From positions 1 through 64,000 of the forward strand of contig NZ_BMQC01000011.1 in NCBI RefSeq assembly GCF_014647915.1: a stretch of DNA of 64,000 nt, read 5' to 3'. The notes under the pieces were generated by a model. It was not told the origin of the DNA. It ran no database searches and saw only the letters and a list, made by a program, of their open reading frames with translations. How positions within the stretch are numbered: position 1 is the first letter of the stretch; every line of letters begins with the position of its first letter. A program made the position numbers and the translations under genes. Positions 1 through 64,000 of the stretch are shown here, piece by piece. Source of the stretch: Pilimelia terevasa (GTDB taxonomy: Bacteria; Actinomycetota; Actinomycetes; Mycobacteriales; Micromonosporaceae).

Positions 1-1
1 G

Positions 2-343
2 CGCCACTTCGACGCCGCCTCCGGTGCCATCCGCTGGGAGGCGCCGACCCCGCCGGGTACCCGCCAACTGCTGGTCCACGGACCGACCGCCTACACCGGT
101 AGCGGCACCGGCGACATCCAGGCTGTCCGGGCGGGACGCCTTCACCTGGGCGGCCACACGTCGGCGGTGGGCGGCGGGTCGGGCAGGGTGAGTCCGCACC
201 GCTGCGCGGCATGCTGGAGTCCCGCTTACCTCCGATTTGGTAAAGCAGCGATGACAGCCGTCTCCCACCCAGCCTCGCTGACGTGTCCGTCACTTCGTGG
301 AACCTGCCGCGCGGCGCGCATGTGTCTCCACGCAGAGAGGTAG
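2..343 (+). CDS. C-terminal fragment of an unidentified protein (gene starts outside the window)
   Basis: This reading frame is open from the left edge to a TAG at 341-343. Codons up to about position 190 end almost always in G or C, as in the neighbouring genes, so at least that part is probably coding. After about 190 the third-position bias fades, so the true gene may end earlier through a frameshift, or the tail may be degenerate. The visible residues are rich in Gly, Thr and Ala and show no motif I recognise. There is no sign that it belongs to the siderophore operon. Confidence 0.35.
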   Translation, partial: RHFDAASGAIRWEAPTPPGTRQLLVHGPTAYTGSGTGDIQAVRAGRLHLGGHTSAVGGGSGRVSPHRCAACWSPAYLRFGKAAMTAVSHPASLTCPSLRGTCRAARMCLHAER

Positions 344-391
344 ATCACTGTCTGCCCTTGCATCTGGCAGGTTCCGCGGCGTGGGGGGTAC

Positions 392-1147
392 ATGTGGCGC
401 ATGCTGAATTCCGGAACCGTCGCGCTGGTGACAGGCGCCGCGCGTGGGATCGGCGCGGCCGTCACCCGGGCATTCGTGGATGCCGGTGCGACTGTCGCGG
501 CGTTGGATGTGGACGCGGTCGCCGCCACCGAACGCGTCCTGCCACTCGCCACCGACGTCAGCGACTCCGGGGCCGTGGAGCGCGCGGTGGCCGAGGCCGA
601 GCAGCAACTCGGGCCGATCTCCGTCGGCGTCTCCGTCGCCGGAGTTCTCCGCCCCGGCACGGTATGTGACACCTCGGACGAGGACTGGGCAGCGACCTTC
701 GCCGTGAACACGAGCGGCGTTTTCCACGTGCTACGCGAGTTGGGGCGCCGGATGGCTCGCCGGGGTGCGGGGTCGCTGGTGGTCGTCGGCTCCAACGCCG
801 CCGGGGTGCCGCGGGCGAACATGGCCGCGTACGCGGCGTCCAAGGCCGCGACGACCATGCTCGCCCGCTGCCTCGGGCTGGAGCTGGCCGGCTCGGGCGT
901 GCGATGCAACGTGGTCTCGCCGGGGTCGACGGACACGGAGATGCAGCATCGACTCTGGACCGACGACAACGGGCCGGAGCGGGTGATCGCGGGTGATCTT
1001 GCGAGTTTCCGGGTCGGAATTCCCCTCGGTCGGATCGCCGACCCGGCGGACGTGGCCGACGCGGTGCTCTTTCTGGCGTCGGACCGGGCACGGCACATCA
1101 CCATGCAGAACCTGTACGTGGACGGTGGAGCCACCCTGCGTGCGTGA
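392..1147 (+). CDS. entA: 2,3-dihydro-2,3-dihydroxybenzoate dehydrogenase (EntA/DhbA-like)
   Basis: This is a short-chain dehydrogenase of 251 residues that should oxidise 2,3-dihydro-2,3-dihydroxybenzoate to DHB with NAD+, the last step of DHB synthesis. The Rossmann glycine motif TGAARGIG lies near residues 15-22, an N-A-G-like stretch (SVAGVL) near 87, and the catalytic Tyr-x-x-x-Lys is seen as YAASK, preceded by the expected Ser in VVGSNAAG. The substrate assignment comes from family resemblance and from entC, entE and entB directly downstream. An in-frame ATG at 401 is an alternative start; a G-rich stretch just before 392 slightly favours the longer form. The gene ends 32 bp before the iron box, so it sits in a separate transcription unit or is read from further upstream. 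No iron box was seen in its own leader. Confidence 0.9.
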   Translation: MWRMLNSGTVALVTGAARGIGAAVTRAFVDAGATVAALDVDAVAATERVLPLATDVSDSGAVERAVAEAEQQLGPISVGVSVAGVLRPGTVCDTSDEDWAATFAVNTSGVFHVLRELGRRMARRGAGSLVVVGSNAAGVPRANMAAYAASKAATTMLARCLGLELAGSGVRCNVVSPGSTDTEMQHRLWTDDNGPERVIAGDLASFRVGIPLGRIADPADVADAVLFLASDRARHITMQNLYVDGGATLRA

Positions 1148-1179
1148 CCACTGCACCGGAGCCGATGCGGCAATTTAAC

Positions 1180-1198
1180 TTAGGTTAGGCTAACCTCT
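1180..1198. promoter_or_regulatory. IdeR/DmdR/DtxR-type iron box
   Basis: The sequence TTAGGTTAGGCTAACCTCT matches the actinobacterial iron-box consensus TTAGGTTAGGCTAACCTAA at 17 of 19 positions. It lies about 40 bp upstream of the isochorismate synthase start, where an Fe2+-loaded DtxR-family repressor would block transcription. Since entC and the genes up to the DAHP synthase overlap or nearly touch, this single site could switch the whole biosynthesis-transport operon on when iron is scarce. Confidence 0.9.
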
Positions 1199-1236
1199 GC
1201 CTAGGCAGACCTGTCACGGGTGAGAGGGGAATCGTC

Positions 1237-2498
1237 GTGCCCACCACCGCTCCCGTGCGTCCTCGTCCGGTGCACACCGCAGCCGACCTGCTCGCCGCGT
1301 ACCTACCCGGCTCCTACTACTTCTCCTCCCCGCGCGGGGTGCTGCTCGCCGACGGCGTCCACGCCCGCGTCGGCGGTACCGCGGGCGCCCGCGGCCGGGG
1401 CGCGGCCGCCGCGCTCGCCGCGGCCACCCGCGACGGCGTCGAGGAACCCGTCGCGGTCGGCGCCATCGGCTTCTGGCCCGACGCCGAGGCGACGCTGTTC
1501 CTGCCTTCGGTCGTCCGGCGCGCGGCCCCGCTGACCGGCAGGAAGCCCGCCCCCGCCGGGCTCGCGCCGCGCTGGTCCATCACGCACCGGCCGGCGCCCC
1601 GGATGTACGCCGACAGCGTGCGCCGCGCCCTCGACATCATCCACGCGGGCGGCCTGGACAAGGTCGTGCTCGCCCGCTGTCTGGAGCTGACCGCCGACGC
1701 CCCGGTCCGGGTGCCGCAGTTGCTCACCCGGCTCGTCCGCAACGATCCCGCCGCGTACGCGTTCGCACTCGACGTGAGCGCGCCCGGCGACGCGGCGCCG
1801 CGGACGCTGCTCGGGGCGAGCCCCGAACTGCTGGTCGCGCGGCGCGGCGACACGGTCGTAGCGAACCCGCTCGCCGGCTCGGTCCCCCGCGCGGCCGACG
1901 ACGCCGACAACCAGTCCCGGATCCGTGACCTTCGGCGCTCGCCGAAGGACCGGGCCGAGCACGCCCACGTCGCCGCCCAGGTGGCCGCCGTCCTGCGCCG
2001 GCACTGCGTCGCACTGGACGTCCCCGAGCCCACCGTCGTCGGCACACCCACGATGTGGCACCTCTCCACCCGGATCACCGGCCGACTCGCCGACCCCGGC
2101 CACCCGGACTCCTCCGCGCTGGCCCTGGCCGAGGCGCTGCACCCCACCCCCGCGGTCTGCGGCGTCCCGGAGCAGCCCGCCCGGACGACGATCGCGGACC
2201 TGGAGCCCGAGGACCGCGGCTACTACTCGGGCCTGGTCGGCTGGGTCGACGCGCACGGCGACGGCGAGTGGGTCGTCACGATCCGCAGCGCCGAGGTGTA
2301 CGGCCGGACCGTGCGCGCCTTCGCCGGGGCGGGCATCGTCGCCGGTTCGGACCCGGCGGCGGAGCTGGCCGAGACGAGCGCGAAGTTCCGCACCCTGCTG
2401 GGCGCCCTCGGCGTGGACGGCGGCCTGAGCGAGCCCGGCAGCGAATCCCGGGCCGGCGCGCCGGAGACGGGCACCGCCGGGCACGGCGAGGTGATCGC

Positions 2499-2502
<4 letters not shown>
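1237..2502 (+). CDS. entC: Isochorismate synthase (EntC/DhbC-like)
   Basis: This 421-residue chorismate-utilising enzyme should convert chorismate to isochorismate, the entry step to DHB. The C-terminal ADC-synthase fold is clear: [18 protein letters not shown], the HLSTRITG segment, [11 protein letters not shown] with its Thr-Pro-Ala-Val-Cys-Gly, and a final motif with [18 protein letters not shown] carrying Mg-binding acids. GTG at 1237 is chosen because a purine-rich GAGAGGGGAA ends 6 nt upstream. The gene is the first after the iron box and overlaps the next gene by four bases, so translation is probably coupled. Anthranilate and salicylate synthases share the fold, but the context (EntE, EntB and EntA together) favours isochorismate synthase. 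Confidence 0.93.
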
Positions 2503-4073
<1,571 letters not shown>

Positions 4074-4078
4074 CGCAC

Positions 4079-4747
4079 GTGTCCCTGCCGAAGATCCCGC
4101 CGTACCCGCTGCCGACGCGCGCGGAGCTGCCCCGCGCGCGCGTCGGCTGGCGACCCGACCCCTCCCGGGCGGCGCTGCTGGTGCACGACGCGCAGCGGTA
4201 CTTCCTCGCGCCGTACGCGGGCGACCCGATCCCGGCGGTGCTGCGCAACGCGGCGGCCCTGGCGGCGGCGGCGCGGCTGGCCGGCGTGCCGGTCCTCTAC
4301 ACCGCGCAGCCGGGCCGGCAGGCGCCGGGCGACCGCGGCCTGCTCACCGACATGTGGGGGCCGGGCATCGGCGCGGTCGTCGACGCCGATCCGGGTGCCG
4401 CGGACATCGTGGACGCGCTGGCGCCCGCGCCCGGCGACGCGGTGCTGCCGAAGTGGCGGTACAGCGCGTTCCAGCGCAGCGATCTGGCCGAGCGGCTGGC
4501 CGCCGCGGGGCGGGACCAGTTGCTGGTGACCGGCGTCTACGCGCACATCGGCATCCAGGCCACGGCGGTGGAGGCGTTCATGCGGGACGTGCAGCCGTTC
4601 CTGGTCGCCGACGCGATCGCCGACTTCTCGCGCGAGCGGCACGACGAGACGCTGGCGTACGTGGCGCGCACGTGCGGCGGGGTCGTCGTCGCGGCCGACG
4701 CGCTGGCGGCGCTGTCGGCCCCGGCCGTGGCGGAGGCGGGCGCGTGA
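4079..4747 (+). CDS. entB: Isochorismatase, single-domain (EntB N-terminal type)
   Basis: This cysteine-hydrolase-fold protein of 222 residues should cleave isochorismate to pyruvate and 2,3-dihydro-2,3-dihydroxybenzoate. It begins like EntB ([12 protein letters not shown] from a GTG) and shows the acidic catalytic segment [10 protein letters not shown], the lysine region [10 protein letters not shown], and the turn [12 protein letters not shown], where Gly-His-Ile replaces the Cys of nicotinamidase relatives, as in other isochorismatases. Unlike E. coli EntB it ends before any carrier domain; the aryl carrier follows as its own gene, overlapping by four bases (GTGA). The start follows the entE stop by only 5 bases. 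Confidence 0.92.
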
Positions 4748-4970
4748 GCACCCTGACGGCCGAGCGGCTGCGCGCCGACGTCGCCGCGGCGCTGGACTGC
4801 CCGCCCGCGGAGGTGGACGCCGAGGCCGACCTGCAGGACCTGGGGCTGGACTCGCTGCGCGTCATGGGCCTGGTGGAGAAGTGGCGGGGCGCCGGGGCGT
4901 CCGACCTGGAGTTCGCCGACTTGGCCGAGGACCCGCGCCTGGTCGCGTGGAACGCCCGGCTGGTCCGGTC

Positions 4971-4974
<4 letters not shown>
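4744..4974 (+). CDS. Stand-alone aryl carrier protein for DHB
   Basis: This 76-residue carrier protein should hold DHB as a phosphopantetheine thioester and present it to the first condensation domain of the NRPS at 8845. The attachment serine is in LGLDSLRVMGLVEKW, near residue 39, with the hydrophobic pattern typical of aryl carriers. It overlaps the isochorismatase stop and the next start by four bases each (GTGA both times), a strict co-translation arrangement. In many relatives this domain is fused to the isochorismatase; here the two are split. No phosphopantetheinyl transferase is in the window, so one must be supplied from elsewhere. Confidence 0.92.
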
Positions 4975-5825
<851 letters not shown>

Positions 5826-5844
5826 TCGAACGGTAGGACCGCAC

Positions 5845-6837
5845 ATGCGCATCGCCAGAACCGCCCTCGCGACGGCCGCCGCGCTGACGCTCGGACTCAC
5901 GGCCGGCTGCGCCGGCGGCAAGGCGGGCCCGGACGGCGCCGCCGCGGCGACCCGGGTGTTCGCCGCCGACAACGGCGACGTCACCATCCCCGCCGCGCCC
6001 AAGCGGGTCGTCGCCACGGGCTACGCCGTACCCGCGCTGCTGGAGGCGTCCGCGCCGCTGGTCGGCGTCTCGACGTGGAACCGCGGCATCCCGCTGATGG
6101 GCGAGGCGGACCGGGCGACGTACGAGAAGCTGCCAAAGGTGGCCGGCGAGCAGGCCGCCGAGACCAACTACGAGGCCGTCGCCCAGGCGGACCCGGACCT
6201 CATCGTCATCGGCGTACCGAAACCGGCGCTGGCCGACATCGACATGAAGCGGCTGGAGGCCATCGCTCCCGTCGTCGCCATCGGCCCGTCCGTACCGAAG
6301 GCGTGGCGCGAGCTGTCCCGCCGCCAGGCGGACGCCGCCGGCTCGCTCGCGGCGTTCGACGCCGTCCGCGCCGAGTACGACAAGAAGGCCGCCGCCGGCG
6401 CGCAGAAGTACGCCGCGGTGCTGCCGAAGCTGAGGCTCGCCCACCTGGGCGCGTACGGCGAGGTCGGCAAGGGCAACTTCCAGCGCGAGTTCAACGGCTC
6501 CTGGGGCACCAACGTCGCCCAGGACCTCGGTGCGAACTACTACGGCGAGGTGAAGGTCAGGGGCGGCGGCAGCAAGGACGTGAGCGAGTACCCGTCCGTC
6601 GAGGAGCTGTCGACGGCGTTCGCGCAGGCCGACGCCCTCACCTACTCCGTGGCCGCCGACGGCTCCCTTCCCGCCCCGGTGAAGTACGTCCTGGACTCCC
6701 GCCTGTGGAAGAACCTGCCCGCCGTCAAGGCCGGCAGGGTGTTCCCCCTGCGCTACACCGAGGCGGCGACGTACCGCTCCGCGCTGAGGACGCTGGACGC
6801 CGCGGACGCGGCGTTCGCGCCGCTGCTGACCAAGTGA
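5845..6837 (+). CDS. Ferric-siderophore ABC transporter substrate-binding lipoprotein
   Basis: This is a 330-residue periplasmic-binding-type protein of the FepB/FecB class that should capture the ferric siderophore at the cell surface and pass it to the two permeases that follow. The N-terminus has a charged start, a hydrophobic stretch and a lipobox LTAGC with Cys at about residue 22, so it is probably lipid-anchored. The domain begins with the usual pattern of a beta strand and a conserved Pro-Lys-Arg-Val-Val (PKRVVATG), and includes ADPDLIVIG typical of the family. The ATG at 5845 follows the reductase stop by 19 bases. Its stop overlaps the next gene by four bases. Confidence 0.92.
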   Translation: MRIARTALATAAALTLGLTAGCAGGKAGPDGAAAATRVFAADNGDVTIPAAPKRVVATGYAVPALLEASAPLVGVSTWNRGIPLMGEADRATYEKLPKVAGEQAAETNYEAVAQADPDLIVIGVPKPALADIDMKRLEAIAPVVAIGPSVPKAWRELSRRQADAAGSLAAFDAVRAEYDKKAAAGAQKYAAVLPKLRLAHLGAYGEVGKGNFQREFNGSWGTNVAQDLGANYYGEVKVRGGGSKDVSEYPSVEELSTAFAQADALTYSVAADGSLPAPVKYVLDSRLWKNLPAVKAGRVFPLRYTEAATYRSALRTLDAADAAFAPLLTK

Positions 6838-7808
6838 TCCTGCGCCGACGGTCGACCCGGACCGCCGCCCTGCTGGCAGCCCTCGCGCTGCTGGCCGGGG
6901 CGGCGGTCCTGAGCGTCGGCGTCGGCGCGCACACCATCGCCCCCGCCCAGGTGCTCCGGGCGGTGCTGTGGCCCGGCGACTCCGCCGACCACCTCGTGGT
7001 CCGCGACATCCGGCTGCCGCGCGCCGCCCTCGCCGTGGCCGTCGGCGCCGCCCTCGCCGTGGCCGGCGCGCTCGTCCAGGTGCTGACGCGCAATCCCCTC
7101 GCCGAGCCCGGCATCCTCGGCGTGACCGCCGGGGCGGGCTTCGCCGTGACACTCGGCGCGGCCGCCGGGGTGGCCGGCGGGGCGCCCCTGGAGCTGGGCG
7201 TCGCCGTGCTCGGCGCCGCGGCCGCCGCCGCGCTCGTCGGCTCCGTCGGCCACGGCTCCCCGCTGCGCCTGGTGCTGACCGGCGTGGCGCTCAGCTCCGT
7301 CCTGGCCGGCATCTCCCTGGGGCTGCGGCTGCTGCTGCCCGAGGTGTTCGACCGGTACCGGTTCTGGGCCGTCGGCTCGCTGGCCGGTCGGGAGCAGGCC
7401 GAGACGGCGCCCGCGCTGCTGGTCATCGGCGTCGGGGTCGGCTGCGCGCTGCTGCTGGGCCGACAGCTCAACGCCGTCAGCCTGGGCGAGGACACCGCCG
7501 CGGGGCTGGGCGTCCGCGTCGCCCCGGTGCGGGCGGCGGCGTTCCTGCTCGTGACGGTGCTCGCCGGGGCGGCCACGGCGCTCGCCGGGCCGATCCTGTT
7601 CGTGGGCCTCATCGTGCCGCACCTGGTGCGTCCGCTGGCGGGCGCGTCGGTGCCCTGGCTGACCGCGTTCGCCGCGGCGGTCGGGCCGGTCCTGCTGCTC
7701 CTGGCCGACGTCGGCTCCCGCCTGCTGCTGCCCACGGGCGAGCTGCCGGTGGCGATCGTGACCGCGCTGCTCGGCGGCCCGGTGCTGATCTGGGCGGTCC
7801 GGCGGTGA
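6834..7808 (+). CDS. FecCD-family ferric-siderophore permease, subunit 1
   Basis: This is an integral membrane protein of 324 residues with the alternating hydrophobic segments of FecCD/BtuC permeases (about nine or ten helices). Family marks include RLPRAALAVAVGAALAVAG, LTRNPLAEPGILGV and GLIVPHLVRPLAG, the last near the cytoplasmic coupling helix that would contact the ATPase. Translation starts at a GTG that overlaps the binding-protein stop, and the gene overlaps the second permease by four bases. It should form the channel as a heterodimer with that protein. No ABC ATPase gene is found beside it, which is unusual for such an operon. Confidence 0.92.
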   Translation: MILRRRSTRTAALLAALALLAGAAVLSVGVGAHTIAPAQVLRAVLWPGDSADHLVVRDIRLPRAALAVAVGAALAVAGALVQVLTRNPLAEPGILGVTAGAGFAVTLGAAAGVAGGAPLELGVAVLGAAAAAALVGSVGHGSPLRLVLTGVALSSVLAGISLGLRLLLPEVFDRYRFWAVGSLAGREQAETAPALLVIGVGVGCALLLGRQLNAVSLGEDTAAGLGVRVAPVRAAAFLLVTVLAGAATALAGPILFVGLIVPHLVRPLAGASVPWLTAFAAAVGPVLLLLADVGSRLLLPTGELPVAIVTALLGGPVLIWAVRR

Positions 7809-8844
7809 CGGCGCTGGTACTGCGCCGCGGCGGGCTGTCGCTGCGGGTCCGGCGCCGCACGCTCGTACTGGCCGCCGCGCTGCTGCTCGCCGCCGCCGCC
7901 CTCGCCGTCGCCGGCCTCTGCTACGGCCCGACGTGGGCCGGCCCGGACCGGGTGTACGAGGCGCTGTCCGGCGCCCCCGGCGGGCCGCACGTCGTCATCC
8001 GGGAGTGGCGGCTGCCGCGGGTGCTCGCCGGGTTCGTCTTCGGCGCGGCGCTGGGCGCCGCCGGCGCGGTCTTCCAGAACCTCACCCGCAACCCCATGGG
8101 CAGCCCCGACGTCATCGGGCTCGACGCGGGCGCGTACACCGGGGCGCTGGTCGCGCTGACGGTGCTCGCCGGCACGCCCACCCAGCTCACCGCCGCCTCG
8201 GTCCTCGGCGGGCTCGCCGCCGCCGCGGTCGTGTACCTCCTGGCGCTGCGCGGCGGGGTCTCCGGGCTGCGGCTCGTCGTCATCGGCATCGCCGCCAACG
8301 CCACGCTGTCGGCCGTCAACTCGTGGATCGTCCTGCGCGCCGACCTGGACATCGCCATCGCCGCCGTCGGGTGGAGCGCCGGCTCCCTGAACGGCGTCGA
8401 CTGGGCCGACCTCGGCGTGCCCTTCGCCGTGATCGCCGTGCTGCTCGCGCTGCTGGCCGCCCGGTCGCGCGCCGTCCTGCAGGCGTCGCTGGGCGACGAC
8501 CTCGCCGTCGCCACGGGCATCCGGCTGGAGCGGCTGCGCCTGGAGCTGGTGCTCATCGGCGTCGGCTGTACCGCCACCGTCACCGCCGTCGCCGGACCCG
8601 TCGCGTTCATCGCGCTCGCCGCGCCGCAGATCGGCCGCCGGCTGGCCGCCGCGCCGGGTGTACCGCTGCTGCCGGCCGCCCTGGTCGGCGCCGTCCTCCT
8701 TCAGGGCGCGGACCTGGCCGCGCAGGCGCTGCTGGCGCCGGTGGCGCTGCCGGTCGGCGTCGTCACCACCGCCATCGGCGGCTGCTACCTCCTGTGGCTG
8801 CTGGCCCGGGAGGTCCGTCGCACCCCCGCATCGAGGAGCAGGCC

Positions 8845-8848
<4 letters not shown>
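7805..8848 (+). CDS. FecCD-family ferric-siderophore permease, subunit 2
   Basis: This is the second FecCD-type permease of 347 residues, partner of the preceding gene. The signature segments WRLPRVLAGFVFGAALGAAG, NLTRNPMGSPDVIGLDAG and GPVAFIALAAPQIGRRL are visible among about ten membrane spans. A GTG start overlaps the first permease stop (GTGA), and its own TGA overlaps the NRPS start by four bases, so import and synthesis genes share one message. The FepG-like features (SPDVIGLD) fit a catecholate transporter, although the exact substrate cannot be read from sequence. Confidence 0.92.
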
Positions 8849-18746
<9,898 letters not shown>

Positions 18747-18750
<4 letters not shown>

Positions 18751-20159
18751 GCGCCGCCCCGGAACGGGTCGGCGCCGACCTGTGGCGCGTCGCCGGGATC
18801 CTGGTGCTCGGTACGTTCATGGCCACACTGGACGCCACGATCGTCGCCGTCGGGGTGGACACGCTCGCCGACGCGTTCGGCGCCCGGGTGGCCGACATCC
18901 ACTGGGTCAGCACGGCGTACCTGCTCGCCGTCGTCGCGGCCGTCCCCGCCTCTGGCTGGCTCGCCGAGCGGTACGGCGGAAAGCGCGTCTGGATCGGCGC
19001 CGTCGTCGGGTTCGTGGCCGCCTCGGCGCTGTGCGCGGCCGCGTGGTCGCTGGCGAGCCTGGTCGCGTTCCGCGTCCTCCAGGGCCTGGCGGGCGGGCTG
19101 CTGCCCCCCACCGGTCAGGCGCTGCTGGCCCGGGCGGCCGGGCCGAAGATCGGCCGCCTCATCAGCGTCGTCGGCGTCGTACCGCTGCTCTCCCCCGTCC
19201 TCGGGCCGCTGCTGGGCGGCGCGATCCTCGGCGTCGCCGACTGGCCGTGGCTGTTCCTCGTGAACCTGCCGATCGGCATCACCGCGGTACTACTGGCGAG
19301 CCGGCACGTGCCGGCCGTCGCGCCGGCGCCGTCGCGGCCTCCCTTCGACATGGTCGGTGCATTACTACTCGCACCGGGCCTGGCCACCTTCGTGTACGGG
19401 CTGTCGGGCCCGCGACCCGCGCTGGCGCTGGGCACCGCGATGCTCGCCGCATACGTCGGGCACGCCCTGCGATCCGGCCGGGCAGGACAGCGCCGGTCCC
19501 GGCCCGTGCCGCCCCTGGTCGACCTGCGGCTGTTCGCGCGGCCACCGTTCGGCGCGGCAGCTCTGGCGCTGCTGATGCTCGGCGCCTCGGTGTTCGGCAC
19601 GATGTTCCTGCTGCCGCTGTACCTGCAGGACGGTGCCGGCCTCTCCCCGTGGGAGGCGGGCCTGCTGCTGGCCCCGCAGGGCGCCGGGGCCGTCGCCGGG
19701 TCGCTGCTCGTACAGCGGCTCGTGGACCGCACCCCGCCCCGCACGCTGGTCCTTGCCGGAATCACCCTGGTCGCCGCCGGCACCGCGCCGTTCACCCAGC
19801 TCGCCGCCGCACTACCGGACAGCGTCGTCGCCGCCGCGCTCGTCGCGCGCGGCTTCGGCGCCGCACTCATCAGCGCCCCGATCATGGCGCTGGTGTACCG
19901 GCGAGTCAGCCGGCCAGACATCCCCCACGCCGCCGGCGCGCTGAACCTTCTGAACACACTCGGCGGCTCCCTCGGCACCGCGGCCCTGGCCGTCGCGCTG
20001 CAGCACCGGCTGACCGCACGCGGCCCCGGCGCCATCGCGGCCGCCTTCGCCGATGCCTTCTGGTGCGTGCTGGCACTAGCCGTCGTCGCCGCAGTGGCGG
20101 CCGCCTGGCTGCCGCGCCGCCTCACCGCCCCTGACGAGAGGACCACCACCGATGTCTGA
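18747..20159 (+). CDS. MFS exporter of the DHA2 (EmrB/QacA) drug:H+ antiporter family, likely siderophore efflux
   Basis: This 470-residue major facilitator protein has about 14 hydrophobic segments. DHA2 marks include the motif around LDATIVAVGVDTLADAF in helix 1 (LDxTIVxVALP-like), the loop motif GWLAERYGGKRVW, and RVLQGLAGGLLPPTGQALL. Placed directly after the NRPS with a GTGA overlap, it probably exports the finished siderophore. The gene contains a TTA leucine codon at 19362-19364, rare in such GC-rich DNA and a known point of translational control by the bldA tRNA in Streptomyces. Its 3' end overlaps the next gene by eight bases. Confidence 0.88.
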
Positions 20160-21240
20160 CCCCCTACCGACGCCGGCCGCGATAGCCGCGGCCCTCCCGC
20201 CGGCGCCGCGCTCGGTGACCCGGGGCCGCGCCGCCGTCCGGGCAGTCCTCGACGGGCACGACCCGCGCCTGCTGACGATCGTCGGACCGTGCTCGGTGCA
20301 CGACACCGACGCCGCGCTGGAGTACGCCGGCCGGCTCGCGGCCGCCGCCCGCCGCTACGGCGACGACCTGGTCGTGGTGCTCCGCGCGTACCTGGAGAAG
20401 CCGCGCACCGTCTCGGGCTGGACCGGGCTGCTGCCCGACCCGACCCTCGACGGCCGCGGCGACGTGGCCACGGGCGTACGACGCGGCCGGGAGTTCCTCG
20501 TCGCCGCGGCCGCCACCGGACTACCCCTGGCGTACGAGTTCGTGGACCCGCTACTCGCGCCTTACGTCGCCGACACCGTGAGCTGGGCTGCGATCGGCGC
20601 CCGCACGGTCGCCAGCCAGCCGCACCGGCACCTGGCCTCCGGCCTCCCCATGCCGGTCGGCATGAAGAACTGCGTCTCCGGCCGCCTCGACACCGCGATC
20701 GACGCGGTCCGGGCCGCGAGCCTGACCCACGTACTGCCCGTGGTCGGGCCCGACGGACGACTGACGCGGGTCCGCAGCATCGGCAACCCCCACGCCCATC
20801 TGGTGCTGCGCGGCGGCCCGACACCCAACTACGGCGCCGCGGCCGTCGCCGACGCCCTAACGCGGCTGACCGGGGCCGGCCTGCCACCCCGCCTCGTCGT
20901 GGACGCCTCGCACGGCAACAGCGGCAAGGACCACCTGCGGCAGCCAGCCGTCGTCACCGACCTCGCCGCACAGGTCGCCGCCGGCAACACCGCGCTCGCC
21001 GGCGTCATGATCGAGTCGTACCTCACCGACGGCCGGCAAGCCCCCGCGGCCCGCCCCCTGCGCCCCGATGTGAGCGTCACCGACGCATGCCTCGACTGGA
21101 ACGCCACTGAACGACTACTGCAGACACTCGCCCGGGCCGCCGGCGCTCGCCGCGGCCGTATGACTCCAGTGACGGCATCAACGGTCACGGCACCCTCCCG
21201 CCTCCTGGCCGACGCGACCCGGTACGAGGCGGGTCCGTAG
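20152..21240 (+). CDS. Type I 3-deoxy-D-arabino-heptulosonate-7-phosphate (DAHP) synthase
   Basis: This 362-residue enzyme should condense phosphoenolpyruvate and erythrose-4-phosphate, the first step of the shikimate pathway. AroF/G/H-type motifs are clear: IVGPCSVHD, RAYLEKPRT with the PEP-binding Lys-Pro-Arg, GWTGLLPDP, PVGMKNCVSG, and VDASHGNSGKDH with the metal-binding His. The usual actinomycete housekeeping enzyme is the unrelated type II form, so a type I copy inside a DHB cluster is probably dedicated to feeding chorismate into siderophore synthesis. It overlaps the exporter gene by eight bases and is the last gene of the operon. An RBS-like GACGAGAGGA lies inside the exporter's 3' end. 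Confidence 0.92.
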   Translation: MSDPLPTPAAIAAALPPAPRSVTRGRAAVRAVLDGHDPRLLTIVGPCSVHDTDAALEYAGRLAAAARRYGDDLVVVLRAYLEKPRTVSGWTGLLPDPTLDGRGDVATGVRRGREFLVAAAATGLPLAYEFVDPLLAPYVADTVSWAAIGARTVASQPHRHLASGLPMPVGMKNCVSGRLDTAIDAVRAASLTHVLPVVGPDGRLTRVRSIGNPHAHLVLRGGPTPNYGAAAVADALTRLTGAGLPPRLVVDASHGNSGKDHLRQPAVVTDLAAQVAAGNTALAGVMIESYLTDGRQAPAARPLRPDVSVTDACLDWNATERLLQTLARAAGARRGRMTPVTASTVTAPSRLLADATRYEAGP

Positions 21241-21288
21241 AGCCGCCATTCGACCTACATGTGCCTCAGTAGGTGTTTCGTAATGGTG

Positions 21289-21843
21289 TCAGTCGGGCCA
21301 GTCGAAGTGGCGGCGTTTCTGCCGTTGGGTGGGATGGTCGCGGGTGAGGCGGCGCAGCATCTGGTTGATGGCCGCCCACCGGATCATGGCTTCGGAGACC
21401 GTGGTGGTGCGTTCGTAGTCGCGGGCCAGGCGGCGGTGGGCGGTGAGCCAGGCCAGGGTGCGTTCGACGACCCAGCGTCGGCGGTGCACGACGAAGCCGC
21501 GCTGCCCGGCCGGTGGGCGCACGATGTCCAGGTTCATGCGCGAGCTGGTGGCGCACCAGTCGACGAGTCGGCCGGCGAAGCCCTGGTCAGCGAACACGTA
21601 TCGCATGCCCGGCGCGGTGATCGTGGCGGCGATCAGGGCGCCTTTGGCGCCGTCGCGGTCCTGCCACGAGGCGGCAAGCACCCAGGCGGTGACCAGCAGC
21701 CCCAACGTGTCCGTGACGATGAACCGCTTACGGCCGTTGACCTTCTTCCCCGCGTCGTAGCCACGCGAATCGGCACCGACGGTGTCGGCGCCTTTGACGC
21801 TCTGGGAATCGATGATCCCGGCAGACGGCTGCGGGTCCCGGCC
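21289..21843 (-). pseudogene. IS5-family transposase, 5'-truncated
   Basis: The minus strand encodes the C-terminal two thirds of an IS5-type DDE transposase. The first catalytic Asp is in AGIIDSQSVKGAD, the second in YVFADQGFAGRL, and the Glu is in WVVERTLAWLTAHRRLARDY. The N-terminal DNA-binding part is missing, because homology stops abruptly near 21843, where an IS30-type fragment on the other strand begins. With no start codon in a sensible place it should be inactive. The surviving 3' end lies just after the siderophore operon, marking the start of a mobile-element scar. Confidence 0.85.
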
Positions 21844-21845
21844 CC

Positions 21846-22189
21846 ACCCACCCGCAACTCATCGGCGCGGTCAAAGGTCTACCCGTCCAGGCGCGCAAGT
21901 CGCTGACCTGGGATTGCGGCTCTGAGATGGTCCGGCACAAGCAAATCACCGCCACCACGATGCCGGTCTACTTCGCCCGCCCCACTCACCCTGGCAGCGC
22001 GGCAGCAACGAGAACCTCAACCGGATCGTCCGCGAATACCTCCCCAAAGCCGTGAAAATCACCTCCAGCCCGGACTACCTCGCCATGGTCGCCGCTGAAA
22101 TCAACGACCAGCCCCGTGAGATCCTCGGCTGGAAGAAACCCTCCGAAGTATTCGCCGAGCTGATCAGCTCAGATGCTTCCACCGACTGA
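21846..22189 (+). pseudogene. IS30-family transposase, C-terminal fragment with frameshift
   Basis: The plus strand encodes the end of an IS30-type transposase. SLTWDCGSEMVRHK contains the second catalytic Asp region, and HSPWQRGSNENLNRIV the catalytic Glu region. The tail INDQPREILGWKKPSEVF is typical of the family, and the stop is TGA at 22187-22189. Between PVYFARP and HSPWQRG the frame changes near 21980, so even this fragment is broken. The 5' end meets the truncated IS5 gene head-on. Either one element inserted in the other and both were then deleted, or a recombination joined two remnants. Confidence 0.82.
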
Positions 22190-22218
22190 ACCTGCCGTCC
22201 GGCCGTGGGGGTCGTGAA

Positions 22219-24468
22219 TCAGCCTGCTGGCATCGTGAAGTGGAAGCGGCTCCCGCCGCCGGGGTTGTCGTCCACGGATATGGTGCCGCCGTGGCGTTGG
22301 ACGATCCGTCGGCAGATGGCCAGGCCGAGTCCGGTTCCCTGGTAGCTCCCGGTCGTGTGGGCGCGGTGGAATGAGTCGAAAACTCGCGCGTGCTGCGTGG
22401 TCGGGATTCCGATTCCGTGGTCGGCGATGACTACCTTGACGAGGCCGTCCGCGTGGCGTTCAGCGCTGATTTCGACGTGGGCCGGCTGGCCTGGCGTGGT
22501 GTACTTGAGCGCGTTGCCGATGAGGTTGTCGAGGAGTTGGCGGAGCATCGCCCGGTCCGCGCGTACGGTTACGGCCACCGCATGGATGTCGATGAGGGGC
22601 AGCGTCGCCGACGTGTGGGTGGGCCCGGCGCACAGATGGGCGGTACGTTCGGTCACGACTTCACGGACCGCCTGGTTCAGATCGATTTCCTCGATCTTTT
22701 GGTTCGCATCGCGGGCGGTCGCATAGCTGAGCAGGTCGTCGATCAGCCGTCGCATGCGCTCTATTCCCCGGAGTATGGAGTCGACATTGTCCCCGTGGTC
22801 GGCGCGTACCGGTTCGCCCGGCGGTGCGGCCGACTCCTCTTGGAGCAGTTCCGCGTAGGCGGCCACGCTAGCCAGCGGCGACTTGAGGTCGTGGGCGACG
22901 ACTCCGGCGAAGATGTTCAGTTCCTCGGTCTGTTCCAGTAGTTTGGCCTCGGTCAGCCGGCGTTGTGCGAGTTCCTGCTCCAGCAAGGCCGAGGCGACGG
23001 CGAGTTGCGCCTCGTGCTGCTTGCGGGCCGTGACGTCTCGCAGGACGGCGACTGCACCGGGGCGGGCGGCTCGGTGGTGCAGCGGCCGTGCGTTGACGCT
23101 GAGGACGGAACCGTCCGACGCGCCCCGGAAACCGATGATCATTTCTTCCCGGTCCACCGACTCGTCGCGCTGTGCCGCACGTGTCCACGGTAGGTCCTCG
23201 GTGTCGAATAACGAACCGTCCAGGCGATACGCCGGCTGGCTCGCCAGCCAGGCACTGTCGCCGGCGGGTCCGGTGATCGGGGCGGCGGCGCTGTTGTGGT
23301 GCACGAGTTGGCCCGACCGGTCCACCACGATTACCGCTTCGCTGATGCTGTCCATGATGAGTGCTAGCAGGTTCGCCTGGTCGCGGGCGGCGCGTTCTTG
23401 CCCGCGCAGCTGGGCAGTCGCGTCGGCCACCCGGGCTAGCGCTCGTGCACGGGCGCTGAGCAGCACGTACACGAGGACAGCGAGCAGCAGGGAGATGGCC
23501 GAGCCGGTCGCCGTCGCGCCGATGGGCAGCGACCGTCCGCTGCCGGGAAGGCTGGTGGCTGTCGCGGCGGTGTGGAGGCCCCACTGCTGCTGTGCCACGG
23601 GGATCGACACCGACCGGTGCAGGTCAGCGCCGGTCCCGTCACCCAGTTTGGCCACCGTGACCTGGGCGCCGCCTGCCCCCGGGGTGGTAAGGGTGACACC
23701 GAGCAAGTCTTGCGCGGTGCTCCGTAACGTCTGGCTGATGAAATCCTGGCCGCGCAGTCCCATCAGAATCCAGCCGCGAAAGGTGCGGCCCCCCGCACTG
23801 TCGACAGGGCTGTACACCGGCGCGGCGAGGACAAACGACATCTGCTGCTGGTCTACTGGCAGGCCGCGGTCGCGGAGGAGTTGGTAGGTGTCCGACACCA
23901 CGGTTTGACCAGTCCGCCGTGCCTCCGTCAGGGCAGCGCTGGGCTGGGGAGCGTTGCGGATGTCGATCCCGGCCAGCGTTGGGGCGCTGCCGTCGAGGTT
24001 GCGGCTGAAGACGGTGAACATGTGCGTCCCGCCCGGATCACCGGGGGCAGGTTTGAATACCAACCCGGCCGCGCCCCGGCCCCGCCAGAACCGCTGGACC
24101 GCCCCGTACCGGTCCCGCTCGGCGGGCACGACGAACACCACCCCAGAGGCACCACTAAGCCGTTGGGCGGCCAGCGGGGCGGTGATGTCTGCGAAATCAC
24201 CGGTCGTGAGTTCCGCTTGCGCGCCCACCGAGGCCGCCACATCACCGACAGCGTCGACATATCTGGTGGCCTCGGCGCCGACCGCCTGCTGCGCCAGAGC
24301 AGTCTGGCGATCCATCGTCTGACTCGCGACCTGGCCGCGCAGTCGCTCCAGGACGGCTACAGCGGCAAGTGTCAGACATATTCCCAGCCCGAGAGTGACG
24401 GCTGCCAACGCCAACGCGGAGCCGGGCTCCACGATCCGCCGCCATACTTCTCGGTTCGGCAACCGCAC
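22219..24468 (-). CDS. Membrane sensor histidine kinase with CHASE and PAS domains
   Basis: This is an orthodox histidine kinase of about 749 residues. An N-terminal membrane span (LALAAVTLGLGICLTLAAVAV) and a second one near residue 330 (AISLLLAVLVYVLLSARA) enclose a CHASE-like extracellular sensor that includes SGVVFVVPAERD. A cytoplasmic PAS domain follows (MDSISEAVIVVDRSGQLVHH). The dimerisation region carries the phospho-accepting His in GVVAHDLKSPLASV, and the ATPase domain shows DNLIGNALKYT, DHGIGIP and GTGLGLAICRRIV. The reading frame stays open well upstream, but GTG at 24468, just before the first membrane span and preceded by AGAGG, is preferred because it avoids overlap with the divergent gene. 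No response regulator is adjacent, although a hybrid kinase is divergently encoded. Confidence 0.85.
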   Translation of the reverse strand: MRLPNREVWRRIVEPGSALALAAVTLGLGICLTLAAVAVLERLRGQVASQTMDRQTALAQQAVGAEATRYVDAVGDVAASVGAQAELTTGDFADITAPLAAQRLSGASGVVFVVPAERDRYGAVQRFWRGRGAAGLVFKPAPGDPGGTHMFTVFSRNLDGSAPTLAGIDIRNAPQPSAALTEARRTGQTVVSDTYQLLRDRGLPVDQQQMSFVLAAPVYSPVDSAGGRTFRGWILMGLRGQDFISQTLRSTAQDLLGVTLTTPGAGGAQVTVAKLGDGTGADLHRSVSIPVAQQQWGLHTAATATSLPGSGRSLPIGATATGSAISLLLAVLVYVLLSARARALARVADATAQLRGQERAARDQANLLALIMDSISEAVIVVDRSGQLVHHNSAAAPITGPAGDSAWLASQPAYRLDGSLFDTEDLPWTRAAQRDESVDREEMIIGFRGASDGSVLSVNARPLHHRAARPGAVAVLRDVTARKQHEAQLAVASALLEQELAQRRLTEAKLLEQTEELNIFAGVVAHDLKSPLASVAAYAELLQEESAAPPGEPVRADHGDNVDSILRGIERMRRLIDDLLSYATARDANQKIEEIDLNQAVREVVTERTAHLCAGPTHTSATLPLIDIHAVAVTVRADRAMLRQLLDNLIGNALKYTTPGQPAHVEISAERHADGLVKVVIADHGIGIPTTQHARVFDSFHRAHTTGSYQGTGLGLAICRRIVQRHGGTISVDDNPGGGSRFHFTMPAG

Positions 24469-24604
24469 CGCCTGATCATCCCTCTGGCCGACGATATATA
24501 GTGTATTTTGGTAGAAATTACCACCAGTCGGGCAGCGCGGCGCTAGGACTGATGTAGCGTTGAAAGCAGCTCGATTCGACGATCGCCCGGGAAGTGGGCG
24601 AAGC

Positions 24605-26521
24605 ATGCACCAGGAAGTACCGGCGTTTTCGGATGTCCGTGGCCAAGTCGGGGTGGAGCCGCCGGCACGCTCCGTGTTCCCCGCCGTACTCGTAGCCGTC
24701 GCGACCATGAGCAGCCTCGCCATACTCGACGCGGCTGCTGGGCCGACGCTCATCTTGGCGGGTTTGTTGGCCGCAGGCCCCTGCCTCGCTGCATCGTCCG
24801 GCCGCCCCCGGGCGGTGCTGTTCGTCGGGGGCTACGCGCTCCTGCTCATCTCCGCACTCGCGTGGTGGCCCAACAGGATCTGGGGCACGACACACCACCT
24901 GCTCTTCCTGCTCAGCACCGCCGCCGTGACCGCGGTCAGTGTCATGCTCGCCCGCCATACCCAGCAGCTCGAGGCGTTCGCTGTCCAGTCCCAGGGGCCA
25001 CTGCGCACGCTTGCAGCCGTTGTCGCATCGACCGACGAAGCGATCATCGGCAAGACACTGCAGGGCGTTATCACGTCCTGGAACCCGGGCGCTGAACGGA
25101 TGTACGGCTACACCGCCGCAGAGGCGGTCGGATCCCATATCTCGCTCATCTGCGGACCTGCCGGTGACCAGGACCTTCCGATGCTGCTGGCCCAGGTCGC
25201 CGCTGGCCGCAGCATCCAGGAGTACGAGACCCAGCGCAGGCGTAAAGACGGCACAGACATCGACGTGGCACTCACCATCTCACCCATCCACGACGCCCGC
25301 GGGGTCGTCGTCGGGGCGGCGGCAGTCGCCCGTGACATCACCACGCGTAAGGAGGAGCAGGAGCGGCGCGACACCGTACAGGAACGCACCCGGCAGGCCC
25401 AGCGCATGCAGAGCCTCGGCCAACTCGCCGGCGGCGTCGCCCACGACTTCAACAACCTGCTGGCCATGATCCTGAACTTCACGGCGTTCGCCGCCGAACG
25501 CAGCGCGGCCGACGCCGCCGTACAGGCGGATCTGGACAAGGTCCGCAACGCCGCCGAGCGCGGCGCAGGACTTACCCGACAACTGCTGCTGTTCAGTCGC
25601 GGCGAGCAAACCAGCACCGACGTACTCGACGCCAACGACTCCATCACTGAGGCCTGCGCGATGCTCTCCCGGGCAATCAGCGCGGACATCACACTCGTCA
25701 CCACGCCGTACCACGAACCGGTGCTAATCAATGCTGACAGCGGCCAAATCCAGCAGGCACTGGTCAACCTCGCCATCAACGCCCGCGACGCGATGCCAAA
25801 CGGCGGCACCCTCCGCATCGAGGCCAGCCCCATCGATTTCGACGAACACCAGCCAGACTTCCAACCGCCCCTACCGTCCGGGCGCTACGCGTGCCTGACC
25901 GTCAGCGACACCGGCACTGGCATGAACGACGAGACACTCGCCCACATCTTCGATCCATTCTTCACCACGAAAGCGGTAGGCTACGGGACCGGCCTAGGAC
26001 TGGCCACCGTGTACGGCATCGTCACCGACGGCGGCGGCAGCCTCCACGTCAGCTCCACACTCGGCGCAGGTACCTCCCTCTCCCTGTACCTACCCCTGGC
26101 CTCCGGCTCGGGTCCGACCGCGAACTCCGCACCCTCCACTGCGGTCACACCGCTAGGACAGAACCAGACGGTCCTCGTGGTCGACGACCAGCCAGAAATC
26201 TGCGAAATGCTCACTCGAATCCTCGCCGCTGCCGGCTACCGCCCACTGTCGGCCACCGATGGACCGCAAGCGCTAAAAATCATGTCCGAGGAAAGCTGCG
26301 CGCTGCTAGTGACCGACACGGTGATGCCCGGGATGTCCGGCCGCCGCCTCGTCGAACTACTACGCCGCCTGCACCCCCACCTTCCCATCCTGTACATGTC
26401 CGGGGACGGCGCGGGCCTCCACGACGTCCCCTCCATCCCCCACGAAATCAGCTCCCTGGCAAAGCCATTCACGGCCAACGACCTGCTCCGGCAGGTCCAC
26501 GACCTAATCGGTGGCCGGTAG
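24605..26521 (+). CDS. Hybrid sensor histidine kinase with C-terminal receiver domain
   Basis: This protein of 638 residues (from ATG 24605; an in-frame TTG at 24560 would add 15) has several hydrophobic segments in the first 120 residues. A PAS domain follows, marked by ASTDEAIIGKTLQGVITSW and GYTAAEAVG. The HisKA domain holds the His in GGVAHDFNNLLAMIL, and the ATPase domain shows NLAINARDAMP, DTGTGM and GTGLGLATVYGIV. The C-terminal receiver starts at VLVVDDQPEICEML, with the phospho-acceptor Asp in LLVTDTVMPGMSG and the conserved Lys in SSLAKPF. The H-D-F-N-N form is typical of hybrid and NtrB-like kinases. It is divergent from the CHASE kinase, so the two share a control region and may act in one pathway; that is inference. 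Confidence 0.88.
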   Translation: MHQEVPAFSDVRGQVGVEPPARSVFPAVLVAVATMSSLAILDAAAGPTLILAGLLAAGPCLAASSGRPRAVLFVGGYALLLISALAWWPNRIWGTTHHLLFLLSTAAVTAVSVMLARHTQQLEAFAVQSQGPLRTLAAVVASTDEAIIGKTLQGVITSWNPGAERMYGYTAAEAVGSHISLICGPAGDQDLPMLLAQVAAGRSIQEYETQRRRKDGTDIDVALTISPIHDARGVVVGAAAVARDITTRKEEQERRDTVQERTRQAQRMQSLGQLAGGVAHDFNNLLAMILNFTAFAAERSAADAAVQADLDKVRNAAERGAGLTRQLLLFSRGEQTSTDVLDANDSITEACAMLSRAISADITLVTTPYHEPVLINADSGQIQQALVNLAINARDAMPNGGTLRIEASPIDFDEHQPDFQPPLPSGRYACLTVSDTGTGMNDETLAHIFDPFFTTKAVGYGTGLGLATVYGIVTDGGGSLHVSSTLGAGTSLSLYLPLASGSGPTANSAPSTAVTPLGQNQTVLVVDDQPEICEMLTRILAAAGYRPLSATDGPQALKIMSEESCALLVTDTVMPGMSGRRLVELLRRLHPHLPILYMSGDGAGLHDVPSIPHEISSLAKPFTANDLLRQVHDLIGGR

Positions 26522-26649
26522 TTTCGGCCGGGCTACCGGACTCCACGCCGCGGAACCCGATGCGCGGGCCACGGCAGGCCCGCGCCCGGCTCCAACTCGT
26601 TGAGGCGAACGACCAACCAGTGGCCGGGAGCGGCGTGCCGAGCAGCGGG

Positions 26650-27332
26650 GTGATGTCGGTCAGCCATAACCGGTCCGGAGCGGTGGCGGTGAACTCGCGG
26701 CCGACCAGGTCGTCCTGCACCGGCGGCCCCGACCGGCGCAGGCTCTTGCGAGCCCTGCGGGAAAACACCGACCAGATTCGCTGTTGAGCGCACAACCGCT
26801 GCACCCGGTTCTCGCCGGCGGCCACACCACGGTCGGTCAGTTCGTCGGCGATGAGCCGGTAGCCGAACGCCGGGTCGTCGGCGTGGATGTCGTAGGCGGC
26901 GTTGATCAGGTGGGCGTCGTCCCAGTCCCGCTGGCTGACCGGGTCAGCCTTCCATCGGTAGAACGCCTACTTGGAGAAACCCGACACCCGGCAGGTCACC
27001 GCCACGGGGATCCCGTCAGCAGCAAGGCCGAGGACAGCGGGTAGATCATTTTGGGGAGATGTCCCGGGCGAAGAACGCCGCCGCCCGGCGCAGGATCTCG
27101 TTCTCCTGCTCCAGCAGCTTGATCCGCCTCCGGGCCTCACGCAGGTCGGCGGACTGGACCGCGGTCACACCGGGCCGGTTTCCATCCTCGATGTCGGCCA
27201 GCTTCAACCAGCGGTGAAGACACGATTCGGAGATCCCGAATCCTTCGCGATCTGCGACAGCGGGGCCTCACCCCGGCGGCGGGCGACCGCGACGACGTCA
27301 CGACGGAACTCAGGCGGGAACGCTTTCGGCAC
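26650..27332 (-). pseudogene. Decayed IS3-family insertion sequence (orfA and orfB remnants)
   Basis: Reading the minus strand, orfA starts at GTG 27332 (PKAFPPEFRRDVVAVARRR), loses one base near 27240, and resumes as ESCLHRWLKLADIEDGNRP and then a leucine-zipper-like ARRRIKLLEQENEILRRAA, ending at 27046. orfB starts at the overlapping ATG 27049, shifts frame near 27020, and has a TAG where Gln is expected in FSK-AFYRW (26967-26969). It continues through DDPAFGYRLIADELTDRG to PDRLWLTDIT, where homology ends near 26650. With two frameshifts, one nonsense codon and no catalytic core it cannot transpose. The 130 bp between this end and the hybrid kinase stop show nothing recognisable. Confidence 0.85.
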
Positions 27333-27745
27333 GGGTGCATCCTTCCAGGAGGACCAAGATCCTCACAGGTCAAGAGTCAACCAAAACCGGGGCAGTCCCA
27401 TAGCGGACTAGTGGCACCCAGGTATGGAAGGTTTCTTACCCGACCCCGTGATCAACTTTTCTGTATGCCCCGGACCCAATCTGTGACGGTGGCCGCTGAG
27501 CTTCACGCCAGCGCTCCGCCGAGGCGCACGACGGGACGGTCACCCCGTATTTGCCAGGCTCGGCGCTGCCGTCGCTGTTGAGCGGACGCGCGGCGCTGCG
27601 TGGGCCGGCGATCCTGGCGCGCGGGGGCTGAGTTGCATTCGTAGGCGCGCGATGATTCGGTCGATTTATTGCCGATATTGGGCGTTATGCGCTATGTGCC
27701 GCTTAGCTTGATGGGGTAGGTGGTTGACGGTGGTGGGGGTTTGCG
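27333..27745. other. Intergenic stretch without a recognised gene
   Basis: About 410 bp between the IS3 remnant and the surface-protein gene. It is visibly less GC-rich than the surroundings near 27400-27480 and 27650-27700. It should contain the promoter of the surface protein, but no clear -35/-10 pair, terminator or short coding sequence could be supported. Confidence 0.5.
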
Positions 27746-30700
27746 GTGTCGGTGCGACCGTGCAATGGCTGGGTGCGGCGGCTGGTCGGGGTGTGTGCCG
27801 CGCTGGGGGTGGTCGCCGGGGTTGTGGCTGTGCCGGTGGGGGCGTGGGCGGCGCCGGTGTGTGGTGCGGGAACGGTGTCGGTGACGCGGGTGTCGGGTCC
27901 GACGCTGTATCTGGAGCCAGGGACGCTGAACAGCGCCTACGCGATGTACAAGGTCACCAATGTCAGCGGTGCCGGTTACCAGGATCTGTGGGTGCAGATC
28001 GGTTCGTTCGCGGGTCCCTCGATTGGTCTGGCGGCTTCGGAGACCGGGCGGGCGCACCCGGGCGCCGTGGCGAACGGTGCTAGTGCGAACGCGGCGTTCT
28101 ATCTGACCGCCTCTGCCGAGCATCTGGTGGCGGAGTCGCACAAGGTGAGCGTGTACACGACCCGCCCGGACCTGGCCGGGGGAGCGTTGTGTGAGGCGTC
28201 GTTCACGCTGGCGGCGGAGAACGACATCGCGGCGGCGGCGAATAAGGTGACGTCGGTGACCAGCAGTTCCACCCCGCAACTGGGTGGCAGGTTGACGATC
28301 ACGGTGGTGGGGGACACCGGCACCATCGGGGCGGCGGGCAAGTTCACGGCGACGCCGGCGTCGTATGCGAGTTGGCCGGCTAACGCCTACCGGCTGACCG
28401 GGTCGCGGATCACGATGACCGGCGGTAACACCGGTGTGCACACTGATGTGCTGTACCTGTCGGGGCTGAACTCGTCGTCGACGGACTACACGGCTGAGTT
28501 CACCTTCGCCGTGGTCGGTACCACCGCCTCGACGACCGCGGTGAGTCCGATGACGCACATCTCCAGCGGCACTCAGGTCAAGCACACGTCGACGTCGAAC
28601 TTCGGGAATCTGCCGGCGATTCCGCAAGTGGTCAACACCACCACCCTGGCGATGTCGGGGAGCCCCGGCTCCCTGCCGTCGCAGGGCGGGACCGGCACCT
28701 ACACCGTCACCATCACCAACACCGGCGGCGGGGCGAGCACCCTGGACGATGTGGTTGTCACCCTGCCCGTGGGCACCAGCTATGTGCCAGGGTCGGCGAC
28801 GTTCGCCGGGACCACCACCCCGGACCCGAGCATCAGCGGCAGCACGGCGACCTTCCTGAGCGGCCTGACTGTCCCGGCGAGCTCCAGCCGGACGTTGACG
28901 CTGCAGGTGACGGTGCCCGGCACACCGGGTGCCTATACCGCTTCGGCGACTGGACACATCGCCGCTGTGGCGGTGGACTCCACGCTGGGTACCGGCGACA
29001 GCGCGCCTCCCACCGCCGGGATCACTGTCGCCGGGCCGGCCCCTACGGTCACCGGGTTGAGCCCGACTACCGGCCCCGCGGCGGGCGGCACCAACGTCAC
29101 CATCACCGGTACCACCCTGACCGGCGCAACGGCCGTGACCTTCGGCAACCAGCCCGCCACGGGGTTCACGGTGGTCAACCCCACCACGATCACCGCCGTC
29201 ACCCCGCCGGGCAGCGGCGCTGTCGATGTCACCGTCACTACTCCTAACGGCACCTCCGCCGTGGTTCCCGCCGGTGTGTTCACCTACCAGGCGCCGCCGG
29301 TGCAGCCCCCCACACCAGCGAACCTGACCTCCACCGGCACCGGCACCACCGCGCAGACCGCTACGGTGACCATCCCCGCCGGCGGCACCGCCACCCTCCT
29401 GGACGCTCAGGGCAACCCCACCGCCGGCGCGGTCACCGTCACCGGCCAGGGCAGCTACAGCCTGTCCGGCACCACGATCACGTTCACCCCGGTCCTCGGC
29501 TTCACCGGCCAGGCCACACCCGTGGGCTACCGGGTCACCGACCAGTACCAGCAGTCCGGCAACGCCACCTACACCCCCACGGTCAACCCGCCCGCAGCCC
29601 CCAACCCCGGCAACCTCACCTCCACCGGCACCGGCACCGCAGCGCAGACTGCCACGATCACCATCCCAGCCGGTACGTCGGCGACCCTTCTGGACGGCCA
29701 AGGCAACCCCACCGCAGGAAACGTCACGGTCACCGGGCAGGGCAGTTACAGCCTGTCGGGCACGACGATCACGTTCACCCCGGTCCTCGGCTTCGCCGGC
29801 CAGGCCACACCCGTCGCCTACCGGATCACCGACGCCTACAACCAGTCCGGCGACGCCACCTACACCCCGACGGTCAACCCGCCCGCGGCGCCGAACCCGG
29901 GCAACCTCACCTCGACTGGTACCGGCACGGCAGCGCAAACCTCGACCGTCACCATCCCAGCCGGGATGTCGGCCACCTTGCTCGACGGCCAAGGCAACCC
30001 GACCGCGGGAACGGTGACGGTCACGGGCCAGGGCGGCTACAGCCTGTCGGGCACGACGATCACGTTCACCCCGGTCCTCGGCTTCGCCGGCCAGGCCACA
30101 CCCGTCGCCTACCGGATCACCGACGCCTACAACCAGTCCGGCGACGCCACCTACACGCCCACCGTCAACCCGCCCGCGGCGCCCAACCCACCCAACCGGA
30201 CCTCCACCGGCGTCAGCCCCGCCACCCAGTCGGTGACGATCACCCTCCCGGCCAACACCACCCCCACGCTGCTGGACACCCAAGGCAACCCCATCGGCGG
30301 GCCCGTCACGATCACCGGGGAAGGCGCCTACACCCTGTCCGGGGCCACCATCACCTTCACCCCACAGCAAACCTTCACCGGCACCGCTACCCCGGTCACG
30401 TACCGGCTCACCGACGCATACAACCAACACGGAGACGCCACCTACACCCCGACCGTCACCGCCGGCCTGCCCAACCCACCGCAGCCAAGCAACCTGACCT
30501 CCACCGGCACCGGCACCACCGCGCAAACCGTCACCGTGACCATCCCCACCGGCGGCACCGCCACCCTCCTGGACACTCAGGGCAACCCCACCGCCGGCGC
30601 GGTCACCGTCACCGGCCAGGGCAGCTACAGCCTGTCCGGCACCACGATCACGTTCACCCCGGTCCTCGGCTTCACCGGCCAGGCCACACCCGTGGGCTAC

Positions 30701-32116
30701 CGGGTCACCGACCAGTACCAGCAGTCCGGCAACGCCACCTACACCCCCACGGTCAACCCGCCCACAGCCCCCAACCCCGGCAACCTCACCTCCACCGGCA
30801 CCGGCACCGCAGCGCAGACTGCCACGATCACCATCCCGGCCGGTGGGTCGGCGACCCTCCTGGACGGCCAGGCAAGCCCCACCGCAGGGACGGTGACCGT
30901 AGCCGGGCAGGGCGGCTACAGCCTGTCGGGCACGACGATCACGTTCACCCCGGTCCTCGGCTTCGCCGGCCAGGCCACACCCGTCGCCTACCGGATCACC
31001 GACGCCTACAACCAGTCCGGCGACGCCACCTACACGCCCACCGTCAACCCGCCGGCGCCACCGACAGCGGCGAACCTGACCAGCACCGGCCAAGGTGTCC
31101 AAGAGCAGACCGCCGCCGTGACCGCACCCGCCGGCGGCGCCGTCCGGCTCCTCGACGGCGGCAACCCGGTCACCGACCTCACCGTCGATGACACCGGTGC
31201 CTTCGCGGTCACCAGCGCCGCCCTCACCTTCACCCCCGAGTTCGGCTACCTCGGCCAAACCACCGTCACCTACCGGCGCACCGACGCCTACGGCCAACAC
31301 GCCACCGCCACCTACACAGCCACGGTGACCGCCCCACCACCACCGGCGGCCCCGGACCGCACCACCCGCGGGGTCGGCACCACACCACAAAGCACCGTCG
31401 TGCCCGTACCCCCCGGCGGCACGATCGCCCTCCTGGACGCAGCCGACAATCCCGTCAGCCAGGTGACGTTCGCCGGCAAGGGCACCTACCGACTCCAACT
31501 CATCCAGAGCGCAAACCTGCTGGCGGCGGCGCCGCGACGCGCCGGCGCGCTGCGCGCCACCGCCCTCACCACCGGCGCGAAAATCGTGTTCACCGCCGTC
31601 CTCGGCTACAAAGGAACCGCACCCGCCGTCGACTACCAGGTCACCGACGCCTACGGACAGACCGCCACCGCCACCTACACACCCACCGTCGTCCTACCAC
31701 CACCACCGGCCTCACCACCGCAGACCAGCACCGGACCCCAAACCAACCCCCAACAGGTCACCCTGCCCGTACCCCCAGGCGGGACCGTCACCCTCATCGA
31801 CGCCACCGGAAACCCCGTCACCACCCTGACCATCCCCGGACAGGGCACCTACACCCTCAACCCCACCACCGGCGTTCTGATCTTCACACCCCTACCCAAC
31901 TTCACCGGCCAACCCGACCCCGTCACCTACCAACTCACCGACGCCTACGGCCAAACCTCCACCGCCACCTACACCCCCGCCGTCATCGGCGCTCTACCCG
32001 TCACCGGCACAGGCGCACCCACCAACCAACTCGCCACGACCGGGCTCCTACTCCTGCTCCTGGGCGCACTCCTCACCACAGCCACCCAACACAAGCGACC
32101 GACGGCCGGCCGGTGA
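27746..32116 (+). CDS. Secreted, probably wall-anchored repeat protein with IPT/TIG and CshA-like repeats
   Basis: This is a 1456-residue surface protein. A GTG start is followed by Arg-rich residues and a hydrophobic segment ending VGAWAAP, a good signal peptide. Residues about 36-300 form a unique secreted region. A DUF11-like beta domain (TYTVTITNTGGGASTLDDV) is followed by an IPT/TIG domain (TVTGLSPTTGPAAGGTNVTI, near 430-510). From about 520 to 1415 there are nine repeats of 85-110 residues ending in variations of YRVTDQYQQSGNATYTPTV, resembling CshA fibril repeats. The C-terminus has LPVTG, then LATTG, a hydrophobic segment LLLLLLGALL and HKRP. This matches a cell-wall sorting signal, with LATTG fitting the LAXTG form used by class E sortases of actinomycetes. 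It is likely an adhesin or fibril; the ligand is unknown. Confidence 0.82.
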   Translation: MSVRPCNGWVRRLVGVCAALGVVAGVVAVPVGAWAAPVCGAGTVSVTRVSGPTLYLEPGTLNSAYAMYKVTNVSGAGYQDLWVQIGSFAGPSIGLAASETGRAHPGAVANGASANAAFYLTASAEHLVAESHKVSVYTTRPDLAGGALCEASFTLAAENDIAAAANKVTSVTSSSTPQLGGRLTITVVGDTGTIGAAGKFTATPASYASWPANAYRLTGSRITMTGGNTGVHTDVLYLSGLNSSSTDYTAEFTFAVVGTTASTTAVSPMTHISSGTQVKHTSTSNFGNLPAIPQVVNTTTLAMSGSPGSLPSQGGTGTYTVTITNTGGGASTLDDVVVTLPVGTSYVPGSATFAGTTTPDPSISGSTATFLSGLTVPASSSRTLTLQVTVPGTPGAYTASATGHIAAVAVDSTLGTGDSAPPTAGITVAGPAPTVTGLSPTTGPAAGGTNVTITGTTLTGATAVTFGNQPATGFTVVNPTTITAVTPPGSGAVDVTVTTPNGTSAVVPAGVFTYQAPPVQPPTPANLTSTGTGTTAQTATVTIPAGGTATLLDAQGNPTAGAVTVTGQGSYSLSGTTITFTPVLGFTGQATPVGYRVTDQYQQSGNATYTPTVNPPAAPNPGNLTSTGTGTAAQTATITIPAGTSATLLDGQGNPTAGNVTVTGQGSYSLSGTTITFTPVLGFAGQATPVAYRITDAYNQSGDATYTPTVNPPAAPNPGNLTSTGTGTAAQTSTVTIPAGMSATLLDGQGNPTAGTVTVTGQGGYSLSGTTITFTPVLGFAGQATPVAYRITDAYNQSGDATYTPTVNPPAAPNPPNRTSTGVSPATQSVTITLPANTTPTLLDTQGNPIGGPVTITGEGAYTLSGATITFTPQQTFTGTATPVTYRLTDAYNQHGDATYTPTVTAGLPNPPQPSNLTSTGTGTTAQTVTVTIPTGGTATLLDTQGNPTAGAVTVTGQGSYSLSGTTITFTPVLGFTGQATPVGYRVTDQYQQSGNATYTPTVNPPTAPNPGNLTSTGTGTAAQTATITIPAGGSATLLDGQASPTAGTVTVAGQGGYSLSGTTITFTPVLGFAGQATPVAYRITDAYNQSGDATYTPTVNPPAPPTAANLTSTGQGVQEQTAAVTAPAGGAVRLLDGGNPVTDLTVDDTGAFAVTSAALTFTPEFGYLGQTTVTYRRTDAYGQHATATYTATVTAPPPPAAPDRTTRGVGTTPQSTVVPVPPGGTIALLDAADNPVSQVTFAGKGTYRLQLIQSANLLAAAPRRAGALRATALTTGAKIVFTAVLGYKGTAPAVDYQVTDAYGQTATATYTPTVVLPPPPASPPQTSTGPQTNPQQVTLPVPPGGTVTLIDATGNPVTTLTIPGQGTYTLNPTTGVLIFTPLPNFTGQPDPVTYQLTDAYGQTSTATYTPAVIGALPVTGTGAPTNQLATTGLLLLLLGALLTTATQHKRPTAGR
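29312..31985 (+). repeat. Nine tandem protein-coding repeats (CshA-like), several nearly identical in DNA
   Basis: Nine units begin near 29312, 29600, 29890, 30180, 30485, 30770, 31060, 31340 and 31705. Units 1 and 5 are almost identical at DNA level, and units 2, 3 and 6 share long identical stretches, while units 7-9 are more diverged. Such uneven identity suggests recent duplication or gene conversion in the middle of the array. The repeat number is likely to vary between strains, and the stretch is prone to assembly collapse. Confidence 0.88.
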
Positions 32117-32124
32117 AGCCCACA

Positions 32125-32175
32125 CCACCCGAACCAGTTGTGGCTGTCCGACATCACCGAACACCACACCACTTG
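32125..32175 (+). pseudogene. Short IS3-family orfB fragment
   Basis: Just downstream of the surface protein the plus strand reads HPNQLWLSDITEH, nearly the conserved start of the IS3 OrfB integrase core (N-x-LWLTDITEH). Homology fades after about 15 residues. It is a different copy from the remnant at 26650-27332, because the same motif is present in both. The short length keeps confidence modest. Confidence 0.4.
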
Positions 32176-32761
32176 GATTCCCATCACCCGGCGGACGGAT
32201 CGCGGGAATGAGTAGTTCGTCGGCGGCGGCCGGTAGGTGCTCCTCCAGTTTCAGCGCGACGGCCCGGCGTGGCGCGAAGGCGCCCGTCTGCAGGGAGGCA
32301 CAGCGCGGACCGGTGCCGCGTCGAGATAGTCGTCGGCCTCGTGGCTGAGACGGCAGGCTGGATCCGCGGGCCGGTAGTGGCAGTTGGTGGCGCAAGCTGT
32401 GGCGGTGTGCGGTGGTTGTCGTCGGGGTGGGACGCCCGGTGCCCGGGCACGCCGCAGGTGGGGGCAATGCCCGCCGCGTGCGGTGGCAGTGGCTTGACGC
32501 CGTCCGGCCGGGGTCGGGACCGTGGGCGTCGCCCCGGCGGCGCTAGTGACGCGTGCCTGGAGTGGTCTTGTGGTGTGGGCGCGCGATGGTGAGGCACCAG
32601 CCGCGGCGCGGTGGGCGGTGTTGCGGCCACTGCTGCCTGCACTGACAGGTCCAGGGCGGCCGCCGTCCACGGTCCCGCGGGAGCCTCTTCGTCCGACACT
32701 CGTGGTGACGCGTGGTGTGCCGTGGGTACAGTCGGGGACACCGCGTGCGAGGGGCCGTTGT
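32176..32761. other. Stretch without a supported gene
   Basis: Nearly 590 bp between the IS3 scrap and the next gene. Several frames are open on both strands but none has a ribosome binding site with a consistent third-position bias, and I recognise no domain. The promoter of the membrane-methyltransferase gene should lie near its end. Confidence 0.5.
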
Positions 32762-34570
32762 GTGAAGAAGCTACGCACCGAATTCGACCGGCTCGGGTTG
32801 TTGATCGCGGGCATGGCAGCGGTGCTGCTCAGCGTCAGTGACCTGACGGGGATCATCGACCTTCCTGTGCTCAGCCAAAGCACGCCCAAGTTCGCGCTGC
32901 TGGTATCCGGGATGACCCTCATGATCGTCGCGAGCACCCTCACCACCGCCGGCCGGCTCACCCACGAGCGGCTGGCCGCGCTGCGCGACGTGGTCGTTGG
33001 GCAGCGGCAGGCACAGCAGCGGGAGGCCGCGGCGCTCCAGCAGGCTACCGCCGACCAGTTGGCGGCCATGCACGCCGAGCTGCTCGGACAGCTACGGCAC
33101 AACCACGCCGCCATCAGCCGGGCGGTGGTGGCCCAGCTCCCGGACCTGCTGGAGCAGACCGAACCCTCGGTGCTACGGATCTACCGGCCGTACCTGGAGG
33201 AGATCTTCCGGACGCCGGCCCGGGTACTGACCGAGGGGCGATTCCGACTGGAGAGTGTGGACCAGCAGCGCAGCTTCCACCGGCGTGCCTTCGACCAGCA
33301 CCCGGGCGGGCACTTCGTCGCCACCAGCCTGCCCACCCGTCGCTACTTCTGGCAGTCCGACTACGTCGAACGGGCGATGGCCGGGTTCGTGGCCGGCGGC
33401 GGGATCATGGAGCGGGTGTTCTTCCTCCCCCACGGCGCCGACACACTCGCCGACCCAGAGTGCCGGGCGATCATCGATGCGCACGCCGAGATGGGGGTTC
33501 GGGTATCGGTGCTGGACGTGTCCCGGGCGCCGGTACCCACCCACCGGTTCTTCTTCGCGGCCGCCTCCGGTGCCTTCGCCTGGGAAGCGATGCGCGGCCC
33601 CGACGACCAGATCACCTCCTTCGAGGTGACCGCCAACCAGGTCGACACCCATCGCTACCTGGAGCTGTTCGACCAGATCCGGAACATGGCCGAGCCCTAC
33701 CGGCCGGGCCTGGCGGCGGCCCGCCAGATCGGCGGCCCCTGCGCCGTGGCGGTGTCCCGAGAACCGGCCGCGTTCACCGAGTTCGAGCGACGCGGCTGGC
33801 AACGAGCGGCCCCGGTCTACGCGGAGGTATGGTCGCCGCTGACCCGCCAGACCAACGACAGCGTCCTGGACGCCCTGGCGGTCGACGTGGACACCACGCT
33901 GCTGGACGTGGCCTGCGGCGTCGGAGACCTGACCGCCGCCGCAGCCGACCGCGGCGGGACCGCGGCCGGCGTCGACTTCTGCCCCGCGATGCTCGATCTG
34001 GCCCGGCAGCGCCACCCGGGGCTAACGTTCGGCGCGCAGGCGGCGCAGCAGCTGGCGTACGGCAGCGACCGCTTCGACGCGGTGGCGATAAACTTCGGCC
34101 TCCTGCACGTCCCGGACCCCGAGGCGGCGCTACGCGAGGCGTACCGGGTACTGCGCCCAGGGGGGCGGTTCGCCTTCACGGTCTGGGCGGAGCCGGTAGA
34201 GGCGGTCGCCTTCGAGTGGATCCTGCGGGCGGTCGCCGACTGTGGCGAGCAGGTGACGGTGCCGCACGGCCCGGACTTCTTCCACTTTGGCCGAGCCGCG
34301 GAATGCCGGGTGGCACTGACCACCGCGGGGTTCGCCGCCGTCAACGTCGTACGCCTGGACCTGGACTGGCGACTGTCCTCGTCACGTGCGGTGTACCCGG
34401 CGTTCCACGCCGGCACCGCGCGTATCGGCGGCCTGCTACAACAGCAGAGCCCGGCCGCACAGGAGCGCATCCGGTCGCAGGTGGACGCCTCGGCACGGGA
34501 ACTGGCGGACGCCGACGGGGGGCTGGTCGTCCCGATGCCCGCCGTGCTGGCGTACGGCGTCAAGCACTGA
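32762..34570 (+). CDS. Membrane-anchored protein with a central domain of unknown family and a C-terminal SAM methyltransferase
   Basis: This is a 602-residue protein. GTG 32762 is chosen because CGAGGGG lies 7 nt upstream. Two hydrophobic segments occupy about residues 10-70 (LLIAGMAAVLLSVSDLTGII and FALLVSGMTLMIVASTL). A Gln/Ala-rich, probably coiled segment follows (QRQAQQREAAALQQATADQ). A central region of about 200 residues (from PSVLRIYRPYLEEIF to LFDQIRNMAEPYRP) includes MERVFFLPHG and VRVSVLDVSRAPVPTHRFFF; it faintly recalls phospholipase-D-like regulatory folds, but I cannot name a family. The last 230 residues are a class I methyltransferase: LLDVACGVGDLTAAAADRG (motif I), FDAVAINFGLLHVPD and YRVLRPGGRFAFTVW. 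The substrate is unknown. Neighbours give no help. Confidence 0.75.
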   Translation: MKKLRTEFDRLGLLIAGMAAVLLSVSDLTGIIDLPVLSQSTPKFALLVSGMTLMIVASTLTTAGRLTHERLAALRDVVVGQRQAQQREAAALQQATADQLAAMHAELLGQLRHNHAAISRAVVAQLPDLLEQTEPSVLRIYRPYLEEIFRTPARVLTEGRFRLESVDQQRSFHRRAFDQHPGGHFVATSLPTRRYFWQSDYVERAMAGFVAGGGIMERVFFLPHGADTLADPECRAIIDAHAEMGVRVSVLDVSRAPVPTHRFFFAAASGAFAWEAMRGPDDQITSFEVTANQVDTHRYLELFDQIRNMAEPYRPGLAAARQIGGPCAVAVSREPAAFTEFERRGWQRAAPVYAEVWSPLTRQTNDSVLDALAVDVDTTLLDVACGVGDLTAAAADRGGTAAGVDFCPAMLDLARQRHPGLTFGAQAAQQLAYGSDRFDAVAINFGLLHVPDPEAALREAYRVLRPGGRFAFTVWAEPVEAVAFEWILRAVADCGEQVTVPHGPDFFHFGRAAECRVALTTAGFAAVNVVRLDLDWRLSSSRAVYPAFHAGTARIGGLLQQQSPAAQERIRSQVDASARELADADGGLVVPMPAVLAYGVKH

Positions 34571-34773
34571 CCGGGGGCATGTCCACACCATCTATGCAAT
34601 CCTTTACCGTCGCGCGCACGGCCCAGTTTTCGGCATGAGCAGATATCCACGGGTTAGTGCGGCGTTATCTGGCCGCCGCCGATCGGGCCTAGCTGACAAA
34701 GTAGTTCTCCACGTCACTCACGCCCAGATCAACGAACGACCAGACCAGTCAACAACCCAAATGACACGCGGCC

Positions 34774-34956
34774 TCAGGGGCCATCGCCAAGAGCCCGTGA
34801 TTGCTCCTCACTACCGGCGGACTCCGGTCGGCCACGCGGCGGCTCTGTCTCTACGAGTTCGACGGCTTCATCCGGCGGCACTCGTGCCGGCAGCTCGCCA
34901 AACCGTACAGATCGCTGGTTCTCACGATCAGCATCGGCGTGTTGTTTGTCTGTCAT
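34774..34956 (-). CDS. Possible small hypothetical protein
   Basis: A 60-residue minus-strand frame from ATG 34956 reads as a polar, acidic protein (SVRFGELPARVPPDEAVELV). It recalls short hypothetical proteins of actinomycetes with an R-[FY]-G-x-L-P-x-R-V start. There is no good ribosome binding site and the flanks are AT-richer than usual, so this may be a remnant or chance frame. Confidence 0.3.
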   Translation of the reverse strand: MTDKQHADADRENQRSVRFGELPARVPPDEAVELVETEPPRGRPESAGSEEQSRALGDGP

Positions 34957-35759
34957 GAACCGATTTTCGCACAAGCGTCATTCAGGATGGGGGCGAAAGA
35001 TATGGCACCTTCCAGCGCGTACGCAGCCCGCACTCAACTCGGTATGGGCGTGTCAGTGTCCACCTACGTGCCGAGCGGCTGGGGCTGACGTCGGCGAGGG
35101 CGCCGCTGGATGGCTGGCGGTGGTGTATGCGTCCGGCGGCGACGATGGTCGTTGGACGTGTTCGGGTCGACGCCGCTTACGTTCAGTGAGGGGTCCAGGC
35201 GCCGGACAAGTTCTGCCTCCGTAGTAGCCGGCTCCGCGTCCTCAGCCCAGGTCAGCCGCAGGGGGGTCTGTCAAACGTTCGTCTTAGAATCGGGAGCCAG
35301 GTAGCCCTCACGCCCCAGGCGCGTGCGCCGCACATAGGCGATGAACTGCCCAAACGCGGATCGCTGCTCCAAGTCCGCCCCAACGATTGGCCGCTGTGCG
35401 GTCGATGTGTGCTTGAGCGTCGTGATCCTGCCGAAAGGCCCCGATCCTGTTGCTCCGAGTACGACTATCCACAGCGATATACAGCGCTCGCACCTATGGT
35501 GACCAGGGCAGATGTCCGTGCGGCCTTGCGTGCGCGCTCCGTGCCGGCTCCCCGGGACGCCGTAGCGAAGATCGCTGGTCGGCCTACGCGCCAGCCGGTC
35601 CGCCCGCTGGCACTGCCACACCCCGCAAACTGGCCACGCCGTCCTCGTAGCCGTTGCCGCCCTGCTGAACGCAGGGTGCTCGGCAGGGGCGGCGGTGCCG
35701 GCTCGGGCAGCCCGCGGTCCGGCTCGACTGCGCCGCCACTGTTCAGCCGTCCCCGGCGG
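34957..35759. other. Gene-poor stretch
   Basis: About 800 bp with weak codon bias in every frame. The best minus-strand frame (35271-35768) ends in RSAFGQFIAYVRRTRLGREG and runs beside a second frame with similar composition, so it could be a frameshifted relic, but no family is recognised. No RNA gene was seen. Confidence 0.45.
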
Positions 35760-35792
35760 GGCGGCCACGCCCCACGCCGGGGCGTGGCCGCC
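35760..35792 (-). terminator. Perfect 14-bp hairpin downstream of amtB
   Basis: GGCGGCCACGCCCC (35760-35773) and GGGGCGTGGCCGCC (35779-35792) are exact inverted copies around a five-base loop, 15 bp beyond the amtB stop. No U-run follows on the minus strand, which is common for actinomycete terminators. It probably ends the glnA-glutaminase-amtB transcript. Confidence 0.8.
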
Positions 35793-35807
35793 AGATCATC
35801 GCTGTGG

Positions 35808-37112
35808 TCAGGCGTCGACTTTCGCCGGGGTGCCGTTGACCGCCGGGGCGGGCGGCCGCGCGGCTTCCCGCAGGTCGTAGCCGAGGACGGCGTGGCTGGT
35901 GATGTCGATGCCGGCGACCTCGTCGCGGACGGGGATCCGGAAGCCCAGCACCCGGTCGATCACTTTGGCGATCGCCCACGCGGCACCGAAGGCGTAGAGG
36001 CCGACCGCGAGCGGCCCGAGTAGCTGCAGCCCGAGCTGCTGCAGGCCGCCGCCGTAGAGCAGGCCCTGGTGCTGCTGCGGGAGAAAGGTGTACCGGGCGA
36101 GGATCCCCAGCGAGACCGCGCCGACGAGGCCGCCGACCAGGTGGACGCCGACCACGTCGAGCGAGTCGTCGTAGCCGAGCCGGTTCTTCAGCTCAACCGC
36201 CCAGGCGCAGATCGCCCCGGCCGCCGCGCCGATCACCGCTGCGGCCCACGGGTCCACGAAGCCGCAGGCCGGGGTGATCGCCACCAGCCCGGCGACGGCG
36301 CCGGAGGCGATGCCGATCGCGCTGTAGTGGCCGTGCCGGTACTTGTCCACCGCGAGCCACACCCCCGCGCCGACGGCGGAGGCGATCAGGGTGTTCATGA
36401 ACGCCAGGGCTGTGGTGGAGTCGACCGCCAGCTCGGAGCCGGCGTTGAAGCCGAACCAGCCGAACCAGAGCAGGCCCGCGCCGAGTAGCACCAGCGGGAC
36501 GTTGTGCGGCTGCTGGTGGCCCGGCCGGTGCCGTCGGCCGAGGACCAGGGTCAGGGCGAGTGCCGCGGCGCCGGCGTTGATGTGTACGACGGTCCCGCCG
36601 GCGAAGTCCTCGATGCCGAGTTCGGCGAGCCAGCCGCCGCCCCACACCCAGTGCGCGACCGGGAAGTACACGACGGTGGCGTAGACCAGTGAGAACACCA
36701 CCCAGGCGGTGAACCGGGCCCGGTCGACGACCGCCCCGCTGACCAGCGCCACCGTGATGACGGCGAAGGTGAGCTGGAAGGCGGAGAAGACGAGCTGGGG
36801 CAGGTTGTCGCCGGTCTCCGGTGACAGGCCCGGGTAGACCGTGTCGACCAGCCCCTGCAGCCCCAGGTGGTCGAGGCCGCCGACGACCGCGTTGACCGCT
36901 GCGTCGCCGGCGGGGTCGAAGGCCAGCGAGTGGCCGTACAGCACCCAGGCCACGGTGACGGTGGCGATGCTGACGAACGACATCATCATCATGTTCAGGG
37001 CGCCACGGACGCTGGTCAGCCCGCCGTAGAAGAAGGCCAGCCCGGGCGTCATCAGCAGCACGAGCGCGGTGGCGGCGAGCATCCAGGCCGTGGCTCCAGT
37101 GTCAATGGGCAT
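35808..37112 (-). CDS. amtB: Ammonium transporter (AmtB family)
   Basis: This 434-residue membrane protein has about eleven hydrophobic helices and should conduct ammonium or ammonia into the cell. Family marks are LMTPGLAFFYGGL, the first pore histidine in [32 protein letters not shown], and the second pore histidine in VVGVHLVGGLVGA. The ATG at 37112 is preceded by AAAGGAG. It overlaps the end of the glutaminase gene by 11 bases, so the two are co-translated. The usual partner glnK (PII) is not next to it; the operon instead contains glutamine synthetase and glutaminase. Confidence 0.95.
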   Translation of the reverse strand: MPIDTGATAWMLAATALVLLMTPGLAFFYGGLTSVRGALNMMMMSFVSIATVTVAWVLYGHSLAFDPAGDAAVNAVVGGLDHLGLQGLVDTVYPGLSPETGDNLPQLVFSAFQLTFAVITVALVSGAVVDRARFTAWVVFSLVYATVVYFPVAHWVWGGGWLAELGIEDFAGGTVVHINAGAAALALTLVLGRRHRPGHQQPHNVPLVLLGAGLLWFGWFGFNAGSELAVDSTTALAFMNTLIASAVGAGVWLAVDKYRHGHYSAIGIASGAVAGLVAITPACGFVDPWAAAVIGAAAGAICAWAVELKNRLGYDDSLDVVGVHLVGGLVGAVSLGILARYTFLPQQHQGLLYGGGLQQLGLQLLGPLAVGLYAFGAAWAIAKVIDRVLGFRIPVRDEVAGIDITSHAVLGYDLREAARPPAPAVNGTPAKVDA

Positions 37113-38763
37113 TGCTGCGCTCCTTTCGCGTCGTGGGGACCGTAGACGCGGCGGCGGCGGGCGTGGGCAGTGGCGCGTCGCCAGCGGCGAGCAGGGCCAG
37201 GACCTCGGCGTGGCCGCCGCGGCGGGCGTCGTCTGCCGGGGTACCGCCCCAGCGGTCCACCGACGTGGGCTGCCGCACCAGGCTGAGCAGGTGCGCGACC
37301 ACGTCGGGGTGGCCCTCGGAGGCGGCCAGGTGCAGGGCGGTGCGTCCGTCGTAGTCGGCGGCGTCGGGGTCCACTCCGGAGGCGATGATCGCCCGGACTT
37401 CCTCCAGGTCGCCTTCGCTGGCGGCCCAGCACAGCCGGATCACTCCGTTGATCTCGGCTTCGTGCTTGCGCAGGCGCGGGTCGCGCTTGCTGCCCCGGCC
37501 ACCGGTGACCAGGCCGTCGTAGGTGTGGAAGTTGTACCGGGCGACGAGCTGTTCGCAGAACCGCACGCCGCGGACCGAGTTGCCGATCGGGTCGAGCCGC
37601 GGGGACCAGACGCACACGCCCATCACCTGCGGTACCACCACCATTACGGCGCCGGAGACGCCGCTCTTGGCGGGCAGGCCGATCGAGAAGGCGAACTCGC
37701 CGGAGTAGTCGTACATGCCGCAGGAGGACATCAGCGACAGGCAGCGCTGCACGGTGCTGGTGGCGAGTACCTGTTCGCCGGTCACCGGGCAACGCCCCCC
37801 GTTGGCCAGGGTCCCGGCGACCATGCCCAGCGCCCTGGCGTTGACCTCGATGGAGCAGCACTGGAAGTAGAACTCGAGCGTCTCCACCAGGTCGGTGGTC
37901 GGCGGGAAGGCGCGGTTCTCCCGCATCGAGTAGCCGAGCGCGAAGTTGCGGTCCGCGGTGGCCCGCTCGGAGAGGTAGACGGCGTTGTTGAAGCCGACCC
38001 GGCCGCCGCCGGCCAGCCGGCGCCAGGCGTCGGCGACGAAGTCGAAGCGATCGGCGACGTTGAGGTCGGGGCGGATGAGCGCGCCGGACATGATCCCGCC
38101 GGCGTTGATCAACGGGTTGTGCGGCAGCCCGTCGCGGTTGAAGGTGAGTTCGTTGAAACCCTGCCCGCTGGGCTCTCGACCCACGTGCTTGTGCACCCCG
38201 TCCGGCCCGTGCTCCTCCAGCGCGAGGCAGTAGTTGATTGCCTTGCTGATCGACTGGACGCAGAACGTCGCGTCCGAGTCGCCGAGGGCGAGCTGCTGGC
38301 CGTCCACGGTGCACACGGCGACCGCGAACTGGTCCGGTTCGACCCGGGCCAGTTGCGGGATGTAGTCGGCGACCCGCCCCGACCGGTCCTCCCGGGCGGC
38401 CTGGTAGATGCCCGTCAGCTCCCCGGCGAAGGTGGTGAAGTCGGGGATCACCAGCTCGCCGGCGGCGGCCCGGCTGATCAGGCCGCCGTCGCTGCCGCAC
38501 AGGGCCACGAACTGGTCGAGGGTCAGCGGTTCGTCGCTGTCTCCCACCGTCAGGGTACTGCCGCGCAGTCGCGGGTCGTCGGCGCTGATGCCGACCCGGC
38601 GCAGTTGGCCGAGGACGGCGCCGCGGGTGACCGTGCCGTCGAGCCGCCGCGGGAACGACTCGTAGATTCGCCGGTACGGGCCGGAGCGGTCCGGGGCGTC
38701 GGCGGCCGCCGGTGTGGTCGAGGGCGCGGCGGTCGCGGTACGGTTCCTGGTCGAGGCCATCAT
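37102..38763 (-). CDS. glsA: Glutaminase with EF-hand-like N-terminus and C-terminal ankyrin repeats
   Basis: This 553-residue glutaminase should hydrolyse glutamine to glutamate and ammonia. The serine-type active site is seen as FCVQSISKAINY (Ser-x-x-Lys), followed by EPSGQGFNELTF, NPLINAGGIMSG and CGMYDYSGEFAF. Compared with the usual 310-residue bacterial enzyme it carries about 110 extra N-terminal residues, with a helical layout recalling the EF-hand-like region of vertebrate kidney-type glutaminase. Its tail of about 100 residues contains ankyrin repeats (DYDGRTALHLAASEGHPDVV and RWGGTPADDARRGGHAEV). ATG 38763 follows GGAG. It starts 15 bp after glnA and overlaps amtB. Confidence 0.92.
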   Translation of the reverse strand: MMASTRNRTATAAPSTTPAAADAPDRSGPYRRIYESFPRRLDGTVTRGAVLGQLRRVGISADDPRLRGSTLTVGDSDEPLTLDQFVALCGSDGGLISRAAAGELVIPDFTTFAGELTGIYQAAREDRSGRVADYIPQLARVEPDQFAVAVCTVDGQQLALGDSDATFCVQSISKAINYCLALEEHGPDGVHKHVGREPSGQGFNELTFNRDGLPHNPLINAGGIMSGALIRPDLNVADRFDFVADAWRRLAGGGRVGFNNAVYLSERATADRNFALGYSMRENRAFPPTTDLVETLEFYFQCCSIEVNARALGMVAGTLANGGRCPVTGEQVLATSTVQRCLSLMSSCGMYDYSGEFAFSIGLPAKSGVSGAVMVVVPQVMGVCVWSPRLDPIGNSVRGVRFCEQLVARYNFHTYDGLVTGGRGSKRDPRLRKHEAEINGVIRLCWAASEGDLEEVRAIIASGVDPDAADYDGRTALHLAASEGHPDVVAHLLSLVRQPTSVDRWGGTPADDARRGGHAEVLALLAAGDAPLPTPAAAASTVPTTRKERSNAH

Positions 38764-38778
38764 GTGTCTCCGTCCGGC

Positions 38779-40203
38779 TCAGATGTCGAAGTAGAGGGCG
38801 AACTCGTGCGGCGTGGGGCGCAGCCGGATCGGGTCCACCTCCAGCTCGCGCTTCATCGAGATCCAGGTCTCGACCAGGTCGGGGGTGAAGACGCCGCCGT
38901 CGAGCAGGTAGTCGTGGTCGGACTCCAGCGCGTCCAGCACCTCCGGCAGCGAGCCGGGTACCTGGCGCACCTGCCGGGCCTCGGCCGGGGTGAGCTGGTA
39001 GAGGTCCCGGTCCATCGGCTCCGGGGGCTCGGTCTTGTTCTTGATGCCGTCCAGGCCGGCGAGCAGCATGGCGGAGAACGCCAGGTACGGGTTCGCCGAC
39101 GGGTCGGGCACCCGGAACTCGACCCGCTTGGCCGCCGGGTCGGACCCGGTGATCGGGATGCGGGTGCAGGCGGATCGGTTGCGCTGGGAGTAGACCAGGT
39201 TCACCGGGGCTTCGTAGCCGGGCACGAGCCGGCGGTAGGAGTTGACCGTCGGGTTGGTGAAGGCCAGCAGCGACGGCGCGTGCTCCAGCAGGCCGCCGAT
39301 GTACCAGCGGGCCGTGTCCGACAGCCCCGCGTAGCCGGACTCGTCGTAGAACAGCGGCTCGCCGTCGATCCACAGGCTCTGGTGGGCGTGCATGCCGGAG
39401 CCGTTGTCGCCGAAGATCGGCTTGGGCATGAACGTGGCCGTCTTGCCGGCCGCCCAGGCCGTGTTCTTCACGACGTACTTGAAGGCCATCAGGTTGTCCG
39501 CCGCCTGCAGCAGCGTGGCGAACCGGTAGTTGATCTCGCCCTGGCCGGCGGTACCGACCTCGTGGTGCGCCCGCTCCACCCGCAGCCCCACGCCGGTCAG
39601 CTGGCGGACCATCTCGTCGCGCAGGTCGGCGTGCTGGTCGGTCGGGCCGACCGGGAAGTACCCGCCCTTGTGCCGGGTCTTGTAGCCGCGGTTACCGCCG
39701 GGCTCGTCGCGGCCGGTGTTCCAGGCCGCCTCGTCGGAGTCCAGGTAGTAGAACCCGGCCTGCGCGCTGGTGTCGTACCGCACGGAGTCGAAGACGTAGA
39801 ACTCGGCCTCCGCGCCGAAGCAGGCCGTGTCGGCGACGCCGGTCGTACGCAGGTGCGCCTCTGCCTTGGCGGCGATGTGCCGCGGGTCCCGGCTGTACGG
39901 CTGGCCGGTGAGCGGGTCGTGGATGAAGAAGTTGAGCGCCAACGTCTTCTGTGCCCGGAACGGGTCGACGAAGGCGGTGCTCACGTCGGGGCGCAGGAGC
40001 ATGTCCGACTCGTGGATCTCCTGGAAGCCGCGGATGGAGGAGCCGTCGAAGGCCAGCCCTTCGCCGAGCAGCTCGGCGGTGCAGGCCTGCGCGGGTACCG
40101 TGAAGTGCTGCATCACCCCGGGCAGGTCGCAGAAGCGGACGTCGACGGACCGGACGTCCTCGTCGCGGACGTACCGGAGCAGATCCTCGTGCGATGAGAA
40201 CAT
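38779..40203 (-). CDS. glnA: Glutamine synthetase type I
   Basis: This 474-residue GS-I enzyme should make glutamine from glutamate, ammonia and ATP. Conserved parts include [59 protein letters not shown] and [14 protein letters not shown]. The adenylylation tyrosine region reads [12 protein letters not shown] (Tyr about 402), so activity is probably controlled by GlnE. An excellent AGGAGGAG lies just before ATG 40203. It is the first gene of an operon with glutaminase and the ammonium transporter. Whether this is the main GlnA or a paralogue cannot be decided from the window. Confidence 0.95.
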
Positions 40204-40449
40204 GAAAACTCCTCCTGTTTGGTGGGCGCAGGTAGTGCCGTCGCCCTGCACGTGGTGTGGATGGGACGGGTTACCTCTCGCCGGCGCTGGCCCTGCGCGA
40301 CCCGGGTACCGCGTCGCTCCCCATACGGACGGCACCCGAACCTGGTTCAAAGTTTTCCGGCCCGGCATTCGTCCGACCTTCCCGACGGTCACCCCGCCGC
40401 GTACGCCAGCGGCTTCCCCGCGCTGCCGCCGCGCCCTAACGTTGGCGAC

Positions 40450-41424
40450 ATGCAGGCCACGTTCCCGCCGCATTCCGACCGGCAGCGGCGCCGCGTCCGG
40501 CTGTCCGCCGCCGCGCTTGCCCTCACCCTCGTCGGCGGCACCGGGGCCTGGCTCGCCCGCGACCCGACGCCGGACTGGCCGGACTACGTGGACATCGGCC
40601 AGGTCAACCAGCTCACCTCGACCTGGCCTCCCACCCCCGGCGACACCGCGGGCACCGGCTCCTACACCTGGTCGTGCGGACGCAACGAGATCGGCCACCG
40701 CAACAGCGCCAACGTCGTCGTCACGCCCGGCTCCACCGGACCCGTCCACCACACCCACGAGTACGTCGGCAACACCTCCACCGGTGCCGACTCCACCGAC
40801 GCCAGCCTCGCCGCGGCGGGCACCACCTGCGACAACGACGACCGGTCCACCTACTACTGGCCGGTCCTGCGCCTGGCGCCGCCCGACGGTGGCCAGGACG
40901 GCCAGCACGGAGCGATCCAGACGCCCGCCGCGGTGACGCTCACCCTGTACGGAAGCCCGGTCGGACCCGTGGTCGCCCCACCCGGCGGCCTGCGGGCCGC
41001 CGTCGGTGACGCGCTGGCCGTGACCGACGGCGGCCGGCACGCCGCTGCCACCTGGACCTGCGCCGACAGCCCCCGACGGCGCACCGACCGCTACCCCCGC
41101 TGCGGTCCGGGCCAACGGGTCCTGCGGGTCTTCGACTTCCCGAGCTGCTGGGACGGGCGCCGCACGGACAGCCGCGACCACCGTGAGCACCTCGTCCCGA
41201 CCGCAGCCGACGGCCACTGCCCACCCCGGACGTTCCCCGTCCCCCAGCTTCAGGTCATCGTCGCCTACGACCTGCCGACCGGCCGACGCTTCCTGGTCGA
41301 CGCCTTCGCCGACCAGAACCACAGCCCCCGCACCGACCACGCGTTCGCGCTCAACCTGATGCCGGCGCCGGTCCTCGCCGAAGCGGTGTCATGCCTCAAC
41401 GCCGGCCGCGCCTGCCGCGGCTGA
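40450..41424 (+). CDS. Exported DUF1996 protein
   Basis: This 324-residue protein has a basic start and a hydrophobic segment ([19 protein letters not shown]), a signal anchor or signal peptide. The rest matches the DUF1996 pattern: HHTHEYVGN with a His pair, [21 protein letters not shown]-like [14 protein letters not shown] and a final D-x-D-like segment. The His, Cys and Trp positions suggest a secreted, perhaps metal-binding or carbohydrate-active fold, but the biochemical role of the family is not established. It is divergent from glnA across about 250 bp and stands 92 bp before the sigma-factor gene. Confidence 0.82.
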
Positions 41425-41515
41425 CCACCCGGGAACCAAGAAATGGTGAACCGGATCCGGGCGGCGTCCGTAGTGCGGACGACCCCCGTGTCAGCAGCGC
41501 ACAGGAGGCAGCCGG

Positions 41516-42064
41516 ATGGTCAGACTGAAGGTCCGCTCAAGTCAGCGGACCAGGGACGAGGCCCTGGTCCGTGCCCTCTACGAGGAGCACGGCGCGGCGA
41601 TCCTCGCCTACGCCGCCCGGCTCACCGGGGACCGCGCCGCGGCCGAGGACATCCTCCAGGAGACCCTCATCCGGGCCTGGCGGCACGCGGGCGACCTGTC
41701 CGCCGCGGCCGGCTCCATCCGCGGCTGGATGTTCACCGTCGCCCGCAACCTGGTCGCCGACCGGGGCCGCGCCCGCGGCGCCCGACCGACCGAAGTAGCG
41801 CAGGCGCCGACGACCGTCCCCGTCGAGCACGACCACGCCCAGTCGGTGGTGGACTCGCTGGTCGCCCTCGACGCGCTCGAGCGGATCTCGGCCGAGCACC
41901 GCAGCGTCCTGGTGTCGATCTACTTCCACGGCCGCAGCGTCGCCGAGACCGCCGAGGCACTCGGCATCCCAGCCGGCACCGTCAAGTCGCGCTGCCACCA
42001 CGCGCTCAGACAACTGCGGCACTCGTCGCTGGGGCGCTCCATCGTTTTGGAAGGGGTAGCCTGA
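41516..42064 (+). CDS. ECF-family RNA polymerase sigma factor
   Basis: This 182-residue sigma-70 family protein contains only regions 2 and 4. Region 2 includes ALYEEHGAAILAYAARLTGD, the core-binding DILQETLIRAWRH and the -10-reading GSIRGWMFTVARNLVAD. Region 4 is VLVSIYFHGRSVAETAEALG followed by GTVKSRCHHALRQLR, the -35-reading helix-turn-helix. A GGAGGCAG-like ribosome site precedes ATG 41516. Its TGA overlaps the next start (TGATG), coupling it to an anti-sigma factor, the standard arrangement for a cell-envelope stress regulator of the SigL/SigK type. Its target promoters are unknown. Confidence 0.92.
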   Translation: MVRLKVRSSQRTRDEALVRALYEEHGAAILAYAARLTGDRAAAEDILQETLIRAWRHAGDLSAAAGSIRGWMFTVARNLVADRGRARGARPTEVAQAPTTVPVEHDHAQSVVDSLVALDALERISAEHRSVLVSIYFHGRSVAETAEALGIPAGTVKSRCHHALRQLRHSSLGRSIVLEGVA

Positions 42065-42765
42065 TGACCATCACCCCGCACCACAATCCCCTACTCGGCG
42101 CGTACGCCCTCGACGCCCTCGACCAGTCCGAGCGAACCGAGGCGGACGCCCACCTGGCCGGCTGCGCCGACTGCCGGGCCGAACTCACCGAACTGACCGC
42201 CGTCCGTGCCGCCCTGGGCCACCTGCCGCCGGAGGCGCTGCTGCACGGGCCGCCCGACGCCGACCTCGTCCTACACCGCACCCTACGCCAGGTCCGTAAG
42301 GAGAACACCGCCCGCCAGCGGTGGGGACTATCCGCGGCGGCCGCCGCGACCGTCGCCGCCCTCGCCGGAGCGGTCCTGGCCGGCGCCGCCCTAACCAGCC
42401 GATCCGCGCCGCCGCCGACCGCGGCACCGCCGACCACCACCGCCGAACCGCAGCCGCCCGGTACCCGCATCGCCACCACCCAGGACCCGCGCACCCACGT
42501 CCGCGTCACCGCGTCCATCATCCCGGTGGCCAACTGGGTGCGCATCAACGTGGCCGTCAACGGCATCGCGCAGGGCCAGGACTGCCGCCTGATCGTCGTC
42601 GACCGGCAGGGCCGGCGCATGATCGCCGGCGGCTGGATCGTCTCCGAAAAAGGCGAGCGAGACGGCACCAACCTGGACGGCACGGCCGCGATCGCAGTCG
42701 GCCAGGTCAGCGCAGTCGAAGTCGAGAACACTGCCGGCACCCGCCTAGTTTCCCTGCGGGTGTGA
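42064..42765 (+). CDS. Transmembrane anti-sigma factor with zinc-finger (zf-HC2) domain
   Basis: This 233-residue protein has an N-terminal anti-sigma domain with the zinc motif His-x3-Cys-x2-Cys seen as HLAGCADC. A single membrane helix (AATVAALAGAVLAGAALT) lies near residues 95-115, and an external domain of about 110 residues includes THVRVTASIIPVANWVRI and GGWIVSEKGERDGTNLDG. The external part resembles the RskA-type sensory domain. It should bind and silence the preceding sigma factor until an external redox or surface signal triggers its proteolysis; the signal is not evident. Start and sigma stop overlap by one base. Confidence 0.9.
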   Translation: MTITPHHNPLLGAYALDALDQSERTEADAHLAGCADCRAELTELTAVRAALGHLPPEALLHGPPDADLVLHRTLRQVRKENTARQRWGLSAAAAATVAALAGAVLAGAALTSRSAPPPTAAPPTTTAEPQPPGTRIATTQDPRTHVRVTASIIPVANWVRINVAVNGIAQGQDCRLIVVDRQGRRMIAGGWIVSEKGERDGTNLDGTAAIAVGQVSAVEVENTAGTRLVSLRV

Positions 42766-42832
42766 ACGGCGCGAACCTCACCAACGAGCCTCGGCTACAT
42801 TCCGTGTCACCTCACCAGAAGGCGTCGCCAAG

Positions 42833-43193
42833 GTGTCAGTGATCCCACTGCTGCGCGCCCGGCACCCCGTGGCGCCCGTGGTCGCCCTCGACGCGTTCCT
42901 CGACCGATTCCGGTCCCCGCGCTGTCCGACTGGATGAACTTTTTGAACCGCCCCCCGCCCTCCATGCGGTGGGCGACGACGCCGAGCTTGTCACCGACGT
43001 TCTCGACCAAGCCCGCAGACTTGACGTTGGAATCAGCAGCGCTCCGCGGGCGGTCGGCCGCCGTTTTCCGATATCACAGCGGGCCAAAGACCTCGTTACC
43101 CGCAGCAGGGCAGGCGGCAACGGCGGCATCGAAGCCCTCCCGCGTCCTGAACGACGGCTGTCCGACATGATCTACCGGGCCCTACCCGGATGA
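42833..43193 (+). pseudogene. Probable frameshifted gene of unknown family
   Basis: From GTG 42833 the frame reads SVIPLLRARHPVAPVVALDA with strong GC third-position bias, then stops at TGA near 42935. In another frame the same strand continues with LFEPPPALHAVGDDAELVTD and ends DMIYRALPG at TGA 43191-43193. Joining the two at about 42925 would give one polypeptide of roughly 120 residues. No family is recognised. The 3' end overlaps the chemoreceptor gene by 12 bases on the opposite strand. Confidence 0.35.
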
Positions 43194-44750
43194 GGTGACC
43201 TGGAACTGGTTGACGACATCTTCCAGGTTGCCGACGGTAGCCGACACTTCCTCGGCGGCGCGGCGGGTGTCGCTCGCCGATTCTGTCGCTTCTCGTGAGG
43301 TGCCACTGACTGCGGCAACTCGTTGAGCGATGTCGCTGGCCATGTGTGCGGTCTGCGCTACCCGTTCACCGATTTCGCGGGTGGCGGTGGACTGCGTGCC
43401 GACGGCGGCTGCGATAATTTGCTGGATGTCGGCCACCTGGTCGATGTTGGTGGAGATGCCGGTGATCGCCGCTGCTGCGTCGGTGCTGTCGGTTTGGAGA
43501 GCGGCGATCTGGCGGGCGATGTCCTCGGTCGCCGTCGCGGTCTCGCGGGCGAGGTCCTTAACCTCGCCGGCCACTACCGCGAAGCCTTTGCCCAGCTCGC
43601 CAGCGCGGGCGGCTTCGATGGTGGCGTTGAGTGCGAGCAGGTTGGTCTGCTCGGCGATCCCGGCGATGACTTTGGCCACTGCGCCGATCTGGTCGCTGGA
43701 CGAGGCCAGTCGGGTGACCGTGTCGGTGGCCCGCCCGGCGGCGGCGACGGCGGTGTTGACGATGCCGGTGGCTGACTCGGCGTTGCGGGCGATCTCGGCG
43801 ATCGATGACTGCATCTGGTCCGCCCCGGTGGCGATGGCTTGCACGTCCTCGCTGACCCGGGTGGCGCTGGCGGATGCTGCGGCAGAGTCGGCCGACACCT
43901 GGTCGGCGCCGGCGGCGACCTGTTGACTGACCGCCGTCAGCCGTCCGGCCGCGCCCGACAGCGCCGCGGCTTCGGTGGTGATCCGGCCGATCGCCGCGCC
44001 TACGGACTCGACGGTGGTGTTCAGCGCCCGTCCCATCAGCCCGAGGTCGTCGGCGACGCGGACGTCGATCCGGCCGGTGAAGTCACCGGCGGCGACCCGC
44101 TCCAGCAGGGCCTTGGTCAGCCGGATCGGTCGGGCGATCAGCCGGGCGATGAGCCACACGACTCCCCCGACCAGCGTCGCCGAGATCACCGTCACGATTA
44201 TCAAGATGACAGTCGTGGACTCAGCCCCGGCGTTGGCAGCAGTGACTTCCCGGACCGACACCTCGCTCAGAAGCGTCTTCACTGCGTCACTCTGCTCGTC
44301 GAAGGCGCCCCAGTGCTCACGCACGGAATTCAGGTCGGTCAGCGCGAGCACGGCGCTGGAGCGGGCGAGTCGATCGGAGTCGGCCAGCAGCGCCTCGATC
44401 GTCGGCTCGAACTCCGCCCGCAACACGCGGAACTCGTCCCCGACCTCCGCGGCGTTCAACGTCTCCAACTGCTCCCGCAGTTCCCCGGCGTGTTCGGTCA
44501 TCTGCTCCACGACCTCAACCCGGTCCGTCGCCGACAGCGGCTGGGCAAGGATCGCCGCGTCGGCCAGAACAACGGACGCGGTGTGCTGGGCGTCAATAGT
44601 GGTCGACAAGGTGCGGGCGACCTCGAAGGCGCGCTCCGCGCGCTGAGACGACGCCCGCGCCTGCAGAATCCCAATACCTCCCACAGCTACCACCGCAATG
44701 ATCGCCAACGCCCCGACAGCAGCCAGTCTCCGCCCGATTGTCCAGTTCAT
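43182..44750 (-). CDS. Methyl-accepting chemotaxis protein
   Basis: This 522-residue transmembrane receptor starts at ATG 44750, just ahead of the first membrane helix ([21 protein letters not shown]). An external four-helix-type sensor of about 150 residues follows, then the second membrane helix ([22 protein letters not shown]) and a HAMP domain ([22 protein letters not shown]). The cytoplasmic coiled coil has its hairpin tip in [20 protein letters not shown] and [14 protein letters not shown]. No CheA, CheW or methylation genes are nearby. The true start is not at the further upstream in-frame codons, which precede the signal-anchor and lack a ribosome site. Confidence 0.9.
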
Positions 44751-45025
44751 CGCATCCCCCGGTCGGCAAACGACGCGCACCTTCTCTAACAAGAGAACCC
44801 TTAATCGATGCGGCACCACCGGAGAATCACCGAAACCGGCGCGGTGGTTGACGGCGTCGCCACGGAATGCCTTCATGCACGGCATGCCCGCCGGCGCTGC
44901 CGCTCACTGCACCGACCCGTATGACGCGGACCCGGCCGGATCCGCCGCCGGTCGCTCGCCGGACGCCTCGGCCGGACGCCTATCGAGTGGTTGTTCGCGG
45001 CCGGCCGGTGGCGCAGGATCGTGGC

Positions 45026-45364
45026 ATGCCTGCCTACGCCATCGCGCACCTGCGCACCCCGACGGTGAACGACGACGTGCTCGACTACCTCGAGCGGATC
45101 CAGGACACGCTTGAGCCCTACGGTGGCCGTTTCCTGGTGCACGGCGGCGACGTCAACGTCCTGGAAGACGAGTGGCCCGGCACCATCGTGATCATCGAGT
45201 TCCCGGACTGGGAGAGCGCACACGCCTGGTACTCCTCTCCCGCCTACCAGGAGATCCTGCCGCTGCGGACCCGTCATATTGACGCCGCGGCGATCATCGC
45301 GCCGGGAGTGGCAGCGGGCTACCATCCGCGCGCCGCCGCTGCGCGCCTGCGCCAGGTCAGGTGA
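45026..45364 (+). CDS. DUF1330 family protein
   Basis: This is a small alpha-beta barrel-type protein of 112 residues. The pattern YAIAHLRTPTVNDDVLDYLE, GGRFLVHGGDVNVLE, IVIIEFPDWESAHAWYSSP and YQEILPLR is typical of DUF1330, a family of dimeric proteins related to the ABM monooxygenase fold. Its substrate is unknown. ATG 45026 is favoured because the alignment to the family starts there; upstream in-frame codons give low-complexity Pro/Arg residues. It is divergent from the chemoreceptor gene. Confidence 0.85.
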   Translation: MPAYAIAHLRTPTVNDDVLDYLERIQDTLEPYGGRFLVHGGDVNVLEDEWPGTIVIIEFPDWESAHAWYSSPAYQEILPLRTRHIDAAAIIAPGVAAGYHPRAAAARLRQVR

Positions 45365-45791
45365 TCCGCCGCCCATCTGCCTCGGCTTCACCTCTGCACG
45401 GCAACAGCACTCAAGCAGCATCGATAACGCAGAGTTACGAAATTTTTGGGCCGGGTTTGCCGCCGGTGTTGGCTCCGTGTTGGCTCGGATGTCAACGCAC
45501 TCACCCGTACGTACGCGCATTGACACGCACAGCCGTCGCCTTTGCGGGCCGGGGCGAACGGCGCTCAAACTCGCCCCGCCACCAGGTCACGCACCCTCGG
45601 GCCTGCAACAGCCGGTCGAGCGACCTCGCCGATTTAGGTTCACCGAACGTGAGCGGACTAGCGTTGTTTCACTACGGTGTGTACAAGACAATGGCATGTT
45701 CTCGGACAAGTCGATCGGCCGCCGCCGGCCCGGCCCGGGACGAACGACGTCGCCCGTCCCTGCTACTCTTACCGCGCGTCACAGCGCGCAC
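45365..45791. other. Intergenic stretch before the tRNA fragment
   Basis: About 425 bp with no coding frame I can support. The part near 45400-45460 is AT-richer than the surroundings. The tRNA promoter should be just before 45792 but is not obvious. Confidence 0.5.
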
Positions 45792-45834
45792 GGCCAGATA
45801 GCTCAGTTGGTACGAGCGTCCGACTGAAAATCGG
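45792..45834 (+). pseudogene. Truncated tRNA-Phe (GAA), 5' half only
   Basis: GGCCAGA (45792-45798) is an acceptor 5' strand. It is followed by TA, the D-stem pair GCTC/GAGC around AGTTGGTAC, and an anticodon arm in which TCCGA pairs with TCGG(G) around the loop CTGAAAA (45825-45831 region), with anticodon GAA. After position 42 of the tRNA (about 45834) the sequence becomes unrelated: there is no variable loop, TTCGA arm or 3' acceptor strand. The gene therefore cannot give a tRNA, and the break coincides with the left edge of the defence island. Confidence 0.78.
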
Positions 45835-46236
45835 GTACGTGGGGCCGTTTTCTAATCCTATGTGGGCGAATGCATGGCGGCTGACCTGCGGAAACGCTTC
45901 CCGCCCTTCAGGTCGCTGCGGCATCCGCGGGCCGTGACTGCTCGGCGCTTGCTCCGTTGACGCGACGCTGTCGAACGCCAGGATTCCGCGCCTCTGAGCG
46001 CAACTACTGCCGGTGACAGGTGAACCGGCCATCCCTCTGACCAGGACGGAAGCTCGTCGTCGTTCATCAACGCGGCGATGCGGACCGCGATCTTTCGCGG
46101 CAGTCAAGGCCCATCCTCGACCACCTAATCCACTTAGCACGGATGTACGAGGGCGGCACTCGGTCATACTCATGTGCCACCATCTGTCATCGAAGGAGCG
46201 CTTACTGTCGATCTTTCGGGTCGTTGGGGGCATCGC
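45835..46236. other. Junction sequence between the tRNA fragment and the Wadjet-like operon
   Basis: About 400 bp without a supported gene or any integrase. It should hold the operon promoter. A GAAGGAG at 46192-46198 looks like a ribosome site but has no start codon in the operon frame at the right distance. Confidence 0.5.
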
Positions 46237-47778
46237 TTGGTAGTACATGGGCAGCAGCCGGATCTGTTCACCGTCGAGGACGCCTCGGCGGAGCCGTCGA
46301 TGAACGAGGTTCGTTCCCCGGCTGGGGACGCCTCGGTCCGAGCGAGGTGGCGAGCGCTGGTCCTCACTGACCCGGTCGCTCGTCTGGTCCGCAACGCGGG
46401 ACATGCCGGTATCGACGACGATGTCTTCGATCTCAGACAGCTGGCCCTCGCCGCGATCGACGTGGCGGTCGCCTCGATGGGATTCGCCCGGCAGATCACC
46501 CTGGCGCAGCTCGTGGATACCGTTGCCGGGCTCGCCCGGCTGATGGACGAGCGGGACGACCCGGTGGCGGCGATTGAAGCTGCGCGGTGGGTGGTTCGGG
46601 GTCTACTCAACGACGCCGAGAATCAGGGCAAGTTCGTATACGTCTTCCACGACATACGTTCGACGCCGCGCCGGCGGGAGGAGTACGCCTTCAAATTGCT
46701 GTCGTTGCAGGACAGCCCGTCGGGCGCCGTCGTCCAGGCATCGCCCCAGGCGGTCATGCTCTACCTCAACGGCTTGAACCTCGATGTCGATGACGCTGAG
46801 GAAGCCCTATCGGTAGTATTGCGTCGCCAGTTGGAGGACCGCCGCTTTGAGGCTGCCGGCCGCACGGCGGAGACGGCCGAGCGTGCATCTGTGGCGATGG
46901 CGGCCACCCTCGCAGACATCATCGAGTCGACTCGCCGTGACGTGCGTTCAGCCGACTGGCTGGTGGATGTTCCTGCACGACTGGCCCGTGCTCGCAAGCA
47001 CGTGAAGGCGCGAATCGAAGCCGACGGCGAGGTGATCGGCCATGTCATGTCCGGTATCGATGCGGAGTCCGACGCCGCCGTCCGACGCGCGTCTGGTGAT
47101 TTAGTCGAGACGTTGCAGCGGATCCGCGAGGTGCACCTCGATCTCGCGTCGCGCGCCTCCGGCGCACGGGAGGTACTTCAGCAGGCGCAACTGCGCCAGG
47201 TGTTCAGCCGGCCTGTGCGGTTACGGCTGCTCAACGTCGAACGGGAGCTGTTCGAACCGATCCTGGCGATGGCCACCGCCGACGCGCAGGCCGTCTGCGA
47301 GGCGTTCACCGACCGCATTCTGGGGTTCCGGCTCCCACGGGTGCTGCACCTGGGCGATCTGGTGGACAGCCTGCTCACGCCGACGCGGCAGGTCACACCA
47401 GTCGAGTACGTCCCGGAGGACCCCGGCAACGCTGATGAGGCCGATGCCCAGGCGTACGCGCCAGAAGTCATCGCGGCGGCCACAAAGATTTTGCGTCGGG
47501 CCGAACATGCACCGGTGCCACTTAGCGAGCTTGTGGACGCCGCCACCGCCGTGGACCCCGAAGAGGTGGACGGAGCGGTCGAGGATCTCATCGAACTGGT
47601 CACCCTCGCAGCCCTGTGGGCCTACGCTCCCGACCTGCCCGAACCGGGAGATTCGCCCACCGCCGGCATCGACACGTTGATCGCGGCCCTGACAGCCGAG
47701 CGCACAGGCCACACGATCGACCGGCCCATGGTGTGGGGCAACCAGTTGATGATCTCCGCGAGTGGGGCGATCTCATGA
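46237..47778 (+). CDS. jetA: JetA-like subunit of a Wadjet-type condensin system (kleisin-like)
   Basis: This protein of about 513 residues is the first gene of a four-gene operon with the layout of Wadjet JetABCD. By position and architecture it should be the MukF/kleisin-type subunit bridging the SMC-like ATPase heads. The N-terminal half is helical (DPVARLVRNAGHAGIDDDVF). A segment FVYVFHDIRSTPRRREEYAF and a helical middle with many Ala/Arg/Glu follow, and the last 150 residues look like a winged-helix region. I do not see the usual DUF3375 start, so it is a divergent member. TTG 46237 with GGGGG seven bases ahead is chosen because codon bias is already good there; ATG 46300 (preceded by GGAG) and GTG 46174 are alternatives. 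The identification rests mainly on its neighbours. Confidence 0.68.
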   Translation: MVVHGQQPDLFTVEDASAEPSMNEVRSPAGDASVRARWRALVLTDPVARLVRNAGHAGIDDDVFDLRQLALAAIDVAVASMGFARQITLAQLVDTVAGLARLMDERDDPVAAIEAARWVVRGLLNDAENQGKFVYVFHDIRSTPRRREEYAFKLLSLQDSPSGAVVQASPQAVMLYLNGLNLDVDDAEEALSVVLRRQLEDRRFEAAGRTAETAERASVAMAATLADIIESTRRDVRSADWLVDVPARLARARKHVKARIEADGEVIGHVMSGIDAESDAAVRRASGDLVETLQRIREVHLDLASRASGAREVLQQAQLRQVFSRPVRLRLLNVERELFEPILAMATADAQAVCEAFTDRILGFRLPRVLHLGDLVDSLLTPTRQVTPVEYVPEDPGNADEADAQAYAPEVIAAATKILRRAEHAPVPLSELVDAATAVDPEEVDGAVEDLIELVTLAALWAYAPDLPEPGDSPTAGIDTLIAALTAERTGHTIDRPMVWGNQLMISASGAIS

Positions 47779-48497
47779 GCATTTCCCTGGAAGATGTCCG
47801 ACGCGCCGCCGAACTGGTGACCTTCGGGCTGCGCCACGGCGCCCGTCCCACTGACGGAAACCCCTACGGACTGCTGCTGCACCGCTACCGCACCGAGGCG
47901 GCCTTTAGTGACTTGGTCGACGTACTCGCCAGCGGACTCGGACTGGTCGTGCTCGGCACTCCGGCGCGCACCGGCATCGTCGTGACCACCCAACCCGGCA
48001 GCGTCTTCGCGATCCGCACCTCCGACCTGCGCAGCACCAACATGGGCCCGGAAGACAAGCTGGTGGCCGGTCTAGTAACCCTTGCGATCGCCGCGTACGC
48101 CTTCCCCCACCCGCGGGACCTAGACAGCACTGACGTCAAGATCGTCGAAGTTGTCGCCCTAGACGCGTTCATCCGCTCGGCAATTGCCCGTGTGACCGCC
48201 ACGACTGGCGAAGACGGCAACGACGCACAGGCGCGTCGGGCCGCCGACGTCTACGACCGGATGAGTGCCTTCCTACCCAAGGCGAATCAAGCCGGGCCCG
48301 CCAAGGGATGTACGCAGTGGGCCATCGGTGAGGTCCTCGGCTGGCTCGTCGACCGCGGAGCCGCCCGCCCCGCGCCGACCATGGGCGCCACCACGTACCA
48401 GCTCACCGATCGCTTCCGGCTCTTGGTCGCCGACATCGGCGGCGGTGAAGCGCTCGAAGCGCTGCGAACTGCCCGACGCGAATCGGAGACCACCTGA
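47775..48497 (+). CDS. jetB: JetB-like subunit of a Wadjet-type condensin system (MukE-like)
   Basis: This 240-residue protein lies between the JetA- and JetC-like genes, the place and size of the MukE-like subunit. The N-terminus is a helical region with strands (LVVLGTPARTGIVVTTQPG), which may be a small winged-helix domain. The C-terminal part (WAIGEVLGWLVDRGAARPAP then TTYQLTDRFRLLVADI) reads as a second winged helix, as expected for MukE-type proteins that sit on the kleisin. The start overlaps the previous stop as ATGA, and its TGA overlaps the next ATG by one base, so stoichiometric translation is likely. Sequence similarity alone would not identify it. Confidence 0.68.
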   Translation: MSISLEDVRRAAELVTFGLRHGARPTDGNPYGLLLHRYRTEAAFSDLVDVLASGLGLVVLGTPARTGIVVTTQPGSVFAIRTSDLRSTNMGPEDKLVAGLVTLAIAAYAFPHPRDLDSTDVKIVEVVALDAFIRSAIARVTATTGEDGNDAQARRAADVYDRMSAFLPKANQAGPAKGCTQWAIGEVLGWLVDRGAARPAPTMGATTYQLTDRFRLLVADIGGGEALEALRTARRESETT

Positions 48498-51400
48498 TGC
48501 CCCCTCCTGCCCGGCTGTGGAGGATCCGCCGGATCTACCTCGACCGCATCGGCGCCCCCGCCGCGCGCTTCCGCGACGTGTGGCTGGAGTTCGGCAGCCG
48601 CACTGGGAACCCGCTCGACACGATCCTGTGGATGCGCAATGGCGGTGGCAAATCCACACTGATCGCGTTGATCTGCGCATCGATCCGGCCCGCGCGTAAC
48701 GACTATCTCGCCACCGCAGAGACCGGTCGCCACCTCGAGGACTGCGTGCTGGGCGCCGACACTGCCCATATTGCCATCGAGTGGCAGGACCCCGAGGGAA
48801 CGCGCATGGTTACGGGCGCCGTCTACGAATGGACCGACCGTATCCAGCCCGCAGACCCGAACGCCTCCTGGGAACAGCTGCAACAACGCTGGTACGCGTT
48901 CACCCCTTCGCGCCCCGGGGCCGAGCTCGAGGTCCTGCCCTTCCACGACGACAACCAGCACCCGACGACGCTGAAGGCGTTCGCCGATGCGATCGCGGCC
49001 TTGCCGCCCGAGGCAGACGCTGTGGTGATCGACTACAAGGATCAAGGAAAGTGGACTGGCGCTCTGCAGGACCGTGGCCTGGATCCCGGTCTGTTTAGCG
49101 CCATCCTGAAGATCAACGCCAGTGAAGGCGGCATCGAGAAGCAGTTCAAGTTCTCCACGACCGACGAGTTCGTGCGTTACCTACTCAGCCTGGTCGGCGA
49201 CTCTGCAGCATCCCGCAGACTGTCCACCATGCTGGGCAAACACCGCGCCAGCATCGCCCGCCACCCGCGCCTGCGCACCGAACTCGACTTCACGCAAGAA
49301 GCTGTCGAACACCTCAAACTCCTCAAGGAAGACCACCGTCGTCTGCACGAAGCCGAGGAGGCCCGCGCCACGCAACGCCATCGTGCGCGCACCCTGGCCG
49401 CCTCCTTCTCCGCGGCAGCCGGCCACGCCCGCAATCAGGTTGCCCGCTTCAACACGGAAGCTGACGACCACCGCGAACGCCGCAAGCAGGCCGCCGACAA
49501 CGCCGACGCCTACGAGCGTCTGCACCGCGAGTACCACTGGTGGGCGGCGCATCTGCTCGACGAAGCCACTCGGGCCGCCAGCACAGAGGCTGATAAGACC
49601 GTCGCCGATCGTGACCGGCTACGCCAAGCGTGGCATTTGGTCCCCACCCTGGTCCAGCACGCGGAGCTGTCAGCGGAGCTCAAGGGCCTCCGCGAGCAGC
49701 AGACACGCGACGAAGCCGACGCCGCCCCCGTCCGTGAGCGCTACCAGCAGGCTGCCGCACAGTTGATCGCGGTGCTCGACCGATCTCGACGCGATCTCGA
49801 AACCGCCATCGACGCGAACGAGAAGACCGCCGCCGCTGCCGAGAAGGAACGACGGAAGGCCCAGGACGAGATCGGAGAGGCCGATCGTGAACTTGGTGCT
49901 CTGACTGCCGAGAGCACTCAGCTCACGCGAAGCATCACGGTGTTCGAGACAGCGGTGGCTAGAGCAGTCGCCGACGGGCACCTGCCTGCCGGCGCCCACC
50001 TAGCAGACACGCATACCGCGTGCGCCGACCAGCACGCCCGCCTGGTACGCGAGCTGGACGTGGATATGCCGGACGCGGCGAATGCGCTGGCCGAAAGGCG
50101 CTCGCCGATCGACGCTGAACACCGCGAGCTGGGCACGCAAATCGCCAACCTCAAGGTCGCGCTGCGCAAGCTCAACGACGAACGTCAGCCCCTGCTTGAC
50201 CAGATCAGCAGCCTCAGCAGGCACAACCGGCTTACTCTGCTGGCCCAGTCCGGCATCGTTGACCCGGTCGCCGAAAATGGCGCGCTCCAGCAAGCATTGA
50301 CTGATGCGATCATCGAGATCGACCGCGAGCGTATCGATCTGTCGGTCGAAGACGCCGACGATCGGCGAGCGCTGCGATCACTCGCTGGGCAGTCCGGTCT
50401 TCTCCCGGCTTCCCTCGACCTGACCCGCGCCGCCGACATCCTGCGCGAGCACAGCATTCCCGCGACCACCGGCTGGCACTACCTCGCCGACGCGGTCGCA
50501 CCGGCGTTGTGGCAGCGAGCCATCACCAGTGCGCCATCTCTAGTCGCCGGCCTTTTGGTGTACGACGCTGACGACCTAGGCGTCGCCCAGCAACGCCTGG
50601 ATGCTGCTGCGCTAACCCCCGGCACCACTGTTCAGGTCTCCACCACCCGCGCTCTGCAGGATGCCATCGACACCGACGCGGGCACCGTGGGCGGCTTCGT
50701 CGTTGCGCCAGCCGCAGCACTCTTTGACCGCGACGCTGTTACCGCGGAAGTCGAGCGCCGGGAGACGGCCAGCGCGACTCGCGCCGACCACCTTCGGCAG
50801 CTTGAGCTCGCCCGCGACCACGATAAGCAGCTGATCCACGAACTAGCGCTCCTGGCGACCACCTGCCCTCCGGGCCACCTCGAGCACCTCGCCGCCGAGC
50901 ACGACCGCATCACCGCAGCGGTCGCCGTGGCAGAGAAACGGCATAGCGAGCTCACCGCGCAGCTGGCCGACCTCGATGTCCGCGCTGCGCAGCTGAGCCG
51001 ACAACGTGAGGAGGCCATCAGGAAGGAAAGGATCATGAGTTCGCGCGTTCACATCCTCAGCGGCCTGGCCCAGCAACTGCCCGCTATCACGGAGCTGCGT
51101 ACCAGGCTGGCCCAGGTACCTGCCGCACGCGAAGCCCTCGAGGCTGCTAGGGCGCTCGCGGTGGCATCCGAACAGGAGTTGCGCACGGTCTCCGAGCGTG
51201 CGAATGGCGAGGTCAGCCGTGACCGGCGGGTCGTCGCGGGTTACATTCGCGAGGCCACTGAGTTCGCCGACGACGCAGGCGAGGCGACCGACGAGGCTGA
51301 GGCCGTCACCCTTGCGCAGGCGCGAAGCACGTTCGAGACCGCCCGCAAGGCCCATCAGATTCAAGCATCGCGCAGTGTGATCGCCGCCCAAATCGAGGGC

Positions 51401-52915
51401 GTGACCGGGCAGATGTCACGTCTAGCCGCCACCATGGCCGTAGCAGACCAGGACGTCCGAGGCCTGGCCAATGACCTTGCCGCAACGCCCGCCGCATCCG
51501 ACCCTGCCATGAGCGCTGAACTCACAGCGACCGCCGAGGCTCAATACGCCGAGGCGCTCGGCGAGCGGGCCGTCAAGCGCAGCGACGCGACGGAGGCCGA
51601 CACGGCACTGCAAAAGGCCAGCCGCACTCGCCCAGTCCGGGTCGAACTATTGCTGCCGGTCACCGAACCCGCCGACCTCGACCACGCCAGGCGTCTGCGG
51701 ACAGATGCCGAAGAGAACCAGGAGCGCCACCGCGCACAGCGACAGGCCGCAGCCGAAGCTCTCGGGCGCCTGGAAACGCGTATTGAGCAGCTGACGAACG
51801 ACGCTGACCAGTTCGACGGCCTCGCCGCGAGCCTTATGAGCGACGAGGACCAAGTCATGGACGTCACCGTACCGCCCGCCGCCTATGCGGGAGCCATCAC
51901 CGACGCCATGGCCGAGGCGGACACGGCGCGCCGAGAACTGACAACAGCCGATCGGAGCGTCGGCACCGCCCGCGCGGCCGTCACCGAGCGCGGCCACGTC
52001 GTCAGCCGCTGGTCCGCCGAGGCCCGCTTTGCTGCCGTCTCCGCTGAGGTGAAGGTTCGTTTCAGCGGCGGTGAACACACCAGCGGCTTGGCTGAGGAAG
52101 CGGACCATCTCATCGCGGAGATCACCCTTTATAGAGCGAATCTTCAAGGGCAGATCGATGAGGTGGAGCAGGACAAGGAGATCGTAGTGTCCGCGCTCTG
52201 CGAAGAAGCGCGCACGTGCCTTAAGATGCTGCAGCGCGCACAAACCCAGGCGCAGCTCCCGGCCGGAATCGGCGACCACCTCAAGAATCGCCGTTTCCTC
52301 GACGTCGGCCCCAAGCACGGCGTCGATACCAGCCCGCCGGTCATGCGCAGCCGCATCAGTGCCCTCGTCGATGGCCTCGTACAGAGCGAAGCCAAGACGC
52401 AGCCCGACGGCAAGACCCTGACCTGGCAGGCTGTCTCCGCCGCCGTCGGCGGCCCCGGGCACTTCAGGGCGCGCGTCCTCAAGCCGTCGACCAACCTCGC
52501 CGACGAACGGGAACCCGTCGAACGGATGGGCAAATGGTCCGGCGGCGAGAAGGTCACCATCAGCCTGTTGCTGTTCTGCATGCTCGCCCGCCTACGCGCC
52601 GCCAGCCGCGGCACCGATCATCCCGGTCTGGGTGTCCTGCCCATGGACAACCCCCTCGGTACCGTCAACTACGTCGCGTTCCTGGACCTGCAACGACGGG
52701 TCGCCGCCGCCAACGGCATTCAGCTCATCTTCCTGTCCGGCCTGGCCGACATGCGCGCCATCGGCCGCTTCCCCAACATCATCCGGATGAAGAACACACA
52801 CAACCACGATCGCACCTACGCCCAGGTCAGCGAGCGCAGCATCAACGACGACAACCTCGCCGCCGCCATCACCACCGCGAGGCTTACCTTCCCTCTGCAG
52901 GAGAGCCTGCTGTGA
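48497..52915 (+). CDS. jetC: JetC-like SMC/MukB-type coiled-coil ATPase
   Basis: This 1472-residue protein has the SMC plan. The N-terminal head carries a P-loop NGGGKSTL at residues 48-55. Long coiled coils follow (about 270-600 and 760-1280), with a non-coil hinge-like domain between them (SLVAGLLVYDADDLGVAQQR). The C-terminal head has the ABC signature KWSGGEKVT (Trp1347) and a Walker B segment GVLPMDNPLGTVN. Two deviations stand out: the first glycine of the GxNGxGKS loop is Met, and the residue after the Walker B Asp1384 is Asn1385 instead of the catalytic Glu. In Wadjet systems this subunit extrudes DNA loops and hands small circles to the nuclease JetD. Its start and end overlap both neighbours. 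Confidence 0.8.
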   Translation: MPPPARLWRIRRIYLDRIGAPAARFRDVWLEFGSRTGNPLDTILWMRNGGGKSTLIALICASIRPARNDYLATAETGRHLEDCVLGADTAHIAIEWQDPEGTRMVTGAVYEWTDRIQPADPNASWEQLQQRWYAFTPSRPGAELEVLPFHDDNQHPTTLKAFADAIAALPPEADAVVIDYKDQGKWTGALQDRGLDPGLFSAILKINASEGGIEKQFKFSTTDEFVRYLLSLVGDSAASRRLSTMLGKHRASIARHPRLRTELDFTQEAVEHLKLLKEDHRRLHEAEEARATQRHRARTLAASFSAAAGHARNQVARFNTEADDHRERRKQAADNADAYERLHREYHWWAAHLLDEATRAASTEADKTVADRDRLRQAWHLVPTLVQHAELSAELKGLREQQTRDEADAAPVRERYQQAAAQLIAVLDRSRRDLETAIDANEKTAAAAEKERRKAQDEIGEADRELGALTAESTQLTRSITVFETAVARAVADGHLPAGAHLADTHTACADQHARLVRELDVDMPDAANALAERRSPIDAEHRELGTQIANLKVALRKLNDERQPLLDQISSLSRHNRLTLLAQSGIVDPVAENGALQQALTDAIIEIDRERIDLSVEDADDRRALRSLAGQSGLLPASLDLTRAADILREHSIPATTGWHYLADAVAPALWQRAITSAPSLVAGLLVYDADDLGVAQQRLDAAALTPGTTVQVSTTRALQDAIDTDAGTVGGFVVAPAAALFDRDAVTAEVERRETASATRADHLRQLELARDHDKQLIHELALLATTCPPGHLEHLAAEHDRITAAVAVAEKRHSELTAQLADLDVRAAQLSRQREEAIRKERIMSSRVHILSGLAQQLPAITELRTRLAQVPAAREALEAARALAVASEQELRTVSERANGEVSRDRRVVAGYIREATEFADDAGEATDEAEAVTLAQARSTFETARKAHQIQASRSVIAAQIEGVTGQMSRLAATMAVADQDVRGLANDLAATPAASDPAMSAELTATAEAQYAEALGERAVKRSDATEADTALQKASRTRPVRVELLLPVTEPADLDHARRLRTDAEENQERHRAQRQAAAEALGRLETRIEQLTNDADQFDGLAASLMSDEDQVMDVTVPPAAYAGAITDAMAEADTARRELTTADRSVGTARAAVTERGHVVSRWSAEARFAAVSAEVKVRFSGGEHTSGLAEEADHLIAEITLYRANLQGQIDEVEQDKEIVVSALCEEARTCLKMLQRAQTQAQLPAGIGDHLKNRRFLDVGPKHGVDTSPPVMRSRISALVDGLVQSEAKTQPDGKTLTWQAVSAAVGGPGHFRARVLKPSTNLADEREPVERMGKWSGGEKVTISLLLFCMLARLRAASRGTDHPGLGVLPMDNPLGTVNYVAFLDLQRRVAAANGIQLIFLSGLADMRAIGRFPNIIRMKNTHNHDRTYAQVSERSINDDNLAAAITTARLTFPLQESLL

Positions 52916-54006
52916 TCGGCCTCAGCCCCCTAGCCCGTCACTTGGCCACAGCCGTCACCACCCACCGAACCGCCCGGATACCAGTCGGCGTCCTGCGGAC
53001 CGCGGCCCATGCCGCGGACCTCTCGCTCGCCGGCGACCCGGACGCACGCCGAAGACTCGCTGGCGCGCTCGACGAACTCGCCACCGTCGGCCTCATCCGA
53101 ACGCCAGCAGCAACAACCCGGGCTGCCTGGGACTTCACCCTCCAGCCACCACTACCCAACTGGGTGCAACGCCTCACCGCGCAACGGGCTCCAACAGCCC
53201 TCCCCGTGGCGGTCACGACCACCTGGCACGCACGACTATCCTGGGCCGCGGCGTTCGTCGCCAATGAACGCCCCACCGACAACGAACTCGCCCTGCTCCA
53301 CGCGGCGAACCGTTACCTCGCGGGGCACCGGCCGCCCGAGATTGTCCCGATGCGGGAGCGCTCCTGGGAGTTGCTGCACGAGGAGAAGGCCCTCGACGCC
53401 CTCAGCCGGGGACGACTGTTCGCCGCGAACCGCCTTACCTTGGCGGACCTGCATTGCGAGCGCATCCCCCTGCCCCTGGTCCAATGGCACATCGGCGACG
53501 GCTCCGCCGCACTTCTAGTCGAGAACCACACCACCGCCCACAGTCTGGCCTGCTGGCTGCCTGCCAGCGGCTCGGTCGGCACCGTCATCTGGACCGGAGG
53601 CAGCCAGCTCCCACAAATCCTTGCCTCCATGCCGGCAGACTGGTCACGCCCCCTGTCCTACTACGGGGACCTCGACTTGCGCGGTATCGAGATCGCCGCC
53701 GACGGCAACCATCACGCCCAAGCCCTCGGGCTGGGTCCGCTGACCCCGGCGTCGAACCTGTACCGCCTGCTACTCGACGTAGGCGTACCGGTCAAGCCCA
53801 AGACGCGCGCCAGGATCATCGCCGCCGACCACGCCATTCTCAACTGGTTCCCGCCGGACCTGCGGGCACCCATTGGCGTGATCATCGCGGCAGGCCAGCG
53901 CATCCCTCAGGAAGCCACGGGCCGCCGCCAACTGGCCAACATCGACCCGAGCGAGTTCGACCTCTGCGGCGCCCCGGCGAGTCCTCCATCCCCGCCGGGG
54001 CGTTGA
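52912..54006 (+). CDS. jetD: JetD-like TOPRIM-type nuclease (DUF2220-like)
   Basis: This 364-residue protein starts at a GTG overlapping the jetC stop (GTGA). The first 150 residues look like winged-helix DNA-binding segments (DARRRLAGALDELATVGLIR). The C-terminal domain fits the TOPRIM-like nuclease of Wadjet: a Glu in LLVENHTTAH (Glu204), the segment GTVIWTGGSQLPQIL, then the acidic motif SYYGDLDLRGIEIA with Asp253 and Asp255, and a helical tail. These acids would bind the metal that cleaves DNA. This is the clearest evidence that the operon is Wadjet-like and not a housekeeping MukBEF/MksBEF, which lacks such a gene. Confidence 0.8.
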   Translation: MIGLSPLARHLATAVTTHRTARIPVGVLRTAAHAADLSLAGDPDARRRLAGALDELATVGLIRTPAATTRAAWDFTLQPPLPNWVQRLTAQRAPTALPVAVTTTWHARLSWAAAFVANERPTDNELALLHAANRYLAGHRPPEIVPMRERSWELLHEEKALDALSRGRLFAANRLTLADLHCERIPLPLVQWHIGDGSAALLVENHTTAHSLACWLPASGSVGTVIWTGGSQLPQILASMPADWSRPLSYYGDLDLRGIEIAADGNHHAQALGLGPLTPASNLYRLLLDVGVPVKPKTRARIIAADHAILNWFPPDLRAPIGVIIAAGQRIPQEATGRRQLANIDPSEFDLCGAPASPPSPPGR

Positions 54007-54042
54007 TTACCGGCGGTCATCGGCCACGCAGCACGCCTTCCA

Positions 54043-57030
54043 TCACAGGTGCAGCCCTTCGGCATCTGCGGCGTCGGCGAGGGCGACCAGCTCGGCCTCA
54101 GTCGCCCACCTAAGGCTGCTGCCGACGGGTGATTTGGTGACCCGGATCAGGGAGGTTACATGCTGGGCGACGGCCAACATATGGCTGATAACGACCACTA
54201 GCCGTCCGGCGCTTGCCTGGGTGGACAGGGCATCGAGCGCCTCGGCCAGCGCCGTCTGGTCGAGTGTGCCGAAGCCCTCGTCTAGAAACAGCGCCTCAGC
54301 CCGGCCCCCGCTGCTGCTGGCATGTTCGACGAGTGCCAAGGCTAGAGCCAAGCTGGCTTGGAACGTCTCGCCTCCTGAAAGTGTTTTCACGTCACGCAGG
54401 CGGCAGGTGTGCTCGTCCCACACCTGGAAGTCGGTGCCGAACGCGAACCGCCCTAGGGACATACCGCGCAGGAGTCCGGTGGCGGTTCCCAGCAGCGTTT
54501 GCTGCCGCTCATGCACGGCGTCGGCCACGAACTTTCCGTCACCGAGGAGTTTCACCAGTGCATCGAGCCCGTCCACGTGTGGTTGCGCGATTTTGAGACG
54601 GGCCACGACGTCGTCGTACTCGACGGTGTTCGCGGTCGCCTCCTTGTAGGTGCGGTCGGCGACGGCCTTGCGCCCGATCGCATCGGTGAGTGCCTCGTCG
54701 AGCGGCTTACCGCCGGTCGGCGCCTCAGCGATGATCGCGCCCATCTGCTGCGCGCACCGGCGTCGAACCTCTCCGAACTGGGCGAGGTGATCGTCGGCGC
54801 AGGTCGCTGCGGTCAGCGCACTATCGGTGACCTGGGCAGCCCATTCGCAGTGGACGTTGACATCGGCCGTGACCTCGATGTCGGGTGCTTCCGGCAGTGC
54901 CAGCGCCGCCGCGATCGCAACCTGCACGGTTCGGAGCTTCAGCACGGCCTGGCTGGCGGCCGTGGCAGGCTTGGTGACGTGTTCGGTGCGGCGCACGCCG
55001 AGTTCTCGACGTTGTAGGTCGATTTTCTCGAGTTCACCGTCGAGTGCCTCGATCATCCTCCAATGTTCGGCGAGTTTTTCCTGCTCGCGGCCGGCGGCTC
55101 TTTGCTGCGCGACCACTGCGTCCGGGGTGGGCCCGTCGGGCCGATATGGCTCCGGCACCTCTTTGATGAGCGCGGCGATCCCCTCCTGGACCCTCGTGAG
55201 CTCATTTTTCTCGCGGTCCACCGCGGCGGCGTCCCGGTCGACCTGCCTGCCGAGAGCTTCGGCCTTGGCGGCGGCGCCAATCTTGCTCTTGCGCAGTGTC
55301 ACGGCCGCCTCAGCGAGGGCAGCTTGCTCGTCGGTGGCCCGCTGCAGTGCAGACAGGTGTTCGGCGAGGATCGCGTCATCCTCGGACTCGAGTGGGAAGG
55401 GTCCGAGTTGCGCGGTGAGCGCGTCGATCGCCTTCTGCGCGCGCGCGTCATGCGCCGTAAGGTCTTGTGTTGCCCGGCCTGCGCGGACTTGGGCGTCACT
55501 GTGAGCGGCGACCGCTTCATTGACCGCCTCACGGGCCTTCTTAGCCTTCCGGTGAGCGTCATCTAGGGTACGCTCGGCGGCCTTGAGATCCGGCGCGTTG
55601 GGCGGGGTGAACCCGTCAGGCAAAGGGTGTTGGCACACCGAACATGCGTCGCCGGGCGCCAAGCCGTGGGCGGCGTGGGCGGCGGCATTGGCACGCCGCC
55701 GGTCCTGCAGGGCCGCATCGGCGGCGGCGGCCTCGCGCTCGACGTCGGCGACGTTGTCCTGTGCCTTCCGCAGCTCTGCAGCAGCCCGCGCCGCTGCAAC
55801 GTCGAAACGGTGCTTGGTGTCGGCCAAGTCCTGACGCTGCGCGGCGAGGCGGCGGGCGTCGGCGAGGCCGGTGCGAAGCGTCGCTAGACCGCTCTTGAGG
55901 CCGTTGACGGGGCCAGTGCGGTCGGAGAGGGCGGCTTCCGCCCGTTCCAGGAGCGGCTCGTGCCGCATGTCTTCGGCAACGGCCGCCGCGGCGTCTACTC
56001 GCAGCCTTTCGAGGGCCTGCTCCTCCGTTCGGTGGCGTTCGGTGCGTTGCGCCGCGCTGATGATGCGTTCGTGTAGTTGGGACAGTTGCCCCACCGCGGA
56101 CGTGAGGGCGTTGGCCTGCGAGCCACCGGGCCTGAAGTCACCCAGCCCAGTGAGAAGTTCTTCCCGCCGGGTACGCAACGGCTCGGCGCGCTCGGCGAGC
56201 TCGGTCTCCTGGGCGGTGATCTCCCGGTCCAGGCCGGCTAGCGTACGCAGCTGCTGCGGCGCATCGGTCTGGGCCGCTTTCGACAGAGCCTCGCGCATGC
56301 TGGTGAGAGCGGCGTGCCGCTCGCCTGCTCGCTTCTCCTCCTCGAGGAGGCCGGCGACGGCTCCCTGCGCTGTTCTGAGGCGGGAGAGCTGCTCGGTGAT
56401 CGTTTCCGCCTCCGTGGCGGCAGTTTTGGCGGTCGCGCGAGGGTCCCCGAGTGCCGTCTTGCGGGTACGTAGCTCCACGATGGTAGGCGTGAGTGCGTCG
56501 CGCTGTTGGCGCGCGCGGTCGACGACCGTGTCGAGGATGTCGAGGCCGAGCAGACCTTTGAGTATCTTGGCGCGTTCACCGCCGCTGGCGTGCAGCAGTT
56601 GCTCAAACTTCCCTTGGGGCAGGAGCACCGAGCGGAGGAACGTCTTGTTGTCCATGCCGACGAGGTCAACGATGCGAGGGGTGACGAGCTTGCCGTGGAC
56701 GACCTCGTCTCCGTCGAGCGACTCCAGCTTGTGGACCGTCCCGGTTGGTTTCCTCGAGAGTTGCCGGGTCACCCGCCATGGGCGTCCGCGTGCCTCGAAG
56801 TCCATTGTCACGGCCAGGGCGCCGTCGCCGCCGTCCGCGATCAAAACCTTCGAAGACTGTGTTTCCCAGGTCGCGGTGCCGAAGAGCGCGAAGTTGATCG
56901 CCATCAAGATGGTGGACTTGCCGGCGCCGGTGTCGCCTATGATCCCGACGAGGTCGTGACCGCGGAAATCGATGTGCTGCCGGCGGATGTAGGAGCGGAA
57001 TCCGGAGAAGGTGAGCTGCAGCGGCTTCAT
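54043..57030 (-). CDS. sbcC: SbcC/Rad50-type ATPase
   Basis: This 995-residue protein has a Rad50 layout. The P-loop is GDTGAGKST (residues 32-40), a Q-loop region LLPQGKFEQLLHA follows, then long coiled coils around a zinc hook CSVCQHPLP (Cys463 and Cys466). The second head carries the signature TLSGGETFQASLALALALVE and the Walker B motif EALFLDEGFGTLD. With SbcD it should form an ATP-gated nuclease complex acting on DNA ends and hairpins. Its ATG overlaps the sbcD stop by four bases. At nearly 1000 residues it is longer than many actinomycete SbcC proteins of 800-1000. As the last gene of a six-gene operon it may be a system-specific paralogue; a second host copy would settle this. Confidence 0.93.
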   Translation of the reverse strand: MKPLQLTFSGFRSYIRRQHIDFRGHDLVGIIGDTGAGKSTILMAINFALFGTATWETQSSKVLIADGGDGALAVTMDFEARGRPWRVTRQLSRKPTGTVHKLESLDGDEVVHGKLVTPRIVDLVGMDNKTFLRSVLLPQGKFEQLLHASGGERAKILKGLLGLDILDTVVDRARQQRDALTPTIVELRTRKTALGDPRATAKTAATEAETITEQLSRLRTAQGAVAGLLEEEKRAGERHAALTSMREALSKAAQTDAPQQLRTLAGLDREITAQETELAERAEPLRTRREELLTGLGDFRPGGSQANALTSAVGQLSQLHERIISAAQRTERHRTEEQALERLRVDAAAAVAEDMRHEPLLERAEAALSDRTGPVNGLKSGLATLRTGLADARRLAAQRQDLADTKHRFDVAAARAAAELRKAQDNVADVEREAAAADAALQDRRRANAAAHAAHGLAPGDACSVCQHPLPDGFTPPNAPDLKAAERTLDDAHRKAKKAREAVNEAVAAHSDAQVRAGRATQDLTAHDARAQKAIDALTAQLGPFPLESEDDAILAEHLSALQRATDEQAALAEAAVTLRKSKIGAAAKAEALGRQVDRDAAAVDREKNELTRVQEGIAALIKEVPEPYRPDGPTPDAVVAQQRAAGREQEKLAEHWRMIEALDGELEKIDLQRRELGVRRTEHVTKPATAASQAVLKLRTVQVAIAAALALPEAPDIEVTADVNVHCEWAAQVTDSALTAATCADDHLAQFGEVRRRCAQQMGAIIAEAPTGGKPLDEALTDAIGRKAVADRTYKEATANTVEYDDVVARLKIAQPHVDGLDALVKLLGDGKFVADAVHERQQTLLGTATGLLRGMSLGRFAFGTDFQVWDEHTCRLRDVKTLSGGETFQASLALALALVEHASSSGGRAEALFLDEGFGTLDQTALAEALDALSTQASAGRLVVVISHMLAVAQHVTSLIRVTKSPVGSSLRWATEAELVALADAADAEGLHL

Positions 57031-58250
57031 GCGACACCACCAGCCGGGACGCGGAGCTGTTCCTCGGCCGGGAAGTAGGGGTCGCGCTCGTCCTGCTCCG
57101 CGGCAAGGAACTCGGCCATCATGGCGGTGACCGTGCCGATCGGCGCGGTGCCTGCGCCGTGCTCGTTCACGTACTGCTCGAATGACTCGAGCAGGCTGCG
57201 CTGCACCTGTGTCTGCCCAGGTTCCACGACGTCGTTGCGGGGCTGGGCGCCGTCGACGCGTTGTTGGACGTCCAACACTCGGGCCTTTGCGAGCAGGGTG
57301 TGGACGCGTTGCGCAAGGGCGGGTTCATAAGCCGGCGTGTGCACCGTGACGAGGCACAGTGCGTCACCGATGGCGCCAGCCTGTTGCTGTAGCTCGTCCC
57401 AGGTGCCGTCGAACTTGATCAGTTCTCGGCCTCCGCGCAGCGGGACCTCCTCGCATACGGCCGCTTTGCCGGGCTCGACGGTCACGAGGGTCACGCTCTT
57501 GCGTTGCCCGGCTTCGCCGAAGTCCAGCGGGATCGGCGATCCCGCGTAGCGTCCGACGACCCGGCCGGGCAGCTGTTGCGGCTGATGGATGTGTCCGAAG
57601 GCCGCGTAGTCGACGGCGGGGATGGCGTCGGGGTCTACGGCGAACTCGTCGGTGGTGTGCCGGGCCCGCTCGCTACCCGCGAGTCCGGCGCCGGTGACGT
57701 GCATGTGCGCGGTGAATAGGGTGACCTCGGACCGCGGGTCCAACCGGTCCGCGAGCCCAGCGGCGATCCGGGCCTGGAGGTCTGCGAGCTGTTCACGGTA
57801 GGTGCTCGACCACGGCTGGGCGTCGGGGATGGTGGTCAGGCGCTGGGGATAGATGAACGGTAGAACCCCGACCCTGGCTCGGGTTCCGTCGCGCCCCGGC
57901 ACGATCAGATAGTCGCCGTTCGCGCCGAGCGGGTGACTGACGAAATGCAGCTGGTGCAGCCGGCCGAGCTTGTCGAGGTAGCGGTGCAGCGCGACGTTGT
58001 CGTGGTTGCCCGCGACCACGATCGTCGGGGCGATCGCTGCCAGTTCGGCGAGCCAGCCGACGACGCGTTCGATGTCGTTGTGGCTGACCCTGGAGTGGTC
58101 GATCAGGTCCCCGGAGTGCAGGATGCCGTCAGGTCGGCGTTGCTTGGCGATCTCAATGATCTCCGACATGGCGTCGACGAGGTCGGGCATCCGGGGCTCG
58201 TTGTAGGTCGTCCGGCCGGCATGCCAGTCGGAGGTGTGCAGAAAGAGCAT
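57027..58250 (-). CDS. sbcD: SbcD/Mre11-type nuclease
   Basis: This metallophosphatase-fold nuclease of 407 residues (from ATG 58250) is the partner of SbcC. The five metal-binding blocks are all present: TSDWHAG, SGDLIDHS, VVAGNHDNVAL, FTAHMHV and FGHIHQPQ, so the exonuclease site looks intact. ATG 58250 is preferred over ATG 58268 because AAAGG sits ten bases before it and because family members begin at FLHTSDWH. The C-terminal part, about 120 residues longer than the core, includes a helix-rich capping segment. It overlaps sbcC by four bases and follows the helicase gene after 58 bases, the only real gap in the lower half of the operon. Confidence 0.93.
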   Translation of the reverse strand: MLFLHTSDWHAGRTTYNEPRMPDLVDAMSEIIEIAKQRRPDGILHSGDLIDHSRVSHNDIERVVGWLAELAAIAPTIVVAGNHDNVALHRYLDKLGRLHQLHFVSHPLGANGDYLIVPGRDGTRARVGVLPFIYPQRLTTIPDAQPWSSTYREQLADLQARIAAGLADRLDPRSEVTLFTAHMHVTGAGLAGSERARHTTDEFAVDPDAIPAVDYAAFGHIHQPQQLPGRVVGRYAGSPIPLDFGEAGQRKSVTLVTVEPGKAAVCEEVPLRGGRELIKFDGTWDELQQQAGAIGDALCLVTVHTPAYEPALAQRVHTLLAKARVLDVQQRVDGAQPRNDVVEPGQTQVQRSLLESFEQYVNEHGAGTAPIGTVTAMMAEFLAAEQDERDPYFPAEEQLRVPAGGVA

Positions 58251-58308
58251 GGCGATGGCGCCTTTCATCCGGCTACGTCGCGGCGCAGCCTGAGGAATTC
58301 GAGGGCAG

Positions 58309-59637
58309 TTAGTGGTGTACGCGGACGCGGTGGTTGGACAGGTGGGCGAGAACGGCCTGGTTGGCCTCCCACCCGTCGGGGAACTTGATGAAGTCCTTCA
58401 GGTGCACGGGTTCGGTGTCGGGGTGGGCGTCCAGGAGCTCGGGGATGCCGCGGCGCCCGACCACGATGCAGGCTTGACGGTGGCGGGAGGTCAGCACGCA
58501 TAGACGGCCGGGGGTGAGGTGGAATGGTGTCGCGTCGATCCGACCGGACAGTGGATGCAGGATCACGGTGATGTCGAACTCTGCGCCTTGCAGCCGATTT
58601 GCGGTGTCTACCCGGATCCCGTCCGCAATTTCGCCACGGTTCTGCAATGCTCGGGTGATGGCGGCGACCTGGTCGCGGTGCGCTGCGCCAACGGCGATCC
58701 GCGCGGCGGTGAGCCGCCGGCCGCCAGGGGCTTGCTCGCAGACCGTCTCGGTACCGCGTTGCAGGAGCCGAACAGCTACGTCCGCAGTGGCGGTCACCGT
58801 CTCAGTGTCGGTGCGCAACGTGTTGCGATGCGGTAGCTCGAGGAAACCCCATCCGGTGCCTGCAGCGAGGTCGATCACTTCATCGACTGCGGCGCGTCGG
58901 ATCCCGACAGTTGGCACGTGCATCGCGCGTTCGTCGTCGCGCGTGCCGGGGACGAACTCGGAATACGGGTAGAAGGCCGTCTTGATGAGGCGTGCGGCGC
59001 TAGCTGGCAGCCGCCAGGTCACTGGAAGTTCGTGCGGAACGATTTCCGGGTTGTTGCGCAGCAGCACGGCAACTGCGCTCTGCATGGGGTCCCAGGGCAG
59101 ACCGGCCCACCGTTCCCCGTCGATGGGGGAGAACGGATCGAGCTGTCCGGGGTCGCCGACGAACAGCATCCGCTTGAACAGCGGCACGATCAGCAGAAGC
59201 ATGTCCGAGCGCATCTGGTATGCCTCGTCGACGATGGCCCACGGCCAGGTGCGGACGCTCTGCACCTGCGCCCACTTGGCGGCGGTGCCGACCACGACTC
59301 GGCAATCTGGCAGGTCATCGACGCGGGATGCGACTTGAATGTTGGGCAGGAGCAGCATGGGCGACGGCAGGTATCCGTCGCGGGACAGCCGTCCGATGAT
59401 CAGGCCAGGGAGCCGAGTAGCGATCTTGGCGACGAGGTCGTCCACCTGCGCGTTGGTTTGCGCGACGACCACGACCGTGTCGCCGCCCATGGCGATCTCA
59501 GCCGCAACGCGCCCCACCAGCGTGGACTTGCCGGCGCCGGGTGGCGAGTCGACAACGACACCGCGGTGACCGCCGCTAGTGAACGCGTCGAGGATCTCTG
59601 CCATCTTGATCTCCGCACGGTCTTGCGGCGCGATCAT
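58309..59637 (-). CDS. Superfamily 1 DNA/RNA helicase (Upf1/Dna2-like core)
   Basis: This 442-residue protein shows SF1 motifs: I PPGAGKST (residues 32-39), Ia VVAQTNAQVDDL, II AIVDEAYQM, III FVGDPGQLDPF, IV-like VTWRLP, V VDTANRLQGAEFDITVI and VI LTSRHRQACIVVG. The motif III GDPGQLDP and motif V D-x-x-Q-G form place it near the Upf1/Dna2/RecD-like branch, but it lacks the large insertions and accessory domains of full-length Dna2 or Upf1. Start and the preceding stop overlap as ATGA, so it is translated with the 496-residue protein upstream. It is likely the DNA-unwinding motor of this operon. Confidence 0.88.
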   Translation of the reverse strand: MIAPQDRAEIKMAEILDAFTSGGHRGVVVDSPPGAGKSTLVGRVAAEIAMGGDTVVVVAQTNAQVDDLVAKIATRLPGLIIGRLSRDGYLPSPMLLLPNIQVASRVDDLPDCRVVVGTAAKWAQVQSVRTWPWAIVDEAYQMRSDMLLLIVPLFKRMLFVGDPGQLDPFSPIDGERWAGLPWDPMQSAVAVLLRNNPEIVPHELPVTWRLPASAARLIKTAFYPYSEFVPGTRDDERAMHVPTVGIRRAAVDEVIDLAAGTGWGFLELPHRNTLRTDTETVTATADVAVRLLQRGTETVCEQAPGGRRLTAARIAVGAAHRDQVAAITRALQNRGEIADGIRVDTANRLQGAEFDITVILHPLSGRIDATPFHLTPGRLCVLTSRHRQACIVVGRRGIPELLDAHPDTEPVHLKDFIKFPDGWEANQAVLAHLSNHRVRVHH

Positions 59638-61124
59638 GACCAGTCCTCCGCAGCGTCCTCAACAGCAGGGGCTGAGTCAGGCGCCGGGCCCCCATGCGTC
59701 CATGGGGTTTCCTCCCGTGCCGGCCACGGCCGGCGCCGCACGAACGTCTCCGTCACGCTCGTGTAGGTGACGTCCTCGCCGAGCGCGGGAACGGAGCCAG
59801 GCTTTGCGGTTTGGCCGCTGCCCATCCGGTTCTGTAGTTCAAGTGCGACACGCCAGCCGTCTTCGGTCTCGGCGACCGACTCGATGACCGCCTGCTGGCC
59901 GTTGCGAGCCGGGTCGTATACGTGCTGCCCCACGTCGAAGTGGATGTGGTCACCAGTCGCCACCAGAACTAGTGGACGCAGCACACTGCGACGTAGCCCG
60001 GGCACCCGGCGAGTCGCGTCAACCTTGACGACCTGCCCGGAGAATGCCTCACCAGTGAGGCGATGGTCCGCTATGACCAGCGGGTCGTCGTAGGCGCGCT
60101 GTGCTTCGAAGGCAGCCTTTCGCTGTTCCAGCTCGGCGAGTCGATGGGCGCTGCGGCCGGCGTTGTCGCGCTTGGCCTGCGGTCGGCCGCCATCGGCGAC
60201 GTACCGGTGGAACGAGGTGAACCGGTCACGTTGCTGTTCCCAGCGTTTCGGCACCCGAGGCGCCTCGGGCACATCGGCCAGAAGGCCGATCGCGGTCCAC
60301 ACCAGCTCCCAGGTTGGGCGCATCTGCTCCTCCAGCATGGCGGTCAAGCGCTGGTGAACAGCTCTGTGCGCCGCCGGGGTACGCGCGGTCGCCAAGTCCC
60401 GCAATGCGGGTTCCAAGAAGAGCCGGTCGAACGTCGGATCGGTAGCCGGACCGGCCGGTGGACACAGCTGCGGATCCTCCGCTCGGCTGACGGCCGAGGC
60501 GACGTCCATCCCCTCGGGCGGGTCGAGCCAGGCTATCTGGGCGGCAAGGTTGCCGTCTTCGAGATCGCTTTGCCCGGTCGCCCACACGGCGGCCACTGCC
60601 CGGGTCGCAGCGATCAGCGCGCCGGTGTCAGCGAACTCGGCCTGCTCGGCGAACCAGGTCAGCCAGATGCCGAGTTCGCGCACCTTCTTCGGCACAGCCC
60701 ACGGTCCTTCGGTCTGACGTAGCCTCGTCATCCGACCCAGCGTGCGGACGAACTCGACTCCTGCCGGGTTTGGAACCCAGATCTGCGGGGCGTCGACGAC
60801 CCTGACCCGCGCATTCGGCCCCGAACTGGTGGCCTGCGTCCGCTGCGCGGCTGTCTCGATGGGGAACAGCAGCTCGCTGGCGAGCCGGCCGGCGAAGTTC
60901 AAGCGCTCCGCCCGTTCACGGGGCTGGCGGGTCACAATCAGGTTCGGCCGGGCACGGTCGCTACCGACCATCGCCGCGAGCGGCGCGTTGGTCTCGCCAG
61001 CCAACGTGAGCGGCACGATCACGATCGGCGTCGACGATATGTACAGGTGCCGGAACACCGTCAGTCGCTGCGGGGCCATCGAGTACACCGCCAACGCCTT
61101 GGCCAAGGAAGTCAGCGCGCTCAT
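59634..61124 (-). CDS. Protein of unknown family between nuclease and helicase
   Basis: This 496-residue protein has no domain I recognise. The N-terminus (SLAKALAVYSMAPQRLTVFR) and the beta-rich stretch STPIVIVPLTLAGETN form a compact start. The middle is helical with LGIWLTWFAEQAEFADTG and many conserved-looking Trp. The C-terminal 130 residues (LVIADHRLTGEAFSGQVVKV to DGWRVALELQNRM) are beta-rich and look like an OB-fold or small barrel. It overlaps both neighbours by four bases, so it should work in a complex with them. A tempting reading is that it supplies the barrel and stalk parts missing from the short helicase. Confidence 0.7.
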   Translation of the reverse strand: MSALTSLAKALAVYSMAPQRLTVFRHLYISSTPIVIVPLTLAGETNAPLAAMVGSDRARPNLIVTRQPRERAERLNFAGRLASELLFPIETAAQRTQATSSGPNARVRVVDAPQIWVPNPAGVEFVRTLGRMTRLRQTEGPWAVPKKVRELGIWLTWFAEQAEFADTGALIAATRAVAAVWATGQSDLEDGNLAAQIAWLDPPEGMDVASAVSRAEDPQLCPPAGPATDPTFDRLFLEPALRDLATARTPAAHRAVHQRLTAMLEEQMRPTWELVWTAIGLLADVPEAPRVPKRWEQQRDRFTSFHRYVADGGRPQAKRDNAGRSAHRLAELEQRKAAFEAQRAYDDPLVIADHRLTGEAFSGQVVKVDATRRVPGLRRSVLRPLVLVATGDHIHFDVGQHVYDPARNGQQAVIESVAETEDGWRVALELQNRMGSGQTAKPGSVPALGEDVTYTSVTETFVRRRPWPAREETPWTHGGPAPDSAPAVEDAAEDWS

Positions 61125-62251
61125 CGGGCAGCCCCGAGAGCCGCCTCGCGCATGTCGTACGCCCTGCGTAGCAGCTCAGCCGCCTGCCGCTGGCCGGCAT
61201 CTGGCTCCCTCAGGCCAGTGGCCAGTTCGACTGCCTCCTTGATCGAGTCGACGCCGCCGAGGTCCTCGCGTACCACCCGGCCCAGCACCGCGACCGTGCC
61301 GCGTGCCTCCGACCGGCATACCCCACCCAGCTCGCAGGCGCCCAGGCACTCCGGCGAGTACCGGGCGGTGACCTGAAAGATCGCCGTCGCCAGTTCCTGG
61401 GGGTCACGCGTCGGCTGGCCGGCGTCGTCCAACCGCAAGTCGAACGTAAGGTCCGGCGGCAGCAGTCGCAGTATGCTTTCCACGCTTTCCATCCGGTTCA
61501 GCTGGCGCTTCAGCGTCGCCAACTGCTTGCGGACATCGAGCAGTTCCGCCACCGGCTGATTGCTGAAGTCCTTCGGGCACACGAGCACGACGTGGTCAGA
61601 CACCATGTCAGGGTCCAGCCCGGCCGTCTGCAACATCTCCCGCATAGCGAGCACGTACACAGCGGATTGCTGGGCGGCAGCCGCCACCTTGCCGGAGTCC
61701 GCGGCGCCGTCCAATATGGCGAAGGACTTGATCTCCACGACGAAGAATTGATTGCCGAGCTTGAACGCGATCAGATCCGGTTCGATGCGGACCTGCACCC
61801 CGTTCACAGTCAGCTGCAGGATCGGGTGGTCGAACAACGTCCCGGTCGGCTCATCGGACTCCACCGCCGCCTGTAGGGCGCGCTGGGATCGGCGCAGTCG
61901 CGAAGTGATCCGGTCGTCGGTGTCAGTCGGGTTGAGGTCGTGATAGTGGACCTCGGCGACTGGCAGCCGGATGTGTTCCCGCAACAGGCGCAGTAGCTCA
62001 GCACATCCGTCCGCCTTCACCTTCGCTTCGAAGCCTCTCCCCCGAGCAATAGCGATGCTTGACATTTGGCCGATGGAGATGCGGATGCCCAGTCCTTGTG
62101 CAATCTGCCCTTTGTCGATACCTGCGGCATCAAGCAGGGTGCGTCGGCGGCAACCGGGATTCGCCGCGAGTGCGGCGAGTGTGCGGGCGTTGTGCGGCTT
62201 TCGCGGTGCCGCACCACGTAGAGCGTTCAAACGTTCGTCGACGACAGCCAT
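61121..62251 (-). CDS. Cas4/RecB-like PD-(D/E)XK nuclease with candidate Fe-S cluster
   Basis: This 376-residue protein contains a PD-(D/E)XK core: EPDLIAFKL (Asp159) followed by QFFVVEIKSF (Glu173, Lys175) and a helix with QQSAVYVLAM. Four cysteines are placed as in Cas4, AddB and Dna2 nucleases, one near the N-terminus in ANPGCRRRTLLDAAGID (Cys34) and three after the core in PECLGACELGGVCRSEA (Cys302, 306, 312). Together they could hold a 4Fe-4S cluster. ATG 62251 is chosen because AAAGG lies six bases ahead; the frame is open further upstream to 62398 but those codons overlap the previous gene and lack a site. It overlaps the next gene by four bases. There is no CRISPR array nearby, so it is not a CRISPR Cas4. 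Confidence 0.8.
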   Translation of the reverse strand: MAVVDERLNALRGAAPRKPHNARTLAALAANPGCRRRTLLDAAGIDKGQIAQGLGIRISIGQMSSIAIARGRGFEAKVKADGCAELLRLLREHIRLPVAEVHYHDLNPTDTDDRITSRLRRSQRALQAAVESDEPTGTLFDHPILQLTVNGVQVRIEPDLIAFKLGNQFFVVEIKSFAILDGAADSGKVAAAAQQSAVYVLAMREMLQTAGLDPDMVSDHVVLVCPKDFSNQPVAELLDVRKQLATLKRQLNRMESVESILRLLPPDLTFDLRLDDAGQPTRDPQELATAIFQVTARYSPECLGACELGGVCRSEARGTVAVLGRVVREDLGGVDSIKEAVELATGLREPDAGQRQAAELLRRAYDMREAALGAAR

Positions 62252-62318
62252 CTCAACCTTTGAAGGACGGGTCCGGATCTTCGCGGGAACCGGGCCGTCG
62301 GATAGGGGGAAGTGGAAG

Positions 62319-63116
62319 CTAAGTGTTCGTGACGGACCGAACTGCTTTGAGTTGTGCGCCCCCGAACAGTTGTTCCGCATCGGGGAGACGTCGCGCACGG
62401 TCCGCAGCTGCCTCGCGTTGCTGGCGGTCGAACTCCTCGTGAATCTTCAGCTCTGCCTTCGCAGCGGCAACGAGCCTTGACGGGTCGAACTCCTGAGTGG
62501 AACTGCCAGCGCCTGGAATGTTGTTGATGAACGGCCACAGGAGCCGAATCGACTGCGACCCAAGCTCCCCAGCGCCCTGCAGGTGGCGAACCAGGCGGAT
62601 CGCGGCGGTAAGGAAGTCGACCCTGGGGGACAATGGACCCATGATGCGACGGTCTAACGGCCACGTGGATATCGCTAGGAGGCCACGCACGCCCACGAGC
62701 TGATCCGCCGTTAGGGCAGCACAGATGTAATACGGGCGTGCGTACGGCGCTGCGCGAAACGATCGCTCCTCGTCGCGCCGAAGACTTGCGAGCTTGGTCG
62801 CAATAAGTCCGCCCGCGTACAACACCTCGTGCGTCGCGACGATCAACCGAGGCGCCGCCGCAACCCCCAGCACCGTAAGAACCTGATGTACCTGCTCGCG
62901 GACGGGGAACAACGACATGGCCGCCGGCAACGTCTCCGGTGGGGACAGCATCGAGTCGTCGGACTCCAGCAGCGCCGAATCCCAACTCAGCTCCGCCGCC
63001 CGTAGCTCCGCGCGCAGACGAGGGACAGCGGCACGCTCGCCAGCGGCAAGTGCTTGGCGGAGGCGACCGCGGAGCTGCGAGATCCGCATCTCGAGCTCGT
63101 CCATGGCGTTGGGCAT
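62319..63116 (-). CDS. Unknown protein, first gene of the six-gene operon
   Basis: This protein of about 265 residues begins with a charged helix (LEMRISQLRGRLRQALAAGE), probably a short coiled coil. A middle part (LTVLGVAAAPRLIVATHEVL, then ATKLASLRRDEERSF and RPYYICAALT) has the helix-helix-wing rhythm of a winged-helix DNA-binding domain, and a helical tail follows. This reading is by pattern only. ATG 63116 and ATG 63104 are both possible starts. As the first gene, with paired direct repeats just upstream, it may regulate the operon or recognise DNA for it. It is separated from the nuclease gene by 67 bases. Confidence 0.6.
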   Translation of the reverse strand: MPNAMDELEMRISQLRGRLRQALAAGERAAVPRLRAELRAAELSWDSALLESDDSMLSPPETLPAAMSLFPVREQVHQVLTVLGVAAAPRLIVATHEVLYAGGLIATKLASLRRDEERSFRAAPYARPYYICAALTADQLVGVRGLLAISTWPLDRRIMGPLSPRVDFLTAAIRLVRHLQGAGELGSQSIRLLWPFINNIPGAGSSTQEFDPSRLVAAAKAELKIHEEFDRQQREAAADRARRLPDAEQLFGGAQLKAVRSVTNT

Positions 63117-63136
63117 GGCGGAGACCGTATCACGAA

Positions 63137-63154
63137 TTCCAAAGTCTTCCAAAG
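63137..63154. promoter_or_regulatory. Two direct repeats TTCCAAAG with 10-bp spacing upstream of the six-gene operon
   Basis: TTCCAAAG occurs at 63137-63144 and again at 63147-63154, one helical turn apart, about 20-40 bases before the first start codon on the minus strand. This is a typical geometry for an operator bound cooperatively. It may overlap the promoter. No regulator is identified, although the first operon gene is a candidate. Confidence 0.5.
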
Positions 63155-63308
63155 ATCTCCAGACTTGCCGGAGAGTCTGCGAGGACGCTATGGCTAGCCG
63201 GCGCCGGACGGGGCACACCGAATCCGCGCGGTTCTAGGTGTTTGGCAGCAGCGTGCGCTGCGGGCGGCAGCTCGCCGCCGCACCGGGCCGGGCGCCTAAC
63301 CTGTGAGG

Positions 63309-63941
63309 GTGATTCGAGAGGCGTACCTCGCCGCCGCGGCCGTACTCACCGACTTCCTCGACCACCCGGCCGTCGAGGCCGCGTGGAAGGCGCCGAGTCG
63401 GCTGCCGAAGATGACCGTCGGGGGCGTCGCGGCGCACCTCGGCAGCGCGATCGAGCGGGTGCTGATCACGGTCGAAGCGCCGCTGACCGGCGAGGCCCCG
63501 ATCTCGCTGCTGGAGCACTACACCCGGGCGGCGTGGCGGGGCGGGGACATCGACAACGCCCCGAACACCGCCTTGCGCGACGAAGGCGAGGCCGCGGCCG
63601 ACGGCGGCGCGGCCGGGCTGGTCAAGCGGTGCCGCGAACAGCTAGCCGAGCTGCGCGACCGGCTGCCCGCCGAGCCGGCCGACCGGCTGGTGTTCCACCC
63701 CCGGGGCCCCTGGACGCTGACCCTGGACGACTTCCTCGTCACGCGGCTGGTGGAGATCGCGGTACACCTCGACGACCTGGCGGTGAGCGTCGGGCAGCAG
63801 GCGCCGGACCTGCCGGAGGAGGCGCTCGCGCCGGTGTTCACCGTGCTGACCCAGCTTGCCGTACACGAGCACGGCCCGACCGCGGTGCTCCGGGCGCTGA
63901 CCCGCTCTGAGCGCGCGCCGGCCAGTATCGCGGTGCTGTAA
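63309..63941 (+). CDS. Maleylpyruvate isomerase / mycothiol-dependent DinB-fold family protein
   Basis: This 210-residue protein (GTG 63309; GTG 63303 is also possible) matches the mycothiol-dependent maleylpyruvate isomerase N-terminal family, a four-helix bundle. It shows the N-terminal pattern AVLTDFLDHPAVEAAW, TVGGVAAHLGSAIERV with a metal-binding-type His, and the third metal region RLVEIAVHLDDLAVSVG. Such enzymes use mycothiol, the actinobacterial thiol, but the substrate is not known here. TAACCT at 63297-63302 ends six bases before GTG 63309, which would suit a leaderless transcript. The gene faces away from the defence operon and probably marks return to core chromosome. Confidence 0.8.
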   Translation: MIREAYLAAAAVLTDFLDHPAVEAAWKAPSRLPKMTVGGVAAHLGSAIERVLITVEAPLTGEAPISLLEHYTRAAWRGGDIDNAPNTALRDEGEAAADGGAAGLVKRCREQLAELRDRLPAEPADRLVFHPRGPWTLTLDDFLVTRLVEIAVHLDDLAVSVGQQAPDLPEEALAPVFTVLTQLAVHEHGPTAVLRALTRSERAPASIAVL

Positions 63942-64000
63942 CCCTCGACCGCATCGCCACGGCCACTCCCCTCCCGTGGAACCACTCGTGATCACGGTGG

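What the first reader, a model, noticed from the sequence alone, without database searches (positions are those of the whole stretch)
46237..54006. Divergent Wadjet-type (JetABCD-like) plasmid-restriction operon
Four coupled genes encode kleisin-like, MukE-like, 1472-residue SMC-like and TOPRIM-nuclease proteins. The JetD-like GDLD motif and the SMC heads are clear, but the JetA- and JetB-like proteins do not show the usual DUF3375/DUF4194 features I would expect, and JetC is unusually long. It may represent a subtype that standard models miss.
Basis: partly seen in the sequence, partly recalled or inferred. Interest (0 to 1): 0.7.

Follow-up and report, generated by a model that had tools for sequence, protein, structure and literature searches.

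The report
Plasmid-cutting operon with DNA-end-processing partner
The four genes are an ordinary type III Wadjet system, a bacterial machine thought to cut small circular DNA, but they travel with a six-gene DNA-end-processing cluster that also stands beside the other two Wadjet types, which suggests an undescribed two-part defence.

Summary
The operon at 46237-54006 is real, intact and a Wadjet, but not a new subtype: JetA, JetC and JetD score 361, 1026 and 260 bits against type III models. JetB scores only 18 bits, yet those models miss 5 of 8 JetB proteins of type III-like loci. Lacking DUF3375/DUF4194 and having a ~1450-residue JetC are normal for type III.

The unexpected part is next door. 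Jet is convergent with six genes at 54043-63116: SbcC-like, SbcD-like, SF1 helicase, a 496-aa unknown, a putative Fe-S/PD-(D/E)XK nuclease and a ~265-aa unknown. Both operons form one ~17 kb block, 84-86% identical to one in Salinispora pacifica with different surroundings.

Of 24 loci with the sbcCD-containing module, 19 have a Wadjet beside them: type I 7, type II 7, type III 5; of 49 loci of the module without sbcCD, none (one exception, L063, in another sample). Near-identical modules (97-98% DNA) carry different Wadjet types. Nine searches of the held library showed no report of this.

Reading: a Wadjet plus an exchangeable end-resection-like partner. Association is shown; functional coupling is inferred.

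The parts
46130..63161 (.). Block shared with Salinispora pacifica CNR114 (both operons), different surroundings there
   Evidence: 84.4% DNA identity over 46130-62912; 86.3% over 61299-63161
46237..47778 (+). JetA (type III, kleisin-like); start uncertain, GTG at 46174 possible
   Evidence: PADLOC JetA3 361 bits
47775..48497 (+). JetB (type III, MukE/KITE-like by position and alignment)
   Evidence: JetB3 18 bits; aligns with 15 JetB rows at 26-94% identity
48497..52915 (+). JetC (type III SMC ATPase, 1472 aa; Walker B reads Asp-Asn)
   Evidence: JetC3 1026 bits; motifs
52912..54006 (+). JetD (TOPRIM nuclease)
   Evidence: JetD3 260 bits; Pfam JetD_C; E and DxD kept in 18 of 18 rows
54043..57030 (-). 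SbcC-like (Rad50-type) ATPase of the partner operon
   Evidence: AAA_23, SbcC_Walker_B; TIGR00618 189.7 bits, under its cut-off
57027..58268 (-). SbcD-like (Mre11-type) metallophosphoesterase
   Evidence: Metallophos; TIGR00619 107.6 bits, cut-off 77.65
58309..59637 (-). SF1 (AAA_11/AAA_12) helicase
   Evidence: Pfam; motifs conserved in 24 of 24 sbcCD-containing loci
59634..61124 (-). 496-aa protein of unknown function
   Evidence: No Pfam, PADLOC or NCBIfam match; conserved next to the helicase and nuclease genes
61121..62398 (-). Putative Fe-S PD-(D/E)XK nuclease (Cas4/AddB-like by motif only); true start probably further in
   Evidence: C83, E206-P-D208, E222-x-K224, C351/C355/C361; no profile match
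62319..63116 (-). ~265-aa protein of unknown function
   Evidence: Conserved in the module

Best explanation
A complete type III Wadjet (JetABCD) sits in one horizontally moved ~17 kb block, convergent with a six-gene DNA-end-processing operon. Proposed working: JetA (kleisin), JetB (KITE/MukE-like) and JetC (SMC ATPase) extrude loops on small circular DNA, and completed extrusion lets the TOPRIM nuclease JetD cut it; this is the published model for type I Wadjet and is inferred here. The partner operon then acts on the cut product: the SbcC/SbcD-like pair (Rad50/Mre11) recognises and opens the ends, and the SF1 helicase with the putative Fe-S PD-(D/E)XK nuclease resects and destroys the linear DNA, so that it cannot be rejoined or replicate. 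The 496-aa and ~265-aa proteins would be scaffold or regulatory subunits. Shown: gene content, intact motifs, repeated and exchangeable linkage of the sbcCD-containing module to Wadjet types I, II and III. Inferred: the order of action, the nuclease assignment by motif, any physical contact. Type III identity alone: about 0.95; functional coupling of the two operons: about 0.55.
For: Type III profiles; JetC and JetD motifs conserved. Block 46130-63161 shared with S. pacifica CNR114 at 84.4-86.3% DNA identity, flanks unrelated but for one 39-base match. A Wadjet beside 19 of 24 sbcCD-containing modules and 0 of 49 without sbcCD (Fisher p 2.7e-13, which ignores relatedness). Gap between BLAST matches under 420 bp in 17 of 19. 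Types confirmed by profiles for the window, L208 and L189 (type II), L244 (type II) and L117 (type I); the other 14 rest on BLAST. Wadjet type needs 7 changes on the module tree, 2 being the fewest possible. L205 (type II) and L204/L206 (type I) share 97-98% DNA over 5.5 kb of module, ending at the helicase/JetA junction. Nuclease motif residues and helicase Walker A/B kept in 24 of 24 sbcCD-containing loci. SbcD-like over its cut-off.
Against: 5 of 24 sbcCD-containing modules show no Wadjet in the fetched flanks. Modules without sbcCD stand without Wadjet in 49 of 49 loci, so the core can serve something else; L063, found from the Jet side, is an exception (4-gene module ~2 kb from a JetABC without JetD). 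In the wider set of 73 the nuclease residues are less constant (E222 in 63, K224 in 60). Relatives of the ~265-aa protein stand on 5 annotated Streptomyces plasmids without a gene annotated as Wadjet or any other module gene recognised; the 496-aa searches did not list these records. Wadjets are common in Actinobacteria (42% of genomes) and enriched at Streptomyces chromosome ends (PMC10482375, passages), which could bring neighbours together. 31 of 36 type III-like loci show no module gene in the flanks held. No profile matched the nuclease and its structure model failed.
Confidence: 0.6

Rival explanations
1. Plain type III Wadjet in a defence island: the six-gene operon is a separate, self-sufficient defence or repair system, and the two are neighbours only because both gather in mobile, terminal or island regions.
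For: Modules without sbcCD lack Wadjet in 49 of 49 loci and 5 of 24 with sbcCD lack it too; 31 of 36 type III-like loci show no module gene; Wadjets are enriched at Streptomyces chromosome ends (PMC10482375, passages), and several modules lie near contig ends. Weak PADLOC matches of the SbcC-like protein to mad3 (75 bits) and of the helicase to MkoA (47 bits) show likeness to parts of other defence systems.
Against: Gaps under 420 bp in 17 of 19, often on one strand; type I or type II at the same place after near-identical modules. Eight neighbours of four Wadjet-less modules matched no PADLOC model at E<=0.001; a ninth, a UvrD-like helicase, matched RTasHel/GajB models at 47 bits.
Confidence: 0.3
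2. The partner operon protects the host: it repairs or clears accidental JetD cuts in the cell's own DNA instead of destroying the plasmid.
For: SbcCD and SF1 helicase/nuclease pairs serve double-strand-break repair in other organisms (recalled); linkage to all three Wadjet types, which share the JetD cutter.
Against: 31 of 36 type III-like loci show no module gene; nothing here measures self-damage.
Confidence: 0.08
3. A chromosome-organising, MksBEF-like complex and not a defence system.
For: 17 of 36 fetched type III-like loci have JetA, JetB and a long JetC but no JetD hit, among them the window JetC's nearest fetched relatives after S. pacifica (44-47% identity); flanks are conserved between genomes in two groups.
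Against: The window operon has JetD with its acidic residues and lies in a moved block.
Confidence: 0.03

Closest known systems
Wadjet type III (JetABCD; PADLOC JetA3/B3/C3/D3)
   Same: Gene order A-B-C-D with overlapping ends; JetA3, JetC3 and JetD3 profiles; JetC of ~1450-1500 residues; TOPRIM acidic residues in JetD.
   Different: JetB barely scores (18 bits). Joined to a six-gene partner operon of which 31 of 36 fetched type III-like loci show no gene.
Wadjet types I and II
   Same: Same SMC-plus-TOPRIM plan; both stand beside the same six-gene module elsewhere.
   Different: No DUF3375/DUF4194 (I) or DUF2397/DUF2398 (II) in the window proteins. Walker B is Asp-Asn in JetC3, Asp-Glu in the two type I and Asp-Glu or Asp-Asp in the two type II proteins read here.
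SbcCD / Mre11-Rad50
   Same: SbcD-like over the SbcD cut-off; SbcC-like with Walker A, zinc-hook CxxC, LSGGE and Asp-Glu Walker B.
   Different: SbcC-like scores 190 bits against a cut-off of 478.5; of 61 genomes searched only the own one had a match at E<=1e-100, so it is a divergent version.
Dna2-type helicase-nuclease and Cas4/AddB Fe-S nucleases
   Same: One Cys upstream and three downstream around E-P-D and E-x-K motifs, next to an SF1 helicase gene; the parallel is recalled, not tested by profile.
   Different: Helicase and nuclease are separate genes; no profile matched the nuclease.
MksBEF without nuclease (e.g. Pseudomonas aeruginosa)
   Same: Condensin-like three-subunit core; [quoted passage not shown]
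   Different: JetD is present here.

Membership tests
Wadjet type III | Four-gene operon in the order A-B-C-D | tested here: met
   Overlapping ORFs at 46237-54006
Wadjet type III | JetA, JetC and JetD match type III profiles | tested here: met
   361, 1026 and 260 bits
Wadjet type III | JetB matches a type III profile | tested here: inconclusive
   18.3-18.7 bits to PDLC00573; 5 of 8 JetB proteins tested give nothing at E<=0.01; aligns with 15 JetB rows at 26-94% identity
Wadjet type III | JetD TOPRIM acidic residues (E, DxD) | tested here: met
   Kept in 18 of 18 rows
Wadjet type III | Restricts small circular plasmids | not testable with these tools
   Needs an experiment
Wadjet type I | DUF3375 JetA and DUF4194 JetB | tested here: not met
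   No such Pfam hit in JetA or JetB; no DUF3375 match at E<=0.001 in the own genome
MksBEF without nuclease | No JetD/MksG nuclease | tested here: not met
   JetD3 260 bits
SbcCD | SbcD over the curated cut-off | tested here: met
   TIGR00619 107.6 against 77.65 bits
SbcCD | SbcC over the curated cut-off | tested here: not met
   TIGR00618 189.7 against 478.5 bits
Dna2 | Fe-S nuclease and SF1 helicase in one protein | tested here: not met
   Two separate genes, 58309-59637 and 61121-62398
Cas4/AddB-type Fe-S PD-(D/E)XK nuclease | Profile match | tested here: not met
   No Pfam, PADLOC or NCBIfam match; motif pattern only

The most novel reading that the evidence does not exclude
Wadjet has a dedicated, exchangeable partner: a six-gene Mre11-Rad50 plus helicase-nuclease module that serves all three Wadjet types and finishes what JetD begins, a two-stage 'cut, then resect' system against plasmids. 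The Wadjet type plugged in is swapped while the partner stays.
Probability: 0.5. Interest if true: 0.8.

Novelty: new variant of a known kind. Interest (0 to 1): 0.6.

Why it matters
What becomes of a plasmid after Wadjet cuts it, and whether cutting alone is enough, did not complete in the passages I read. A natural partner that joins a condensin-like cutter to an Mre11-Rad50-like and helicase-nuclease set would give a direct genetic handle on that question. Exchange of Wadjet types next to one partner would show that the coupling is to cleavage and not to one Wadjet lineage. Separately, the Asp-Asn Walker B of type III JetC raises the question of how, or how fast, type III hydrolyses ATP.

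Tried and rejected
New Wadjet subtype: rejected on profiles. Ordinary housekeeping sbcCD as the neighbour: unlikely, since the SbcC-like protein had no match at E<=1e-100 in 60 other genomes of the family. Integration at tRNA-Phe: the window holds the first 43 bases of a tRNA-Phe (45792-45834) with its upstream DNA, but the 3' half was not found in the window and the shared block begins ~300 bases later, so no att pair was shown. Solved structures: the JetA and JetB profiles found no relevant chain and JetC only coiled-coil chains; JetD found MksG and JetD weakly (E 0.013 and 0.054); the nuclease, 496-aa and helicase queries found none that I trust. Structure prediction of the putative nuclease and the 496-aa protein from two-row alignments gave mean pLDDT 35.5 and 37.4, which says nothing, so no fold search was run. 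A viral-contig scan for the 496-aa protein found no relative. The type I JetC model PDLC00519 found nothing in 121 genomes or the controls; type I sequences came from plasmids instead. PADLOC found nothing at E<=0.001 for 8 neighbours of four Wadjet-less modules (ORFs picked by length, so some may not be genes); a ninth matched helicase models weakly.
Full report
1. The observation. The four genes are present, complete and overlapping on the + strand: JetA 46237-47778, JetB 47775-48497, JetC 48497-52915, JetD 52912-54006. PADLOC calls JetA3 (361 bits), JetC3 (1026 bits over residues 7-1462) and JetD3 (260 bits); JetB3 reaches only 18 bits. Pfam finds no family over its cut-off in JetA, JetB or JetC, and JetD_C in JetD. 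So the missing DUF3375 and DUF4194 are real, and so is the long JetC, but both belong to type III. PADLOC gives nothing at E<=0.01 for 5 of 8 JetB proteins of type III-like loci, while 15 such rows align with the window JetB at 26-94% identity. 'Standard models miss it' therefore holds for JetB alone.

2. Catalytic parts. In 33 aligned JetC rows (the window and 32 of the 36 type III-like loci L011 and L057-L091; L089, L090 and L091 were left out as partial and L088 gave no JetC hit) the Walker A Lys and the signature Ser are invariant. Walker B reads Asp-Asn in all 33, where the catalytic Glu is expected. Two type I proteins (L117, L118) have Asp-Glu and two type II proteins (L208, L244) Asp-Glu and Asp-Asp. 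The review PMC10586767 (passages) reports a Glu-to-Gln change at this place in Lamassu's LmuB; I made no dedicated literature search on type III. JetD keeps E and DxD in 18 of 18 rows.

3. JetD-less relatives. Of the 36 type III-like loci, 17 have JetA, JetB and a long JetC but no JetD hit (L057-L063, L073, L074, L077-L079, L081-L085; L081 ends with its contig just behind JetC). Two more show no JetD hit but are not counted: L089, with a JetC fragment, and L076, with only a JetC hit. A search with one JetD3 model at E<=1e-5 found none in 16 of the 17 genomes; the 17th, G414, has one at its other type III locus. Flanks are conserved between genomes in two groups. The window JetC's nearest fetched relatives after S. 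pacifica (80%) are of this kind, 44-47% identical. [quoted passage not shown] that is inference.

4. The block. One alignment joins window 46130-62912 to L011 (Salinispora pacifica CNR114) at 84.4%; another carries it to 63161 at 86.3%. In the S. pacifica DNA held on either side nothing else aligned but one 39-base match at window 63523-63561. Left of the block stand the first 43 bases of a tRNA-Phe (45792-45834); an intact copy lies on contig C10. The block holds jetABCD and, convergent with it, a - strand operon: SbcC-like 54043-57030, SbcD-like 57027-58268, SF1 helicase 58309-59637, a 496-aa unknown 59634-61124, a putative nuclease 61121-62398 and a ~265-aa unknown 62319-63116. PADLOC gives the SbcC-like protein mad3 (75 bits) and weaker LmuB hits, the helicase MkoA (47 bits), and the last three nothing; NCBIfam gives the helicase 49.5 bits to a PLuB-system helicase model whose cut-off is 999. 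The putative nuclease shows C83, E206-P-D208, E222-x-K224 and C351-x3-C355-x5-C361, the layout that I recall for Cas4/AddB-type Fe-S nucleases; no profile matched it. That Mre11-Rad50 and Dna2 carry out end resection together in eukaryotes is recalled, and suggested the working model.

5. The partner elsewhere. The 496-aa and helicase proteins on plasmids led to Streptomyces records NZ_CP108489 and NZ_CP027023, where the same genes run straight into a type I Wadjet (profiles for the first). A profile of the 496-aa protein matched 70 of 394 genomes of the class; I fetched 40 places, preferring genomes outside the commonest genus and second copies, so that sample is not random. A profile of the ~265-aa protein matched 33 of 392 genomes of one genus, at 36 places: 28 were fetched anew, five were already held, and three duplicate copies in the same genomes were left out. 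With the window, L011, the two plasmids and Nonomuraea (L119) this makes 73 loci. Extra flanks were fetched only for loci with sbcCD: seven regions for five loci, twelve regions for twelve loci (one locus is in both), and one region for S. pacifica. The comparison therefore favours the sbcCD group; but 17 of the 19 Wadjets found lie within 420 bp of the module.

6. The count. In one search, 24 of the 73 loci have sbcC or sbcD, and 19 of these have a Wadjet: type I 7 (G907, two plasmids, G1287, G1235, G1041, G1302), type II 7 (G050, G403, G867, G982, G971, G1240, G1135), type III 5 (window, S. pacifica, G803, G1033, G1080). Five show none: G1038, G1176, G1053, G998, G1072. Of 29 four-gene and 20 three-gene loci none has one. 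Fisher's p is 2.7e-13 but ignores relatedness. Types were confirmed by profiles in five (window; L208 and two proteins of L189; L244 and L117); the other 14 rest on BLAST. G403 scored weakly by BLAST but strongly by profiles (552, 349, 1061 and 392 bits); its gap is ~2 kb by my arithmetic. G907 has a 2.45 kb gap that holds an SF2 helicase. JetB3 was not detected by BLAST in G803, G1033 and G1080, and G803 also shows no JetA: its contig ends within JetC. sbcC is absent and sbcD shortened in G971, and both are in pieces in NZ_CP027023.

7. Swapping. On a tree of three partner proteins from 34 of the 73 loci (the 24 with sbcCD and 10 of the 29 four-gene ones; 7 of 31 inner branches open, and G867 and G403 among the long end branches) the Wadjet type needs 7 changes, where 2 is the least possible. 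The sharpest case: L205 (type II) shares 97.3 and 98.0% DNA with L206 and L204 (both type I) over 5.5 kb of module, and the match ends at the helicase/JetA junction; L204 and L206 share 97.1% over 16.5 kb, their type I operons included. The Wadjet stands after the helicase on the same strand (seven type I, five type II), after sbcC on the same strand (type III G1033, G1080; type II G867, G403), or convergent with sbcC (window, S. pacifica, G803).

8. Against a specific partnership. From the Wadjet side only 5 of 36 type III-like loci show module genes in the flanks held: L011; L088 (helicase, sbcD, sbcC, then JetA, one strand); L063 (four-gene version ~2 kb from a JetD-less JetABC, an exception to the 0-of-49 count, which came from another sample); L065 and L066 (three genes ~3 kb away, cut by the end of the locus). 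I could not fetch more of these flanks. The ~265-aa protein also has relatives on 5 annotated Streptomyces plasmids, where I saw no gene annotated as Wadjet within 15 kb; the 496-aa searches and the type III JetC search did not list these records. A sixth carries no annotation and was not examined. In the 73 loci the nuclease residues are less constant than in the 24 (E222 in 63, K224 in 60). Wadjets are common in Actinobacteria and enriched at Streptomyces chromosome ends (PMC10482375, passages).

9. Literature. Nine searches of the held library: Wadjet with type III (30 of 38 papers listed); with JetC and JetD; with MksBEF and Streptomyces (none); with SbcCD; with helicase, Cas4 and accessory; with Dna2; with Mre11, nuclease and operon; with linear plasmid and Streptomyces; and JetABCD, exonuclease and degradation of linearized, two of three (8 of 12 listed). 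I read passages only, of seven papers: PMC12647877, PMC12287153, PMC10586767, PMC10123090, PMC8565338, PMC12624138, PMC10482375. I saw no report of this partner module. The library lacks most subscription papers and all preprints.

10. Verdict. The finding as given is an ordinary type III Wadjet. The locus is of interest for the six-gene partner: repeated, tight and exchangeable linkage to all three Wadjet types is shown; a joint cut-then-resect mechanism is the best-supported reading but is inferred.

Noticed in passing
L057-L063, L073, L074, L077-L079, L081-L085: Type III-like JetABC operons without a JetD hit, with flanks conserved between genomes in two groups: possible domesticated, MksBEF-like complexes of the type III branch.
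   Followed up: partly
window 48497-52915, JetC residues 1384-1385: Walker B of type III JetC is Asp-Asn in 33 of 33 rows, where the two type I proteins read have Asp-Glu.
   Followed up: partly
window 45792-45834: First 43 bases of a tRNA-Phe gene with its upstream DNA, truncated; an intact copy is on another contig.
   Followed up: partly
L164, L166, L168, L180-L188 and others: Widespread three- and four-gene versions of the partner without sbcCD or Wadjet; the own genome has a second, three-gene copy on contig C2 (L168).
   Followed up: partly
L200, L178, L203, L213, L214: Several modules lie close to contig ends, in three genomes (G1235, G998, G1072) at both ends of one contig, as in terminal repeats of linear chromosomes.
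   Followed up: no
L247-L251: Relatives of the ~265-aa protein on linear Streptomyces plasmids, followed by a ~620-710-aa and a ~190-aa hypothetical protein; in four of the five a HU-family gene stands directly before.
   Followed up: no
L178 5594-7843, L179 12010-14250, L242 3.7-5.9 kb: A ~750-aa SF2 helicase with helicase-associated domains recurs beside some module/Wadjet loci.
   Followed up: no
L120, L121: Linear plasmids of Streptomyces and Rhodococcus carry type III-like JetC genes; linear DNA escapes Wadjet (PMC10586767, passages), so such plasmids could use it against circular rivals.
   Followed up: no
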